Shown here piece by piece: positions 1-51,245 of a stretch of DNA of 51,245 nt. Origin of the DNA: Patescibacteria group bacterium (GTDB taxonomy: Bacteria; Patescibacteriota; UBA1384; UBA12157; JAENIV01); NCBI GenBank assembly GCA_023485405.1, contig JAMCZU010000002.1:1-51245 (forward strand). Direction: 5' to 3'. The notes below the pieces were generated by a model. The model worked only from the letters and a program-made list of their open reading frames with translations. It did not search any database and had not been told where the DNA came from. Position 1 is the stretch's first letter. Every line of letters starts with the position of its first letter. Both the position numbers and the translations under genes were made by a program.

Positions 1-34
1 TCAAAAAGGGGAAAAAGAAGTATAATAAACATAT

Positions 35-129
<95 letters not shown>

Positions 130-143
130 ATATAAAGGATAAG

Positions 144-608
144 ATGAAAAAGACCTGGCAAGAAAAATTAAAAGACAGTAAAGATTTACCGAAAGTAGTT
201 ACGCTCAAAAAAGAAGCCCAAGCTCACTGGCATGGTAAAACAATGGCCATCCCCGCTCCTTTAGAAGTAAATAAAATTATGGCCAGCGTTCCTAAAGGCA
301 AATTGATTACCATTGATGTCATTCGTCAGAAAATTGCCCAAAAACATAAAACAGATATTGGCTGTCCTCTCACTACCGGTATTTTTTCTTGGATTGCCGC
401 TCATGCTGCCGAAGAGGCGAAAGTGGAAGGAAAAAAACAAATCACGCCTTGGTGGCGAACATTGAAATCCGACGGTTCTTTAAATGAAAAATATCCTGGT
501 GGGGCTGAAAATCAAGGGAAATTACTCCAAAAAGAGGGTCATCAAATAATTCAAAAGGGTAAAAAAGTTAAAGTTCTCAATTTCGAAAAAGCTTTAGCTA
601 AGGTATAA
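144..608 (+). CDS. MGMT-family (alkyltransferase-like) protein without the PCHR cysteine
   Basis: A 154-residue protein resembling the DNA-binding half of O6-alkylguanine-DNA alkyltransferases. VPKGKLITIDVIRQKIA (49-65) matches the helix-turn-helix entry of that fold, followed by a GCPLTTGIFSW block (73-83) and a conserved-looking TPWWRTLKSDGSLNEKYPGG block (101-120). The active-site PCHR motif is absent, and the lone Cys74 is not in that context. It is therefore more likely an alkyltransferase-like DNA-binding protein than a suicide enzyme, which is inference. It begins 17 bases after tRNA-Ser with an AAGGA ribosome site and may share its transcript. A bona fide PCHR enzyme lies at 38089-38400. 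Confidence 0.7.
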   Translation: MKKTWQEKLKDSKDLPKVVTLKKEAQAHWHGKTMAIPAPLEVNKIMASVPKGKLITIDVIRQKIAQKHKTDIGCPLTTGIFSWIAAHAAEEAKVEGKKQITPWWRTLKSDGSLNEKYPGGAENQGKLLQKEGHQIIQKGKKVKVLNFEKALAKV

Positions 609-638
609 TCCGAAATATTTAATTATTTCTTTTGACTT

Positions 639-664
639 CCGCTTCGAGAAGCGGTATTTTTATA
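639..664 (+). terminator. Rho-independent terminator
   Basis: CCGCTT (639-644) pairs with AAGCGG (649-654) across a 4-base loop, followed by TATTTTTAT. It closes the tRNA-Ser/MGMT-like unit. Confidence 0.7.
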
Positions 665-700
665 TCATCACCCTTCGCTAAAGCTTCGGAGTGACAAGTC

Positions 701-1588
701 ATGAAATTTCCCCAAAATAAAAAATTTGCCTTGACAATCATTGATGACACTGACGGGGCAACTATTGAAAATGTTAAACCGGTTTATGATTTTTTATATA
801 AGCTAGGTTTTAAAACGACTAAAACTATTTGGACCTTCCCGTCAAAAGATAAATTTAAGGGACTTTTTTTACAGGATTATCGTTATCGTCAATTTATCAA
901 TAAGCTTCAGCGACAAGGGTTCGAGATTGCCTTGCACTCTGTTGGTTCGGGAAAATTTAATCGTCAAGACACCCTTGATGGTTTGGAAATATTTAAACAA
1001 TTTATTGGCCATTACCCAAAGATGCAAATTAACCATGCTCAAAATCCCGACAATCTTTATTGGGGGATAAAGAGATTATCTTTTTTAAAACCTTTTTGGC
1101 GCTGGTCAAAATTTTCCGGCGACAATCAAAAATCAACCTATTTTTGGGGCGATTATGCTAAAAAAAATATCAAATATATTCGTAACTTTAGTTTTAATTA
1201 TTTAAACACTTTAAAAGTTGATTCTTTGATGCCTTATAAAGATTCTTTAAAACCATATACAAATTATTGGTTCAGTGCGTCAAATGCACCCGATATTTCA
1301 TCTTTCTTAAAAATTACTTCCTATCAAAATATTGATAAATTAGCGGAAGAAGGTGGAGCCGCTATTATTTACACTCATTTTGCTTCTGGTTTTGTGAAAA
1401 ATGGTCAGCTAAACGCTGGATTTCAGAAAAATATGACTTATATTGCTCAAAAGGGTGGTTATTTTGTGCCGGGAAGTATTCTTTTAGATTATCTCTTAAC
1501 CCAGAAAAAACAAAAAAATACTTCAACTTCGGAAATTCGAAAATTAGAACTCAAGTGGTGTTTTGATAAAATAAAATCAAAATTTTAA
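701..1588 (+). CDS. Polysaccharide-deacetylase-fold (NodB-like) protein
   Basis: A 295-residue soluble protein with no signal peptide. The N-terminus FALTIIDDTDGATIENV (9-25) carries the paired Asp of a carbohydrate esterase family 4 type beta strand (D15, D16). FEIALHSVGSG (74-84) supplies a His in the place of the metal-binding His motif, and YTHFASG near residue 225 supplies another His. The second His of the usual HxxxH is not evident, so catalysis is uncertain. A role in envelope sugar deacetylation would fit the glycan locus downstream. No ribosome-binding site is visible before the ATG. The gene converges with the next one and their ends overlap by 4 bases. Confidence 0.55.
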   Translation: MKFPQNKKFALTIIDDTDGATIENVKPVYDFLYKLGFKTTKTIWTFPSKDKFKGLFLQDYRYRQFINKLQRQGFEIALHSVGSGKFNRQDTLDGLEIFKQFIGHYPKMQINHAQNPDNLYWGIKRLSFLKPFWRWSKFSGDNQKSTYFWGDYAKKNIKYIRNFSFNYLNTLKVDSLMPYKDSLKPYTNYWFSASNAPDISSFLKITSYQNIDKLAEEGGAAIIYTHFASGFVKNGQLNAGFQKNMTYIAQKGGYFVPGSILLDYLLTQKKQKNTSTSEIRKLELKWCFDKIKSKF

Positions 1589-2373
1589 TAACGCTTGCTC
1601 ACAATAATTTTGGTTGATGGACCAGTTTGACTATTCAAGGTTAATAGTAGTTCAAATGGATAAAGAAGTGGGCCAAGAATATAACCTAAAAAATTTAATT
1701 TAATGAGACTGTTAACCAGTATAAACCAATGAAATCGAGATAGGAGATTTGTTGAGCAAAGTGGCGCATTCATTAGGAAAAAAACTGGTCTGATTTTTTT
1801 AATTTTGAAACGAAATTTGTCTAAAAGAGAAAATATTGTTTTTTGATCTCGACTGACTTGATGTCGAGCTCTTTGAGTTTTTAGAGGCAAATTTTCTGAA
1901 AAAATAAAAATACCATTTGGTTTTAAAAGTTTGCGAATGTTTTTAATCGCTTGGTTGTATTTTTTATCATCAACAATGTGATAAAGAATATCGAAAGCTG
2001 AAATAATATCAAATTTTCCCAAATTATTTGGCAGTGGTGTAGTGATATCTAACTCAAGTGTCTTAGCATTTCGAAAAGTTTTTTTAATTTGTTTTAAGGC
2101 GTTAGGGCTAAAATCGGAAGCGGTAATATTTTTAACGCCTAAATTTTGCCATCCTTTAATATAAAAGCCACTGCCAGAACCTATATCTAAAACTTTAACT
2201 TTTTTTAAATCAACTTCTTCTGATAGGACAATCTTGTTGAAGACTTTTTCTCTAACACGGTACATCCAATAGTTAAAAGGTAACCCTAAACCAATATAAC
2301 CGACAGTAGATAAGTCGGTTTTTTGATGTCTTTCTTGCCAATAAGCCGTCGCGTTAAAATTTTTATTTGTCAT
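1585..2373 (-). CDS. Class I SAM-dependent methyltransferase
   Basis: A 262-residue protein with the methyltransferase Rossmann core: motif I VLDIGSGSGF (61-70), an acidic residue after strand 2 (ITASDFSPNAL, D87) and FDIISAFDILYHI as motif IV. The C-terminal 80 residues contain hydrophobic stretches that may touch the membrane. The substrate cannot be read from the sequence; position next to envelope genes suggests a lipid or sugar target. A TATAAT box lies only about 12 bases upstream of the ATG, so the message is nearly leaderless. Confidence 0.8.
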   Translation of the reverse strand: MTNKNFNATAYWQERHQKTDLSTVGYIGLGLPFNYWMYRVREKVFNKIVLSEEVDLKKVKVLDIGSGSGFYIKGWQNLGVKNITASDFSPNALKQIKKTFRNAKTLELDITTPLPNNLGKFDIISAFDILYHIVDDKKYNQAIKNIRKLLKPNGIFIFSENLPLKTQRARHQVSRDQKTIFSLLDKFRFKIKKIRPVFFLMNAPLCSTNLLSRFHWFILVNSLIKLNFLGYILGPLLYPFELLLTLNSQTGPSTKIIVSKRY

Positions 2374-2400
2374 CTTAATAGAAAAATTATACTACTAATC

Positions 2401-2429
2401 TTGAAAAATTGGCAATAATTTGGTAAATT
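2401..2429 (+). promoter_or_regulatory. Sigma70-type promoter for tRNA-Arg
   Basis: TTGAAA (2401-2406), a 17-base spacer and TAAATT (2424-2429). It points toward tRNA-Arg and the genes behind it. Confidence 0.55.
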
Positions 2430-2493
2430 TATGGGGAGAAAAAAATGCGCCCGTAAGCCTTTTGCTTTCAGCAAAGCTACGATCGCTAAATTC

Positions 2494-2569
2494 GCGCCCG
2501 TAGCTCAGTGGATAGAGCGCAAGATTGCGGATCTTGAGGTCGGAGGTTCAAATCCTCCCGGGCGCACCA
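2494..2569 (+). tRNA. tRNA-Arg (anticodon GCG)
   Basis: Acceptor arms GCGCCCG (2494-2500) and CGGGCGC (2559-2565) pair fully, then discriminator A and encoded CCA (2567-2569). The D arm has TAGCTCAGTGGATAGAGC. The anticodon loop is TTGCGGA with anticodon GCG (Arg, CGC), and the T arm reads GGAGGTTCAAATCCTCC. Length is 76 bases. Confidence 0.97.
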
Positions 2570-2592
2570 AATTAAATATAAAGGAGCTTTAT

Positions 2593-2955
2593 ATGGGTGA
2601 AAAATTTGGACCATGTATTGAGAAAAAATGTTCTCGATGTTGCGATCCAGTAAAAGTTGCTCGTTTTTTCCCTGAAGAGAAAATTCCTATTGATAAAGAG
2701 GGAGAAAAACTTTGGCAAGAGCGACCAGAGCTTTTAGTATCCGAAAAACATACTGAAAGACCTTTTAAAGCTTACGATTGTCGAAATTTCGATTCTGAAA
2801 CCGGCCATTGCAAAGATTATGATAATCGGCCGGAAATCTGTCAAAATACCAGTTGTATTGATAAAAATTCGTCCTTAACTGTTGACGAACAGCATCAACG
2901 AGTTTTGGAAGAAAAATTTATTTCAATCCCTACTAAGAAAAAAGAGGAAAAATGA
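2593..2955 (+). CDS. YkgJ-family CxxCxxCC-type cysteine-cluster protein
   Basis: A 120-residue protein with eight cysteines at 8, 13, 16, 17, 63, 73, 83 and 88. They form a CSRCC group and a later YDCRNF...HCKDYDNRPEIC...C block, the pattern of the YkgJ/UPF0153 putative metal-binding family. The start was set at ATG 2593 because AAGGAG (2581-2586) precedes it and any upstream extension would read through tRNA-Arg. It ends in an ATGA overlap with ddl, so the two are translationally coupled. The bound metal and the role are unknown. Confidence 0.75.
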   Translation: MGEKFGPCIEKKCSRCCDPVKVARFFPEEKIPIDKEGEKLWQERPELLVSEKHTERPFKAYDCRNFDSETGHCKDYDNRPEICQNTSCIDKNSSLTVDEQHQRVLEEKFISIPTKKKEEK

Positions 2956-4025
2956 AAAAAATACGAGTAGGAATTATTTTTGGAGGAAAATCAGTAGAAC
3001 ATGAAGTTTCTCTACAATCAGCCAAAAATATTTATGCTGCCATCGATCGTGAAAAATATGAACCTATGTTAATCGGTGTAGATAAAAAAGGTAAGTGGTT
3101 AGTTTTGAATTCTCAAAAATTTTTAATTGATGAAAATAACCCTAAAAATATTACTATTAACAATCAAAAAAGTTACGAAATTATTCCTTCAGAGATCTGT
3201 CATGGAAGTTCGTCAATTGATGTCGCCTTTCCGGTAATTCATGGGCCTTATGGTGAAGATGGCACGTTGCAAGGTCTTTTAAAATTAGCAGATATACCGT
3301 TTGTTGGTGCGGGAGTGCTTGGCTCGGCTATTGGGATGGACAAAGACATTACAAAAAGGTTACTTCGCGAATCAGGAATTCCAATTGGTAATTTCTTAGT
3401 TTTTCATCAAGGAAAAGAAAAACCAACTTTTGAGTTTGTTAAAGAAAAACTTGGTTTACCTTTTTTTCTAAAACCAGCCAATACTGGCTCGTCAGTTGGT
3501 ATTAATAAAGTTCATTCGAAAGAAGAATTTGATAAGGCTTATGAAAATGCCCTCCAATACGACAATAAAATTATGGCTGAAGAATATATTCAAGGTAAGG
3601 AATTGGAATGTTCAGTTTTGGGTAATGACAAACCAATCGCATCTGTTGTGGGTGAAGTCATTCCTCGGCATGAGTTTTATTCTTATGAAGCTAAATATCT
3701 TGATGAAAATGGTGCATTTCTAGAAATACCTGCTAAAATATCCAAAGAGTTATCTAATCAAGTAAAAAAAACAGCTGTTCAAGTCTTTGAATTTCTTGAA
3801 TGCGAAGGTATGGCACGGGTTGACTTCTTTTTAAGAAAAGATAGTAAGATTTTTGTTAATGAAATTAATACGATTCCTGGTTTCACTTCTATTAGTATGT
3901 ATCCTCGACTCTGGGAAGCCAGCGGTGTTTCTCTTAAGGAACTTATTAGTCAACTTATTAAGCTAGCCATTGAAAGACATGGAAAAGAAAGAAAGATAAA
4001 AACTGATTATCTTATGTTAAAATAG
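2952..4025 (+). CDS. ddl: D-alanine--D-alanine ligase
   Basis: A 357-residue ATP-grasp enzyme that joins two D-Ala residues for the peptidoglycan stem. Recognisable family blocks are GGKSVEHEVSLQSA (11-24), GPYGEDGTLQG, PANTGSSVGI in the ATP-binding core, ARVDFF, and the metal-binding end VNEINTIPGFTSISMYP. Length is normal for the family. Its start overlaps the stop of the Cys-cluster gene (ATGA), and it is followed directly by the glycan flippase. It shows that the cell makes peptidoglycan precursors. Confidence 0.95.
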   Translation: MKKIRVGIIFGGKSVEHEVSLQSAKNIYAAIDREKYEPMLIGVDKKGKWLVLNSQKFLIDENNPKNITINNQKSYEIIPSEICHGSSSIDVAFPVIHGPYGEDGTLQGLLKLADIPFVGAGVLGSAIGMDKDITKRLLRESGIPIGNFLVFHQGKEKPTFEFVKEKLGLPFFLKPANTGSSVGINKVHSKEEFDKAYENALQYDNKIMAEEYIQGKELECSVLGNDKPIASVVGEVIPRHEFYSYEAKYLDENGAFLEIPAKISKELSNQVKKTAVQVFEFLECEGMARVDFFLRKDSKIFVNEINTIPGFTSISMYPRLWEASGVSLKELISQLIKLAIERHGKERKIKTDYLMLK

Positions 4026-4045
4026 GTAGGTTTTAAAATTTATTT

Positions 4046-5500
4046 ATGTCTTTAACCAGAAAAGTTGCTCACAATACCATCGTTCAAATTGTTGGCAAGG
4101 TGATTACCACCTTGATTTCTTTATTTTTAGTTGCCGCCTTGACTCGTTATTTAGGGGTTTCGAGCTATGGTCAATATACAACTATTTTTGCCTATACCCA
4201 ATTTTTTGCAGTCTTGGCTGATTTTGGCTTTTTCTGGTTTTTAGTCAGAGAAATTGCCAAACCCGATGTTGATAGTGATAAAATTACCAATAATGTCTTA
4301 ACTTTTCGAAGTATTATCGCTCTTAGTATTTTTGCTTTATCGTTTTTAATCGCTCTTTTAATCCCTCAATATCATGATATCCGTTTAGGTATTGGGATTA
4401 TTGCCGCGGCCACTTTTTGGATGACTTTAAATGGGACTTATGTTGGTATTTTCCAAAACAAATTACGGATGGATAAAGCGGCCATCACTGATATTATCGG
4501 TCGCTTAGTTATTTTTGCTCTTATTCTTTACCAAATTAAAAGTAACGCTTCGCTTGATCTTATTTTATGGTCATATTTTTTGGGTAATATGGCTAATTTC
4601 TTTGCTAGTGCTTATCTAGGCCGAGCTTATCTTCATTTTAAGTTAGCTTTTGACTTTAATCTTTGGAAAAAGATTTTTTGGGAGTGTTTGCCAATTTCGG
4701 TGGTGACAATTCTGGCGATGATTTATTTTAAAGTTGATACAATTATGCTTTCACTTCTTCGTAGTTCGACTGATGTTGGTATCTATGGTCCGCCTTATAA
4801 AGTGGTTGAAATTTTGCTTTTGCTTCCTTCGATTTTTATGGGTAATGTTTTTCCAATTATTACTCGTTATATTTATGAGAAAAATGATCAAGTGCAAAAG
4901 ATTTTTCAAAAAGCCTTTGATTTTCTAATAGTTATCGCTGTCCCCATCGTAGTCGGAGTAATTTTTACCGCGCCTCGGATTATTGAAATTATTGCCGGCA
5001 GCGATTTTACAACCATTCACACTATTGGTCCGGTTTGGGGTATTCCGGCAACTTCTGGTTTTGCTTTACAAATACTGATTGTGGCGGTGGGTATTTCTTT
5101 TTTATCTCATCTTTTTGGCTACACGGTTATTTCTTTGGGCCAACAAAAGAAACTAGTCTGGCCTAATTTGGTTTTAGTCTTTTTTAATATTAGTTTAAAC
5201 CTGATTTTAATTCCTAAAATATCATATATTGGCGCGGCGATTACTACGGTGCTGACAGAAATGCTGGTTGTTTTACTTTATTTTGCGGTGATGCGGCGCT
5301 TCTTTGATCAGAAAATTCATCTTCAAATCTTGTGGAAGGTGATCTTTTCTGGTATAGTCTTAGGTTTAGTTTTAAAATTCCTAAGCTTTTTAGCGTTATG
5401 GTATTTAGTACCACTTGGTGGGCTAGTTTACTTTTTAAGTCTGTATTTAGTTAAAGGAATATCAAAAGAAACGATAACCGAGGTTATTAAAGTAAAATGA
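4046..5500 (+). CDS. Oligosaccharide flippase (Wzx/MATE-type, MOP superfamily)
   Basis: A 484-residue polytopic membrane protein with about 12-14 hydrophobic segments. The N-terminus has VAHNTIVQIVGKVITTLISLFL followed by YLGVSSYGQY, the start typical of polysaccharide biosynthesis flippases. It probably moves undecaprenyl-linked oligosaccharides across the membrane. It heads a run of glycosyltransferase genes, which supports the call. No ribosome-binding site is obvious before the ATG. Confidence 0.85.
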   Translation: MSLTRKVAHNTIVQIVGKVITTLISLFLVAALTRYLGVSSYGQYTTIFAYTQFFAVLADFGFFWFLVREIAKPDVDSDKITNNVLTFRSIIALSIFALSFLIALLIPQYHDIRLGIGIIAAATFWMTLNGTYVGIFQNKLRMDKAAITDIIGRLVIFALILYQIKSNASLDLILWSYFLGNMANFFASAYLGRAYLHFKLAFDFNLWKKIFWECLPISVVTILAMIYFKVDTIMLSLLRSSTDVGIYGPPYKVVEILLLLPSIFMGNVFPIITRYIYEKNDQVQKIFQKAFDFLIVIAVPIVVGVIFTAPRIIEIIAGSDFTTIHTIGPVWGIPATSGFALQILIVAVGISFLSHLFGYTVISLGQQKKLVWPNLVLVFFNISLNLILIPKISYIGAAITTVLTEMLVVLLYFAVMRRFFDQKIHLQILWKVIFSGIVLGLVLKFLSFLALWYLVPLGGLVYFLSLYLVKGISKETITEVIKVK

Positions 5501-5513
5501 ATGAGATAAAACA

Positions 5514-6593
5514 ATGAAGATAGCAATAGACGCACAAACGACACTTGGTCAAAAGACTGGTTTTGGTTTTTATGTTAAAAATTTAGTCGAAGCTTTGGCT
5601 AAGGTTGACCCTGAAAATCAATATATTTTAATTAAACCTAAAACAGAGACAGATTTTCCGACTTGGAAAAGATTTTGGTGGGACCAAGTGGCTTTTCCTT
5701 GGAAATCTCGTCGGGCAAAAGTTGATTTAATCCATCAACCCTGTTTTTCGGCTCCACTTTTTTATCCAGGCAAAGTGATTGCTACTTGTCACGATTTAAT
5801 TTCTGTCTTCTTTCCGGAAAATTTACCTTTGGCTTCTCGACTTTTTTATTCCCGCTGGATGCCATTTTCTTACCGAAAAGCCTTAATGCTCATTGCTGAC
5901 AGCGAACACACTAAAAGAGATATTATATCGCTTTTAAAAATCCCGTCATCACAAATTAGAGTAGTTCATTTAGCAGTTTCGCCTGATTTTAAACCAGTTG
6001 AAAGTAAATCAAAAATTACTAAAATTGGACAAAAATATCAAACCGGTCCAAAGTATTTATTACATGTGGGGACACTGGAACCGCGTAAAAATTTAGAATT
6101 TTTAGTGCGAACTTTTGCTTTGGCGGTGCGTGAAGGAATTTCCGAGAACTTGGTTATTACCGGTAAAAAAGGTTGGTATTATGATGGACTTTTTAAGTTG
6201 GTTAAAAAATTAAATCTTGAAAAAAAAGTCATTTTTACTGGTTATGTTGAGGAAAATGACTTGCCAGCCCTTTACTCTGGGGCAACGGTTTTTTTGTTTC
6301 CGTCTTTATATGAAGGTTTTGGCCTGCCGCCACTGGAGGCAATGGCCTGTGGTACGCCAGTTATTTCTTCAAACACCTCTTCTTTGCCAGAGGTAGTAGG
6401 CCGTGCTGGTCTTCTACTGCCACCGCGGGACGAAAGATTATGGGCCAGGAATATTTTAAAGGTCATTAAAGATAAAGGTTTAGCTGAAACTTTAAAGAAG
6501 TTGGGCCCAAGACAAGCGGCCAAATTTACTTGGGAAAATACCGCTCGTCAGACCATTGAAGTTTATAAAGAAGCGATGGGGAAAAAATTATGA
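5514..6593 (+). CDS. Glycosyltransferase family 4
   Basis: A 359-residue GT-B glycosyltransferase. The N-terminal domain begins MKIAIDAQTTLGQKTGFGFY. The C-terminal domain has LHVGTLEPRKNLEFLV and the retaining-enzyme EX7E block FPSLYEGFGLPPLEAMACG at about residues 261-279. It probably transfers a nucleotide-activated hexose to a lipid-linked glycan in the cytoplasm. Its stop overlaps the start of the next, related GT4 gene by ATGA, so the pair is coupled. Confidence 0.9.
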   Translation: MKIAIDAQTTLGQKTGFGFYVKNLVEALAKVDPENQYILIKPKTETDFPTWKRFWWDQVAFPWKSRRAKVDLIHQPCFSAPLFYPGKVIATCHDLISVFFPENLPLASRLFYSRWMPFSYRKALMLIADSEHTKRDIISLLKIPSSQIRVVHLAVSPDFKPVESKSKITKIGQKYQTGPKYLLHVGTLEPRKNLEFLVRTFALAVREGISENLVITGKKGWYYDGLFKLVKKLNLEKKVIFTGYVEENDLPALYSGATVFLFPSLYEGFGLPPLEAMACGTPVISSNTSSLPEVVGRAGLLLPPRDERLWARNILKVIKDKGLAETLKKLGPRQAAKFTWENTARQTIEVYKEAMGKKL

Positions 6594-7729
6594 AAATTGC
6601 CATTGATGCTTCAAGGGCAATTAATGAAAAAGCGGGGATTGGCCGATATACTTTGGAGTTGACTCGTCAGTTACTTAAAAGTGATTCAAAAAATACTTAT
6701 CTTTTACTTTTTAGTTTTATGAGGAGCAGTAGTCGTAAAGAAAAAATCATTAAAGAATTTCGTACTTATAAAAATGTGGAAGTAAAAATTTTAAGAATTC
6801 CTGGAAATTTGAAAGAAAAAGTTTGGGGTTGGAAATTACCATGGTTTAAAAGTCTTTTAAAAGATGCGGACATTTTTTACGCTCCCAGTTTTTTAGAAGT
6901 GAATTTAGGTTTAAATTTGCCCCAAGTAGTCACCATTTATGATTTAACCACTTTTCTTTTTCCCGAGCATCTTGGTAAAAAGATGTCGGATTTTTTTAAT
7001 TTAAAAACCCAGCAGGCTTGTTCGAAAGCCTCTAAAATCATTGCGATCTCAAAGTCTACTAAAAATGATTTAGAAAAAATCTTAAAAATTAAGGAATCAA
7101 AAATTACGGTTATTTATCCAGGTCGAAATTTAATAGGTACCATGGCCAAAAATTTACCATCATTTTTAAAAGCAAAATCATATATTTTAGCGGTGGGTAC
7201 GATTGAACCAAGAAAAAATCTAATTAGTCTTTTTAAGGCTTATGCGATCTTACCGCCACGACTCCAAGAACAATACCCTTTAGTTGTTGTTGGTGCCAAG
7301 GGTTGGAATACGGGAAAAATTTTTGATATTTTAAATCATTTGAAATTAGAAAATAAAGTAAAATTTTTGGGTTTCGTGCCTGATGCGATGTTGGGGAAAC
7401 TCTATAAAGAAGCGGCTGTTTTTGTTTATCCTAGTTTGTATGAAGGTTTTGGCTTTCCGGTTTTAGAAGCTCTTTCTTTTGGTACACCAGTGGTGACATC
7501 CAGCATTTCTTCTTTGCCGGAAGTGGCAGGTAAGGCCGCTATTCTTATTGACCCGCAAGATCCAAAATCAATTTCGAGTGGTCTTCAGAAATTATTAGAA
7601 CACAAAGAAGAGATAGCACTCTTGAAGGGAAACGCTCGTATTCAGGCTAATAAATTTTCTTGGAGCACGGCCGCACGTGAGACTTTAGTAGTTTTTGACG
7701 AGGTAGTAAAAAAGGTTCATGAAGATTAA
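6590..7729 (+). CDS. Glycosyltransferase family 4
   Basis: A 379-residue GT-B enzyme and diverged paralogue of the gene before it. Shared features are MKIAIDASRAINEKAGIGRY at the start, LAVGTIEPRKNLISLF, and YPSLYEGFGFPVLEALSFG containing the EX7E pair at about residues 280-298. It starts at an ATGA overlap with the upstream GT4 and overlaps the next gene by 11 bases, so this is a tightly coupled operon. The donor and acceptor sugars cannot be read. Confidence 0.9.
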   Translation: MKIAIDASRAINEKAGIGRYTLELTRQLLKSDSKNTYLLLFSFMRSSSRKEKIIKEFRTYKNVEVKILRIPGNLKEKVWGWKLPWFKSLLKDADIFYAPSFLEVNLGLNLPQVVTIYDLTTFLFPEHLGKKMSDFFNLKTQQACSKASKIIAISKSTKNDLEKILKIKESKITVIYPGRNLIGTMAKNLPSFLKAKSYILAVGTIEPRKNLISLFKAYAILPPRLQEQYPLVVVGAKGWNTGKIFDILNHLKLENKVKFLGFVPDAMLGKLYKEAAVFVYPSLYEGFGFPVLEALSFGTPVVTSSISSLPEVAGKAAILIDPQDPKSISSGLQKLLEHKEEIALLKGNARIQANKFSWSTAARETLVVFDEVVKKVHED

Positions 7730-9383
7730 TTTTCTCCAAAAATTATTAATAGCCTGGGGTATATTTTGGGGTGTCTTAGGGATAGGTCTCTATTTTTTGG
7801 GACTTTTGGGTTTATTTTATCAGAATATAGTAATTGCTTACGGTTTAATCTGTTTTGTTGTTCTAGTATATTTTTTATTTAAGCAAAGTCCGCCAGCTGG
7901 CGAGTTCTCTGCAATCAAAAAAGATTGGGTTGTTGGTGTAATTTTAATTGGTTTTTTGGCTTTTGCCGTTTTAAATTTTCTAATTCTACTGGCACCGGAA
8001 GTTGGTTTTGATGCGCTCTGGTATCACTTAACTTTGCCAAAAATTTATCTGATGACGTACCATGTTTCTTATCTTCCTGGTGGACTACTTTATTACTCAG
8101 TCATGCCGCGACTAGCCGAAATGATCTATGGTTTTGGTCTGAGTTTGGATCATACGGGGATGTTGCCAAAAATTATTCATTATTTGTTTGGTTTTGCCTG
8201 GGCGGCGTCAACATATCTTTTCGCGCGTTTATTTTTAGGAAGAAAACATGCGTTACTCGTGTCTTTAATTTGTTATGGGACATATCTTACAACTTGGCTC
8301 TCACAGACTGCTTATATTGATTTAATTGTCGCTTTTTATTCGGCAATGGCACTTTGGGGAACATTTAAATATTTAGAAAATCGTCATCCAAATTATCTTT
8401 ATCTTTCGGCGATTTTTATGGGTTTAACTTTAGCGAGTAAACTTTATGGATTGATTTTGTTATTAGTGATCTTTGGTGTTTTAATTTCAAAGGCTAATTG
8501 GAAAATGACCATTCGTTTTACCGGAATTGCGATTGCGATTGTTTTACCATTTTATCTTCAAGCGTATTTTTCGACTGGTAATCCTTTTTATCCGGTCTTT
8601 TCAGTGCAGGAATCGGCTTTAACAATGTACACCGGTGGTTATACTAACTTAAGAGATTGGTATCTTGAAGGTTGGTGGCAGCATCTGCCCAATCTTTTTT
8701 GGGAAATGGTGGTTTATCGTTTCACCCCCATTTTTAGTTTAGTCTTTTTGGTTTTTTTCGCGAAAAATTGGCAAAAAATGTTGCCACTGCTAATTGTTTT
8801 TTTGAGTTTCTTTTTTCTCTGGTCTCTTAATCCTGTTCAGGAGCCTCGTTATTTTATTGTCATTTTGCCGGTGATAGCTACTATTTCAATCTATGTTCTA
8901 GCTAGTATCGAATGGAAAATATTTAAAGTGATCGCCATTGTTTTAGCATTAGTCGGTCTGATTTTTAATTTTTCTTATACTAAGAGCCAATTTAAGGAAA
9001 CACTAGAAGAAATTTTTGGCAAAAATCCACGTCAAAACTATCTTCAAGCAAGATTGACTCCACCGCGAAATTTTTATGATTTTTCAGGAACTTTTTCTCA
9101 AGAAATACAAGATAAAAAAGTCTTAACGGTTAATATTCACAATCTTTTTTATCTTAATTTTAATTTTTGGGATTGGAGCTTTATTGAAGATAAGTATGAC
9201 CCTAATGCGTCGGCGGTGACCATGGCTTCCGAGCTAAAAAATAATGGTTATAATTTTGTCTTAATTGGTCATTTAAGCGCTGCGCAGTGGTTAGGGTTAC
9301 CGTCGGACGAAGTAGACAAAAATTTTAAACTGATTCTTAAAGAAAACGATTTTTCGCTTTACAAAATTGGAGAAAATAAATGA
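7719..9383 (+). CDS. GT39-like integral-membrane glycosyltransferase (GT-C fold)
   Basis: A 554-residue protein with about 10-12 membrane segments and a C-terminal extracytoplasmic tail. LAPEVGFDALWYHLTLPKIY in the first outer loop carries the acidic residues expected of GT-C enzymes that use polyprenyl-phosphate sugars. The next gene is a GT2 polyprenyl-phosphate sugar synthase overlapping by ATGA, a natural donor supplier. A 12-base perfect palindrome (7891-7902) lies in frame and encodes the PPAG part of a KQSPPAGEFSA loop, possibly an inserted repeat. Confidence 0.75.
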   Translation: MKINFLQKLLIAWGIFWGVLGIGLYFLGLLGLFYQNIVIAYGLICFVVLVYFLFKQSPPAGEFSAIKKDWVVGVILIGFLAFAVLNFLILLAPEVGFDALWYHLTLPKIYLMTYHVSYLPGGLLYYSVMPRLAEMIYGFGLSLDHTGMLPKIIHYLFGFAWAASTYLFARLFLGRKHALLVSLICYGTYLTTWLSQTAYIDLIVAFYSAMALWGTFKYLENRHPNYLYLSAIFMGLTLASKLYGLILLLVIFGVLISKANWKMTIRFTGIAIAIVLPFYLQAYFSTGNPFYPVFSVQESALTMYTGGYTNLRDWYLEGWWQHLPNLFWEMVVYRFTPIFSLVFLVFFAKNWQKMLPLLIVFLSFFFLWSLNPVQEPRYFIVILPVIATISIYVLASIEWKIFKVIAIVLALVGLIFNFSYTKSQFKETLEEIFGKNPRQNYLQARLTPPRNFYDFSGTFSQEIQDKKVLTVNIHNLFYLNFNFWDWSFIEDKYDPNASAVTMASELKNNGYNFVLIGHLSAAQWLGLPSDEVDKNFKLILKENDFSLYKIGENK

Positions 9384-10066
9384 AATTATCAATCATCATC
9401 CCGGTTTTTAACGAAGAAAAGAATATTAGAGAAGTAATTTCCCAGGTTAAAAATATTCCAATTAGTATGCAAAAAGAAATTATTATTGTTGATGACGGTT
9501 CAAAAGACAAAACAAGAGAAATCCTTCAAAGTTATAGTAAAGATCCGTCCGTTAAAACTATCTTTCAAGATAAAAATTTAGGTAAAGGTTCGGCCATTCG
9601 TCGGGGTTTGGAAGAAGCAAAAGGCGATTTTATTGTGATTCAAGATGCTGATATGGAATATTCGGTGGCAGATTATCCCAAACTTTTGAAACCATTTTTA
9701 TTGGAAAAAGCTCAAGTTGTTTATGGCTCAAGATTTTTAGGAAAAATTTCGGGGATGCGCTGGCAAAATCGGCTGGCAAATAAAATTTTAACAACTACTG
9801 TTAATCTATTGTATGGTATTAGAATTACTGATGAGGCCACGGCTTACAAAGCTTTTCGTCGCGATTTGATTCAGAAGATACCCTTAAAATGTCAAAGATT
9901 TGAATTTTGCCCGGAGGTAACGGCTAAAATTGCCAAAAGAGGCTACAAGATTTTTGAAGTGCCTATTACTTACCGGGGTCGCACGAGTAAAGATGGTAAA
10001 AAAATCAAATTGCAAGATGCTTTTGAGGCTTTTTGGACGCTCATAAAGTATCGTTTTAGAAATTAA
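9380..10066 (+). CDS. Glycosyltransferase family 2, dolichyl-phosphate mannose synthase-like
   Basis: A 228-residue GT-A enzyme. IIPVFNEEKNI (6-16) binds the nucleotide, VDDGSKDKT (37-45) and IQDADMEY (87-94, DAD at 89-91) are the donor and metal sites, and YGSRFLG follows. There is no C-terminal membrane segment, as in soluble DPM1-type enzymes. It probably makes a polyprenyl-phosphate sugar used by the GT39-like enzyme encoded just upstream. Confidence 0.88.
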   Translation: MKLSIIIPVFNEEKNIREVISQVKNIPISMQKEIIIVDDGSKDKTREILQSYSKDPSVKTIFQDKNLGKGSAIRRGLEEAKGDFIVIQDADMEYSVADYPKLLKPFLLEKAQVVYGSRFLGKISGMRWQNRLANKILTTTVNLLYGIRITDEATAYKAFRRDLIQKIPLKCQRFEFCPEVTAKIAKRGYKIFEVPITYRGRTSKDGKKIKLQDAFEAFWTLIKYRFRN

Positions 10067-10070
10067 TAAT

Positions 10071-10619
10071 ATGAAAATTTTCCGAAAAATTATTTTAATT
10101 TTTATCCCCATTTTTGTTTTAGCCTGTTTTGTAGTTTATTGGATCCAACCAAAATTTAGTCTCTGGCAGATGGACAAATCGATTATTTTAAAAAAACAAG
10201 AATTACCTCTTTTAACGATGTTTTTGCCAGCGCGTCAAAATAATATTTTTTTGGTTGAGAGTGGCTTGCCGCAGTTTGCGTTTGCGGGGCCCAAGTTGAC
10301 ACTTTTTAATGGACAATACCAGTATAAATTAAAAATTATCCCATCTTGTAGTAATAAGGATTTAGGCTTTATGGATGTGACCCGAAAAAATGGCAATCTT
10401 GGGCTAGGGGCGAAAGAAATTATCGCACAGAAACAAGGTGAAACACAGGTAGAATCACTTAATTTTGAAGCCGATAATGCCTCTGATTATGAATTTCGGC
10501 TGTACTCTAAAGGTGAGTGTTCATTTGAGATTAAAAAAATTTGGCTTGAACGTCAAAAAGTTGATTTTCGAGCTTTTTTTCAAACAGTTTGGCAAAAAGC
10601 CCAAAGTATTATAAAATAG
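10071..10619 (+). CDS. Membrane-anchored hypothetical protein
   Basis: A 182-residue protein not recognised by family. One N-terminal membrane segment (about residues 6-24) is followed by an extracytoplasmic domain rich in beta-type sequence, with two Cys (in IPSCSNKD and KGECSFEI) that could form a disulfide. It sits 4 bases after the GT2 gene and before the hydrolase-like gene, so it probably belongs to the glycan operon and works at the cell surface. Confidence 0.6.
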   Translation: MKIFRKIILIFIPIFVLACFVVYWIQPKFSLWQMDKSIILKKQELPLLTMFLPARQNNIFLVESGLPQFAFAGPKLTLFNGQYQYKLKIIPSCSNKDLGFMDVTRKNGNLGLGAKEIIAQKQGETQVESLNFEADNASDYEFRLYSKGECSFEIKKIWLERQKVDFRAFFQTVWQKAQSIIK

Positions 10620-10644
10620 ATGAGTAATAATTGAGGAGGTTTAA

Positions 10645-11661
10645 TTGAAAAAGTTTTTCATTATTTTTTTTGCTCTCGCAATTGGTATCGGAGGGGGATA
10701 TTTTGCCTATAGGTATTGGGGTAACAGTCATCGAAAAGAGCCATTTATGTGGGGTGTGACGATGGGTCCGTCGGATTTAGGTAATTATAAAGCCGAAATT
10801 TGGAATAAACAGGCTAAAGTGGCTAAAAACTTGGGAGTTGGTTGGATTAGGCTCAGATTTGATTCAGAAAATATCGATCCTTTTGGGCGTAACGATGAGG
10901 AAATTACTATTTTAGAATCTTATGGTTTACAGACAGTTCTGATTATTGAGCAAGATGTGCGTAATAAAGGCGGCGATAATTATAAGGATGGTTATAAAGA
11001 TGGCTCGACAATTGCCGCGCATTATAAAGGGAAAATCAAGTATTATCAAATCGCCAATGAGGGTGGTGGTGAGTCAATTAAGCAGCCAACAATGAATGGT
11101 CAGGATGAATCTCAGTTTGACCAAACCAAATATCAAAAAATAGCCGACTACATCCGAGGAGCCTCAGAAGGGATCGCTTCAGCTGATCCTGGCGCCAAAA
11201 GAATTGTTAATTTGGGTTGGACCCACGTAGGTTATTTAGATAAATTAGTTAAAGATAAAATTCCTTTTGATATGATTGGGATTGATTGGTATGGTTGGAT
11301 GGGACCAATTGGTGAGAAGAAGTTGGAAAATGGCCAATTATTGGTAGATAGACTAAAAAGCTATAATAAACCTTTAATTTTTATGGAAGTTAACGCTGAC
11401 TCTCAGGGCAAAACGGTTTACGAAGAAAAACAATCGGAGTTTATTTCACAGATTGGTAAATGGGCCTATGAAAATCGAAGTTTCGTCAAAGGATTTTTTG
11501 TTTTGTCACTTTTTGACGGAGTTAACAATCCTAATGATAACGCTGAATATTTTGGTATTGTTCAAGCTAAAAAGAGTTCTGGTGGGACAATGGTACCTGG
11601 CGATCCTCGTAAGTCGTACTATACTTATCAGGAATTAATTAAAAAATATTCTGGACTATAA
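10645..11661 (+). CDS. Membrane-anchored glycoside-hydrolase-like protein (clan A TIM barrel)
   Basis: A 338-residue protein starting at TTG, chosen because GAGGAGG (10633-10639) sits just upstream. An N-terminal membrane anchor (4-22) precedes a (beta/alpha)8-type domain. IANEGGG places a candidate acid/base Glu at 139 after Asn138, and FMEVN places a candidate nucleophile Glu at 248; the strand-4 and strand-7 spacing is as in clan GH-A. It may trim or remodel the surface glycan made by this locus. Family and substrate are not assignable by eye. Confidence 0.65.
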   Translation: MKKFFIIFFALAIGIGGGYFAYRYWGNSHRKEPFMWGVTMGPSDLGNYKAEIWNKQAKVAKNLGVGWIRLRFDSENIDPFGRNDEEITILESYGLQTVLIIEQDVRNKGGDNYKDGYKDGSTIAAHYKGKIKYYQIANEGGGESIKQPTMNGQDESQFDQTKYQKIADYIRGASEGIASADPGAKRIVNLGWTHVGYLDKLVKDKIPFDMIGIDWYGWMGPIGEKKLENGQLLVDRLKSYNKPLIFMEVNADSQGKTVYEEKQSEFISQIGKWAYENRSFVKGFFVLSLFDGVNNPNDNAEYFGIVQAKKSSGGTMVPGDPRKSYYTYQELIKKYSGL

Positions 11662-12540
11662 AAATATTTTTCGCTCTAATAATTTTTTCCCGCGATTAAA
11701 TATACCAGATATTTCCTCTTGGGTTAATAGTTCTGAGAGAGTGTTTCGTAATGTTTTTTCGTTGTCTCTTAATATTTCTAATTTTGCCTGTAATTCTTTT
11801 GGCAAAGGAATGTTTTTAAGAGTTGGTGGATCGGCAGAGTTATCGTAAGCAATCATAAGTCTTGGACCTTTGATAGCAAATTGTGAAGCAAATTCTTCAT
11901 CAAAAAAAGTTAAAGAATGGTCAATTGCTTTTAGTCGTCTTTCTTTGACATTTTCTTCCCAAACAAGATTAGATTTTCGTCGATCGAGATTTTGAATAAT
12001 ATAGTCAAAAAGAGCAAGTTCTTCTAATGTTTTTTGGTTACTAAGTGCTTGGTCAGTTTCTTCGTCTGAAAGTGATTCTAACGATTCTCCCCAAATAAAT
12101 GGTCGGACTGACCCTTCTCCTTCGCCTAATGATCTAATAACTACTGGCATAGCAATATGATTTAATTCCAAGCTTTTAGCGACTTCCCATGTTGCAGCTT
12201 CTTTTTTCATGTAAGGGCTCGACTTTTCTGGTAATTGAGGTAAAAGACTTTTGTCTGTGCCTTTACTGATGCCACTTTCAGGTTTGTAAACGACTAATAG
12301 TTTTTTATTTTCTCCAGGAATAGCAATTTCAACTTCTAAGAGCAAATCATGATGTGCTTCTCCTATTAAGACGCGATCGGCATGTTTTGGTATTTTGGCA
12401 AAATGTTCTTCAATCGGTCGAACGTTTAAAATTTCTCCTTCTTTCATAATTTTTTCAAGTGAAGTTGGTTCAACTTTTTCCGGATTAAGATATTGTTCAT
12501 TAGTAATTTCCTCTTCTGAAGGTTGTAATTCTGGATTCAT
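11656..12540 (-). CDS. PI3/4-kinase-like (atypical) kinase
   Basis: A 294-residue protein. VVYKPESG (84-90) gives the likely ATP-binding Lys86, EAATWEVAKSL resembles the kinase helix C, DYIIQNLDRRKSNLV (179-193) gives a catalytic-loop Asp186/Asn191 pair, and AIDHSLTF (205-212) gives a metal-binding Asp207. This order matches bacterial PI3/4-kinase-like proteins. The target may be a protein or a small molecule. It converges on the hydrolase-like gene with a 6-base overlap and interrupts the glycan locus on the opposite strand. Confidence 0.6.
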   Translation of the reverse strand: MNPELQPSEEEITNEQYLNPEKVEPTSLEKIMKEGEILNVRPIEEHFAKIPKHADRVLIGEAHHDLLLEVEIAIPGENKKLLVVYKPESGISKGTDKSLLPQLPEKSSPYMKKEAATWEVAKSLELNHIAMPVVIRSLGEGEGSVRPFIWGESLESLSDEETDQALSNQKTLEELALFDYIIQNLDRRKSNLVWEENVKERRLKAIDHSLTFFDEEFASQFAIKGPRLMIAYDNSADPPTLKNIPLPKELQAKLEILRDNEKTLRNTLSELLTQEEISGIFNRGKKLLERKIFL

Positions 12541-12582
12541 TTTTTCCTTTCTTGTTTTAGTTTAATTAAAAATTAACTAATC

Positions 12583-12611
12583 TTCAAATTCAACTTATTA
12601 TCTGGTATACT
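12583..12611 (+). promoter_or_regulatory. Leaderless-type promoter
   Basis: TTCAAA, 17-base spacer, TATACT (12606-12611). The ATG at 12620 begins 9 bases after the -10 box, so transcription would start at or within a few bases of the start codon. Confidence 0.55.
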
Positions 12612-12619
12612 CAAATCAG

Positions 12620-14062
12620 ATGAAAGATCAATTTTCAAGAAATTTTTTGATTGCATTATTTGGCGCTCTTTTGGCAGTCGCCGTGGGTTTTTTAATTGCT
12701 AAAACCGCTTTTTTGGGGTTATTAATTATTCCTCTGGCAGTTATCGCTCTAATTATTGTTTATCTGGTTGTTCGGTCGCCTGAACTTGGTTGGCTTTTGA
12801 TTGTTTTCTTTTTACCCTTTGAAAGAGTACCTTCCTATGAAATAGGGGGAATTAATCTTAAAATCAACACCTTTTTGGGATTTCTAACCTTAATTGCCTG
12901 GATTTTAGCGTTAATGTTCAAAGGTAAAAAATACAAAGTTCAACCAAATTTTCTCAGCATTCCACTGTTTTTATTTGTCATGGCATTATTGCTTTCACTT
13001 GCTCAAGCAGTTAATTTTTCTCGAGCTGTTTCAGTTTTAATCTTTACTATATTTACAATTATTCTTTCAATTATGGCGGTTAATATGGTTTATTCAAAGG
13101 AAACTTTGCGTAAAACGATTTTAGTTTTATTTTTTTCGGCGTTAGTAGTGAGTCTTTTTGGATTGTTTCAGTTTGGCGGTGATGTGGTAGGATTGCCACA
13201 ATCCTTAACCCTTTTAAAAGAAGGATACACTTCCGTTGTTTTCGGGTTTCCCAGGGTGCAGGCTTTTTCAATGGAACCCTTATACTTTGCTAATTATCTT
13301 TTAATCCCCATTAGTGTTGGTTTAGCTCTTTTTATCAATCGAGTGGAGCCAATCAAACGATGGTGGATGGCTGGTTTAATCGGTTTAATCTTATTGAATT
13401 TCATTTTAACTGTTTCACGAGGTGGTTATTTGGGATTAATCGGCTCATTTTTAGTTTTAGGATTTTTGCTTTTTAAAAAGCTATTTAATTGGAAAACAAT
13501 TTTAATTGGCTTAGTGACAGTGATTATTGTTATTTACGGGGTGGCTTTTGCTCTGTCAAAAGGCGAAACTCGTGCCACAATTGAATTTTTAGGTCATATT
13601 CAGCTTCAAGATATAAATAATGGAGAATCGGTCGCGGGTAGATTGATTACCTTTAAACAAGGAATGCAAGCTTTTTACACCAGTCCTATTTTTGGCATTG
13701 GCCCGGGCAATTATGGTCCGTGGGCGACATTTTACCCGGACGCACGACCAATAACTGGTTGGCCGATCGTTAATAATGAATTTATCGAAATTTTGGCTGA
13801 AACTGGGCTGGTTGGGATGATTACTTTTTCTTTATTGATCTTATTTTTGAGTGTCAGGACTTTTATGGCTTTAAAATACGCCCATGATGTTTTTCTAAGA
13901 TCCGTCTTAATTGGACTTTTCGCCGCTTTTGTTGGAATCTTAATTCAGTATAATTTTATGTCAACTCTTTATATAATCCATGTATGGGTGTTGATAGGAT
14001 TATTGGTAGCGGTGCAGAATATTATATTAAAATCAAAAATTAAAAATCAAATATCAAAATGA
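12620..14062 (+). CDS. O-antigen ligase family (Wzy/WaaL-like) membrane protein
   Basis: A 480-residue protein with about 11-12 membrane segments. The large outer loop ends in VAGRLITFKQGMQAFYTSPI then FGIGPGNYG, the Wzy_C signature region. It probably polymerises or ligates lipid-linked glycans outside the membrane. The last ten residues (KSKIKNQISK) and the TGA stop are supplied by the left arm of an AT-rich palindromic repeat (14042-14062), suggesting that the original C-terminus was replaced by the repeat. Confidence 0.8.
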   Translation: MKDQFSRNFLIALFGALLAVAVGFLIAKTAFLGLLIIPLAVIALIIVYLVVRSPELGWLLIVFFLPFERVPSYEIGGINLKINTFLGFLTLIAWILALMFKGKKYKVQPNFLSIPLFLFVMALLLSLAQAVNFSRAVSVLIFTIFTIILSIMAVNMVYSKETLRKTILVLFFSALVVSLFGLFQFGGDVVGLPQSLTLLKEGYTSVVFGFPRVQAFSMEPLYFANYLLIPISVGLALFINRVEPIKRWWMAGLIGLILLNFILTVSRGGYLGLIGSFLVLGFLLFKKLFNWKTILIGLVTVIIVIYGVAFALSKGETRATIEFLGHIQLQDINNGESVAGRLITFKQGMQAFYTSPIFGIGPGNYGPWATFYPDARPITGWPIVNNEFIEILAETGLVGMITFSLLILFLSVRTFMALKYAHDVFLRSVLIGLFAAFVGILIQYNFMSTLYIIHVWVLIGLLVAVQNIILKSKIKNQISK

Positions 14063-14125
14063 AAATTTAAAATTCAAAAATAATTCTTTTTACATTATTC
14101 TTTGTCATTTTGATTTTTGATATTT
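14042..14125. repeat. AT-rich palindromic repeat, copy a
   Basis: The left arm 14042-14062 and right arm 14105-14125 are inverted and agree at 19 of 21 positions by eye. Both end in the word ATCAAAATGA when read outward in. The element lies between two O-antigen-ligase genes and overlaps the 3' end of the first. It belongs to the loose family also seen at 16988, 19011, 36170 and 38966. Confidence 0.7.
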
Positions 14126-14143
14126 GCATTTTGCATTAACATT

Positions 14144-15325
14144 ATGATTTATTTAATTTCTTTAATCTTACTATTACTGCCGACTTACTTAATTCGTTTT
14201 TCGATATTTAATATTCCAACGACTTTTTTGGAAATTTTAATATACATTATTTTTATTTATGGTCTTTTTAGGGCTCGAAAGACAGGTTTTAGAGCGATTT
14301 CCTTAAAAATTATTTTGCCAATCGTGCTTTTAATTATTGCCTTGACTATTTCAACTGTTGTTTCCCCTGATAAAAGAGCGGCTTTAGGTGAATTTAAAGG
14401 TTTTTTTATTGATCCTATTTTGGTTTTCTGGCTTATTTTTCAATTTGTCAAAGAAAAAGATTTACCTAAAGTTTTTTGGAGTTTAATTTTTTCTGGAACT
14501 TTTGTGGCGGTTCACACCATTATTCAGAAATTATTAGGCAATACTACTTCTGATGGGCGGGTAATTGGCATTTTTGGCTATTCACCAAACTTTGTGGCTT
14601 TATTTTTGGCACCAATTACGGTTTTAGTTGCGGCTTATGGATTTCAATTCATGATTCAAAAACGGTGGTTTTTAAGTATTAGTGCTTGGTTATTAGTTAT
14701 TTTAAATTTTATTGCCATTTATTTTTCTGGGAGTCGTGGAGGAATTTTGGCCATTGCTGCCGGCCTTGGTATTTATGTAATTTTAAACTTTTGGAGCTGG
14801 ATTAAAACGCGACTTTCGGCCCAAATTATGATTGGTATTTTAATTATTATGGCTATTTATACTTCATGGATATTATTTCGGCCAGATTTTACGGTGACCC
14901 AAACTTCCGGTGGTCGGGTAGCAACTTCTAATAATTTACGTTGGCAGATTTGGGAGACTTCTTTAGAAATGATTAAAAATCACCCGATTTTAGGAGTAGG
15001 TTTGGGTAATTTTCAAAATGCTTTTTCGGAATTGACCAAGAATCGAGGTAATTTTCCGGAATATATTACCCCGCAGGCGGCTACGCCACACAATATTTTT
15101 CTGATGTTTTACCTTGCAACCGGTATTTTGGGTCTAGTTGCTTTTCTTTGGCTCTTGGTTTTATTTTTCCGCGAAGGCTTAAAAAAACTAAATTCAAAAT
15201 CGGTCGTGATTATGTTGGCGGTCCTTTTTTCAATCATTGCCTACGGTTTAATTGAATCTTCTATTTGGAAGAATGATCTAAGTATTATTTTTTGGACAAT
15301 GGGGGGACTAATTTGGATTATTTAA
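14144..15325 (+). CDS. O-antigen ligase family membrane protein
   Basis: A 393-residue polytopic protein. ATG 14144 was preferred to a TTG 27 bases upstream, which lies in repeat DNA. The Wzy_C-type region is LRWQIWETSLEMIKNHPI then LGVGLGNFQ followed by TPHNIFLMF. It is related in architecture to the upstream ligase-like gene; the two may act on different glycans, for example one polymerase and one ligase, which is inference. It overlaps or abuts the next GT39-like gene. Confidence 0.8.
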   Translation: MIYLISLILLLLPTYLIRFSIFNIPTTFLEILIYIIFIYGLFRARKTGFRAISLKIILPIVLLIIALTISTVVSPDKRAALGEFKGFFIDPILVFWLIFQFVKEKDLPKVFWSLIFSGTFVAVHTIIQKLLGNTTSDGRVIGIFGYSPNFVALFLAPITVLVAAYGFQFMIQKRWFLSISAWLLVILNFIAIYFSGSRGGILAIAAGLGIYVILNFWSWIKTRLSAQIMIGILIIMAIYTSWILFRPDFTVTQTSGGRVATSNNLRWQIWETSLEMIKNHPILGVGLGNFQNAFSELTKNRGNFPEYITPQAATPHNIFLMFYLATGILGLVAFLWLLVLFFREGLKKLNSKSVVIMLAVLFSIIAYGLIESSIWKNDLSIIFWTMGGLIWII

Positions 15326-16986
15326 AACAAAACTTTGAAAAATTTGCTTTAGTTTTTATTCTTCTTATCTCTTTAACCCTGATGATTTTTTCGAGTGCTT
15401 CAGATTCCCTGACTGTTGATGAAAAAGTTCATATTTCGGCGGGTTATCTTCACACTTGGAAGGGAAATTATCTTTTTAACAGCGAGCATCCACCGCTTTT
15501 AAATGATTTGGCAGGGTTTTTTGCTCGGGCGGCTAAGCCAAATGTACCAGCCGTGCCAGCAAATTTTACTGGTGGAGACCAGTGGGAATATGGCGACATG
15601 TTTTTTTATTTGTCGGGCAATAACATTGATAAGCTTATTTTCTGGGCCCGCCTACCTTTTATTTTCTTAACTTTAGGTTTAATTTATCTGGTTTTTTTAT
15701 GGGCAAAAACGCTTTTTGGCGCGAAAGCAGGCTTGGTAGCGGCCACTTTAACTGCTTTTTCACCCAATATCTTAGCCCACGGTCGTTTGGCTACCACCGA
15801 TATTGGAGTGACTTTTTTCTTTCTTTTAACCTGCTGGGCCATACGTAAATATTACCTAAAACCAAATGTTAAAAACGCCGTATTTTTAGGACTAGCTGTG
15901 GCTTTAGTTTTACTTTCAAAGTTTTCTGGTTTAGTTATTTTGCCAATTGTTTTTTTAAGTCTTATGCTTTTGTGGTTTTTGAAAAAACCAAAATTTACTA
16001 CTTCTTTAGGTCAATTTCTTTTGATTTTAGCAATTCCATTAGTTTTGGTTTGGGGAACTTACGCCTTTTCGATGCGTTCCGATTTAATTTCTTTGCCACC
16101 GGTCTATATTACATCTAAAATATTAGGTTACAAGAATCTTTCTTCTCCATTGTCAAAGTGGTTAATTGTTCCTTATGACAAAGCTATTCAAGGTTTCGAA
16201 ATTCTTTCTGACCACAATACCTCTGGTCATTGGGCCTATCTTAACGGCGAGGTGGGTTACAATGGTTGGTGGTACTATTTTCCCTTGGTGATGCTTTACA
16301 AATTACCTTTGACGGAAATTATTTTATTAGCTTTAACGATATTTATATTTTGGAAAGTAAAGCTTCGTCCACCAGGCAGTTGGTTTGATTATTTTATCCT
16401 CTTTTTCCCACCCTTATTATTTTTGGCTATCTCGATGATTGGTCGAATTGACATTGGGATTCGTCATATTTTACCCATTTTGCCATTTTTCTATATTTTT
16501 ATAAGTAGCCTAGCTAATTTTAAAAATAAGATTTTTCAAAAATTAATATTTGTTTTGGTGGGAATCGAAGTAATAATTTGTATTCTAGCCTTTCCCAATT
16601 ATCTAACCTATTTTAATCAGATTGCCGGCGGAGCAAAAGGTGGAATTAAGCATCTTTCTGATTCAAATTTAGACTGGAATCAGAATATGAAAAGATTTGG
16701 GATTTATGCCAAAGAAAACAATATTAAAAAAGTTTATGAACTTTGTTGGGATGGGTATAGTTTTTCTGCTCAAGGGGTTCAAGCGGAAATTTTACCTGCC
16801 TCGCCTGACGCGAGTCAAGGCGGGCCTAATTCGCCGGTTAAAGGTGTGGTGGTCATTTGCGCTCAACAGATGGTGGTGCCGCCGGATGATTTTGACTTTG
16901 GGTGGGTTACAAAACATCCGCCGGATACGGTGGTGGGGAACGCGATGTATGTTTGGCGGTTTGATAAAATGCCTGATATAAATTAA
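15313..16986 (+). CDS. GT39-like membrane glycosyltransferase (paralogue 1)
   Basis: About 557 residues with 10-12 membrane segments. No in-frame ATG is available. TTG 15313 has the G-rich stretch 15301-15306 as a possible ribosome site; TTG 15292 is the alternative. The outer-loop block VDEKVHISAGYLHTWKGNY and SEHPPLLNDLAG resembles ArnT/PMT-type enzymes (DE pair). It shares near-identical DNA with the following paralogue at 15645-15840. In frame near the C-terminus is a GC-rich palindrome (16795-16825, PASPDASQGG) that the paralogue lacks. Confidence 0.8.
   Translation: MDYLKQNFEKFALVFILLISLTLMIFSSASDSLTVDEKVHISAGYLHTWKGNYLFNSEHPPLLNDLAGFFARAAKPNVPAVPANFTGGDQWEYGDMFFYLSGNNIDKLIFWARLPFIFLTLGLIYLVFLWAKTLFGAKAGLVAATLTAFSPNILAHGRLATTDIGVTFFFLLTCWAIRKYYLKPNVKNAVFLGLAVALVLLSKFSGLVILPIVFLSLMLLWFLKKPKFTTSLGQFLLILAIPLVLVWGTYAFSMRSDLISLPPVYITSKILGYKNLSSPLSKWLIVPYDKAIQGFEILSDHNTSGHWAYLNGEVGYNGWWYYFPLVMLYKLPLTEIILLALTIFIFWKVKLRPPGSWFDYFILFFPPLLFLAISMIGRIDIGIRHILPILPFFYIFISSLANFKNKIFQKLIFVLVGIEVIICILAFPNYLTYFNQIAGGAKGGIKHLSDSNLDWNQNMKRFGIYAKENNIKKVYELCWDGYSFSAQGVQAEILPASPDASQGGPNSPVKGVVVICAQQMVVPPDDFDFGWVTKHPPDTVVGNAMYVWRFDKMPDIN
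16795..16825. repeat. GC-rich palindromic insert inside a coding region
   Basis: CCTGCC (16795-16800) pairs with GGCGGG (16819-16824), and TGAC (16806-16809) with GTCA (16814-16817) around GCGA. It is translated in frame as PASPDASQGG. The adjacent paralogue joins its flanking residues with about ten fewer amino acids at this point. Confidence 0.65.
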
Positions 16987-16987
16987 T

Positions 16988-17077
16988 AATTTTCAATTTT
17001 AAATTTCAAATCAATTTTAAAATTCGAATTTCGAATTTGAATTAAAATTCTAAATTTAAAATTTGAAATTTATATTA
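16988..17077. repeat. AT-rich palindromic repeat, copy b
   Basis: An imperfect palindrome built from AAATTTCAAATC- and AATTTTAAAATTC-type words, centred on AATTCGAATTTCGAATT. It fills the whole gap between the two GT39-like paralogues. The word order matches the copy inside the GT2 gene at 19011-19098. Confidence 0.7.
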
Positions 17078-17078
17078 T

Positions 17079-18674
17079 ATGATCTTAAATTTTCTAAAAA
17101 AATATTGGATTGCTGGAGTACTAGGTATAATTATCCTTGTCTCATTTTTGTTAATGTTTTTTTCTGCCAAATCAGACTCGGTTACCAATGATGAAAAAGT
17201 ACACATCACAGCTGGTTATTTGCACGTTTGGAAAGGCAATTACCTTTTTAATAGCGAGCATCCACCTTTACTTAATGATTTGGCAGGCCTTTTTGCAAAA
17301 TTAGCTAGACCAAATTTACCAGAAAAACCGCTTTCTTCTTTTAATTCCGGGGCTGATCAATGGGAGCTTGCTGATCTTTTCTTTTATAACTCGGGAAATA
17401 ATGTTGATAAAATTGTTTTTTTTGCGAGATTACCTTTTATTTTCTTAACTTTAGGTTTAATTTATCTGGTTTTTTTATGGGCAAAAACGCTTTTTGGTGC
17501 AAAAGCAGGCCTGGTAGCGGCCACTTTAACTGCTTTTTCACCCAATATTTTAGCGCACGGTCGTTTGGCCACCACCGATATTGGGGTGACTTTTTTCTTT
17601 CTTTTGACTTGTTGGTTACTCAGAAAATATTATTTGAAATCAACTTGGCAAAATGCTTTATGGCTAAGTTTAGGTATTAGCTTTGTGCTTTTAGCCAAAT
17701 TTTCTGGAGTAATTATTTTGCCGGTGATTTTTTTAGGGTTGATATTTCTTTGGATTAATAAAAGACCAAAACTTCTTCTATTTTTAGGACAAATTTTTAT
17801 TTTAATCATTTTGCCAATTATGATGATTTGGGCTCTTTATATTTTTTCCTCGCGAGAAAACTTAATAAATTCCTCAGCACTAATAATGCCTTTTAAACAG
17901 TTTGTTATCGGTTTAAAAACAATCATAAATCATAATAGCCAAGGACATCTGACTTATCTTAATGGCAAGTTAAGTAATCAAGGTTGGTGGTATTATTTTC
18001 CCTTAGTTCTATGGTATAAAATGACTTTGCCAGAACTAACATTATTGAGTTTTTCAATTGCTACTTTCTTCTTGATTGAAAAACCCAGAATCAATTCTTT
18101 TGACGAATTTTTAATTATTTTCCCACCCTTATTGTTTTTAGCTGTTTCAATGATTGGGCATATTGATATTGGCATTCGCCATATTTTAGTTCTTTTGCCG
18201 TTTTTTTATATTTTCATTAGCTATTTGGTTAACAATCAAGATCGTTCTTTGAAATTAATATTGCCAATATTAATTAGTGCTCAAGTAATAATTTGTATTC
18301 TAGCCTTTCCGAATTATATTGCTTATTTTAATCAAATTGCCGGTGGAGCAAAAGGTGGAATTAAGCATCTTTCTGATTCAAACTTGGATTGGGATCAAAA
18401 CATGAAAAGATTTAAAAAATATGTTCAAGAAAATAAAATCGAAAAAGTGTATGAAGATTTTTATAATGGCAATTCTTTAACTTATTATGGGATAAATTAC
18501 GACGATGTACCCAAAAAACCGATTAATGGTGTTGTGGCAATTTCGGCGCAATGGCTAGTAGTTTCCCGAGATAGATTCGATATTGGTTGGGTGAAGAAAT
18601 ATCCGCCTGATGAGATTATTTCTAATGGCATTTATATTTGGCGATTTGATCTAAAACCGGTAGAATTAAGATAG
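17079..18674 (+). CDS. GT39-like membrane glycosyltransferase (paralogue 2)
   Basis: A 531-residue paralogue of the preceding gene with the same outer-loop blocks (NDEKVHITAGYLHVWKGNY, SEHPPLLNDLAG) and about 10-12 membrane segments. A segment around 17425-17620 is almost identical at DNA level to 15645-15840, and KGGIKHLSDSNLDW near the C-terminus is also shared, while the regions between are much more diverged. This points to tandem duplication with later local gene conversion. It probably uses a polyprenyl-phosphate sugar, perhaps from the GT2 encoded next. Confidence 0.8.
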   Translation: MILNFLKKYWIAGVLGIIILVSFLLMFFSAKSDSVTNDEKVHITAGYLHVWKGNYLFNSEHPPLLNDLAGLFAKLARPNLPEKPLSSFNSGADQWELADLFFYNSGNNVDKIVFFARLPFIFLTLGLIYLVFLWAKTLFGAKAGLVAATLTAFSPNILAHGRLATTDIGVTFFFLLTCWLLRKYYLKSTWQNALWLSLGISFVLLAKFSGVIILPVIFLGLIFLWINKRPKLLLFLGQIFILIILPIMMIWALYIFSSRENLINSSALIMPFKQFVIGLKTIINHNSQGHLTYLNGKLSNQGWWYYFPLVLWYKMTLPELTLLSFSIATFFLIEKPRINSFDEFLIIFPPLLFLAVSMIGHIDIGIRHILVLLPFFYIFISYLVNNQDRSLKLILPILISAQVIICILAFPNYIAYFNQIAGGAKGGIKHLSDSNLDWDQNMKRFKKYVQENKIEKVYEDFYNGNSLTYYGINYDDVPKKPINGVVAISAQWLVVSRDRFDIGWVKKYPPDEIISNGIYIWRFDLKPVELR

Positions 18675-18681
18675 GTTAAAT

Positions 18682-19473
18682 ATGTTTTTATCGGTTATTA
18701 TCCCGGCTTACAATGAGGAAAAGCGACTTCCAGCTACTTTGCAAAAAGTTCGGGATTATTTAGACCACCAAAATATCACCTACGAGGTGATAGTGGTTAA
18801 CGATGGTTCAACCGATGACACTTCCAAGGTGTCAGTGAGGTTAATTAAGGATTGGCCAAATTTTCGATTGATTGATAATAAAAAAAATCGGGGGAAAGGG
18901 GCGGTGGTAAAACTTGGGATACTTGAGGCCAAAGGTGATTGGCGGCTGTTTATGGATGCGGATGGGTCAACAGAAATATCAGAATTGGATAAATTCTGGC
19001 CATATGTTAAAAATTTCAAATTTCAAATTTCAAATTTCAAATCAATTTCAAAATTAGAATTTCAAAATTCGAGTTTGAATGAAAATTTATCATTTGAAAT
19101 CATCATAGGTTCAAGATATCTGGATAAAGATTCGATTAAAATTAAACAACCACTGAACCGAAGAATTGTTTCGCGGCTGGGCAATTTATTAGTGCGAATT
19201 TTATTGGGGATCAAGTCGGTTGATACTCAATGCGGGTTTAAATTGTTTTCGGCGCGCGCGACTGAAAAGATTTTCCCATTACAAACGATTACGCGTTGGG
19301 GTTTTGATATAGAAATTTTAGCCATTGCCATCAAAAAAGGTTATAAAATTAAAGAAGTGCCGGTTGATTGGCGCGATGCCGCAGGCTCACAAGTTAAAAA
19401 ATCCGCCGCTTTTAAGACTTTAAAAGAACTCATACAAATAAAGTGGAATATGTTAAAAGGGAAATACAAATAA
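18682..19473 (+). CDS. Glycosyltransferase family 2 (polyprenyl-phosphate glucose/mannose synthase-like) carrying in-frame repeats
   Basis: A 263-residue GT-A enzyme: IIPAYNEEKRL (6-16), VVNDGSTDDT (38-47), FMDADGSTE (90-98), IIGSRYL (141-147) and ITRWGFDIEIL. Between FWPYVK and FEIIIGSR, where relatives run directly on, there are about 27 extra residues (KFQISNFKSISK and so on, 111-137) encoded by an AT-rich repeat at 19011-19098. Two short palindromes also lie in frame, at 18774-18792 and 18816-18837. The frame is kept through all three, so the gene is probably still functional. It is the last gene of the glycan run. Confidence 0.85.
   Translation: MFLSVIIPAYNEEKRLPATLQKVRDYLDHQNITYEVIVVNDGSTDDTSKVSVRLIKDWPNFRLIDNKKNRGKGAVVKLGILEAKGDWRLFMDADGSTEISELDKFWPYVKNFKFQISNFKSISKLEFQNSSLNENLSFEIIIGSRYLDKDSIKIKQPLNRRIVSRLGNLLVRILLGIKSVDTQCGFKLFSARATEKIFPLQTITRWGFDIEILAIAIKKGYKIKEVPVDWRDAAGSQVKKSAAFKTLKELIQIKWNMLKGKYK
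18774..18792. repeat. Short palindrome in the GT2 gene
   Basis: TATCACCT-ACG-AGGTGATA, 8-base perfect arms. A close relative, ACATCACCT-ATG-AGGTGATGT, is intergenic at 42427-42447. Here it encodes ITYEVI, residues expected in this enzyme family, so it may be chance. Confidence 0.4.
18816..18837. repeat. 22-base palindromic word, copy 1 (in GT2 gene)
   Basis: TGACAC (18816-18821) and GTGTCA (18829-18834) form the arms, and the word continues to 18837. The same 22 bases recur exactly at 38027-38048. Here it is read in frame across the DDTSKVSV segment. Confidence 0.75.
19011..19098. repeat. AT-rich palindromic repeat, copy c (in frame in GT2 gene)
   Basis: It begins with four tandem AAATTTC units, then AAATCAATTTCAAAATT, with the same word order as copy b. 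It is translated as extra residues 111-137 of the GT2 enzyme with no frameshift or stop. Confidence 0.75.
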
Positions 19474-19483
19474 AATTTGGTAT

Positions 19484-19516
19484 AAAAAAAGCCCCCGGGA
19501 TAGAATCCTGGGGGCT
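19484..19516 (-). terminator. Rho-independent terminator of the PEP-CTERM gene
   Basis: A 12-bp stem, AGCCCCCGGGAT (19490-19501) with ATCCTGGGGGCT (19505-19516), one G-T pair and a 3-base loop. The A-run 19484-19490 gives a T-tract on the minus strand. It may also limit readthrough from the GT2 gene. Confidence 0.85.
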
Positions 19517-19536
19517 TGTAAGAATGTGTAATATTT

Positions 19537-20433
19537 CTATTGGCGGCGTCGAAGGCCGAAGCCAATGAGGCCGACGAGGCCACTTGCGAGCGCCAGCAAA
19601 CTGCCGGGCTCAGGGACAGGCGATGCTTTCCAATACAAGTCTCCTTGTTGGAAGATCGCACCAGAACCATCGGCTCCGATGAGATCCCAATCGCCGCCGT
19701 GGCCGATGACATACGGCGTATCGAGCTTTCCATTCGAGACTTTCGAGGCATAAGCTGTTATGCCATCGAACGCTACGCCCCACATCCAACCGCCACCATA
19801 GGCTATTTCTGAAAAGGCAAAATTCGTGTCTTTCCAATTACCATTGCCGGTGCCGCTATAGACATGGTAGCCTTGGTTAAGATAATCTCTGGTATTTTGG
19901 CCCACAACGAAAATATTATTGTTGGGTCCAAACGTGGCGCCAGTGATCCACCATGGTCCGGATACGCCCGCGAATGGGATATATCCTTCGGTTGTACCAT
20001 CGTGGTTAGCGCGCAGGAGGAAGCTAACTTGCATATTTCCGAACAGTACGTCGCCCGCGCTGTTTCCCGTCGGTCGGATAAGAGGGTTAATAAACTGTGC
20101 CGCTTCAGTTACATGCGTGATTGAACTGCCGTTCCAGATCGAGGCAAATCCTTGTTCGTCGTAAAACGCAACTTTGCCTCCGGCATAGTAAGGATTGCGA
20201 CCCTTGATACCGTAGGTATTCCAAGAGCCGTCGTAAGCAACTTCGCCGATGACACCACTTTTGGTGGCAAGCCATCGGGAGTTAGCGTAACTGCTGGACA
20301 TGTAGTCCAGCCCAGTTGGCGCTGTTAAAGGCGACAACTTGAACAGATTGCTTTCGCGGCCGGCGCTGGTGGTACTAGCCACCATAAGTGTCGATAAGAA
20401 CGCCAGAACTACCAGAGAAAATACCTTTTTCAT
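19537..20433 (-). CDS. PEP-CTERM sorting-domain protein, predicted secreted
   Basis: A 298-residue protein. Residues 1-24 form a signal peptide (MKKVFSLVVLAFLSTLMVAS...SAG). The middle is rich in Gly, Trp, Tyr and Asn with repeated short beta-strand-like units, possibly a beta-propeller. The tail has VPEP (273-276), a hydrophobic helix and a closing RRRQ, the full PEP-CTERM signal that exosortases recognise. No exosortase is visible in this window. Its DNA is clearly GC-richer than the neighbours, which suggests transfer. It is monocistronic, with its own consensus promoter, structured leader, AAGGAGG ribosome site (20444-20450) and terminator. Short ORFs opposite it are shadows. Confidence 0.88.
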   Translation of the reverse strand: MKKVFSLVVLAFLSTLMVASTTSAGRESNLFKLSPLTAPTGLDYMSSSYANSRWLATKSGVIGEVAYDGSWNTYGIKGRNPYYAGGKVAFYDEQGFASIWNGSSITHVTEAAQFINPLIRPTGNSAGDVLFGNMQVSFLLRANHDGTTEGYIPFAGVSGPWWITGATFGPNNNIFVVGQNTRDYLNQGYHVYSGTGNGNWKDTNFAFSEIAYGGGWMWGVAFDGITAYASKVSNGKLDTPYVIGHGGDWDLIGADGSGAIFQQGDLYWKASPVPEPGSLLALASGLVGLIGFGLRRRQ

Positions 20434-20454
20434 TGTAAATGTGCCTCCTTAGCA

Positions 20455-20515
20455 CTTGGAACAGATATAGCCTCCTTTCAGCCCGATTGCTGAAAGAAAG
20501 CTAGCCTATTCCAAG
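20455..20515 (-). promoter_or_regulatory. Long hairpin in the 5' leader of the PEP-CTERM gene
   Basis: On the transcript an outer stem CTTGGAA/TTCCAAG (20509-20515 with 20455-20461) encloses a 15-bp stem, TAGCTTTCTTTCAGC with GCTGAAAGGAGGCTA, around loop AATCGG. The stem pairs a GGAGG decoy, while the true ribosome site lies just 3' of the structure. It could be a stability element or a regulatory switch. Confidence 0.65.
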
Positions 20516-20526
20516 GCAACTAAAAT

Positions 20527-20555
20527 ATTATACCTTAAATTAAGGCATTTGTCAA
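20527..20555 (-). promoter_or_regulatory. Consensus sigma70 promoter of the PEP-CTERM gene
   Basis: TTGACA (20550-20555), exactly 17 bases, TATAAT (20527-20532). The spacer holds the perfect palindrome CCTTAATTTAAGG (20533-20545) touching the -10 box. Confidence 0.85.
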
Positions 20556-20587
20556 GGAGTATGTATGAGTATGGAGGGCTAAAAATA

Positions 20588-21286
20588 TTATCTAATTTTC
20601 ATTGAATTAATTACAATATCGTAAGCGCTACTTTCTGTAGAATCTGTTTTTAAATCAATGGTGACGATATCTTTGCTCGTGTTTTGAATGGCAGTATGAT
20701 TTCTACCACTCTTTACCCATTGAATTGCTGGTGAACCATTTAAAGTTAGCGAGTTGTAGTCCGAAATATTGTTTCTTAAAGCATAGTTTTTCAAATCTTC
20801 GTAAGGCGGAGTAGCACATGTGACAGGTGAATAATCAGTATGAACATCAGCGCTACCAGCGCTAATAATAATGGAATTATCTGAACTGTATGCTCCTTCT
20901 GTGTAGACCTCTAACCATGTAGCACCGCCTACCATAGGTGTTCCGCCCGTTCTTCTGACTAATAAATTGGAAGGATACTTAAAAGAAATTGTGATATTAC
21001 AGTCTAAGCTTCCTGTATTAGTGGAAGGAATAGTAGCTTCAAAACTTTTAGTTTCTACTGCTGGTGTTGAAGTTGCCGATGGTGTTTGATTGCCTGTCGG
21101 TGTTGTTGTCGTCCTTGCTGATGTCGACGGTGAAACTGTAGCTGATTTAGTTGGTGTTGGGCTAGTGGTGGGTGAAACAATACTTTTGTTTCCTTTGTTG
21201 TACCAATAAGTAAAGCCGCCACCCAAAACTAAAACAGTGGCTAGCACGACCCAAAGCCAAGTTCGAACTTTAATTTCGGTAGTCAT
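20588..21286 (-). CDS. Membrane-anchored protein with Ser/Thr/Pro linker and PsbP-like domain
   Basis: A 232-residue protein. A membrane segment at about 10-29 is followed by a Ser/Thr/Pro-rich linker (about 37-80), then a globular domain (about 82-232) with ISFKYPSNLLVRR and a late NSMKI block, similar in layout to PsbP-like domains. Two Cys (in LDCNI and VTCATP) could bond outside the cell. It is probably a surface or extracytoplasmic protein of unknown job. A similar but broken gene lies at 31923-32576. Confidence 0.6.
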   Translation of the reverse strand: MTTEIKVRTWLWVVLATVLVLGGGFTYWYNKGNKSIVSPTTSPTPTKSATVSPSTSARTTTTPTGNQTPSATSTPAVETKSFEATIPSTNTGSLDCNITISFKYPSNLLVRRTGGTPMVGGATWLEVYTEGAYSSDNSIIISAGSADVHTDYSPVTCATPPYEDLKNYALRNNISDYNSLTLNGSPAIQWVKSGRNHTAIQNTSKDIVTIDLKTDSTESSAYDIVINSMKIR

Positions 21287-21341
21287 ATTTTTCCTCCTCT
21301 TAAGATTAGAATACTATATATATATATCGCTTACAAGTAAT

Positions 21342-21578
21342 CTATTGTTTTCTAAGTAATTTCGTAAAATCTTCCGGTGAAATTTTAAAATCCCTGAGAA
21401 TTTGTCTTAAAAGACCTTTGCCGATATTTTCTCCCGAATGAAATGGAATAGTTGTCCAACGTCCATCAGGATGTTTCCAGACTTGATGACTACCTTTTTG
21501 TCGGTAAAAAGAAAAACCACATTTTCTAATAATTTTTGTTAGATCTTTGGCAGTTAAAGATGGTAATTTGGGAGCCAT
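21342..21578 (-). CDS. hicA: HicA-family toxin (mRNA interferase)
   Basis: A 78-residue protein of normal HicA size. The double-stranded-RNA-binding-like fold shows KIIRKCGFSFYRQKGSHQVW with catalytic-type His31 and GKGLLRQILRDFKIS. HicA toxins cleave mRNA and are silenced by HicB. It follows hicB by one base in the same operon, the antitoxin-first order. Confidence 0.88.
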   Translation of the reverse strand: MAPKLPSLTAKDLTKIIRKCGFSFYRQKGSHQVWKHPDGRWTTIPFHSGENIGKGLLRQILRDFKISPEDFTKLLRKQ

Positions 21579-21579
21579 T

Positions 21580-21783
21580 TTAAACTTTTAATTTATCTTG
21601 GGAGATAAAATCAATTCTAATTTTACGAGCTTCTAAATGAAGTTCGATTGCTTCTTGAATACGTTCTAAAGCTTCTTTGTAGGTTTTACCTTGAGTATAA
21701 CAACCTTGAATGATGGGTGTAGAAGCAACATAAAATCCGTCTTCATCTTTTTCAATAATAATAGGAAAATTATAATTAGCCAT
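21580..21783 (-). CDS. hicB: HicB-family antitoxin
   Basis: A 67-residue partial RNase H-like fold: IIIEKDEDGFYVASTPIIQGCYTQGKTYKEALERIQEAI. There is no C-terminal DNA-binding domain, so it is a short HicB that may not autoregulate by itself. On its strand a TTTACA...TATAAT promoter lies just upstream. It is the first gene of the hicBA pair. Confidence 0.85.
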   Translation of the reverse strand: MANYNFPIIIEKDEDGFYVASTPIIQGCYTQGKTYKEALERIQEAIELHLEARKIRIDFISQDKLKV

Positions 21784-21840
21784 TTTTATCTTTCTTGATT
21801 TTATTATATCGTAATTTTGCTATTTGTAAACATTATTATA

Positions 21841-21869
21841 TTGAACTTTTATCTTTTTTAAGGTATATT
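21841..21869 (+). promoter_or_regulatory. Leaderless-type promoter
   Basis: TTGAAC (21841-21846), 17 bases, TATATT (21864-21869). The ATG at 21876 is 6 bases beyond the -10 box, at the expected transcription start. Confidence 0.6.
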
Positions 21870-21875
21870 TAGATT

Positions 21876-22283
21876 ATGGAAAAATTATTTCGTCGTCGCG
21901 GAGTGCGACAATTTATTAAATTTGGTATTGTTGGCGCCTCTTCGACGGTGATTGATTGGGGGATATTTTATTTTTTAAATTTAACTTTCGGCATTTATTA
22001 TTTAACAGCTAAAGTTTTATCTTTTTCGATTGCTGTTTTTAATTCTTTTATTTGGAACCGACGCTGGACATTTCGGTCAACTGATCCTAGTCACGGTAAA
22101 GAATTTACAAAATTTCTGATTATTGCCTTAGTTGGTCTATCTCTAAATGCTTTAATAATGTATTTAGCAGTTTCAATTTTCCATACCAGAAAAATTTTTG
22201 GTTTAGCTTTTGCGACAGGAATTGTGACTTTTTGGAATTTTCTGGCTAATAAATTTTATACGTTTAAACACTCACAAGCATGA
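21876..22283 (+). CDS. GtrA-family membrane protein
   Basis: A 135-residue protein with four membrane segments. The start FIKFGIVGASSTVIDWGIFYFL, the middle NSFIWNRRWTFRS and the end FWNFLANKFYTFKH are the family's signature blocks. GtrA proteins are thought to help flip polyprenyl-phosphate sugars. It overlaps the next GT4 gene by ATGA, so both probably act in surface glycosylation. Confidence 0.9.
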   Translation: MEKLFRRRGVRQFIKFGIVGASSTVIDWGIFYFLNLTFGIYYLTAKVLSFSIAVFNSFIWNRRWTFRSTDPSHGKEFTKFLIIALVGLSLNALIMYLAVSIFHTRKIFGLAFATGIVTFWNFLANKFYTFKHSQA

Positions 22284-23386
22284 AAATAGGTATTGACGCC
22301 CGGATGTATCGGTCAACAGTGGCTGGCATCGGGCGCTATTCGCAAAATTTAATCAAGAATCTTTTAGCTCTCGATAAAAATAACGAGTATATTTTATTTA
22401 TGACTTTGGCTGATAAAAAAGAGTTTGAAAATTATTTCATTGAAAATTCATTGAAAATTGAAAATTATAAATTGAAAATTGTCGTAGTTGATATTCCACA
22501 CTTTAGCCTGGCTGAGCAGACCAAATTGCCGAAAATTTTAGAAAAAGAAAATTTAGATTTAATGCATTTTTTAAATTTTAATTATCCGATGCGATACAAA
22601 GGTAAGTTTATTACGACGATTCATGATTTAACTTTACTTTTTTATCCCCAAGCCGCCAAGGATATGAATTTGATTAAACATTTGGGGTTTCGTCTGGTGA
22701 TGAAAAAAGCTTGTCAAAATGCGACCAAAATTATTGCAGTTTCTAAAACGACCAAAAAAGATATTATTAAAAAATTTAAAGTGCCAAACGAAAAAATCGC
22801 AGTCATTTACGAAGCCGCTGACGACCCCACTTCGCTCCGCCATGTGGCGGAGCTACGAGGGGCAAGCAAAAAAAATGCTGACAAGCCAATTATTCTCTAC
22901 GTTGGTCAATTTCGTCGCCATAAAAATTTAAAAGGCTTAATCGAAGCTTATCAAATTCTAAAACAAGAATTGCCTTGTAAGTTAGTGATTTTAGGAAAGA
23001 AAGAAAACTTGAATCTTGACATTTCTTCTTTAAAAGATGATATTGTAATGCCGGGCTTTGTGTCAGATGAAGATTTAAAAATGTGGTATAAAACGGCTTC
23101 GGTTTTTGTGATGCCAAGTTTTTACGAAGGTTTTGGTTTGCCGGGGCTGGAAGCGATGATGGCTGGGACGCCGGTGGTGGCCTCTCGAACGGGATCTTTG
23201 CCAGAAATTTATCAAGATGCTGCTTTATATTTTGACCCCTTTAATTCAAGAGATATTGCTGCTAAAATTAAAGAGGTTATTATAAATAAGAATTTACATG
23301 ATAAATTAATTCAAAATGGTTTGCGAATTTCGCGTGTTTACAGTTGGAAAAAGACAGCTGAAGAAACACTCAAGCTGTACAAATAG
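22280..23386 (+). CDS. Glycosyltransferase family 4 carrying two in-frame repeat inserts
   Basis: A 368-residue GT-B enzyme: MKIGIDARMYRSTVAGIGRY at the start, ILYVGQFRRHKNLKGLI, and MPSFYEGFGLPGLEAMMAG with the EX7E pair. Residues 52-69 (NYFIENSLKIENYKLKI) come from an AT-rich repeat-like stretch (22434-22486). Residues about 183-195 (PTSLRHVAELRG) come from a GC-rich palindrome (22825-22862). Both keep the frame and fall in loops before and between core blocks, so activity may survive. Confidence 0.88.
   Translation: MKIGIDARMYRSTVAGIGRYSQNLIKNLLALDKNNEYILFMTLADKKEFENYFIENSLKIENYKLKIVVVDIPHFSLAEQTKLPKILEKENLDLMHFLNFNYPMRYKGKFITTIHDLTLLFYPQAAKDMNLIKHLGFRLVMKKACQNATKIIAVSKTTKKDIIKKFKVPNEKIAVIYEAADDPTSLRHVAELRGASKKNADKPIILYVGQFRRHKNLKGLIEAYQILKQELPCKLVILGKKENLNLDISSLKDDIVMPGFVSDEDLKMWYKTASVFVMPSFYEGFGLPGLEAMMAGTPVVASRTGSLPEIYQDAALYFDPFNSRDIAAKIKEVIINKNLHDKLIQNGLRISRVYSWKKTAEETLKLYK
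22434..22486. repeat. AT-rich word repeat, copy d (in frame in GT4 gene)
   Basis: Repeated ATTGAAAATT-type words (TCATTGAAAATT, then TTGAAAATTGAAAATT, then AAATTGAAAATTG) within the coding region. It resembles the other AT-rich copies in word use but is shorter and lacks a clear palindrome. Confidence 0.5.
22825..22862. repeat. GC-rich palindromic insert in GT4 gene
   Basis: CCCC (22825-22828) pairs with GGGG (22859-22862), and TCCGCC (22836-22841) with GGCGGA (22846-22851) around ATGT. The arms between pair imperfectly. It is GC-rich against an AT-rich gene and stays in frame. Confidence 0.65.
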
Positions 23387-23418
23387 CTTGAAAATTATTA
23401 ATATTTACGGAGGTTAAA

Positions 23419-25413
23419 ATGCCTATCGAGTCTTTATCTTATCTTATTGCTTTGGGGTCAGCCGGTTTGGCAATTATCTATGGTCTTATTTTAACTTGGC
23501 AAATTTTAAAGTCTGATCCAGGCAGTTCCCAGATGCAAGAAATTGCGGCGGCGATTCAGCAAGGAGCTAAAGCTTATCTTAATCGTCAATACAAAACCGT
23601 TGCTTGGATTGCTTTAGGGCTAGCGATTGTTTTGTATTTTGCTTTAGGTCTTAAAACAGCCACCGGTTTTTTAATTGGGGCGGTTTTATCAGCTTCAGCC
23701 GGTTATATTGGTATGAATGTGGCAGTCAGAGCCAACGTTCGGACCGCTCAAGCGGCTTCTAAAGGTTTATCGGCTGCTCTTTCAATGGCTTTTCGAGGTG
23801 GAGCGGTCACCGGTCTTTTTGTGGTTGGTTTAGGTTTGATTGGTGTCGCTGGTTTTTATCTTGTCACCAAAGATGTTTCGGCTTTAATTGGCTTAGGGTT
23901 TGGGGCATCACTTATTTCTATTTTTGCTCGTTTGGGTGGAGGAATTTATACGAAAGCGGCCGATGTCGGAGCGGATTTAGTGGGTAAAGTAGAGGCAGGT
24001 ATTCCCGAGGATGATCCTCGTAACCCAGCGGTGATTGCTGATAATGTCGGTGATAATGTTGGTGACTGTGCGGGAATGGCGGCTGATCTTTTTGAAACTT
24101 ATGCGGTGACAGCCATTGCGGTGATGCTTTTAGGATCATTAACATTTTCTTCCGATAAAGCTATTTTGTATCCTTTAGTTTTAGGTGGCGTCGCCATTTC
24201 CTCTTCAATTTTGGGAACATTTTTTGTACGATTGTCAGGCAAAAAGATCATGAATGCTTTATATAAGGGTTTATTTGCCTCAGCTATCTTGGCCGCCATT
24301 GGTTTTTATTTTGTGACAACTTATTTTATGACTGGTATTGTTGGTAGCGTCTGGAATTTATATTACGCCAGCCTGATAGGCATTGGTGTCACTTTAGGTA
24401 TGGTGGTGATTACCGAATATTATACTTCTACTAAATATCATCCAGTCAAAGCAGTGGCAGAGGCCTCCCAAAGTGGTCATGGTACTAATATTATTGCGGG
24501 ATTAGCCCTTTCAATGAAAGCAACAACCTGGCCAGTTATTTTGATCTGCGCGGCAATTTTAACTGCTTATGCTTTGGCGGGCCTTTATGGGATTGCTATT
24601 GCCGCTTTTTCGATGCTTTCAATGACTGGTATTATTGTGGCGATTGATTCTTATGGTCCGATTACCGATAACGCTGGTGGTATTGCCGAAATGGCCAAAT
24701 TACCCGAAAGCGTGCGCGCGGTGACTGACCCATTGGATGCGGTTGGCAATACGACTAAGGCTATTACTAAAGGTTATGCGATTGCTTCAGCGGGATTAGC
24801 GGCCTTAGTTCTTTTTGCTTCATACATTCAAGATTTAACCCAAACTCACGGAACGCTACCTTTTGAACTTTCAAATCCTCGTTTGCTAGTTGGTTTAATT
24901 ATTGGTGGGTTGCTGCCTTATCTTTTTGCGGCCTTTTCGATGGAAGCAGTTGGGCATGCGGCCGGTGCCGTGGTAGTCGAAGTTCGTCGTCAATTTAAGG
25001 AAATTAAAGGTTTAATGCAGGGTAATGCCAAACCTGATTATTCTAAAGCCGTTGATATTGTGACGAAATCAGCTTTAAGGCAAATGATTGTACCAGCGTT
25101 ATTACCTGTTTTGGCACCGATTGCGGTTGGGTTTATTTTAGGTCCAGTGGCTTTAGGTGGTCTTTTGGTTGGCTCGATTGTAACAGGATTATTTGTGGCT
25201 ATTTCGATGACCACGGGTGGCGCGGCTTGGGATAATGCCAAGAAATATATTGAAGAAGGAAATCTGGGTGGTAAAGGAAGTCTTGCTCATCAAGCCGCGG
25301 TTACTGGTGATACGGTCGGTGATCCTTATAAAGATACCGCTGGTCCCGCTATTAACCCAATGATTAAGATTTTAAACATCGTCGCTTTATTGATTGTTAA
25401 ATTTCTTAAATAG
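23419..25413 (+). CDS. hppA: Membrane-bound proton-translocating pyrophosphatase
   Basis: A 664-residue protein with about 15-16 membrane segments. It hydrolyses pyrophosphate and pumps H+ across the membrane. The substrate site [13 protein letters not shown] then [19 protein letters not shown] is intact, and [10 protein letters not shown] and [11 protein letters not shown] are also present. Lys447 and Thr450 in [10 protein letters not shown] match the K+-independent subclass, in which Ala is replaced by Lys. A GGAGG ribosome site precedes the ATG. It probably conserves energy from biosynthetic pyrophosphate in a cell with few respiratory genes. Confidence 0.96.
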
Positions 25414-25423
25414 CTTAAAGAAT

Positions 25424-25639
25424 ATGTCAAAAGGAATTGAAGCCAGAATTAGAGAAATAGGAGAGGAAAAGACTTTGCTTGAAATTGAAAATCAGAGATT
25501 GGTTTTAAGTTCTAAGTGTCTCCCAGAAAAATCTTTAAAAGGTGGAAAACTGAAGTTATATTTGTTAAATTCTGAAGAGGGAGTTTCGGAAAAAAAATTA
25601 GCTAAAATAATTTTAGAAGAAATTTTAAATGGCAAATAA
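25424..25639 (+). CDS. Small hypothetical protein (possibly DUF3006-like)
   Basis: A 71-residue protein starting at ATG 25424; an upstream extension would overlap hppA. The layout of RIREIGEEKTLLEIENQRLVL and LPEKSLKGGKLKLYL suggests a small beta-barrel followed by a C-terminal helix (KKLAKIILEEIL), vaguely like DUF3006 proteins. It lies between hppA and vanW with a gap of 8 bases to the latter, so it is probably in an operon with VanW. Function unknown. Confidence 0.6.
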   Translation: MSKGIEARIREIGEEKTLLEIENQRLVLSSKCLPEKSLKGGKLKLYLLNSEEGVSEKKLAKIILEEILNGK

Positions 25640-25647
25640 AGGGGATA

Positions 25648-27588
25648 ATGCTCAAAAAAATATTAAAAAAAGACGTTAAGAAGATTTGGCAAAATATTAA
25701 ATTTCGTCGAATTTGTCTTGCTAGTGGTCTAGTAGTTGTTGCGATAGCAGCTGTCTTTTTTTTATTTAATTTAATTTATCAAGATAAAGTATTTCCCCAT
25801 ACTTATATTGGCGAAGTCAATTTTGGTGGCCAGACACGCGATGAGGCTAAAGAAAATCTTAATGGAATAATTGCAAGGTCGCAAAACAGTCAATTGAACT
25901 ACATGTGGGGAGAAAAAACATACAGCACCGATCTTAACAATCTAGAAGTAAATTTTTCTAATTCCAGTGATAAAACAGTTGATCGGCTCATGGCAGTGGG
26001 TCGAACGGGTATGCTTGGTAAAATACTAGCCGAAACGGGTCGCGCAATTATTTCGAAAAATATTGTTTATGCTCAATTTGGTTTTAATGAAGAAAAATTA
26101 AACGACTATTTAACAAATATTACTAAAGATATTGATAAACTGGAAAAAGATGCCACCATTGAAATTCGAAGTGATGGTCCGGTGGTGATTCCTGAAGAAA
26201 TCGGTCAGAAATTCGAGATGGCTGTCAACAAACAAATTATTTTTGATCTCCTTGGCAGTTTTGATTTTCCGGCTAATTTACCATTTAAGGTTTCCAAACT
26301 GGTGCCAAAGATTGATTCCAAAATTGCTCAAATGGCTTTACCTGAGACAAAAGATCTAATGAAAAGACAGTTAATAATGAAAGCGGCTAATAAAACTTTT
26401 GAGCTTCACAGCGATGATATTGTTGGTTTAATTGAATTTGTGGCTCGTCCCGCCAAAAAAAATATTTTAAGCACACCCCAAAATTCGGTCAGTCTTTATG
26501 TTTTATCCCCAGAAATATCGGCGGCAAAACTTTCGCCCTTTGTTGAAAAAATTGCTCAAGAAATTTACCAAGAGCCAAAAGATCCAAAATTTCAAGTGAC
26601 TGATGATCGGGTCGCCGCTTTTCAATTAGAGCAAACTGGTTACGAACTGGAAAAAGAAAATGCAACAGCGCAAATCATTGAGGCGATTGGTAATGATAAA
26701 AGCACTTTAGATCTGCCGGTTAAGATTACAAAGTCAAAAGTCTCTTCCGATAATCCGGAAAAATTGGGGCTCAAAGAGCTAATTGGTGAGGGTAGAACTT
26801 CATGGAGAGGTTCGCCACCAAACAGAATTCATAATCTAACCCTTGGTGCTAACAATATTTCCGGTACGATTGTTAATCCGGGTGAAGAATTCTCTACTGT
26901 CAAAACTATTGGTGCCATTGATGCAGCAGCTGGCTTTTTACCGGAATTAGTTATTAAAAATAGCACCCAAGTCACGCCGGAAATTGGTGGTGGTTTGTGC
27001 CAGGTTTCGACGACTTTATTTCGAGCAGTTTTAAATTCGGGCTTAAAAATTACTGATCGAAGTGCTCATTCTTTTCGGGTGAGTTATTACGAACCGCCGG
27101 TGGGAATGGATGCAACGATTTATGATCCGGCGCCTGATTTTAAATTTGTTAACAATATGTCGACACCAATTTTTATTTGGGCGATTGCTGGTAATAACAG
27201 TTTAAGTTTTCAGATTTATGGCACTAAAGACGGACGTAAAGCGGAAATTTCCGATCCAGTTCTTTATGATTATGTTTCACCCGGGGAAGCGGTTTACACC
27301 CAATCGGATTCAATGGCCGCGGGAGCAATTAGACAAACGGAAAGAGCGACCTCTGGTGTATCGGCTAGTTTTAAATATAAAGTGACAAGTGCCAACGGTG
27401 AAGTTTTACAAGAAGAAACTTATATGAGCAAATATGTCCCTATTCCTGATAGTTATTTATATGGTCCAGGGACTGAAGGCATTCCAAACCAAAATCCGGC
27501 GCCAGCCCAAGTAGAAGCAACATCCGTGCCAGCGCCTGCTCCTACATCGGCACCAACAGTTCAGGGAAATACTAAAAAGAAGAACTAA
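25648..27588 (+). CDS. VanW-family protein with peptidoglycan-binding-like repeats
   Basis: A 646-residue envelope protein. One membrane segment at about 25-47 is followed by two PG-binding-4-like domains (about 60-370) and a VanW domain (about 395-545) with NPGEEFSTVKTIG, PEIGGGLCQVSTTLFRAVL and RSAHSFRVSYYEPPVGMDAT. The C-terminal tail is Pro/Ala-rich. Family members are tied to cell-wall biology, but the reaction is not established. Ddl in this window indicates ordinary D-Ala-D-Ala stems, so resistance is not implied. Confidence 0.88.
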   Translation: MLKKILKKDVKKIWQNIKFRRICLASGLVVVAIAAVFFLFNLIYQDKVFPHTYIGEVNFGGQTRDEAKENLNGIIARSQNSQLNYMWGEKTYSTDLNNLEVNFSNSSDKTVDRLMAVGRTGMLGKILAETGRAIISKNIVYAQFGFNEEKLNDYLTNITKDIDKLEKDATIEIRSDGPVVIPEEIGQKFEMAVNKQIIFDLLGSFDFPANLPFKVSKLVPKIDSKIAQMALPETKDLMKRQLIMKAANKTFELHSDDIVGLIEFVARPAKKNILSTPQNSVSLYVLSPEISAAKLSPFVEKIAQEIYQEPKDPKFQVTDDRVAAFQLEQTGYELEKENATAQIIEAIGNDKSTLDLPVKITKSKVSSDNPEKLGLKELIGEGRTSWRGSPPNRIHNLTLGANNISGTIVNPGEEFSTVKTIGAIDAAAGFLPELVIKNSTQVTPEIGGGLCQVSTTLFRAVLNSGLKITDRSAHSFRVSYYEPPVGMDATIYDPAPDFKFVNNMSTPIFIWAIAGNNSLSFQIYGTKDGRKAEISDPVLYDYVSPGEAVYTQSDSMAAGAIRQTERATSGVSASFKYKVTSANGEVLQEETYMSKYVPIPDSYLYGPGTEGIPNQNPAPAQVEATSVPAPAPTSAPTVQGNTKKKN

Positions 27589-29204
27589 TTTTTAAGTGCT
27601 GTTTTCACAAATTCCACAAATAGTGGATGAGGAGAAAGAGGTCGTGATTTAAACTCTGGGTGGAATTGAGTGGCGATAAAAAATGGATGATTTTTAAGTT
27701 CAATTATTTCCACTAAATGATTATCAGGCGAAGTGCCGGCGATAACTAAGCCTTTTTGTTCTAAAATTTCACGATATTGATTATTAAATTCGTAGCGGTG
27801 ACGATGCCGTTCGAAAATAGATTCTTTTTTGTAGCATTGATAAGTTTTAGATTTTTTATTTAGCTTACAGGGATATGCACCTAGTCGCATTGAACCACCA
27901 TAATTGTGTTCCAGCATCTTTTTCTCTTGGTCAGGCATGATGTGGATCACAGGATGTGGGGTTTTGGGATTAATTTCAGTCGTGTTAGCACTTTTTAAAT
28001 TAGCCACGTTTCTCGTAAACTCAATGGTGGCTAGTTGCATGCCATAGCAAAGTCCTAAGAATGGAATTTTGTGCTTGCGGGCGTATTCGATGGCTAAAAT
28101 TTTTCCTTCAATTCCACGGCTGCCAAAGCCTCCTGGTACACAAATGGCGTCGTATTCTTTCATTATTTTAGCAATTTCTTGTTTTGAAGATTTTTCTAAC
28201 TGTTCGGCATCAATCCAACCGAGTTCTAATTTAACATTTTGCCAAATGGCAGCAATTTTAAGACTTTCAGTGACCGAAAAATAAGTATCTTTCATAGCCA
28301 TATATTTACCAACCAGGCCAATTTTAATGGTCTTTTTTGGGGAAGTATCAATTTTTTGGATAAATTTTGACCATTCTTTGTTGCTCTGATTTTTAAGTTT
28401 TAATTTAAGTTTGCGGCTGACAATTTGGTCAAGATGATATTTTTCTAAAATCAGTGGCACTTTGTAAATAGTATTTACGGTTTCAAGAGGAATGACAGCT
28501 TCTTCTTCAACGCCGGTAAAAAGAGCGATTTTTTTAACCATTGAGGGTTTGACGGGATGATCAGAGCGACAGATTAAAACATCGGGTTGAATCCCCATTG
28601 CTTGCAGATCATGGACACTAAATTGCATTGGTCGGCCTTTGAGTTCTTGGGAGGCGCCAAGATAAGGTAAAAAACCAACGTGAACATAAAGGACATTGTC
28701 TTCACCAACATCATGTTTCATCTGACGAATGGCTTCTACAAAATGAGTGCCTTCGTAATCACCAATCGTGCCGCCAATTTCAGTAATTAAAACATCACAT
28801 TTTGAATCAACAGCTGCTTTAAAAATTCGAGATTTAACTTCATCAGTTACATGGGGAATCATTTGAATGGTTTTGCCTAAATATTTGCCAGAACGTTCTT
28901 TTTCTAAAATAGCTTGATAAATCTGACCCGACATAACAGAAGATGTTTTATCTAAAGAAGTATCAATAAATCTTTCATAATGACCTAAATCTAAATCTGT
29001 TTCTGAACCATCATCTAAAACAAAAACTTCGCCGTGCTCTTCAGGATTTAAAGTGCCGGCGTCAATATTTAAGTATTGGTCAAATTTTTGCATCCAAATT
29101 TTAAAACCATGAGACTTCAAAATATTACCGATCGAAGCCGCGGTCACGCCTTTTCCTAGGCCGGAAAGAACTCCTCCAGTTACAAAGATAAATTTTGTTT
29201 GCAT
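27585..29204 (-). CDS. pyrG: CTP synthase
   Basis: A 539-residue enzyme converting UTP to CTP using glutamine and ATP. The N-terminal synthetase domain begins KFIFVTGGVLSGLGKG and contains EHGEVFVLDDGSETDLDLG. The C-terminal class I amidotransferase domain has GGFGSRG, the catalytic GLCYGMQ and TQFHPEFKSRP. ATG 29204 was chosen because it gives the canonical MQTKFIFVTGG start; an upstream ATG adds 14 unlike residues. The gene's end overlaps the convergent vanW by 4 bases. It is divergent from the phosphomannomutase gene. Confidence 0.96.
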   Translation of the reverse strand: MQTKFIFVTGGVLSGLGKGVTAASIGNILKSHGFKIWMQKFDQYLNIDAGTLNPEEHGEVFVLDDGSETDLDLGHYERFIDTSLDKTSSVMSGQIYQAILEKERSGKYLGKTIQMIPHVTDEVKSRIFKAAVDSKCDVLITEIGGTIGDYEGTHFVEAIRQMKHDVGEDNVLYVHVGFLPYLGASQELKGRPMQFSVHDLQAMGIQPDVLICRSDHPVKPSMVKKIALFTGVEEEAVIPLETVNTIYKVPLILEKYHLDQIVSRKLKLKLKNQSNKEWSKFIQKIDTSPKKTIKIGLVGKYMAMKDTYFSVTESLKIAAIWQNVKLELGWIDAEQLEKSSKQEIAKIMKEYDAICVPGGFGSRGIEGKILAIEYARKHKIPFLGLCYGMQLATIEFTRNVANLKSANTTEINPKTPHPVIHIMPDQEKKMLEHNYGGSMRLGAYPCKLNKKSKTYQCYKKESIFERHRHRYEFNNQYREILEQKGLVIAGTSPDNHLVEIIELKNHPFFIATQFHPEFKSRPLSPHPLFVEFVKTALKN

Positions 29205-29272
29205 AATCTTATCTTTAAAGTAACAGCTAGGGGTAAAAGTTGTCAAATTTTATAATAAATTCTAGAATAAAA

Positions 29273-30637
29273 ATGACGGAGGTAAAAATAAATAAAGAAA
29301 TTTTTAAGGCATACGACATTCGGGGAGTTTATCCCGAGGAAATCAACGAGGATTTAATTTATAAAATTGGTCAAGCTTATGCTAAAGTGGTAAAACCTAA
29401 AGGCAAAGTGGCAGTGGGTCACGACGTTCGGACTCATTCACCGCAATTAGCTAAAGCTTTAATTCAAGGTTTAACTGATGCTGGTGTCGATATAGTGGAT
29501 ATTGGTTTAATCTCGACCGAAATGCTTTATTTTGCGGTTGGCAGTTACGGTTTTGCCGGCGGACTACAAGTAACTGCTTCTCACAACCCGGCTGAATATA
29601 ACGGTTTAAAAATGGTGCGCGACGAGGCAAAGCCTGTTTCTTCTGATACCGGTATTTATGAAATTAGAGATTTAGTGGCAGATAATCAAGAAAAAGTGTC
29701 TGCTACTAGAATTGGCGAGATTGAGCAAAAAGATGTTTTAGAGGATTTTGCGAAGTTTTGTTTAGGTTTTATTGATATTAATGTCTTAAAACCATTAAAA
29801 CTTGTTTATAATCCGAACTTTGGTTTTGAGGGCGTTGTTTTAAAAAAGATTATTGAATTAGGTAGTTTGCCTTTAAATATAATTGGGTTAAATGATAAAC
29901 CCGATGGTACTTTTCCTAAAGGTCGTCCTGATCCTTTTCGTCCAGAGAATCGGCCGGAATTTATCCAAAAAGTAAAATCAGAACAAGCTGATTTAGGTGT
30001 AGCGTGGGATGCGGATGCGGATCGGGTGTTTTTTTGTACTAAAAATGACCATTTTGTCGAACCATATTATATGAATGCGCTACTGATTAAAATTGCTTTA
30101 GAGAAAAATCCAAAATCAAATATTGTCTATGATCCCCGCTATACATGGGCATTAATTGATTCGGCAAAAGAAAATGGTGGTCAGGCGGTGATTTCCCGAG
30201 TTGGGCATTCATTTATTAAAGAAAAAATGCGCGAGGTTGATGGAGTTTTCTGCGGTGAGTCGAGTGGTCATTTGTATTTTAAAGATTTTTGGTATGCCGA
30301 CTCAGGAATGATCCCATTACTTTTAATTTTGGAACTAATTTCTAAAGAAGGGGATTTGGATATTTTGCTAAAGCCGTATTTTGATAAATATTTTATTTCT
30401 GGTGAAATAAATACCGAAGTGGCTGATGGTGAAGCTAAAATTGCCCAGTTAAAAGAAAAATATGCTGATGGAAAAATAGATGAACTTGATGGTCTTTCGG
30501 TTGAGTACGATCGTGATTGGCGATTCAATGTTCGAACTTCCAACACTGAACCATTACTTCGCTTAAATGTCGAAGCCAAAACCAAAGAACTAATGGAACA
30601 AAAAAGAGACGAACTTTTGGCTCTAATCCGCACTTAA
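29273..30637 (+). CDS. Phosphomannomutase/phosphoglucomutase
   Basis: A 454-residue alpha-D-phosphohexomutase. The blocks in order are FKAYDIRGVYP near the start, the phosphoserine loop TASHNPAEYNGLK, the metal loop DADADRVFF, the sugar loop GESSGH and the phosphate-binding RTSNTEPLLRLNVEA. It interconverts hexose 1- and 6-phosphates, feeding nucleotide sugars to the glycan locus. ATG 29273 follows a TATAAT box (29251-29256) by 16 bases with no upstream ribosome site, so the leader is very short. Confidence 0.93.
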   Translation: MTEVKINKEIFKAYDIRGVYPEEINEDLIYKIGQAYAKVVKPKGKVAVGHDVRTHSPQLAKALIQGLTDAGVDIVDIGLISTEMLYFAVGSYGFAGGLQVTASHNPAEYNGLKMVRDEAKPVSSDTGIYEIRDLVADNQEKVSATRIGEIEQKDVLEDFAKFCLGFIDINVLKPLKLVYNPNFGFEGVVLKKIIELGSLPLNIIGLNDKPDGTFPKGRPDPFRPENRPEFIQKVKSEQADLGVAWDADADRVFFCTKNDHFVEPYYMNALLIKIALEKNPKSNIVYDPRYTWALIDSAKENGGQAVISRVGHSFIKEKMREVDGVFCGESSGHLYFKDFWYADSGMIPLLLILELISKEGDLDILLKPYFDKYFISGEINTEVADGEAKIAQLKEKYADGKIDELDGLSVEYDRDWRFNVRTSNTEPLLRLNVEAKTKELMEQKRDELLALIRT

Positions 30638-30651
30638 AAGAGCTAAATTTA

Positions 30652-31188
30652 TTATTTGAGTGGAGGAAAAGTAGGAGCTGGATTTATATTATTTGATTTC
30701 ATTCCTTCTCCAAAAGTACATGTTCCGGTGCTCGATTCGTTTGTGCTAATTGGGCCGACACAAAATAATTTGCCCGATGAGGGTAATTTAGCGTAACCGA
30801 TAAAATTGTCCTTTGTAATAGTTTGAAATATTAGTTCTGAATTGTATTGTTTGACTGAATTTTGGATATTGATGATTTTAGGGTCTTTTTCCAATCCGAT
30901 AAGTGTTCCGTTATCATCGTAATAAACTGCCGCAGCAGCTTCAACAGATAATAATTGACTTTTAATCTGAGCATCTTTAGCCTTATCTTTAGCGCTGTTG
31001 AGATTAACCACAACAGTTGCAGCTAAAATGCCTCCGACAATCAAGATAAAGCCTAAAATAACAGCTATAACTATAATAATCAGTTTTTTATTAGAATTTC
31101 CTTGTGGTGTTGTTTGTTGAGTTGATTGTTGCTGGGGAATTGGTGATGTCATTTGTGGTGCAGGTGGTGTTGATTGATTTTGGTTCAT
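30652..31188 (-). CDS. Pilin-like/pseudopilin-type membrane protein
   Basis: A 178-residue protein. The Gln/Pro/Thr-rich N-terminus (1-32) is cytoplasmic, followed by a membrane segment (about 36-60) running into VNLNSAKDKAKDAQIKSQLLSVEAAAAVYYDDNG. This resembles the helix and YYxxNG turn of type IV pilin-like proteins, but without a standard prepilin cleavage site at the N-terminus. Two Cys near the end could bond. It is probably displayed outside the membrane; function unknown. Confidence 0.6.
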   Translation of the reverse strand: MNQNQSTPPAPQMTSPIPQQQSTQQTTPQGNSNKKLIIIVIAVILGFILIVGGILAATVVVNLNSAKDKAKDAQIKSQLLSVEAAAAVYYDDNGTLIGLEKDPKIINIQNSVKQYNSELIFQTITKDNFIGYAKLPSSGKLFCVGPISTNESSTGTCTFGEGMKSNNINPAPTFPPLK

Positions 31189-31207
31189 TAGCCCTCCTTT
31201 GGAACGA

Positions 31208-31636
31208 TTAACTTAATTCTATCCTGTTTTTATTATAATCCATCATAACTTTAAACATATCAAAAAAGCCTTTTTGTCCTAAAATTCCGTAAGGCATTCT
31301 ATGCGCTGTAAAATCAGGCGCAAAACCACAATAACACTCTTTGTTGTTACCACCAATATTTAGGGTGACATTATGAAAATAAGATATTTTCTTGTCGCCC
31401 GTAACTCCAAAGAATTCTAATTTTCTGCCGCTTTTAATATCTATTCCTAAATATTCGCCAATTTCGCTATGAAAAATACAAAAATCAGCACCAGAATCAA
31501 TCAGAGTAAGGTAGTCAATCTTTTTGTCTTTATACTTAATAGTAATTGGTATAACCGGGCGTTGAGCGCTTTTATGGTTTGGAAAAGCTTCGTTTGGATC
31601 GGAGGGGAATTTTTTATAAGAGAATTTCAGTGGCAT
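31208..31636 (-). CDS. Retropepsin-like aspartic protease
   Basis: A 142-residue protein of single-domain retropepsin size. LTLIDSGADFCIF contains the DSGA active-site loop, and the second half has YGILGQKGFFDMF, the ILG motif of this fold; such enzymes act as dimers. No membrane segment is visible, so it should be cytoplasmic. Its start is adjacent to the stop of the DUF5678 gene, so the pair forms an operon. The substrate is unknown. Confidence 0.75.
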   Translation of the reverse strand: MPLKFSYKKFPSDPNEAFPNHKSAQRPVIPITIKYKDKKIDYLTLIDSGADFCIFHSEIGEYLGIDIKSGRKLEFFGVTGDKKISYFHNVTLNIGGNNKECYCGFAPDFTAHRMPYGILGQKGFFDMFKVMMDYNKNRIELS

Positions 31637-31843
31637 TTAGAATCCTAAAACATAATTGCCATAATCTTTAGGTACTCGTGTAACAATAGGTTTGGGTTCA
31701 CCTCTTTCTTTGGCTTCTTTTATAACATCAGGTAAAGATTTACCGTGACTGATAACTTTTTTTTCATCAAAAGAAAGTGCGATCCATTCATTCGAGTATT
31801 TTTTTAAAATTTTAGATAAATTTTCTTCTTTTAATACCAACAT
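31637..31843 (-). CDS. DUF5678-family small protein
   Basis: A 68-residue protein: KYSNEWIALSFDEKKVISHGKSLPDVIKEAKERG followed by PIVTRVPKD matches the pattern of DUF5678, which is often found next to retropepsin-like genes. It precedes the protease with no gap. It may be a specificity or inhibitory partner, which is inference. Confidence 0.65.
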   Translation of the reverse strand: MLVLKEENLSKILKKYSNEWIALSFDEKKVISHGKSLPDVIKEAKERGEPKPIVTRVPKDYGNYVLGF

Positions 31844-31922
31844 TTTATCATCGTTTATATTGTAACATTTTTTAAAAATCTTTTAAACCTTTGATTAACC
31901 TACGAGGTTTATTAAAATTGGT

Positions 31923-32432
31923 TTAATTAAAGCTTATAGAAGATAACATTTGGTTAACTATATTAGAATCTACTTTTGAGGAAGTGCTTAACTGAATTAC
32001 TTGTTGACCATTAGAAATATAATAGCTATAGTCTATTTGAGCCATCTCATATCCTTGAGATGTTTTTCCTAAATCTTTGACCGAGATTGATTGAGGGTGA
32101 AGCGTTGTCAAGTATGCAGTCAGACTAGTTTCAGCTGTCTTTGGAGGATATTGAGATAATGTAATTGAATTTCCTTGTTCATTGGTAACAATTATAGTAG
32201 AACTGTTATCTTTTACATTCCAACCCGTAGGATAAGAAAAAGCGATACCTAAAGTGATTGACGGATAGATTATATATCCTGTAGTTGTATTATTTTGTTG
32301 ATTATTATTTGCGGATGCAGCAGTAGAAGGAAACGTAGTTGGTGGAGTGTAAGACCCATTCTTATTAGGTGACGATCGGTAGTGTGAAAAGACATAAAGA
32401 ACTATCATTCCTAATATCGCTAATATCGGCAA
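31923..32432 (-). CDS. PsbP-like membrane-anchored protein, downstream part of a gene broken by TAA
   Basis: The open frame downstream of the broken start is 169 residues if it begins at TTG 32432. It has part of a membrane segment (PILAILGMIVLYVF), a Ser/Thr/Asn/Gln-rich linker and a PsbP-like domain (GIAFSYPTGWNVKDNSSTIIV and a final NQMLSSISF). The same frame continues upstream to a GTG at 32576 that has an AGGAGG ribosome site, but codon 20 there is TAA (32517-32519). The full gene would be 216 sense codons. TTG 32432 has no good ribosome site and cuts the membrane segment, so this is probably a pseudogene or a base error. Confidence 0.6.
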   Translation of the reverse strand: MPILAILGMIVLYVFSHYRSSPNKNGSYTPPTTFPSTAASANNNQQNNTTTGYIIYPSITLGIAFSYPTGWNVKDNSSTIIVTNEQGNSITLSQYPPKTAETSLTAYLTTLHPQSISVKDLGKTSQGYEMAQIDYSYYISNGQQVIQLSTSSKVDSNIVNQMLSSISFN

Positions 32433-32576
32433 GCCGACAAAAATATAAAAGACAACCCGGGCAATAACGATTGCGGGGTCTTTTGATTTCCAAAAAGAAA
32501 CATTTTGAGCTGGCTGTTATGTTTGTGATGATTGTTGAGATTGATTGGTTTGATTGCTAGGGTTTGATTGGTTCAC
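32433..32576 (-). pseudogene. 5' part of the PsbP-like gene, with in-frame TAA at 32517-32519
   Basis: After AGGAGG and GTG 32576 the frame reads a Gln/Ser/Asn-rich tail (NQSNPSNQTNQSQQSSQT), then TAA, then QPAQNVSFWKSKDPAIVIAR and VVFYIFVG running straight into the downstream protein. The stop falls inside a Gln-rich run where CAA is common, so one C-to-T change would explain it. Confidence 0.7.
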
Positions 32577-32614
32577 CTTGACCTCCTATATCTATTAACA
32601 TTTAAAAAGATAAA

Positions 32615-33706
32615 TTATAGGCTTGCTTGATATCTTTGAGATTTTGCGATTAAATAATCTCTTAATTTATCCGCATTTATCTGAGAAAGTCCAGGTATAT
32701 TTAATGCAACTGATGATTTTTCTCCAGCTGTTTCAATCGATAATGAATAAAGACCAAATAGTCGGTCAGTTATACCTTGTCTAACATTAACATTTTGAAT
32801 CCTATTGTAATACAAAAAAGAAGAAGACTGTCCAATAACCTTGGTTCTTATTTCTGCTTTATCTTTGCCAAAATAAAAATAAAAGTTTTTATACCAGATA
32901 AAATTGATCATCAAAGAACCGGCCACGACGATAAAAATGAAAAGGAAAAAAATTAGATTAAAATTAGCTGGTTCCGGTATTGCATAGCCACGAGGTAAAA
33001 TACCTCCAAGAACGGCTAAAATAATAATTATAAATAAAATAGACATTCTTAAAGTTCCAGTAAAAATAAGTATAGATGAGATAGGACAGTTTTCTCTTGA
33101 AATATCAACTGTAGTGGTGTTGTCCTGATTTTTTTGTGGTTCTTGTGTTACTGTCGTTTGCTGTTGAATATTTTCTGGGTGTGAAGGACCATTTTCAGGA
33201 TTGGCAATTCGATTATTTAAAAATTCCACTAGTTTGTCTGAATTGATTTTATTTAATCCGTCAACATGCGAGTAAAACCCCGAAGTTTCTCCAGCTGTCT
33301 CGTAATGAACATCGTATAAACCAAACATTCTATCCAAAACGTCTTGATCGACATATATATTTTGCAATCTCTCATATCTAACATGGCCAGTTGCAACACT
33401 GACAACTCCTTTTTTAATTTCGGCATTATTTTCTTCGAATGAATAATAGTAGAATTTATAATAAAGATATTCAAATATACATATACCTACAATTAAAAAT
33501 AATGCACCCAAATTTACAGTCCAATTCATCCAAATTATCCCTGTTGTTGTTGCCTCGGTTATGGGTCCCGCATCCGTTACTGTAGATATAAATAATCGAC
33601 GCAGTAAAAAATATCCTATCCAGAAAATTATTATCGTAATTATTCCTGGTAATGATTTCTTGATGGGTTTAAGAGAACTTAAAGGTAAATTGTTTGAATC
33701 ATACAT
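32615..33706 (-). CDS. Double bacterial PH-domain (YdbS/YdbT-like) membrane protein
   Basis: A 363-residue protein with two copies of a membrane pair plus bPH2 domain. The first domain contains FEENNAEIKKGVVSVATGHV then RYERLQNIYVDQDVLDRMFGLY; the second contains KDKAEIRTKVIGQSSSFL then YYNRIQNVNVRQGITDRLFGLY. Both end with a YxxETAGE-type motif. A Gln/Thr-rich cytoplasmic linker joins them. The family's function is unclear; membrane stress or export roles have been proposed. A GGAGG ribosome site precedes the ATG. Confidence 0.8.
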   Translation of the reverse strand: MYDSNNLPLSSLKPIKKSLPGIITIIIFWIGYFLLRRLFISTVTDAGPITEATTTGIIWMNWTVNLGALFLIVGICIFEYLYYKFYYYSFEENNAEIKKGVVSVATGHVRYERLQNIYVDQDVLDRMFGLYDVHYETAGETSGFYSHVDGLNKINSDKLVEFLNNRIANPENGPSHPENIQQQTTVTQEPQKNQDNTTTVDISRENCPISSILIFTGTLRMSILFIIIILAVLGGILPRGYAIPEPANFNLIFFLFIFIVVAGSLMINFIWYKNFYFYFGKDKAEIRTKVIGQSSSFLYYNRIQNVNVRQGITDRLFGLYSLSIETAGEKSSVALNIPGLSQINADKLRDYLIAKSQRYQASL

Positions 33707-33719
33707 ATAATCCTCCTTT

Positions 33720-34679
33720 TTAGATCACCAACCCCATTTTTTCTTTGACTTCTTTAATAGTTTCTTGAGCGAAAGGACGCAGTTTTTCGGCGCCGGAAGC
33801 TAAGATTTTTTTGACTTCTTCGTCGGTAATTTCATCGCGACGTTTTTGAAATGGCTCAAGTTCTTTGATAATTGCTTCGGCAAAAAGGGGTTTAAATTCA
33901 CTGTATTTAATTGTACCGGCTTTTCTTTGTTCTAAAAATTTATTGGCTTCTTCGGTGCCAACAAATTCACCATAAAGATTAATTAAATTTAAAGTAGCGG
34001 GTGAAATTTCTGATTGATGGCCGTCATCAGTGGTCGCGCCAGCAATTTTTTGACGAATTGTCTCGGGATCATCGGTTAAAGCAACATAAGTATTGACAGC
34101 GTCAGATTTAGACATTTTACCTTCACCCGAGAGAGAACCAACTCGTTTTGCTTCGGTTAAAAGAGCTTTTGGTTCGGGAAATATTTGTCCAAATTTAGTG
34201 TTAAAACGGCGCGCTAAATCACGGGTTAATTCCACATGTTGGACTTGATCTTCGCCGACGGGCACACCCTCGGCTTTGTAAAGTAAAATATCGGCCGCCA
34301 TCAGCACTGGATAATCAAAAAGACCAACTCTTTCTTCATTTTTGGCCGCTTTTTCCTTATATTGTGTCATCCGGGTTAATTCGCCCATTGTCGTAATGGT
34401 ATTTAAAAGCCAAGCTAGTTCGGTGTGTTCTTTAACATCTGATTGTAGAAATAAAGTGGATTTTTCTGGATCAATGCCAGAGGCTAAAACATCTTTAGCG
34501 GCGGAAATAATTCTTTGGGGTAATTCTTCTTTAGGATAATTAACAGTAATAGCATGATAATCCACAATACAAAAAATTGTTTCATTTTCTGCTTGGAGTT
34601 TAGCCCAATTTTTCATCGCGCCTAAATAATTACCTAAATGGACAACACCGGAAGGTTGGATTCCTGAAAAAATTTTCAT
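33720..34679 (-). CDS. trpS: Tryptophan--tRNA ligase
   Basis: A 319-residue class Ic synthetase of usual bacterial length. SGIQPSGVVHLGNYLGA contains the HIGH-type HLGN, DILLYKAEGVPVGEDQVQHVEL binds Trp and adenylate, and KMSKSD is the KMSKS loop. It charges tRNA-Trp in the cytoplasm. An AGGAG ribosome site lies upstream of the ATG. Confidence 0.96.
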   Translation of the reverse strand: MKIFSGIQPSGVVHLGNYLGAMKNWAKLQAENETIFCIVDYHAITVNYPKEELPQRIISAAKDVLASGIDPEKSTLFLQSDVKEHTELAWLLNTITTMGELTRMTQYKEKAAKNEERVGLFDYPVLMAADILLYKAEGVPVGEDQVQHVELTRDLARRFNTKFGQIFPEPKALLTEAKRVGSLSGEGKMSKSDAVNTYVALTDDPETIRQKIAGATTDDGHQSEISPATLNLINLYGEFVGTEEANKFLEQRKAGTIKYSEFKPLFAEAIIKELEPFQKRRDEITDEEVKKILASGAEKLRPFAQETIKEVKEKMGLVI

Positions 34680-34752
34680 AATAACTCCTAATTTTATTCT
34701 ACCAGTATTTATCTCTTGTTTTCAAGGGAGACTTGTTGTAGTATAACAGGTT

Positions 34753-35649
34753 ATGACTAAAATAGAAAAAGCCATTCTTCAAACTTTAGCCTTTTTTGAT
34801 ATCTTTAAACGGCCTTTGACCTTGGAAGAGTTATGGCACAATTTATATCGGACAAAAACAAGTAAAATCCAGATCTTATTTGCTCTTCGTGCTTTGCAAA
34901 AGAAGAAAATAGTTGTTGAGAAAGATTCATATTTTTTGCTGAATGAACCGCGGAAAAACTTTGCTATTTTTGAAAGGCAAAAACAAATCTGTCAAAAACG
35001 TTGGTTAAAGATTCAGCGTATAATTAAATTTCTTCGCTACGCGCCATTTGTTAAAAATATTTCGGTCATTAATTCACTGGCTTTTAATGCTTCAAATGAA
35101 AATTCTGATATTGATATTTTTATTATCACCCAGAAAAATCGTCTTTGGACAGCCAGAGCAGCCGTAGTAATGATTTTGGAATTTTTGGGTCAAAATAAAA
35201 ATAAATGGTATCAAGCGAACAAATTTTGTTTAGGTTTTGCTTTAACGGTAGAAAAATTAAATTTAGAAAATTTGCGTTTAAAAAAAGATATTTATTTTAC
35301 CTATTGGTTGGCTATGCTTATGCCGATTTTAGATCGAAAAATGTATCAGAAATTTATTTTAGAAAATGCTTGGATTTTGAAAGAATTACCCAATTGGCAA
35401 GAGAAAAATATTGAAAGTTTCCCGGAAAAAAAGACAAAGTTAGAAAAAATTTTATCAGGACGGTTTGGTGAAGCGCTAGAAAGTTTCTTAGGTCATCTCC
35501 AAATTAAAAAAATATGGCTGGCAAAGGAAAATCATCGTCTAGGTGCATCGGTGGTGGCTGACTTTCAAATGATGAAATTGCATGCTTATGATCGTCGTAA
35601 TTTTTATCAAATACAGTGGCAAGAAAAACTAAAAGCTTTAAAAATATAG
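34753..35649 (+). CDS. Nucleotidyltransferase-fold protein with N-terminal winged helix
   Basis: A 298-residue protein. Residues 1-70 look like a winged helix (TLAFFDIFKRPLTLEELW, ALQKKKIV). The middle has NSLAFNASNENSDIDIFIIT, where the SDIDIFI acidic pair resembles the metal site of MNT/Pol-beta-type nucleotidyltransferases. The C-terminal half is helical, basic and not recognised. A TATAAC box (34742-34747) 5 bases upstream suggests a leaderless message. Substrate unknown. Confidence 0.6.
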   Translation: MTKIEKAILQTLAFFDIFKRPLTLEELWHNLYRTKTSKIQILFALRALQKKKIVVEKDSYFLLNEPRKNFAIFERQKQICQKRWLKIQRIIKFLRYAPFVKNISVINSLAFNASNENSDIDIFIITQKNRLWTARAAVVMILEFLGQNKNKWYQANKFCLGFALTVEKLNLENLRLKKDIYFTYWLAMLMPILDRKMYQKFILENAWILKELPNWQEKNIESFPEKKTKLEKILSGRFGEALESFLGHLQIKKIWLAKENHRLGASVVADFQMMKLHAYDRRNFYQIQWQEKLKALKI

Positions 35650-35654
35650 GGGTT

Positions 35655-35740
35655 GACCCCGCCAGAATTCCTTTCTGCAAAACGGACTACGTCCTGTTAT
35701 TGCAGAAGCGTCATCTGCGGGGGTCTGCGGACTGACGTCC
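35655..35740. repeat. GC-rich cruciform-forming repeat
   Basis: GACCCCGC (35655-35662) pairs with GCGGGGGTC (35717-35725). Inside, TCTGCAA plus AACGGAC (35674-35687) pairs with GTCCTGTTATTGCAGA (35691-35706). A small GGAC/GTCC palindrome follows at 35729-35740. It has no T-tract, so it is not a plain terminator. It lies between the nucleotidyltransferase-like gene and the groES promoter. Confidence 0.55.
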
Positions 35741-35770
35741 TTGACAAAATTGGTCTTTTTTGGCTAAAAT
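35741..35770 (+). promoter_or_regulatory. Sigma70-type promoter of the groES leader
   Basis: TTGACA (35741-35746), 18 bases, TAAAAT (35765-35770). No inverted TTAGCACTC/GAGTGCTAA (CIRCE) is seen here. Confidence 0.7.
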
Positions 35771-35774
35771 AATG

Positions 35775-35838
35775 GTTGATGGGAGTCGGTTATCCCCCTT
35801 CCGGCTTCCATCAACTTCGGAGGAAACCCCGAATTTTT
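35775..35838 (+). promoter_or_regulatory. groES leader: 15-bp hairpin followed by terminator-like hairpin
   Basis: GTTGATGGGAGTCGG (35775-35789) pairs over all 15 positions, with G-T pairs, to CCGGCTTCCATCAAC (35801-35815). Directly after it, TTCGG (35816-35820) pairs with CCGAA (35829-35833), followed by TTTTT (35834-35838). This is either an attenuator or a short stand-alone RNA upstream of groES. Confidence 0.6.
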
Positions 35839-35875
35839 AAACTCAGAAAATTAATATATTAAAGAAAGGAATAAA

Positions 35876-36160
35876 ATGAAAATTAAACCATTGGCGGACC
35901 GTGTAGTTGTCAAACCTCTTGAGGAAGAATCGAAAACCAAATCTGGAATTATTATTCCCGATACCGCCAAAGAAAAATCTCATCGTGGCGAAATTATTGC
36001 CACGGGACCGGGCAAATATGACGATGGCAAATTAATCGCCCTAAATGTTAAAATTGGCGACAAGATTTTATACAAAGAATATAGTGGTGACGAGTTTAAA
36101 CTTGACGGCATTACAGTTATTATTTTAAAAGAAGAAGACATAATCGCCATCATCGAATGA
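35876..36160 (+). CDS. groES: Co-chaperonin GroES (Cpn10)
   Basis: A 94-residue protein that forms the heptameric lid of the GroEL chamber. IKPLADRVVVKPLEEESKTKSGIIIPDTAKEKSHRGEIIATGPG is the family start with the mobile loop, and VGD/YKEYSGDEFKLDG and a C-terminal EDIIAII strand follow. AAAGAAAGG precedes the ATG. Its transcript starts with two hairpins, so expression may be controlled in the leader. groEL follows after an AT-rich repeat. Confidence 0.96.
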   Translation: MKIKPLADRVVVKPLEEESKTKSGIIIPDTAKEKSHRGEIIATGPGKYDDGKLIALNVKIGDKILYKEYSGDEFKLDGITVIILKEEDIIAIIE

Positions 36161-36169
36161 TGGCTCAAA

Positions 36170-37915
<1,746 letters not shown>

Positions 37916-37973
37916 GAAGGGCGAAGAAATTAAGTACGAATTACGAAGTAATTGTAAAAGAAAAATATGGAAT

Positions 37974-38006
37974 AAAAAAAGACCGGTCCGCAAGGGTCGG
38001 TCTTTT
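37974..38006. terminator. Bidirectional terminator after groEL
   Basis: An A-run, then GACCGGTCC (37981-37989), loop GCAA, GGGTCGGTC (37994-38002) and TTTT. The stem extends through AAA/TTT pairs. It separates groEL from the convergent ogt operon. Confidence 0.85.
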
Positions 38007-38026
38007 GAGCTAATTTAACCTCATGC

Positions 38027-38048
38027 TGACACTTCCAAGGTGTCAGTG
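38027..38048. repeat. 22-base palindromic word, copy 2 (intergenic)
   Basis: TGACAC (38027-38032) and GTGTCA (38040-38045) arms. The 22 bases are identical to 18816-18837, and the base before the word extends the stem here (CTGACAC/GTGTCAG). Confidence 0.75.
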
Positions 38049-38058
38049 GGTGTATTTT

Positions 38059-38095
38059 TATAATTTTGTCAAAAATTTCCGCGCGAAGCTATAAT
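38059..38095. repeat. Left copy of the inverted repeat flanking the ogt/PRC operon
   Basis: It starts TATAATTTTGTCAAAAATTT and ends in CTATAAT. The reverse complement of 38915-38954 matches it closely, with a few mismatches and a small length difference in the second half. It supplies the TAG stop and last codon of the ogt gene. Confidence 0.75.
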
Positions 38096-38400
38096 CTTAT
38101 CTTATGATTGATAATTGTATGGCCTTCAAGTGCGAGGATTTTTTCTTTTTCCTTTTGGCCGAGAGCATAACCACCAACTATTCCATTGGAACGAATAACA
38201 CGGTGGCAAGGTACTGGTTCGAATTCCTCAAAAGGTAGTTGTTTTTCTCTACCGTGATAGTTGCGATTTAAAATAGAACCAACCGCACGATAAGCTTTGG
38301 GTGATCCCGCTTTAATGGCCACTTCTTGGTAAGTCATCAATTTACCACGGGGAATTTTACCAACAACTTCCAAGACTTTTTTAGTGAAAATTTTAATCAT
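38089..38400 (-). CDS. ogt: Methylated-DNA--protein-cysteine methyltransferase (Ogt/ATL-like DNA-binding domain)
   Basis: A 103-residue protein consisting of the MGMT C-terminal domain only. VGKIPRGKLMTYQEVA and RAVGSILNRN form the DNA-binding part, and VPCHRVIRSNGIVGGYALG (63-81) carries acceptor Cys65. It removes alkyl groups from O6-guanine, although single-domain members vary in activity. The final Leu codon and stop come from the flanking repeat. It is immediately downstream of the PRC-barrel gene. Confidence 0.88.
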   Translation of the reverse strand: MIKIFTKKVLEVVGKIPRGKLMTYQEVAIKAGSPKAYRAVGSILNRNYHGREKQLPFEEFEPVPCHRVIRSNGIVGGYALGQKEKEKILALEGHTIINHKIRL

Positions 38401-38910
38401 TTAAGCTATTTCTGAACCAACAGCCCCAGATGGTGGTTCAACCACATCATCGGTAAAAATAATCGCCTTGTCAATGCGCGAAACTTTATCCGATGTAAGG
38501 ATGCGAGATTTGCCCAAGAGATCTTTAAGATAATATTTAGTTACGCTTTGCGTGTTAGTGTCAATTAAGAAATTTTCCACTTCGCCCAAACCGATATCTG
38601 ACTCGGTTTTAGCTTTCATCCCTAAGAGATAAATTTTCTTATCAATCAATGTTTTTAAACGGATGATTTCCGAAGGATCAACTAAGTTATCAACTGATGC
38701 TGTCACTAAACCAACAGGATCCCAGTCAATGACATCAATAATTGAAAGCGCTTTTTGAGGGGAGAAAAAACCCTCAAGTTGCACTAAAAAACCCAGTAGT
38801 TGTCCATTTTGAGGGTCAACTAAAATTTGGCGAACCACACCCGCCTTTACTTGATCATCTCGAGCCGCCACTGGTAGTCCAATTAGTTTAGTTGCTTCAA
38901 TAAACATCAC
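38401..38910 (-). CDS. Protein with two PRC-barrel domains
   Basis: A 169-residue protein. The first barrel covers about 1-75 (TKLIGLPVAARDDQVKAGVVRQILVDPQNGQLLGFLV), the second about 85-150 (KKIYLLGMKAKTESDIGLGEVENFLIDTNTQ...YYLKDLLG). PRC-barrel proteins occur in RNA processing and photosynthetic systems; the role here is unknown. It is transcribed with ogt, and the two-gene unit is bounded by inverted repeats. Confidence 0.8.
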   Translation of the reverse strand: MMFIEATKLIGLPVAARDDQVKAGVVRQILVDPQNGQLLGFLVQLEGFFSPQKALSIIDVIDWDPVGLVTASVDNLVDPSEIIRLKTLIDKKIYLLGMKAKTESDIGLGEVENFLIDTNTQSVTKYYLKDLLGKSRILTSDKVSRIDKAIIFTDDVVEPPSGAVGSEIA

Positions 38911-38914
38911 CGTT

Positions 38915-38954
38915 ATTATAGCATGAATGCGCGGAAATTTCTGACGAAATTATA
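38915..38954. repeat. Right copy of the inverted repeat flanking the ogt/PRC operon
   Basis: It reads ATTATAGCATGAATGCGCGG and continues to AAATTATA. It is the inverted partner of 38059-38095, sharing the GCGCGGAAATTT core. It lies 4 bases before the start of the PRC-barrel gene and probably contains its promoter (TATAAT on the minus strand). Confidence 0.75.
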
Positions 38955-38965
38955 GCATAATAACG

Positions 38966-39077
38966 GAATTTTAAATTCTAAATTTTTAATTTTAAATCAA
39001 TTTATAATGACTTAATTTTAAAACATTAAATCATTTGAAATTCAATTGAAATTTTAAATTTGAAATTGAAAATTAAA
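38966..39077. repeat. AT-rich palindromic repeat, copy f
   Basis: About 110 bases. The left arm AATTTTAAATTCTAAATTT... and the right arm, read in reverse complement as AATTTTCAATTTCAAATTT..., match imperfectly around a core containing TTAAAACATTAAATCATTT, which is shared with copy e. It fills the gap between the right inverted repeat and efp. Confidence 0.7.
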
Positions 39078-39079
39078 AA

Positions 39080-39637
39080 CTAGGCTCGTTCGACGTATGC
39101 ACCAGTGCGAGTGTCAATGACAATTTTGTCACCATCTTTAATAAATAAAGGCACATTAATTTGTGCCCCGGTCTCTAGAGTCGCCGGTTTGAGCACAGTT
39201 GAGGCCGTGTTGCCCTTAAAACCTGGTTCAGTGTAAGTAATCTCTAGTGTAATTTTAATAGGTAGTTGGATATTAATTGGCTTATTTTGAAAATATAAAA
39301 TATCCACTTCAGCCCCTTCTTTAAGAAAATTAGCCATTTTGCCAATTTGGGTCAAAGAAATTGAAAATTGTTCAAAGTTTGCGGCGTCCATAAAGTAAAA
39401 ATTTTCAGCATCTTTGTAAAGATATTGGGCTTTTTTGGTTTCAAGTTCTGCTTCTTGAATTTTTTCGGCACCAGCAAAAGTTTTTTCAAGCGTCGCGCCA
39501 GAGATTAAATTTTTTATTTTTGTTCGCAAAATCCCACCACCACGACCGAGTTTAGAGTGCTCAGTATAAATTACTTGATGTGGTTCGGAATTAAAAATAA
39601 TTTTTGTGCCAATTTTTAGATCATTAATTGAAAACAT
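39080..39637 (-). CDS. efp: Elongation factor P with Arg at the loop tip
   Basis: A 185-residue translation factor that relieves stalling at proline runs. The N-terminal KOW-like domain has IIFNSEPHQVIYTEHSKLGRGG, then the OB domains, ending IDTRTGAYVERA. The loop tip is LGRGG with Arg32 where many bacteria have a modifiable Lys (PGKG). It follows rpsR by 10 bases and is probably the last gene of the rpsF operon. Confidence 0.95.
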   Translation of the reverse strand: MFSINDLKIGTKIIFNSEPHQVIYTEHSKLGRGGGILRTKIKNLISGATLEKTFAGAEKIQEAELETKKAQYLYKDAENFYFMDAANFEQFSISLTQIGKMANFLKEGAEVDILYFQNKPINIQLPIKITLEITYTEPGFKGNTASTVLKPATLETGAQINVPLFIKDGDKIVIDTRTGAYVERA

Positions 39638-39647
39638 TGTTTGAGAT

Positions 39648-39872
39648 TTATTTCTTGACGTATGGTAAAAGGGCTAAAAATCTAGCTCGTTTGATTGCTT
39701 CAGAAAGCATTCGTTGATGTTTGGCACAAGTGCCAGTATCACGAGCAGATTTCATTTTTGTCCAAGGTGTTAAATATTTTATTAAAACACTTGAATCTTT
39801 GTAATCAATATAATCAATTTTCTTGCGGCAAAAATTACATTGTTTTCTTGATGGGCTAAATCTTCTGGGCAT
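39648..39872 (-). CDS. rpsR: Ribosomal protein bS18
   Basis: A 74-residue small-subunit protein. CNFCRKKIDYIDYKDSSVLIKYL carries the zinc-type Cys pair, and RDTGTCAKHQRMLSEAIKRARFLALLPY is the core RNA-binding block, with one more Cys. Order rpsF-ssb-rpsR is the classic bacterial arrangement. Confidence 0.97.
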   Translation of the reverse strand: MPRRFSPSRKQCNFCRKKIDYIDYKDSSVLIKYLTPWTKMKSARDTGTCAKHQRMLSEAIKRARFLALLPYVKK

Positions 39873-39881
39873 TATTTTCTC

Positions 39882-40388
39882 CTAAAATGGGATTTCGTCT
39901 AAATTAATTTCGCCTTCGTCGGACGGTTCTTCTTTTTCTTTAGTAACTTTTTTGGGCTCAGCTTTTTCTTTTGATTTATTTTCTTCTTTTTCAATCGAAG
40001 GGGAAAATTCTTTGATATCTTCACCTAAATTAGGTGAGGATTCTGTGCCACTGACTCCTTTCGGTGTTAAAAAGACAAAATCTTCCATCACGATTTCGGT
40101 GCGATTTCTTTTGCCGCCATCTTGTCCTTCCCACGTGCGGGTTTGCAGTCGGCCTTCAATGTATATTTTATGGCCTTTTTTAACATATTGGGCAATAATT
40201 TCGGCGACTTTGCCCCAAGCAACCACGTTGTGGAATTCGGTTTGTTCCTGATTATTACCGTCTTTGTCACGCCAACGACGATTAGTGGCCACTGAAAAAG
40301 AACAGACTGCTTGGCCATTAGGGGTATAACGCATTTCTGGGTCTCGGGTGACATTGCCGACAAGTTGAGCACGATTTAGAGAATACAT
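39882..40388 (-). CDS. ssb: Single-stranded DNA-binding protein
   Basis: A 168-residue protein. The OB fold (1-110) begins LNRAQLVGNVTRDPEMRYTPNG and includes YIEGRLQTRTW. A charged Lys/Glu-rich linker follows. The tip DEIPF is a close form of the partner-binding DDIPF. It coats single-stranded DNA in replication and repair, and sits between rpsF and rpsR. Confidence 0.97.
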   Translation of the reverse strand: MYSLNRAQLVGNVTRDPEMRYTPNGQAVCSFSVATNRRWRDKDGNNQEQTEFHNVVAWGKVAEIIAQYVKKGHKIYIEGRLQTRTWEGQDGGKRNRTEIVMEDFVFLTPKGVSGTESSPNLGEDIKEFSPSIEKEENKSKEKAEPKKVTKEKEEPSDEGEINLDEIPF

Positions 40389-40389
40389 T

Positions 40390-40914
40390 TTACTCCTTTA
40401 AAAGCTCATCGAGCTTTTCGTCTAAAGCCTTGAGACGTTCTTCTTCACCTAATTCAATTTCTGGTTTTTCTACTTTCTTAGGTTTAACAGCAGGAATTTG
40501 AACTTTCTTTGGTGTTTTTATTTCTTTTTTTGCTTTTTCTGTTTCGACTTCTTTTTCAATTTCAGTTATTTTCTTTTCTTCTTCTGGTTTTGGTTTTTCC
40601 TCAGTTGGTAATTCTTCTTTTTTTGTTATTTTCGTTGAAGTTTCTTTTTTCTTAAAAATAACAATTAAGTGTCTTAAAATTTCATCTTTAAGATTAAGCT
40701 TGCGGTTAAGTTCAATGATTTTTTCCGGGTCTATCTCAAGAACAACGGTAGTAAAATAAGCTTCTTTTTCTTTTTGAATTTTATAAGAAAGCTGTTTTTG
40801 ACCCAATGTTGAGGTAGAAATAATTTTTCCATCCAAAGCTTCAATTTCTTTTGAGACTGGTTTTTCTTTTAAATCTTCCTTTGTGAGGAAGGTAATTTCA
40901 TATTGTTTATTCAT
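40390..40914 (-). CDS. rpsF: Ribosomal protein bS6 with long charged C-terminal extension
   Basis: A 174-residue protein. The bS6 fold covers about 1-92 (YEITFLTKED...LGQKQLSYKIQKEKEAYFTTVVLEI...DEILRHLIVIFKK). The remaining about 80 residues are a Lys/Glu/Pro-rich low-complexity tail that typical bS6 proteins lack or have short. The start lies 9 bases after a TATATT -10 box (40924-40929), so the operon message begins almost at the ATG. Confidence 0.93.
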   Translation of the reverse strand: MNKQYEITFLTKEDLKEKPVSKEIEALDGKIISTSTLGQKQLSYKIQKEKEAYFTTVVLEIDPEKIIELNRKLNLKDEILRHLIVIFKKKETSTKITKKEELPTEEKPKPEEEKKITEIEKEVETEKAKKEIKTPKKVQIPAVKPKKVEKPEIELGEEERLKALDEKLDELLKE

Positions 40915-40923
40915 TGCTTTTTA

Positions 40924-40952
40924 AATATACCAGAGAAAAGTTTATTTTGCAA
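40924..40952 (-). promoter_or_regulatory. Leaderless-type promoter of rpsF-ssb-rpsR-efp
   Basis: TTGCAA, 17 bases, TATATT (40924-40929) on the minus strand, with the rpsF ATG 9 bases beyond. Confidence 0.6.
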
Positions 40953-40962
40953 GGGTTTACTC

Positions 40963-40991
40963 TTGAAAAAAATAACCAGTTATGATATAAA
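40963..40991 (+). promoter_or_regulatory. Sigma70-type promoter of the 61-residue gene
   Basis: TTGAAA (40963-40968), 17 bases, TATAAA (40986-40991). Confidence 0.65.
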
Positions 40992-41036
40992 TCTATTAGA
41001 TATATCATTTCTCTATTAATCCAGGGGGATGACGAG

Positions 41037-41222
41037 ATGAAAAAGGTGACAGTTGATCTTGAGAAAACAAGAATTAATCATCTTATAGAGATGATATACA
41101 AGGAAAATGATATTAAATCTGAGGATAGCGAGTCCGATCTTGAGATTGAATTGGGTCATATTATGGGGGATATTAACGTACTAAGCGAGGTCTGGATGTC
41201 TTATCCTACCAGATCATGGTAG
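41037..41222 (+). CDS. Small acidic hypothetical protein
   Basis: A 61-residue acidic protein (IEMIYKENDIKSEDSESDLEIELGHIMGDINVLSEV), probably helical and cytoplasmic, with no recognised family. It is a complete one-gene unit: promoter 40963-40991, a GGGGGATGACGAG stretch before the ATG and a strong terminator starting at the stop codon. The clean transcription unit is the main reason to accept it as real. Confidence 0.65.
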   Translation: MKKVTVDLEKTRINHLIEMIYKENDIKSEDSESDLEIELGHIMGDINVLSEVWMSYPTRSW

Positions 41223-41251
41223 CGGGCTGTTTTAGATAGTCCGCTTTTTTT
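41221..41251 (+). terminator. Rho-independent terminator
   Basis: AGCGGGCT (41221-41228) pairs with AGTCCGCT (41238-41245), then seven T. It ends the small gene and abuts the 3' end of the convergent ychF. Confidence 0.85.
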
Positions 41252-42353
41252 AAACATTAAATCTAAAGAGCATTACATCGCCGTCTTGGGCGATATAAGT
41301 TTTGCCTTCGGTTTTAATCAGGCCTTTTTCTTTGCAATTTTGCCAGCCTTGATGCTCAACAAAATCATTATACTTTATTACATCGGCGGCAATAAATCCG
41401 CGTTCAAAATCGGTGTGAATTTTGCCGGCCGCTTGCGGCGCGGTCGAATTTTTGACAATGGTCCAAGCACGAGTTTCTTTTTCACCGGAAGTAAAAAAAG
41501 TAATCAGTCCCAGTGTAACATAGGCGGCCGAAATTAAGCGATTAAGGCCGCTTTCTTTCAAATTTAAAGATTCTAAAAATTCTTTTTGGTCGGCGTCATT
41601 TAATTCACCAAGCTCTGATTCAATTTTAGCCGAAATGGGGATTAGAGCCTCGGGATTTTTAATTAGTTCACCTAAATGATATTTTTCAATTAATTCTTCG
41701 GGTTTTGCGGTGGCCATTTCTTCTGAAACATTGGCAATATATAAAACCGGTTTTGAAGTAATAAATTGAAATTCACAAATTGGTTCTAGATCTTCACTGT
41801 TAGGAAAAATAGCCCAAATAGGCATTTCTTCTTCGAGTCCAGCTTTAATTTTTTCTAAAATTGCTATTTTCTTTTTGGTTTCGTTATCCCCGGGTTTGAG
41901 ATTCTTTTGCATTCTCTCTAGTGTTTTTTCAGCCAGGGCCAAGTCGGCCAGAATTAATTCAAGATTAATGGTTTTTATATCTTCGGCCGGGTTAATTTGA
42001 CCGCCGACATGAATAATATCAGGGTTTTCAAAAAATCTAATCACCATCGCAATTGCGTCTGTTTCTTTGATGTGGCTGAGAAATTGGTTACCTAAACCCT
42101 CGCCTTTGTGAGCGCCTTTGACGAGTCCGGCGATATCAATAAAATCAATGGTGGTGGGGACAGTTTTTTGGCTTTTAGAGATTTCTGTTAATTTTTCCAA
42201 CCGAACGTCGGGTACTTCAACCACGCCGACATTGGGGTCAATGGTGCAAAAAGGATAATTACTTGCTTCAGCTTGGGCGTTTTTAACCAAAGCATTAAAT
42301 AATGTCGATTTCCCCACATTTGGTAATCCCACAATTCCAATACTTAAACTCAT
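41250..42353 (-). CDS. ychF: Redox-regulated ATPase/GTPase YchF (Obg family)
   Basis: A 367-residue P-loop protein. G1 GIVGLPNVGKST (6-17), G3 DIAGLVKGAHKGEGLGNQFL, and NVSEE in place of NKxD, as expected for the ATP-preferring YchF subfamily. A coiled-coil insert precedes the C-terminal TGS-like domain (TRAWTIVKNSTAPQAAGKIH...FIAADVI). ATG 42353 gives the canonical MSLSIGIVG start; an upstream ATG adds five residues. It binds ribosomes and nucleotides. Confidence 0.95.
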   Translation of the reverse strand: MSLSIGIVGLPNVGKSTLFNALVKNAQAEASNYPFCTIDPNVGVVEVPDVRLEKLTEISKSQKTVPTTIDFIDIAGLVKGAHKGEGLGNQFLSHIKETDAIAMVIRFFENPDIIHVGGQINPAEDIKTINLELILADLALAEKTLERMQKNLKPGDNETKKKIAILEKIKAGLEEEMPIWAIFPNSEDLEPICEFQFITSKPVLYIANVSEEMATAKPEELIEKYHLGELIKNPEALIPISAKIESELGELNDADQKEFLESLNLKESGLNRLISAAYVTLGLITFFTSGEKETRAWTIVKNSTAPQAAGKIHTDFERGFIAADVIKYNDFVEHQGWQNCKEKGLIKTEGKTYIAQDGDVMLFRFNV

Positions 42354-42426
42354 AATTAATATTTCCACGTTAAATTTATTGTTATAAATTTAACTATACC
42401 TTAAATTATTCTATTTGACCAGTAAT

Positions 42427-42447
42427 ACATCACCTATGAGGTGATGT
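42427..42447. repeat. Short intergenic palindrome
   Basis: ACATCACCT (42427-42435), ATG, AGGTGATGT (42439-42447). It resembles 18774-18792. No T-tract follows. Confidence 0.5.
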
Positions 42448-42468
42448 GTGATACGAAAAAATTTTTTC

Positions 42469-42498
42469 TTGCAAGAATTAACTAAATAATAGTATAAT
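42469..42498 (+). promoter_or_regulatory. Sigma70-type promoter of the HATPase-like gene
   Basis: TTGCAA (42469-42474), 18 bases, TATAAT (42493-42498). The message has a leader of about 50 bases ending in AGGAGGA before the ATG. Confidence 0.6.
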
Positions 42499-42556
42499 TA
42501 AAGCGTCTTTTAACCATGGCAATGTTGGAATGTTGGTGAGTTAGGAGGACAAGAGA

Positions 42557-43042
42557 ATGTCTGTCAAGCAGATTCTCAACATTGGCGAGTCAAGACAGGT
42601 AAAAAACGTCCAAGAAAGTGGACGAATCTTAAGAAGAGTGGTAGACAGTAATCGCACCAAGAGTGTACACGATTTGAGGCAAGAATTGGGTGGAAAACTT
42701 GAAACACTGGACTTTATTAATGAAGATCAACAGAATACTCTCAAATTGATCCTTGGTGAAGCATTAACAAATGCTTGCTGTTATACCCTGGACCAACGGC
42801 CAATTGAGATCGCTTGGGAGAGTTCTCCTTCTGATCTTCAGTTGAGGATTACTAATTCGAATAGGAACCACAAGAGTCAATTAGTAGCTCTTCCTGAAGA
42901 TTGTCTATCGGAGCATGGTCGAGGGATAGTCTTAATCGAAGAGTTGGCCAAGTGCCTAGTAGGTGAGGCAGGGCTTCATACCGGCTGCAGCTTATGCAGT
43001 AGTTTTAATCGGACGGTATTCCGAATAAATATTGGTTTTTAG
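42557..43042 (+). CDS. RsbW/anti-sigma-like HATPase domain protein
   Basis: A 161-residue protein. LKLILGEALTNACCY (63-77) is the N-box with Glu68 and Asn72, and LSEHGRGIVLIEELA (118-132) is the glycine-rich lid of GHKL ATPases of the RsbW/SpoIIAB type. The intervening DxGxG loop is not intact (RITNSNRN), so ATP binding or kinase activity may be lost. No sigma factor or RsbV-like partner is encoded nearby. It has its own promoter and converges with the Xer gene, overlapping by 4 bases. Confidence 0.65.
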   Translation: MSVKQILNIGESRQVKNVQESGRILRRVVDSNRTKSVHDLRQELGGKLETLDFINEDQQNTLKLILGEALTNACCYTLDQRPIEIAWESSPSDLQLRITNSNRNHKSQLVALPEDCLSEHGRGIVLIEELAKCLVGEAGLHTGCSLCSSFNRTVFRINIGF

Positions 43043-43989
43043 CGCTCATTAGCTCCGTCGTCTTGGCGGGGCTTTCTATTTCTTAGCCCATGAAAAGCTT
43101 GGTGAACTTCATATAAATTTTTATCGGTGACGTGAGTATAAATTTGGGTCGTCGCAATATTTTCATGGCCAAGTAATGACTGAACAGCCCGCAAATCAGA
43201 ACCAGAAAAAAGTAAATCGGTGGCGAAAGTATGTCTTAACGAATGCGGCGTAATTATTTTTGTAATCCCGCTTGCTTTGGCATATTTTCTGATCATTCGC
43301 TGAACAGAGCGCGGAGTTATGCCTTTTGCTTGGTGTTTAATATCAATTTCTGATTTATTAGTATGCCCATAAGAGACGAAAAGATATTCCGATTGATCGG
43401 TTCGAATATTTAAATATTTTTGCAGCGATAATTTAGCGTTCTCATCTAAAAAGACTACTCGGATTTTTCCTCCCTTTCCTTTAATTGAAAATTCTGGTTT
43501 TTTAAGATTAATGTCATCTTTTTTAAGACTGCAAAGTTCTGAAACACGAAGGCCGGTTGAAAAAAATAAGTCTAGGATAGCTTTGTCTCGTAATCCTTGA
43601 ATAGTTTTCAAATCGGGTTGATTTAATAACACATCCAGTTCATCGTCGGTGAGAAAAATTAATTCTTTTTGACTGGTTTTAGCTAATTCTATTCTTTCGG
43701 CGGCCAAGACATTGATATTTTTCCTATTTTGTAAAAAAGTTAAAAAGGACCTTAAAGCAATTAAATAATAATTTTGGGTGCTCTTAGAAATATTTGTTCT
43801 GTTAAGCGCTAAGCGAAATTTTCTGATTAAATCTAAATCGATTTTTTCCGGATTTTCGATTTGGTTTTCTTTAGCAAAAACGCTAAATGTTCGTAGATAA
43901 CGATCGTAATTTTTAGTACTAGCAATAGTGCGGCCTTTTTCAACCTCCATATATTCTAAAAAATCGGTAATCAGAGAATTTATTGACAT
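43039..43989 (-). CDS. Tyrosine recombinase (XerC/XerD-like)
   Basis: A 316-residue enzyme. The N-terminal SAM-like DNA-binding domain (1-110) begins LITDFLEYMEVEKGRTIAS. The catalytic domain has TGLRVSELCSL (first Arg), KGGKIRVVFL (Lys), HSLRHTFATDLL (His and second Arg), LLGHENIATTQIYTHV (His and nucleophile Tyr). Size and motifs fit dimer resolution at dif, but integrase roles cannot be excluded. No attachment site is evident beside it. A TTGACA-17-TAAAAT promoter puts transcription start at the ATG. Confidence 0.92.
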   Translation of the reverse strand: MSINSLITDFLEYMEVEKGRTIASTKNYDRYLRTFSVFAKENQIENPEKIDLDLIRKFRLALNRTNISKSTQNYYLIALRSFLTFLQNRKNINVLAAERIELAKTSQKELIFLTDDELDVLLNQPDLKTIQGLRDKAILDLFFSTGLRVSELCSLKKDDINLKKPEFSIKGKGGKIRVVFLDENAKLSLQKYLNIRTDQSEYLFVSYGHTNKSEIDIKHQAKGITPRSVQRMIRKYAKASGITKIITPHSLRHTFATDLLFSGSDLRAVQSLLGHENIATTQIYTHVTDKNLYEVHQAFHGLRNRKPRQDDGANER

Positions 43990-43995
43990 AATTAA

Positions 43996-44024
43996 ATTTT
44001 ACGACGCATTTTCTTTATTGTCAA
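43996..44024 (-). promoter_or_regulatory. Leaderless promoter of the Xer gene
   Basis: TTGACA (44019-44024), 17 bases, TAAAAT (43996-44001) on the minus strand; the ATG starts 6 bases later (43989). Confidence 0.7.
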
Positions 44025-44071
44025 AAAGAAATAATTCTGATAAGTTTAGAAGAGAAAGAAAGGTATTAAAA

Positions 44072-44644
44072 ATGATCCATCAAATAACTGCCATTGACGA
44101 AAGAATTGTTTTAAGTTTAAACTCTTTTTTTGCCAAGCATAGTAACACAATTATTGATAAATTTTTTGCGGAGTACCTGATTTATTCTTTACCGGTTATT
44201 TTACTTGTTTTATGGTTTTACTCAAAGGATTCAAAAAAAGTCACACTACGAGCTTTGTTTTCGGTTATTTTGGCTTGGCCGATTTTGGCTTATACGATTG
44301 GCAATTTAATTAACCGACCCCGGCCTTTTGAGATCACCGGGATTCAAGAATTGGTTTTTCATCGGCCGGATTATTCTTTTCCTTCAGATCATGCTAGCGC
44401 TCTTTTTGCCGTCGCTTTTTCTTTGTGGTTTTCTGGGTATAAGAAATTGGCTTGGGCAATATTAGCTATGGCGATTGTCGTTTCTTTCTTTAGGGTGGCC
44501 ACAGCGATTCATTTCCCAACTGATATTTTAGGTGGATTGGCCATTGGACTGCTTTCTGCTTATTTAATTGATCTTTTTGACAAGCCATTAAATATTATTT
44601 ACAGTTTTATTTTAAAAATTTGTCGAGTTTTGCATTTAGCCTAA
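44072..44644 (+). CDS. PAP2-family phosphatase (undecaprenyl-diphosphatase-like)
   Basis: A 190-residue membrane protein with about five segments. The three lipid-phosphatase signatures are NLINRPRPFE (the KxxxxxxRP site, with Asn before), PSDHAS, and RVATAIHFPTDILGG. It probably recycles undecaprenyl pyrophosphate for the cell-wall and glycan pathways. ATG 44072 follows AGAAAGAAAGG; an upstream extension would run into the divergent Xer promoter. Its TAA is followed in the same frame by the next membrane ORF. Confidence 0.88.
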   Translation: MIHQITAIDERIVLSLNSFFAKHSNTIIDKFFAEYLIYSLPVILLVLWFYSKDSKKVTLRALFSVILAWPILAYTIGNLINRPRPFEITGIQELVFHRPDYSFPSDHASALFAVAFSLWFSGYKKLAWAILAMAIVVSFFRVATAIHFPTDILGGLAIGLLSAYLIDLFDKPLNIIYSFILKICRVLHLA

Positions 44645-44797
44645 AAAGGCGGTTTTATTAACAAAAATGTTCATAAATTTATTGATTACGTAGCTTTTGT
44701 CATCTCGGCCTTTTTTAGTCCTTATGTTACAGCCCTAGTTTTTATTATTTTAATTAGCTATCACTATTCTCGTAATTTAAGTCAGTTTTTACCTTGG

Positions 44798-45262
44798 ATG
44801 ATCACATTTTTACTATTTGCGATCATTATCCCTGGTTTTTATGTTTTATGGCTATTGGAATCTCGGCAGATTCGCGATCTTCATATTTCTGATAAAAATG
44901 ATCGAAAAATCCCTTTTCTTTTAGCCGGTGTTTCGTCAGTGATTGGTGCTTTCTTACTTTTTATTTTAGGCGCGGCCAAACCCGTGACAGTAATCGGCGC
45001 GGCTTATGCGATTAATGTTGTCGGAGTGGCACTTCTGACTCAAGTGTGGAAAGTGAGTATTCATACGGCTCTTTTTTCAGCAATTGCGACGATTTCGGTT
45101 ATTCTTTTTGGCATTCATCTATGGTGGTTGTATTTGTTTTTAATCCCTTTAGCGTGGTCGAGGATTCATCGGAAACGGCATACTATCTGGCAAGCGGTGG
45201 CGGGATCTTTAATCGCTTTCGTTTTAACGGCCGCTACTTTTTGGTTTTTCGGCTACCTTTAA
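44798..45262 (+). CDS. Membrane protein, PAP2-superfamily-like, with uncertain N-terminus
   Basis: The ATG gives 154 residues with about five hydrophobic segments and HRKRHTIWQAVAGSLIA, resembling the end of PAP2-like proteins. Fifty-one codons upstream in the same frame (44645-44797) also look coding, with FIDYVAFVISAFFSPYVTAL then VFIILISYHYS, and have no stop, but also no ATG, GTG or TTG. An out-of-frame ATG at 44667 would give MFIN then hit TAG. So the start is missing, frameshifted or non-standard. Confidence 0.6.
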   Translation: MITFLLFAIIIPGFYVLWLLESRQIRDLHISDKNDRKIPFLLAGVSSVIGAFLLFILGAAKPVTVIGAAYAINVVGVALLTQVWKVSIHTALFSAIATISVILFGIHLWWLYLFLIPLAWSRIHRKRHTIWQAVAGSLIAFVLTAATFWFFGYL

Positions 45263-45357
45263 TATCCACACTAATAACTAATTAAAACTAATAACGAATA
45301 TCGAATTATCAATGATGTAGAACAGTATTAGTTATTAGTTAAGATTCGTTATTAGCG
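45263..45357. repeat. AT-rich inverted repeat of CTAATAAC words, copy g
   Basis: The left arm has ACTAATAACTAATTAAAAC then TAATAACGAAT; the right arm (GTATTAGTTATTAGTTAAG, ATTCGTTATTAGCG) is its approximate reverse complement. It fills the gap before the DedA gene. Its word set differs from copies a-f. Confidence 0.65.
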
Positions 45358-45364
45358 AGGTAAT

Positions 45365-45985
45365 ATGGCAAGTATTATTTTATCCACAATTGCATCTTGG
45401 ATTATGGGGGTAATTAGTACCCTTGGCTATGGTGGAGTAGCTCTTTTAATGGCGATTGAATCAGCTAATATTCCACTACCTTCAGAAATAATTATGCCTT
45501 TTTCTGGATTTTTAGTGGCCAAAGGTGAACTGAATCTTTGGTTAGTGGGACTCTCTGGTGCTATTGGCTGTGTGATTGGTTCAATTTTTTCTTATTGGTT
45601 GGGAGCGTGGGGTGGTAGACCATTAATCGAAAAATATGGTAAATATATTTTTATTTCTCATCACGATTTGGATTTAGCGGATAAATGGTTTAAAAAACAT
45701 GGTGAAGTCACCGTTTTTGTGGGAAGACTTTTACCAGTAATTAGAACATTTATTTCTTTTCCGGCAGGCATTGCCAGAATGAATTTTTGGCGATTTGTGG
45801 TTTATTCTTTTTTAGGGTCTTTACCGTGGTCGCTGGCTTTGGCTTTTATTGGTCAAAAATTAGGCGAAAACTGGGAAAGCCTGCGTCGCTATTTTCATGG
45901 ATTTGATTGGGTTATTCTAGGACTAATAGTGATTGGTATTATTTGGTGGATCAGAAGACATCTAAAGCAAAATTCTAAGCACTAA
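45365..45985 (+). CDS. DedA-family membrane protein
   Basis: A 206-residue SNARE-associated/DedA protein with about five membrane segments. GVALLMAIESANIPLPSEIIMPFSGF is the acidic re-entrant block, and FVGRLLPVIRTFISFPAG with the basic pair is the second signature. DedA proteins are implicated in undecaprenyl-phosphate or lipid flipping, which would fit beside PAP2. The GAGG ribosome site is supplied by the edge of repeat g. Confidence 0.92.
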   Translation: MASIILSTIASWIMGVISTLGYGGVALLMAIESANIPLPSEIIMPFSGFLVAKGELNLWLVGLSGAIGCVIGSIFSYWLGAWGGRPLIEKYGKYIFISHHDLDLADKWFKKHGEVTVFVGRLLPVIRTFISFPAGIARMNFWRFVVYSFLGSLPWSLALAFIGQKLGENWESLRRYFHGFDWVILGLIVIGIIWWIRRHLKQNSKH

Positions 45986-46626
45986 TCAATGGACATATCT
46001 TCAGGTTCTTCTTCTTTGCCGTCATATTGGCTTGGAGCAGTTTTATCATCTGGTGATTTAAAACGATCTTCATTTTTTGACTTATCTTCTACTGGTGGTT
46101 CTTGGGAAAATTGAACATCAATTTTATCACCTTGGGGTGACGGTGTTGGTGTGGTTTTGGATGGTACAGGATTACTAGGAGGTGGCGTGGATGTTTGGCT
46201 GGCAATAGCCACTGGAGCAGGGTTCTGAACAGAAGGTTTAGGTGGTTGTGGTGCGGCAAACCCAGCTGGTTTGGGTGATTCAGCTTTAGTTAGTGGTGCT
46301 ACTGGTGGTTTCGGTGGAGGTGGAGGAGTGGTTTGAATTGGTGGTGTCGGATTCGGCGTCACAGGTTTTGAATGTTCGACCATTGGTGGTAAGCCCACTT
46401 TTTCCGGCGCCTTTTTAATTTCTTCTTTCACATTTTCAACTTTTGCTTCACCGCCAGTGATATGTTCTAAATATTTTACATCAACAATCGCCACGGCTGG
46501 TTTGCCGCCTTTGGTGAGAACATAGAGTTTGTCTTTTTGGACTTCGTTAACAATTTGAGAAAAATGATCACGTGCCTCAGTTAGGGGAATGATATTCTCT
46601 AATGAAACCTTGAGTGGATTTTCCAT
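45982..46626 (-). CDS. Phd/YefM-like domain protein with Pro-rich tail
   Basis: A 214-residue protein. Residues about 11-58 (IIPLTEARDHFSQIVNEVQK, YVLTKGGKPAVAIVDVKYLEHI) match the prevent-host-death antitoxin fold. The rest is Pro/Thr/Ser-rich and ends acidic (EEEPEDMSID). Typical Phd antitoxins are about 80 residues and lie next to a toxin; no toxin is adjacent here. It may be a DNA-binding regulator with a disordered tail. AAAAGGAGG precedes the ATG. It converges on dedA with a 4-base overlap. Confidence 0.75.
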   Translation of the reverse strand: MENPLKVSLENIIPLTEARDHFSQIVNEVQKDKLYVLTKGGKPAVAIVDVKYLEHITGGEAKVENVKEEIKKAPEKVGLPPMVEHSKPVTPNPTPPIQTTPPPPPKPPVAPLTKAESPKPAGFAAPQPPKPSVQNPAPVAIASQTSTPPPSNPVPSKTTPTPSPQGDKIDVQFSQEPPVEDKSKNEDRFKSPDDKTAPSQYDGKEEEPEDMSID

Positions 46627-46724
46627 AAAAACCTCCTTTTAAATGGTCATTTTAATCATATAATGTGATTGATTTTTCGTCAAGATTATTCTAGAATAAA
46701 GAAGGGTCTTTTGAGGTCAAGGCC

Positions 46725-46753
46725 TTGACAAATCACCACTTTTGTGGTATAGT
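46725..46753 (+). promoter_or_regulatory. Strong sigma70 promoter with palindromic spacer
   Basis: TTGACA (46725-46730), 17 bases, TATAGT (46748-46753). The spacer contains ACCAC-TTTT-GTGGT (46735-46748), reaching the -10 box, as in the PEP-CTERM promoter. Confidence 0.8.
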
Positions 46754-46805
46754 ATATGGTTCGAAAGAAAATCAGATACTCTGTACAGGGAGGTAAGAGA
46801 TAATT

Positions 46806-47102
46806 ATGGGAAAGATAGCTTTGGTGGTTCTGGTTGTAATAGCGGTATTTTTTGGCCTGGCTTGGGTTGTCAACGGTTATCCGGTTTGGCGGCTCGAGTA
46901 TCTGCAGCCAACTGGTCATTGGGACTTTGGGAACTTGCTCTTAATGTATTCGTATCTTATTTTCATAGTCCATGACTGGTTAACTTGCACAATTGTGGGA
47001 GTGATGGTAATTATTGCCGGGGCTTTAGTCTGGCATTATGGTCGTTCTGATAAACCATCTCCGCCCCCGAGTTACAGATTTAAAACATTCTTAGACGGCT
47101 AG
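46806..47102 (+). CDS. Small membrane protein, hypothetical
   Basis: A 98-residue protein with membrane segments at about 4-24, 44-58 and 61-79, then a short polar tail (GRSDKPSPPPSYRFKTFLDG). No family recognised. It is a one-gene unit with a strong promoter, a GGGAGGT ribosome site and its own terminator. Its base use is less AT-biased than that of neighbours. It might be a recent arrival or a highly expressed envelope protein. Confidence 0.65.
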   Translation: MGKIALVVLVVIAVFFGLAWVVNGYPVWRLEYLQPTGHWDFGNLLLMYSYLIFIVHDWLTCTIVGVMVIIAGALVWHYGRSDKPSPPPSYRFKTFLDG

Positions 47103-47133
47103 TAAAGCCGCGTGTTTTTTCTTCTTTCATTGG

Positions 47134-47164
47134 GGCCCCGGCATTATGTCCGGGGTCTTTTTTT
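47134..47164 (+). terminator. Rho-independent terminator
   Basis: GGCCCCGG (47134-47141), loop CATTATGT, CCGGGGTC (47150-47157), seven T. Confidence 0.9.
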
Positions 47165-47176
47165 AAATAAAATAAT

Positions 47177-47291
47177 GGCCCAGTGGTAGTCAGCCTGTCT
47201 GGGCCAAAGAGATAGATCCCGGCCTCACTTGGGAGACAGTATTAGTCTGGAAGCAAGGTTAGACGCGGGATATTGGGTATAAACCCTTTTT
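47177..47291 (+). ncRNA. Candidate structured small RNA, unnamed
   Basis: No ORF fits. Hairpin 1 is GGCCCAG/CTGGGCC (47177-47183 with 47199-47205). Hairpin 2 is ATCCCG/CGGGAT (47216-47221 with 47266-47271), enclosing GTCT/AGAC (47245-47248 with 47261-47264). It ends in GGGT-ATAA-ACCC then five T (47275-47291), like a terminator. A TAAAAT (47168-47173) could be a -10 box but no convincing -35 is seen. It does not match SRP RNA, tmRNA, 6S or a riboswitch that I recognise. Confidence 0.4.
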
Positions 47292-47331
47292 CATTGTAAG
47301 AGTCAATTATATCTTGTCAACATTCAAAAAT

Positions 47332-47360
47332 TTGAAATTTAAAAAATTTTCAGGTATATT
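47332..47360 (+). promoter_or_regulatory. Leaderless promoter of the M16 peptidase gene
   Basis: TTGAAA (47332-47337), 17 bases, TATATT (47355-47360). The ATG at 47367 is 6 bases further on. Confidence 0.7.
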
Positions 47361-47366
47361 TAACAT

Positions 47367-48641
47367 ATGTTAAATCATAAATTAACTATTCTTTCTAATG
47401 GCTTAAGACTTATTACAGCACCACTGGAAAATACCAAAGCAGTGACTGTACTCTTTTTAGTGGGCGTTGGTTCTCGTTATGAAACGAAAGATCTTAATGG
47501 TATCTCTCATTTTTTAGAACATATGTTTTTTAAGGGAACGGCTAAGCGTCCAAAAACCATTGATATTGCTAAAGCGCTTGATGCCGTCGGCGCCAGTTAC
47601 AATGCTTTTACTTCTGAAGAAAACACTGGTTTTTTTGTGAGAGCCGCCTCCGAACATTTTGAACTCGCTTTAGATATTTTGTTTGATATGCTTTATAACT
47701 CTACTTTTAAAGATGAAGAAATCGAACGCGAAAAAGGAGTAATTATTGAAGAGATTAATATGTATCAAGATCTGCCTCAAAGTTATATTTCAGAGGTGGC
47801 TAAACAGCTTTTTTATGGTGATCAACCTTTGGGTTGGCAAACAACGGGTCTTAAAGAAACGGTCCAAAAATTTTCAAGAAAAGATTTCGTCAATTATCGT
47901 GATAAATTTTATACGCCAGAGAATATGATTGTAGCGATTGCCGGCGGGAAAAATAGTGTGCCTTGGCAAGAAAAAATTCAAGAATTTTTTCAAAAAGTCG
48001 AGTCAAAAAAGAAGGCAGATTATATTAAAATTGAAGAAAATCAAACAAAACCAGGGTTAAAAATCCATTTTAAAAAAACTGATCAAGCTCATTTAATTTT
48101 AGGTTTTCGCACTATTGCGCGAACTAGTCCAGAGCGTCCGGTTTTAAGAGTTTTAAATAATATTTTTGGTGAAACAATGTCTTCCAGGCTCTTTACGGAA
48201 GTGCGAGAACGAAGAGGCCTCGCTTATTATGTTTCTTCAGAGATGGCCGATTTTCAAGATGCGGGTGTTTTTGGCGCAGCAGCCGGAGTGGATATTTCCC
48301 GGGCCGAAGAAGCGGTTAAAGTTATCTTAGAAGAATTTAATAGATTAAAGAAAGAAGAAGTGGCATTTGAAGAACTTCAAAGAGCTAAAGAAAATCTTAA
48401 AGGACGAATGTATTTGAGTCTGGAAGAGTCTTTTGCGGTGGCGGAATTTCTAGCCGAGCAGAAACTCTTTTGGGATAAAATTGAGCAACCAGAAGATTTA
48501 ATTAAAAAATATGAAAAAGTAACTGCTTCAGATATTAAAAAATTTGCTAATGATTATTTTGTAGGAAAAAACTTAAATTTAGCGATGATTGGTCCGTTTC
48601 AAGACAAGGCCAATTTTCAAAAATTACTAGAAAGATTCTAA
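47367..48641 (+). CDS. M16-family zinc metallopeptidase (pitrilysin-like)
   Basis: A 424-residue protein of the size of single-unit processing-peptidase-like enzymes. SHFLEHMFFKGT carries the inverted zinc motif HxxEH (H48, E51, H52), with distal Glu candidates in EREKGVIIEEINMYQD. The C-terminal inactive-type half has SSRLFTEVRERRGLAYYVSS. It degrades peptides in the cytoplasm or near the membrane; no signal peptide is visible. It is followed directly by ndk. Confidence 0.93.
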   Translation: MLNHKLTILSNGLRLITAPLENTKAVTVLFLVGVGSRYETKDLNGISHFLEHMFFKGTAKRPKTIDIAKALDAVGASYNAFTSEENTGFFVRAASEHFELALDILFDMLYNSTFKDEEIEREKGVIIEEINMYQDLPQSYISEVAKQLFYGDQPLGWQTTGLKETVQKFSRKDFVNYRDKFYTPENMIVAIAGGKNSVPWQEKIQEFFQKVESKKKADYIKIEENQTKPGLKIHFKKTDQAHLILGFRTIARTSPERPVLRVLNNIFGETMSSRLFTEVRERRGLAYYVSSEMADFQDAGVFGAAAGVDISRAEEAVKVILEEFNRLKKEEVAFEELQRAKENLKGRMYLSLEESFAVAEFLAEQKLFWDKIEQPEDLIKKYEKVTASDIKKFANDYFVGKNLNLAMIGPFQDKANFQKLLERF

Positions 48642-49235
48642 ATGCCTAAAGAAAGAACTTTAATTGCGATTAAGCCGGAATCAATCCAAAGACATCTTAT
48701 TGGTGAATTTATCTCCAAATTTGAGAAGCGAGGTTTGAAGCTAGTTGCTTGTAAAATGATTGCGCCGACAAAAGAACAAGTTGGCAAGCATTATCCGGAT
48801 GATGAGGAATGGTATGTTTCTAATGGTACTAAAACTTATGAAAACTATAAATCAAAAGGTATTGATCCTGGTATGGGTCCGATTGATTTAGCGAAACTTA
48901 CTCGGAGTCGGCTAATGGAACATTTAACTGATCGTCCGGTAATATTTATGGTTTGGCAAGGTCCTCATGCCTGTGCTTTAGGACGTAAAACTGCCGGTGC
49001 GACTAATCCACTGGTGGCTGATATTGGCTCTATCCGTGGAGACTATTCCATGGAAAGTTACGAATTATCCGATGGTTTGGGCCGAGTAATTCATACTTTA
49101 ATTCATGCTTCCGGCTCACCCGAAGAAGCCGAAAAAGAAATTGCGATTTGGTTTAAAAAAGAAGAAATCCTTGATTACGATTTAGTGATGGAAGATGTTT
49201 TATACACTAAAAATTGGGGCAAAATTAAAAAATGA
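48642..49235 (+). CDS. ndk: Nucleoside diphosphate kinase, long form
   Basis: A 197-residue enzyme that balances NDP/NTP pools. The start RTLIAIKPESIQRHLIGE holds the ATP-site Lys, and HTLIHASGSPEEAEKEI holds phospho-acceptor His155. A segment of roughly 45 residues (YVSNGTKTYENYKSKGIDPG and following) is inserted in the middle relative to the usual 130-150-residue enzymes. It starts right after the M16 stop and overlaps the next gene by ATGA. Confidence 0.9.
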   Translation: MPKERTLIAIKPESIQRHLIGEFISKFEKRGLKLVACKMIAPTKEQVGKHYPDDEEWYVSNGTKTYENYKSKGIDPGMGPIDLAKLTRSRLMEHLTDRPVIFMVWQGPHACALGRKTAGATNPLVADIGSIRGDYSMESYELSDGLGRVIHTLIHASGSPEEAEKEIAIWFKKEEILDYDLVMEDVLYTKNWGKIKK

Positions 49236-50323
49236 TCCGTGCTTATTTACCATCTTTTGTCATTAGTGCTTTAATTTGCGGGGGCCTGACTTTTTATGTC
49301 AGGCTTATTGCTCAAAAATTAAAATTATTTGATCAACCTTCGCCTCGAAAAATCCATCCCTATCCTTTACCGCGGTTAGGCGGGGTGGCCATTGTGATTA
49401 CTTTTCTAATTATGACCGTTGGCTATATTTTTGCTTCCCGCCGGCTTAATTTTGGCGAGCATCTGTGGTTTGCTGATCAAAAATTAATGGGGGTGATCTT
49501 AGGACTCATTGTTTTGTTAATCGTTGGTATTTTAGATGATATTCGTGGTGTTGCACCTTTAAAGAAATTATTTTGGCAACTTACAGCTGCTGTTATTGTT
49601 GTTTCTTTTGGTGTTTCAATCAGTTTTCTTCGTTTGCCTTTTGGTAGTCACGTTGATTTGACCAACCCACAAATTTATTTTACTTTGTTTGGCCACGGCT
49701 TTAATATTGAAATTCTCGGAGATTTTATCTCGGTTTTTTGGATTCTTCTGTTGATTAATACCTTTAATTTTTTAGATGGTTTAGATGGTTTGGCTACTGG
49801 CATCTCTTTAATTTCAGCGATTGTCATTTTCTTTTTAAGTATTAGTTTAGGACAAGATGCTAGTGCGCTACTTGCAGCCGTTATTGCGGGGACGGCGTTG
49901 GGATTTTTACCTTGGAATTTTAATCCGGCGCGGATCTTTTTGGGTGATTCCGGCAGTATGGCTTTGGGCTATCTGATTGGGGTGTTAGCGATGATTTCCG
50001 GAGGAAAACTGGCCACTTCTTTTTTGGTTTTAGGAATACCGGTTTTAGATGTGGGTTGGGTGGTTTTACGGCGCCTATTTAAAGGGAAATCACCTTTTTT
50101 GGCCGATCGGCGTCATTTGCATCATCGTCTTTTGACCGCCGGGTTAACGCAAAAGCAATCAGTTATCCTTTTGTATATTATTTCAATGATTTTTGGCACG
50201 GTGGCGATTATTTCTAAAACCCAAGAAAAGATAACTGCTTTATTAATCCTTATTGGTCTAATGATTGCTTTAGCTTTAATGCTAGTTATATTAGAATTAA
50301 GAAAGAGAACTCGAAATGGATAA
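49232..50323 (+). CDS. WecA/MraY-like polyprenyl-phosphate GlcNAc-1-phosphate transferase
   Basis: A 363-residue protein with about 10-11 membrane segments. RKIHPYPLPRLGGVAI, LLIVGILDDIRG (DD pair), NTFNFLDGLDGLA, FLGDSGSMALG and RRHLHHRLL are the MraY/WecA signatures; the C-terminal His-rich motif favours WecA/TagO over MraY. It starts lipid-linked glycan synthesis by moving a sugar phosphate to undecaprenyl phosphate. It overlaps ndk by ATGA. Confidence 0.93.
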   Translation: MIRAYLPSFVISALICGGLTFYVRLIAQKLKLFDQPSPRKIHPYPLPRLGGVAIVITFLIMTVGYIFASRRLNFGEHLWFADQKLMGVILGLIVLLIVGILDDIRGVAPLKKLFWQLTAAVIVVSFGVSISFLRLPFGSHVDLTNPQIYFTLFGHGFNIEILGDFISVFWILLLINTFNFLDGLDGLATGISLISAIVIFFLSISLGQDASALLAAVIAGTALGFLPWNFNPARIFLGDSGSMALGYLIGVLAMISGGKLATSFLVLGIPVLDVGWVVLRRLFKGKSPFLADRRHLHHRLLTAGLTQKQSVILLYIISMIFGTVAIISKTQEKITALLILIGLMIALALMLVILELRKRTRNG

Positions 50324-50414
50324 GAAATCCTGCATTAGAATCATTTTAATTATTGTCGTTATTTTGGTTGCTTTAGGGATGATTGCGCCATTTGTGACTA
50401 GACTTTGGCGATAA
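50316..50414 (+). CDS. 32-residue membrane microprotein
   Basis: The ATG overlaps the last eight bases of the WecA-like gene in another frame, the arrangement of coupled translation. The product MDKKSCIRII...FVTRLWR has one membrane helix (about 7-24) with basic residues at both ends. The next gene starts 4 bases after its stop. Size limits certainty. Confidence 0.45.
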   Translation: MDKKSCIRIILIIVVILVALGMIAPFVTRLWR

Positions 50415-50418
50415 AAAT

Positions 50419-50985
50419 ATGACTCAAAAACTTTATTGTTATGTTGATGAAACGGGCCAGGACACTAAAGGCGAGATTTTTATCGTTTCAATTGTTGTTA
50501 CCAAAGATAACAGATACGAAATAGAAAAATTACTTGAGAAAATAGAAACTGAGACAGGTAAACTAAAAACAAAGTGGTCCAAAAGTAAGCGAGAGTTGCA
50601 GTCCGCTTACATTGAACGGGTTTTTGATACAGTAGTTTTTAAAAACTCTATTTTTTACTCTTTAACAAAGAATAGCAAAACATATAAAGATACAATGTTA
50701 GTGACAATTGCCACTGCTGTAAATATGGTTAAGACCAAAGAAAAAACAAAAGCATCAGTTTTTATAGATGGGTTAGAACGAAAAGAAATTTTAATGGTTA
50801 AAACCGGGTTAAGACGAATTGGATTAAATACAGAAAAGGTGAGAGGTATAAAAGACGAAAGCAATGCAATTATAAGGTTAGCAGATGCAATAGCAGGTTT
50901 AGTCAGGAAAAAAGTTAAAGGTGCTCCGTATGCTGAGAAACTTTATTTGATTGGTATTAAAAAGGAAGTTTTGAGGCCTCTTTAA
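50419..50985 (+). CDS. DUF3800-domain protein
   Basis: A 188-residue protein. LYCYVDETGQ (5-14) gives an Asp-Glu pair, SVFIDGLERKE gives another Asp, and KDESNAIIRLADAIAGLVRK gives a late Asp pair. This matches the RNase H-like DUF3800 family found beside defence and mobile genes. Nuclease activity is plausible but unproven. It sits next to a transposase remnant at the window edge. Confidence 0.8.
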   Translation: MTQKLYCYVDETGQDTKGEIFIVSIVVTKDNRYEIEKLLEKIETETGKLKTKWSKSKRELQSAYIERVFDTVVFKNSIFYSLTKNSKTYKDTMLVTIATAVNMVKTKEKTKASVFIDGLERKEILMVKTGLRRIGLNTEKVRGIKDESNAIIRLADAIAGLVRKKVKGAPYAEKLYLIGIKKEVLRPL

Positions 50986-50988
50986 AAC

Positions 50989-51080
50989 AAAAAACCCTCT
51001 TGATGGTGAACCACCAGAGGAGGGAACAACCTATTCCTTGCGGACACCCACCCATACGGGCAGTATTCAGTTGCGATTTA
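50989..51080 (-). ncRNA. Candidate small RNA with own promoter and terminator
   Basis: On the minus strand a promoter (51086-51114) is followed by about 90 bases without an ORF. GCAAC/GTTGT pairs enclose a TCC-GCAA-GGA tetraloop hairpin, and the end is a terminator: CCCTCC...GAGGG around TGGTGGTTCACCA, then six T (50989-50994). The TCC-GNRA-GGA tip recalls SRP RNA helix 8, but the conserved internal loop does not match, so no name is given. Confidence 0.55.
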
Positions 51081-51085
51081 ATTAT

Positions 51086-51114
51086 AGTATATTACAATAT
51101 ATTATAATTGTCAA
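51086..51114 (-). promoter_or_regulatory. Sigma70 promoter of the candidate small RNA
   Basis: TTGACA (51109-51114), 17 bases, TATACT (51086-51091). The -35 box overlaps the TGA stop of the transposase fragment. Confidence 0.75.
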
Positions 51115-51245
51115 GTTTTGTACAGTATCATAGTTCTTTTGACATTGATATTCTGTCTGTTATCGTTAATATATTTTCTAAGTTGCATATAAGGGATGCG
51201 ACCATCCATGCCTAAGCCAAAGTGTGGTCGGTGATAATTATAGAA
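51111..51245 (-). CDS. C-terminus of a DDE/integrase-core transposase (partial, runs off the edge)
   Basis: The last 44 codons read YNYHRPHFGLGMDGRIPYMQL and end with TGA at 51111-51113. The YNxxRPHxGLG pattern after the catalytic Glu is typical of IS3/IS481-type integrase cores. The rest of the gene lies beyond the window. No terminal inverted repeat can be judged from this fragment. Confidence 0.75.
   Translation of the reverse strand, partial: FYNYHRPHFGLGMDGRIPYMQLRKYINDNRQNINVKRTMILYKT

Follow-up and report, generated by a model that had tools for sequence, protein, structure and literature searches.

PEP-CTERM surface proteins of a Patescibacteria genome lacking a detectable exosortase

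Introduction

PEP-CTERM proteins were defined by their co-occurrence with EpsH, in a survey in which every positive bacterium had an outer membrane, the median number of tails was eight, and Chlorobium tepidum was the single exception without EpsH (Haft et al. 2006; PMC1569441). In systems of this exosortase A type, a signal peptide and a diverse ectodomain precede a VPEP motif, a hydrophobic helix, and an arginine cluster. Similar tails occur on several unrelated proteins of one genome, the gene surroundings are of an exopolysaccharide type, and the proteobacterial genes use a sigma-54-type site.

Here we analyze a PEP-CTERM gene in a stretch of 51,245 nucleotides (the window), which is one contig (C8) of a Patescibacteria draft genome, G000, that comprises 832,514 bases in 37 contigs and is 94.85% complete, with a contamination estimate of 0.24%. 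Its H+-PPase drew a mixture of CPR and other matches, the best (73%) from a Berkelbacteria MAG, which supports kinship with the CPR but does not point to a genus. The protein architecture, the presence of several unrelated proteins with similar tails, and the gene surroundings are all as in the PEP-CTERM/EpsH systems. G000 differs from them in that no exosortase was detected, only three tails are present as opposed to a median of eight, the window gene has a consensus sigma-70 promoter rather than a sigma-54-type site, and Patescibacteria are generally held to be without a classical outer membrane. Like G000, Chlorobium tepidum has few PEP-CTERM proteins and no EpsH homolog (PMC1569441); unlike G000, it possesses an outer membrane, and its state is plausibly due to loss of the system, whereas for G000 acquisition by transfer is the likelier route and a module has been duplicated. 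Patescibacteria have been documented to gain genes horizontally from groundwater bacteria (PMC12455944), and our literature search, the coverage of which was not complete, found no paper on PEP-CTERM proteins or exosortases in Patescibacteria.

Results

The 298-residue open reading frame on the minus strand at 19537–20433 is a real gene, the product of which is divided into a signal peptide (about residues 1–24), an ectodomain (25–272), and a tail (273–298). The tail, VPEPGSLLALASGLVGLIGFGLRRRQ (19540–19617, minus strand), comprises the motif, the hydrophobic helix, and the arginine cluster in 26 residues at the extreme C-terminus, and scored above the curated cut-offs of both PF07589 (24.7 bits versus 20.7; residues 272–298 of 298) and TIGR02595 (21.0 bits versus 16), as expected from the original prediction of a full PEP-CTERM tail. 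The same search gave no match at E ≤ 0.001 across 14 control genomes, so chance is a negligible source of this result. By sequence inspection, n-, h-, and c-regions are visible at the N-terminus, and a Sec signal peptide, MKKVFSLVVLAFLSTLMVASTTSA (20362–20433, minus strand), is predicted, with an A-X-A-like signal peptidase site (TSA followed by G). No transmembrane segment lies between this peptide and the tail, according to inspection and to a low-confidence single-sequence AlphaFold2 model (mean pLDDT 38.8), in which helices occur only at residues 2–20 and 276–297 and the body is beta-rich. Over its whole length, the protein had no relatives in the genome_contigs, viral_contigs, or plasmids collections, and hence no donor could be named. 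Profile comparison with HAF-repeat-like PEP-CTERM proteins of a second G000 contig (C6) and of related genomes matched the tail alone. Designed beta-trefoils were returned as weak PDB sequence matches only, and we do not believe them to be relatives.

The gene had been thought to stand at the end of a large glycan locus; it instead lies within one. Profile searches placed a flippase-family protein, several glycosyltransferases, and two Wzy_C ligase-family proteins at 4046–19473, PMT_2 proteins were also found on that side, and GtrA-like and GT4 genes are located on the other side (21876–23386). Thus, exopolysaccharide biosynthesis genes of the kind that accompany PEP-CTERM/exosortase systems are present, while no XrtA-system marker scored above its cut-off. 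Nor is the tail alone in the genome: a genome-wide search exposed a further PEP-CTERM gene on each of contigs C6 and C29, bringing the total to three genes on three contigs, and both additional proteins have signal-peptide-like starts. The C6 gene has GT4 and PIG-L-like deacetylase genes as neighbors in one direction and an ABC transporter in the other, and the C29 gene lies between gyrB/gyrA and restriction-modification-like genes. All three have open frames and ordinary genes on both flanks. The stop of the C29 gene (L026 9693–10622, minus strand) overlaps the start of a 61-residue, single-transmembrane open reading frame, to which it is possibly translationally coupled.

Judged from their sequences, the C8 and C6 genes are paralogous two-gene modules. 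In each, a partner gene is positioned upstream on the same strand; that of the window (20588–21286, minus strand) encodes 232 residues with a single N-terminal transmembrane segment and a linker rich in S, T, and P, and the first ~80 residues of the two partner proteins are 46% identical. The partner is N-anchored, and belonged to no enzyme family above cut-off in Pfam or NCBIfam. Directly upstream of it, two small genes (21342–21783, minus strand; 78 and 67 residues) resemble HicA/HicB toxin-antitoxin genes by eye.

The region between the two genes of the window module, and that beyond the tail, harbor a series of elements with counterparts on C6. A sigma-70 promoter (TTGACA-17-TATAAT; 20527–20555, minus strand) matches the consensus at 12 of 12 positions, and its C6 copy at 11 of 12. 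The 111-nt leader that follows folds at −43 kcal/mol (z = −6.1, as compared with −3.2 on C6) and forms a long hairpin (20456–20514, minus strand), in which five pairs have changed on both sides between C8 and C6, a signal that was lost when the partner columns were slid; with two sequences only, compensatory change is suggestive here. A small hairpin with the Shine-Dalgarno sequence AAGGAGG (20441–20455, minus strand) is like that of the C6 copy, and an intrinsic terminator, AAGCCCCCAGGATTCTATCCCGGGGGCTTTTTTT (19483–19517, minus strand), has a similar sequence with a weaker stem 3′ of the C6 gene. The leader belongs to no known RNA family: in Rfam, both loci had nothing but chance matches below threshold. 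Nucleotide identity between C8 and C6 was 0.83 for the promoter, 0.69 for the leader, 0.62 for the signal peptide, 0.79 for the tail, and 0.70 from the 3′ end to the terminator, whereas that of the ectodomains (0.496) was no better than for shuffled sequences (0.500 ± 0.017). Within the tail (pS 0.36, pN 0.14), the VPEPGS motif differs by synonymous changes only, while the transmembrane part drifts.

In a search of 60 relatives with the leader and signal-peptide DNA, the full match occurred only on C6 and C8, and the rest showed little beyond the promoter, a string also present on contig C16 of G000 (88% over 34 nt). Neither the partner gene nor the C8/C6-type leader accompanies the C29 gene. 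From the shared partner gene and leader, we infer that the duplication probably took place within the lineage.

The original prediction that the gene is GC-richer than its surroundings, and possibly transferred, gained weight from codon composition. The window gene has a GC content of 0.52 and a GC3 of 0.55, the latter far outside the distribution for the 47 other open reading frames of the window (0.287 ± 0.044; z = 6.1), and the C6 gene is likewise an outlier (GC3 0.53, z = 13). The GC rise is limited to the window open reading frame (3′ flank 0.38, promoter region 0.31), and the adjoining partner genes, unlike the PEP-CTERM genes, have a recipient-like GC3 (0.28 on C8, 0.25 on C6). On this composition, the PEP-CTERM coding sequences were probably acquired horizontally. 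Because high GC3 is retained in two strongly diverged copies, a single old transfer followed by duplication fits poorly; the coding part may have been acquired twice, or gained or replaced repeatedly.

A compositional shift of this kind could also arise from an assembly chimera or bin contamination, and some PEP-CTERM loci of relatives, for example that on a contig of G014 with a GC content of 0.53, may be contaminants. In the window, however, the shift follows the boundaries of the open reading frame exactly, and the elements from promoter to terminator have counterparts, 60–80% identical, on a second contig and are therefore not copies of one artifact. Together with the ordinary flanks on three contigs and the low contamination estimate, this makes a chimera unlikely for the window gene, and chimerism or contamination a very improbable account of it. 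A different view is that the genes are recently transferred passengers, useless to the cell and heading for loss, in keeping with the unameliorated codon composition, the sporadic distribution, and the precedent of Chlorobium tepidum, where one or two tails without EpsH were read as a possible degenerate system (PMC1569441). Yet all three frames are open and, if the module was duplicated in this lineage, the consensus promoter, the compensatory leader change, and the excess of pS over pN in the tail would point to selection after duplication. We consider it quite unlikely that the genes are mere passengers.

The exosortase expected in the same genome as PEP-CTERM proteins was not found. No exosortase or archaeosortase was recovered from G000 by PF09721, by TIGR04178 even at E ≤ 10, or by a CPR-exosortase profile (A2), and no LPXTG sortase by PF04203. 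The absence of an exosortase from view, initially noted for the window, thus extends to what is detectable genome-wide. Since TIGR04178 detected the exosortases of relatives (31–60 bits), its negative result for G000 is informative. A conventional exosortase might nevertheless reside in the unassembled portion of this 37-contig draft, as roughly 5% of the genome is possibly missing, enough to hide one such gene, and G001, a member of the same family, carries an exosortase-family gene. That gene is XrtG-like, though, and its neighboring tail is different; moreover, none of the 10 other PEP-CTERM-positive genomes has an above-cut-off exosortase, so incompleteness alone is insufficient. An exosortase hidden in this way is improbable.

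Across 119 Patescibacteria genomes, PEP-CTERM tails were present in 11 (G000 included) and exosortases above the TIGR04178 cut-off in six (G001, G004, G011, G067, G068, and G101), and no genome had both. With such small numbers the lack of overlap is not statistically remarkable; even so, tails and exosortases show none of the coupling by which the system is defined. Within the class to which G000 belongs, 8 of 55 genomes had PEP-CTERM genes and no detected exosortase. Two PEP-CTERM-positive genomes (G021 and G102) had TIGR04178 matches only below cut-off, in frames broken by stops. G027, a member of the same class, has a tandem pair of PEP-CTERM genes and a solitary one, on native-looking contigs; the genes of the pair (L027 12868–14345) are 2 bases apart, and their ectodomains differ while their tails begin almost identically, with VPEPSSLLAL. 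In G040, a PEP-CTERM gene (L035 719–1372) is situated between apparent L1- and L10-like ribosomal protein genes on a 4.9-kb contig.

The exosortases of relatives have WNC-GWQS, N--R, and FHDY-type motifs or variants thereof, with the segment containing the expected catalytic cysteine absent from the G001 copy. Those of G001 and G004 are XrtG-like, scoring 58 and 80 bits, below the XrtG cut-off of 102.75. These systems resemble G000 in that they occur in Patescibacteria and, in G001, G004, and G068, adjoin a protein whose C-terminal tail is built along similar lines. They differ in that the enzyme is present and no tail matches PF07589, the tails instead being of the types PTLTE[LI]LF..., IVPEAALLLG..., and IPE[FY]G.... 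At the XrtG-like loci of two relatives (L018 904–1905 and 2453–3160; L022 868–2046 and 2047–3420), a glycosyltransferase-like gene follows and a tailed protein, a candidate substrate ending in PTLTE[LI]LF.IL.G..VFLG.K.GVIK.KK, precedes. At the G068 locus (L020 1444–3497), the adjacent candidate substrate has the tail IVPEAALLLGLPSLFGLWYARRKKKKK, and several proteins with IPE[FY]G or VPEYG tails are candidate substrates at that of G101 (L017 872–3734).

Discussion

A Patescibacteria genome that carries a known sorting tag but no detectable enzyme to act on it is a real and well-supported oddity. The explanation we favor, which we regard as moderately probable, is that these are horizontally gained PEP-CTERM surface genes with expression signals of the recipient type, and that the tail serves as a plain C-terminal membrane anchor. 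The coding sequences would have been acquired from a bacterium of higher GC content, and at least one would have become fixed in a self-contained module comprising the upstream membrane protein, the strong sigma-70 promoter, leader, signal peptide, ectodomain, tail, and terminator. Duplication of that module would have given rise to the C8 and C6 copies, after which the ectodomain was presumably replaced or diverged beyond recognition, with the ends responsible for expression and targeting being kept. The protein would be exported by Sec and its N-terminus removed by signal peptidase, the tail would act as a stop-transfer anchor that stays in the cytoplasmic membrane, its arginines on the inner side, and the beta-rich ectodomain would be exposed at the cell surface with no cleavage by an exosortase. 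What argues against a plain anchor is that VPEPGS has been kept through silent changes, although no plain anchor needs this motif; selection in the donor, prior to transfer, could be the source of its conservation.

Because only silent changes separate the two copies of the motif, a processing enzyme has to be considered. The tails might be processed by an enzyme that exosortase, archaeosortase, and sortase models do not see, be it a diverged exosortase or an unrelated intramembrane protease, so that, in a cell with no classical outer membrane, the surface protein would end up cleaved or transferred. Three separate G000 proteins retain VPEP[GS]S, the motif is more conserved than the transmembrane helix, several genomes of the class have PEP-CTERM genes but no detected exosortase, and exosortase-family proteins do exist in some Patescibacteria. 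Against this, neither three exosortase models, among them one that finds all of the relatives' exosortases, nor the sortase model produced a candidate, the N-anchored partner protein matches no enzyme family above cut-off, and the exosortase loci of relatives have other tails. We therefore hold such an enzyme to be unlikely. The original suggestion of an unrecognized sorting system received no positive evidence in G000, where the tail can anchor alone, while it fits some of the relatives, which have exosortases, three of them beside candidate substrates with other tails. A broader and rather doubtful form of this idea is that some Patescibacteria employ a cassette for ectodomain exchange, in which promoter, RNA leader, signal peptide, tail, and terminator are fixed and surface domains are interchangeable, and that the tail is recognized by a non-exosortase enzyme of a single-membrane cell.

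A near-complete Patescibacteria genome that has three PEP-CTERM proteins, and in which neither exosortase nor sortase is detectable, suggests that such tails can spread and persist in the absence of the enzyme; if so, a PEP-CTERM annotation does not by itself amount to evidence for sorting by an exosortase. Most notable among the results is the apparent swap of the ectodomain inside a conserved export and anchor cassette. Two of the three genes belong to a duplicated, apparently regulated module, and our comparisons provide evidence for a conserved expression and anchor module around exchangeable ectodomains. This module hints at how an episymbiont-like cell might vary its surface proteins, the ends for expression and anchoring being kept while the displayed domain is changed.
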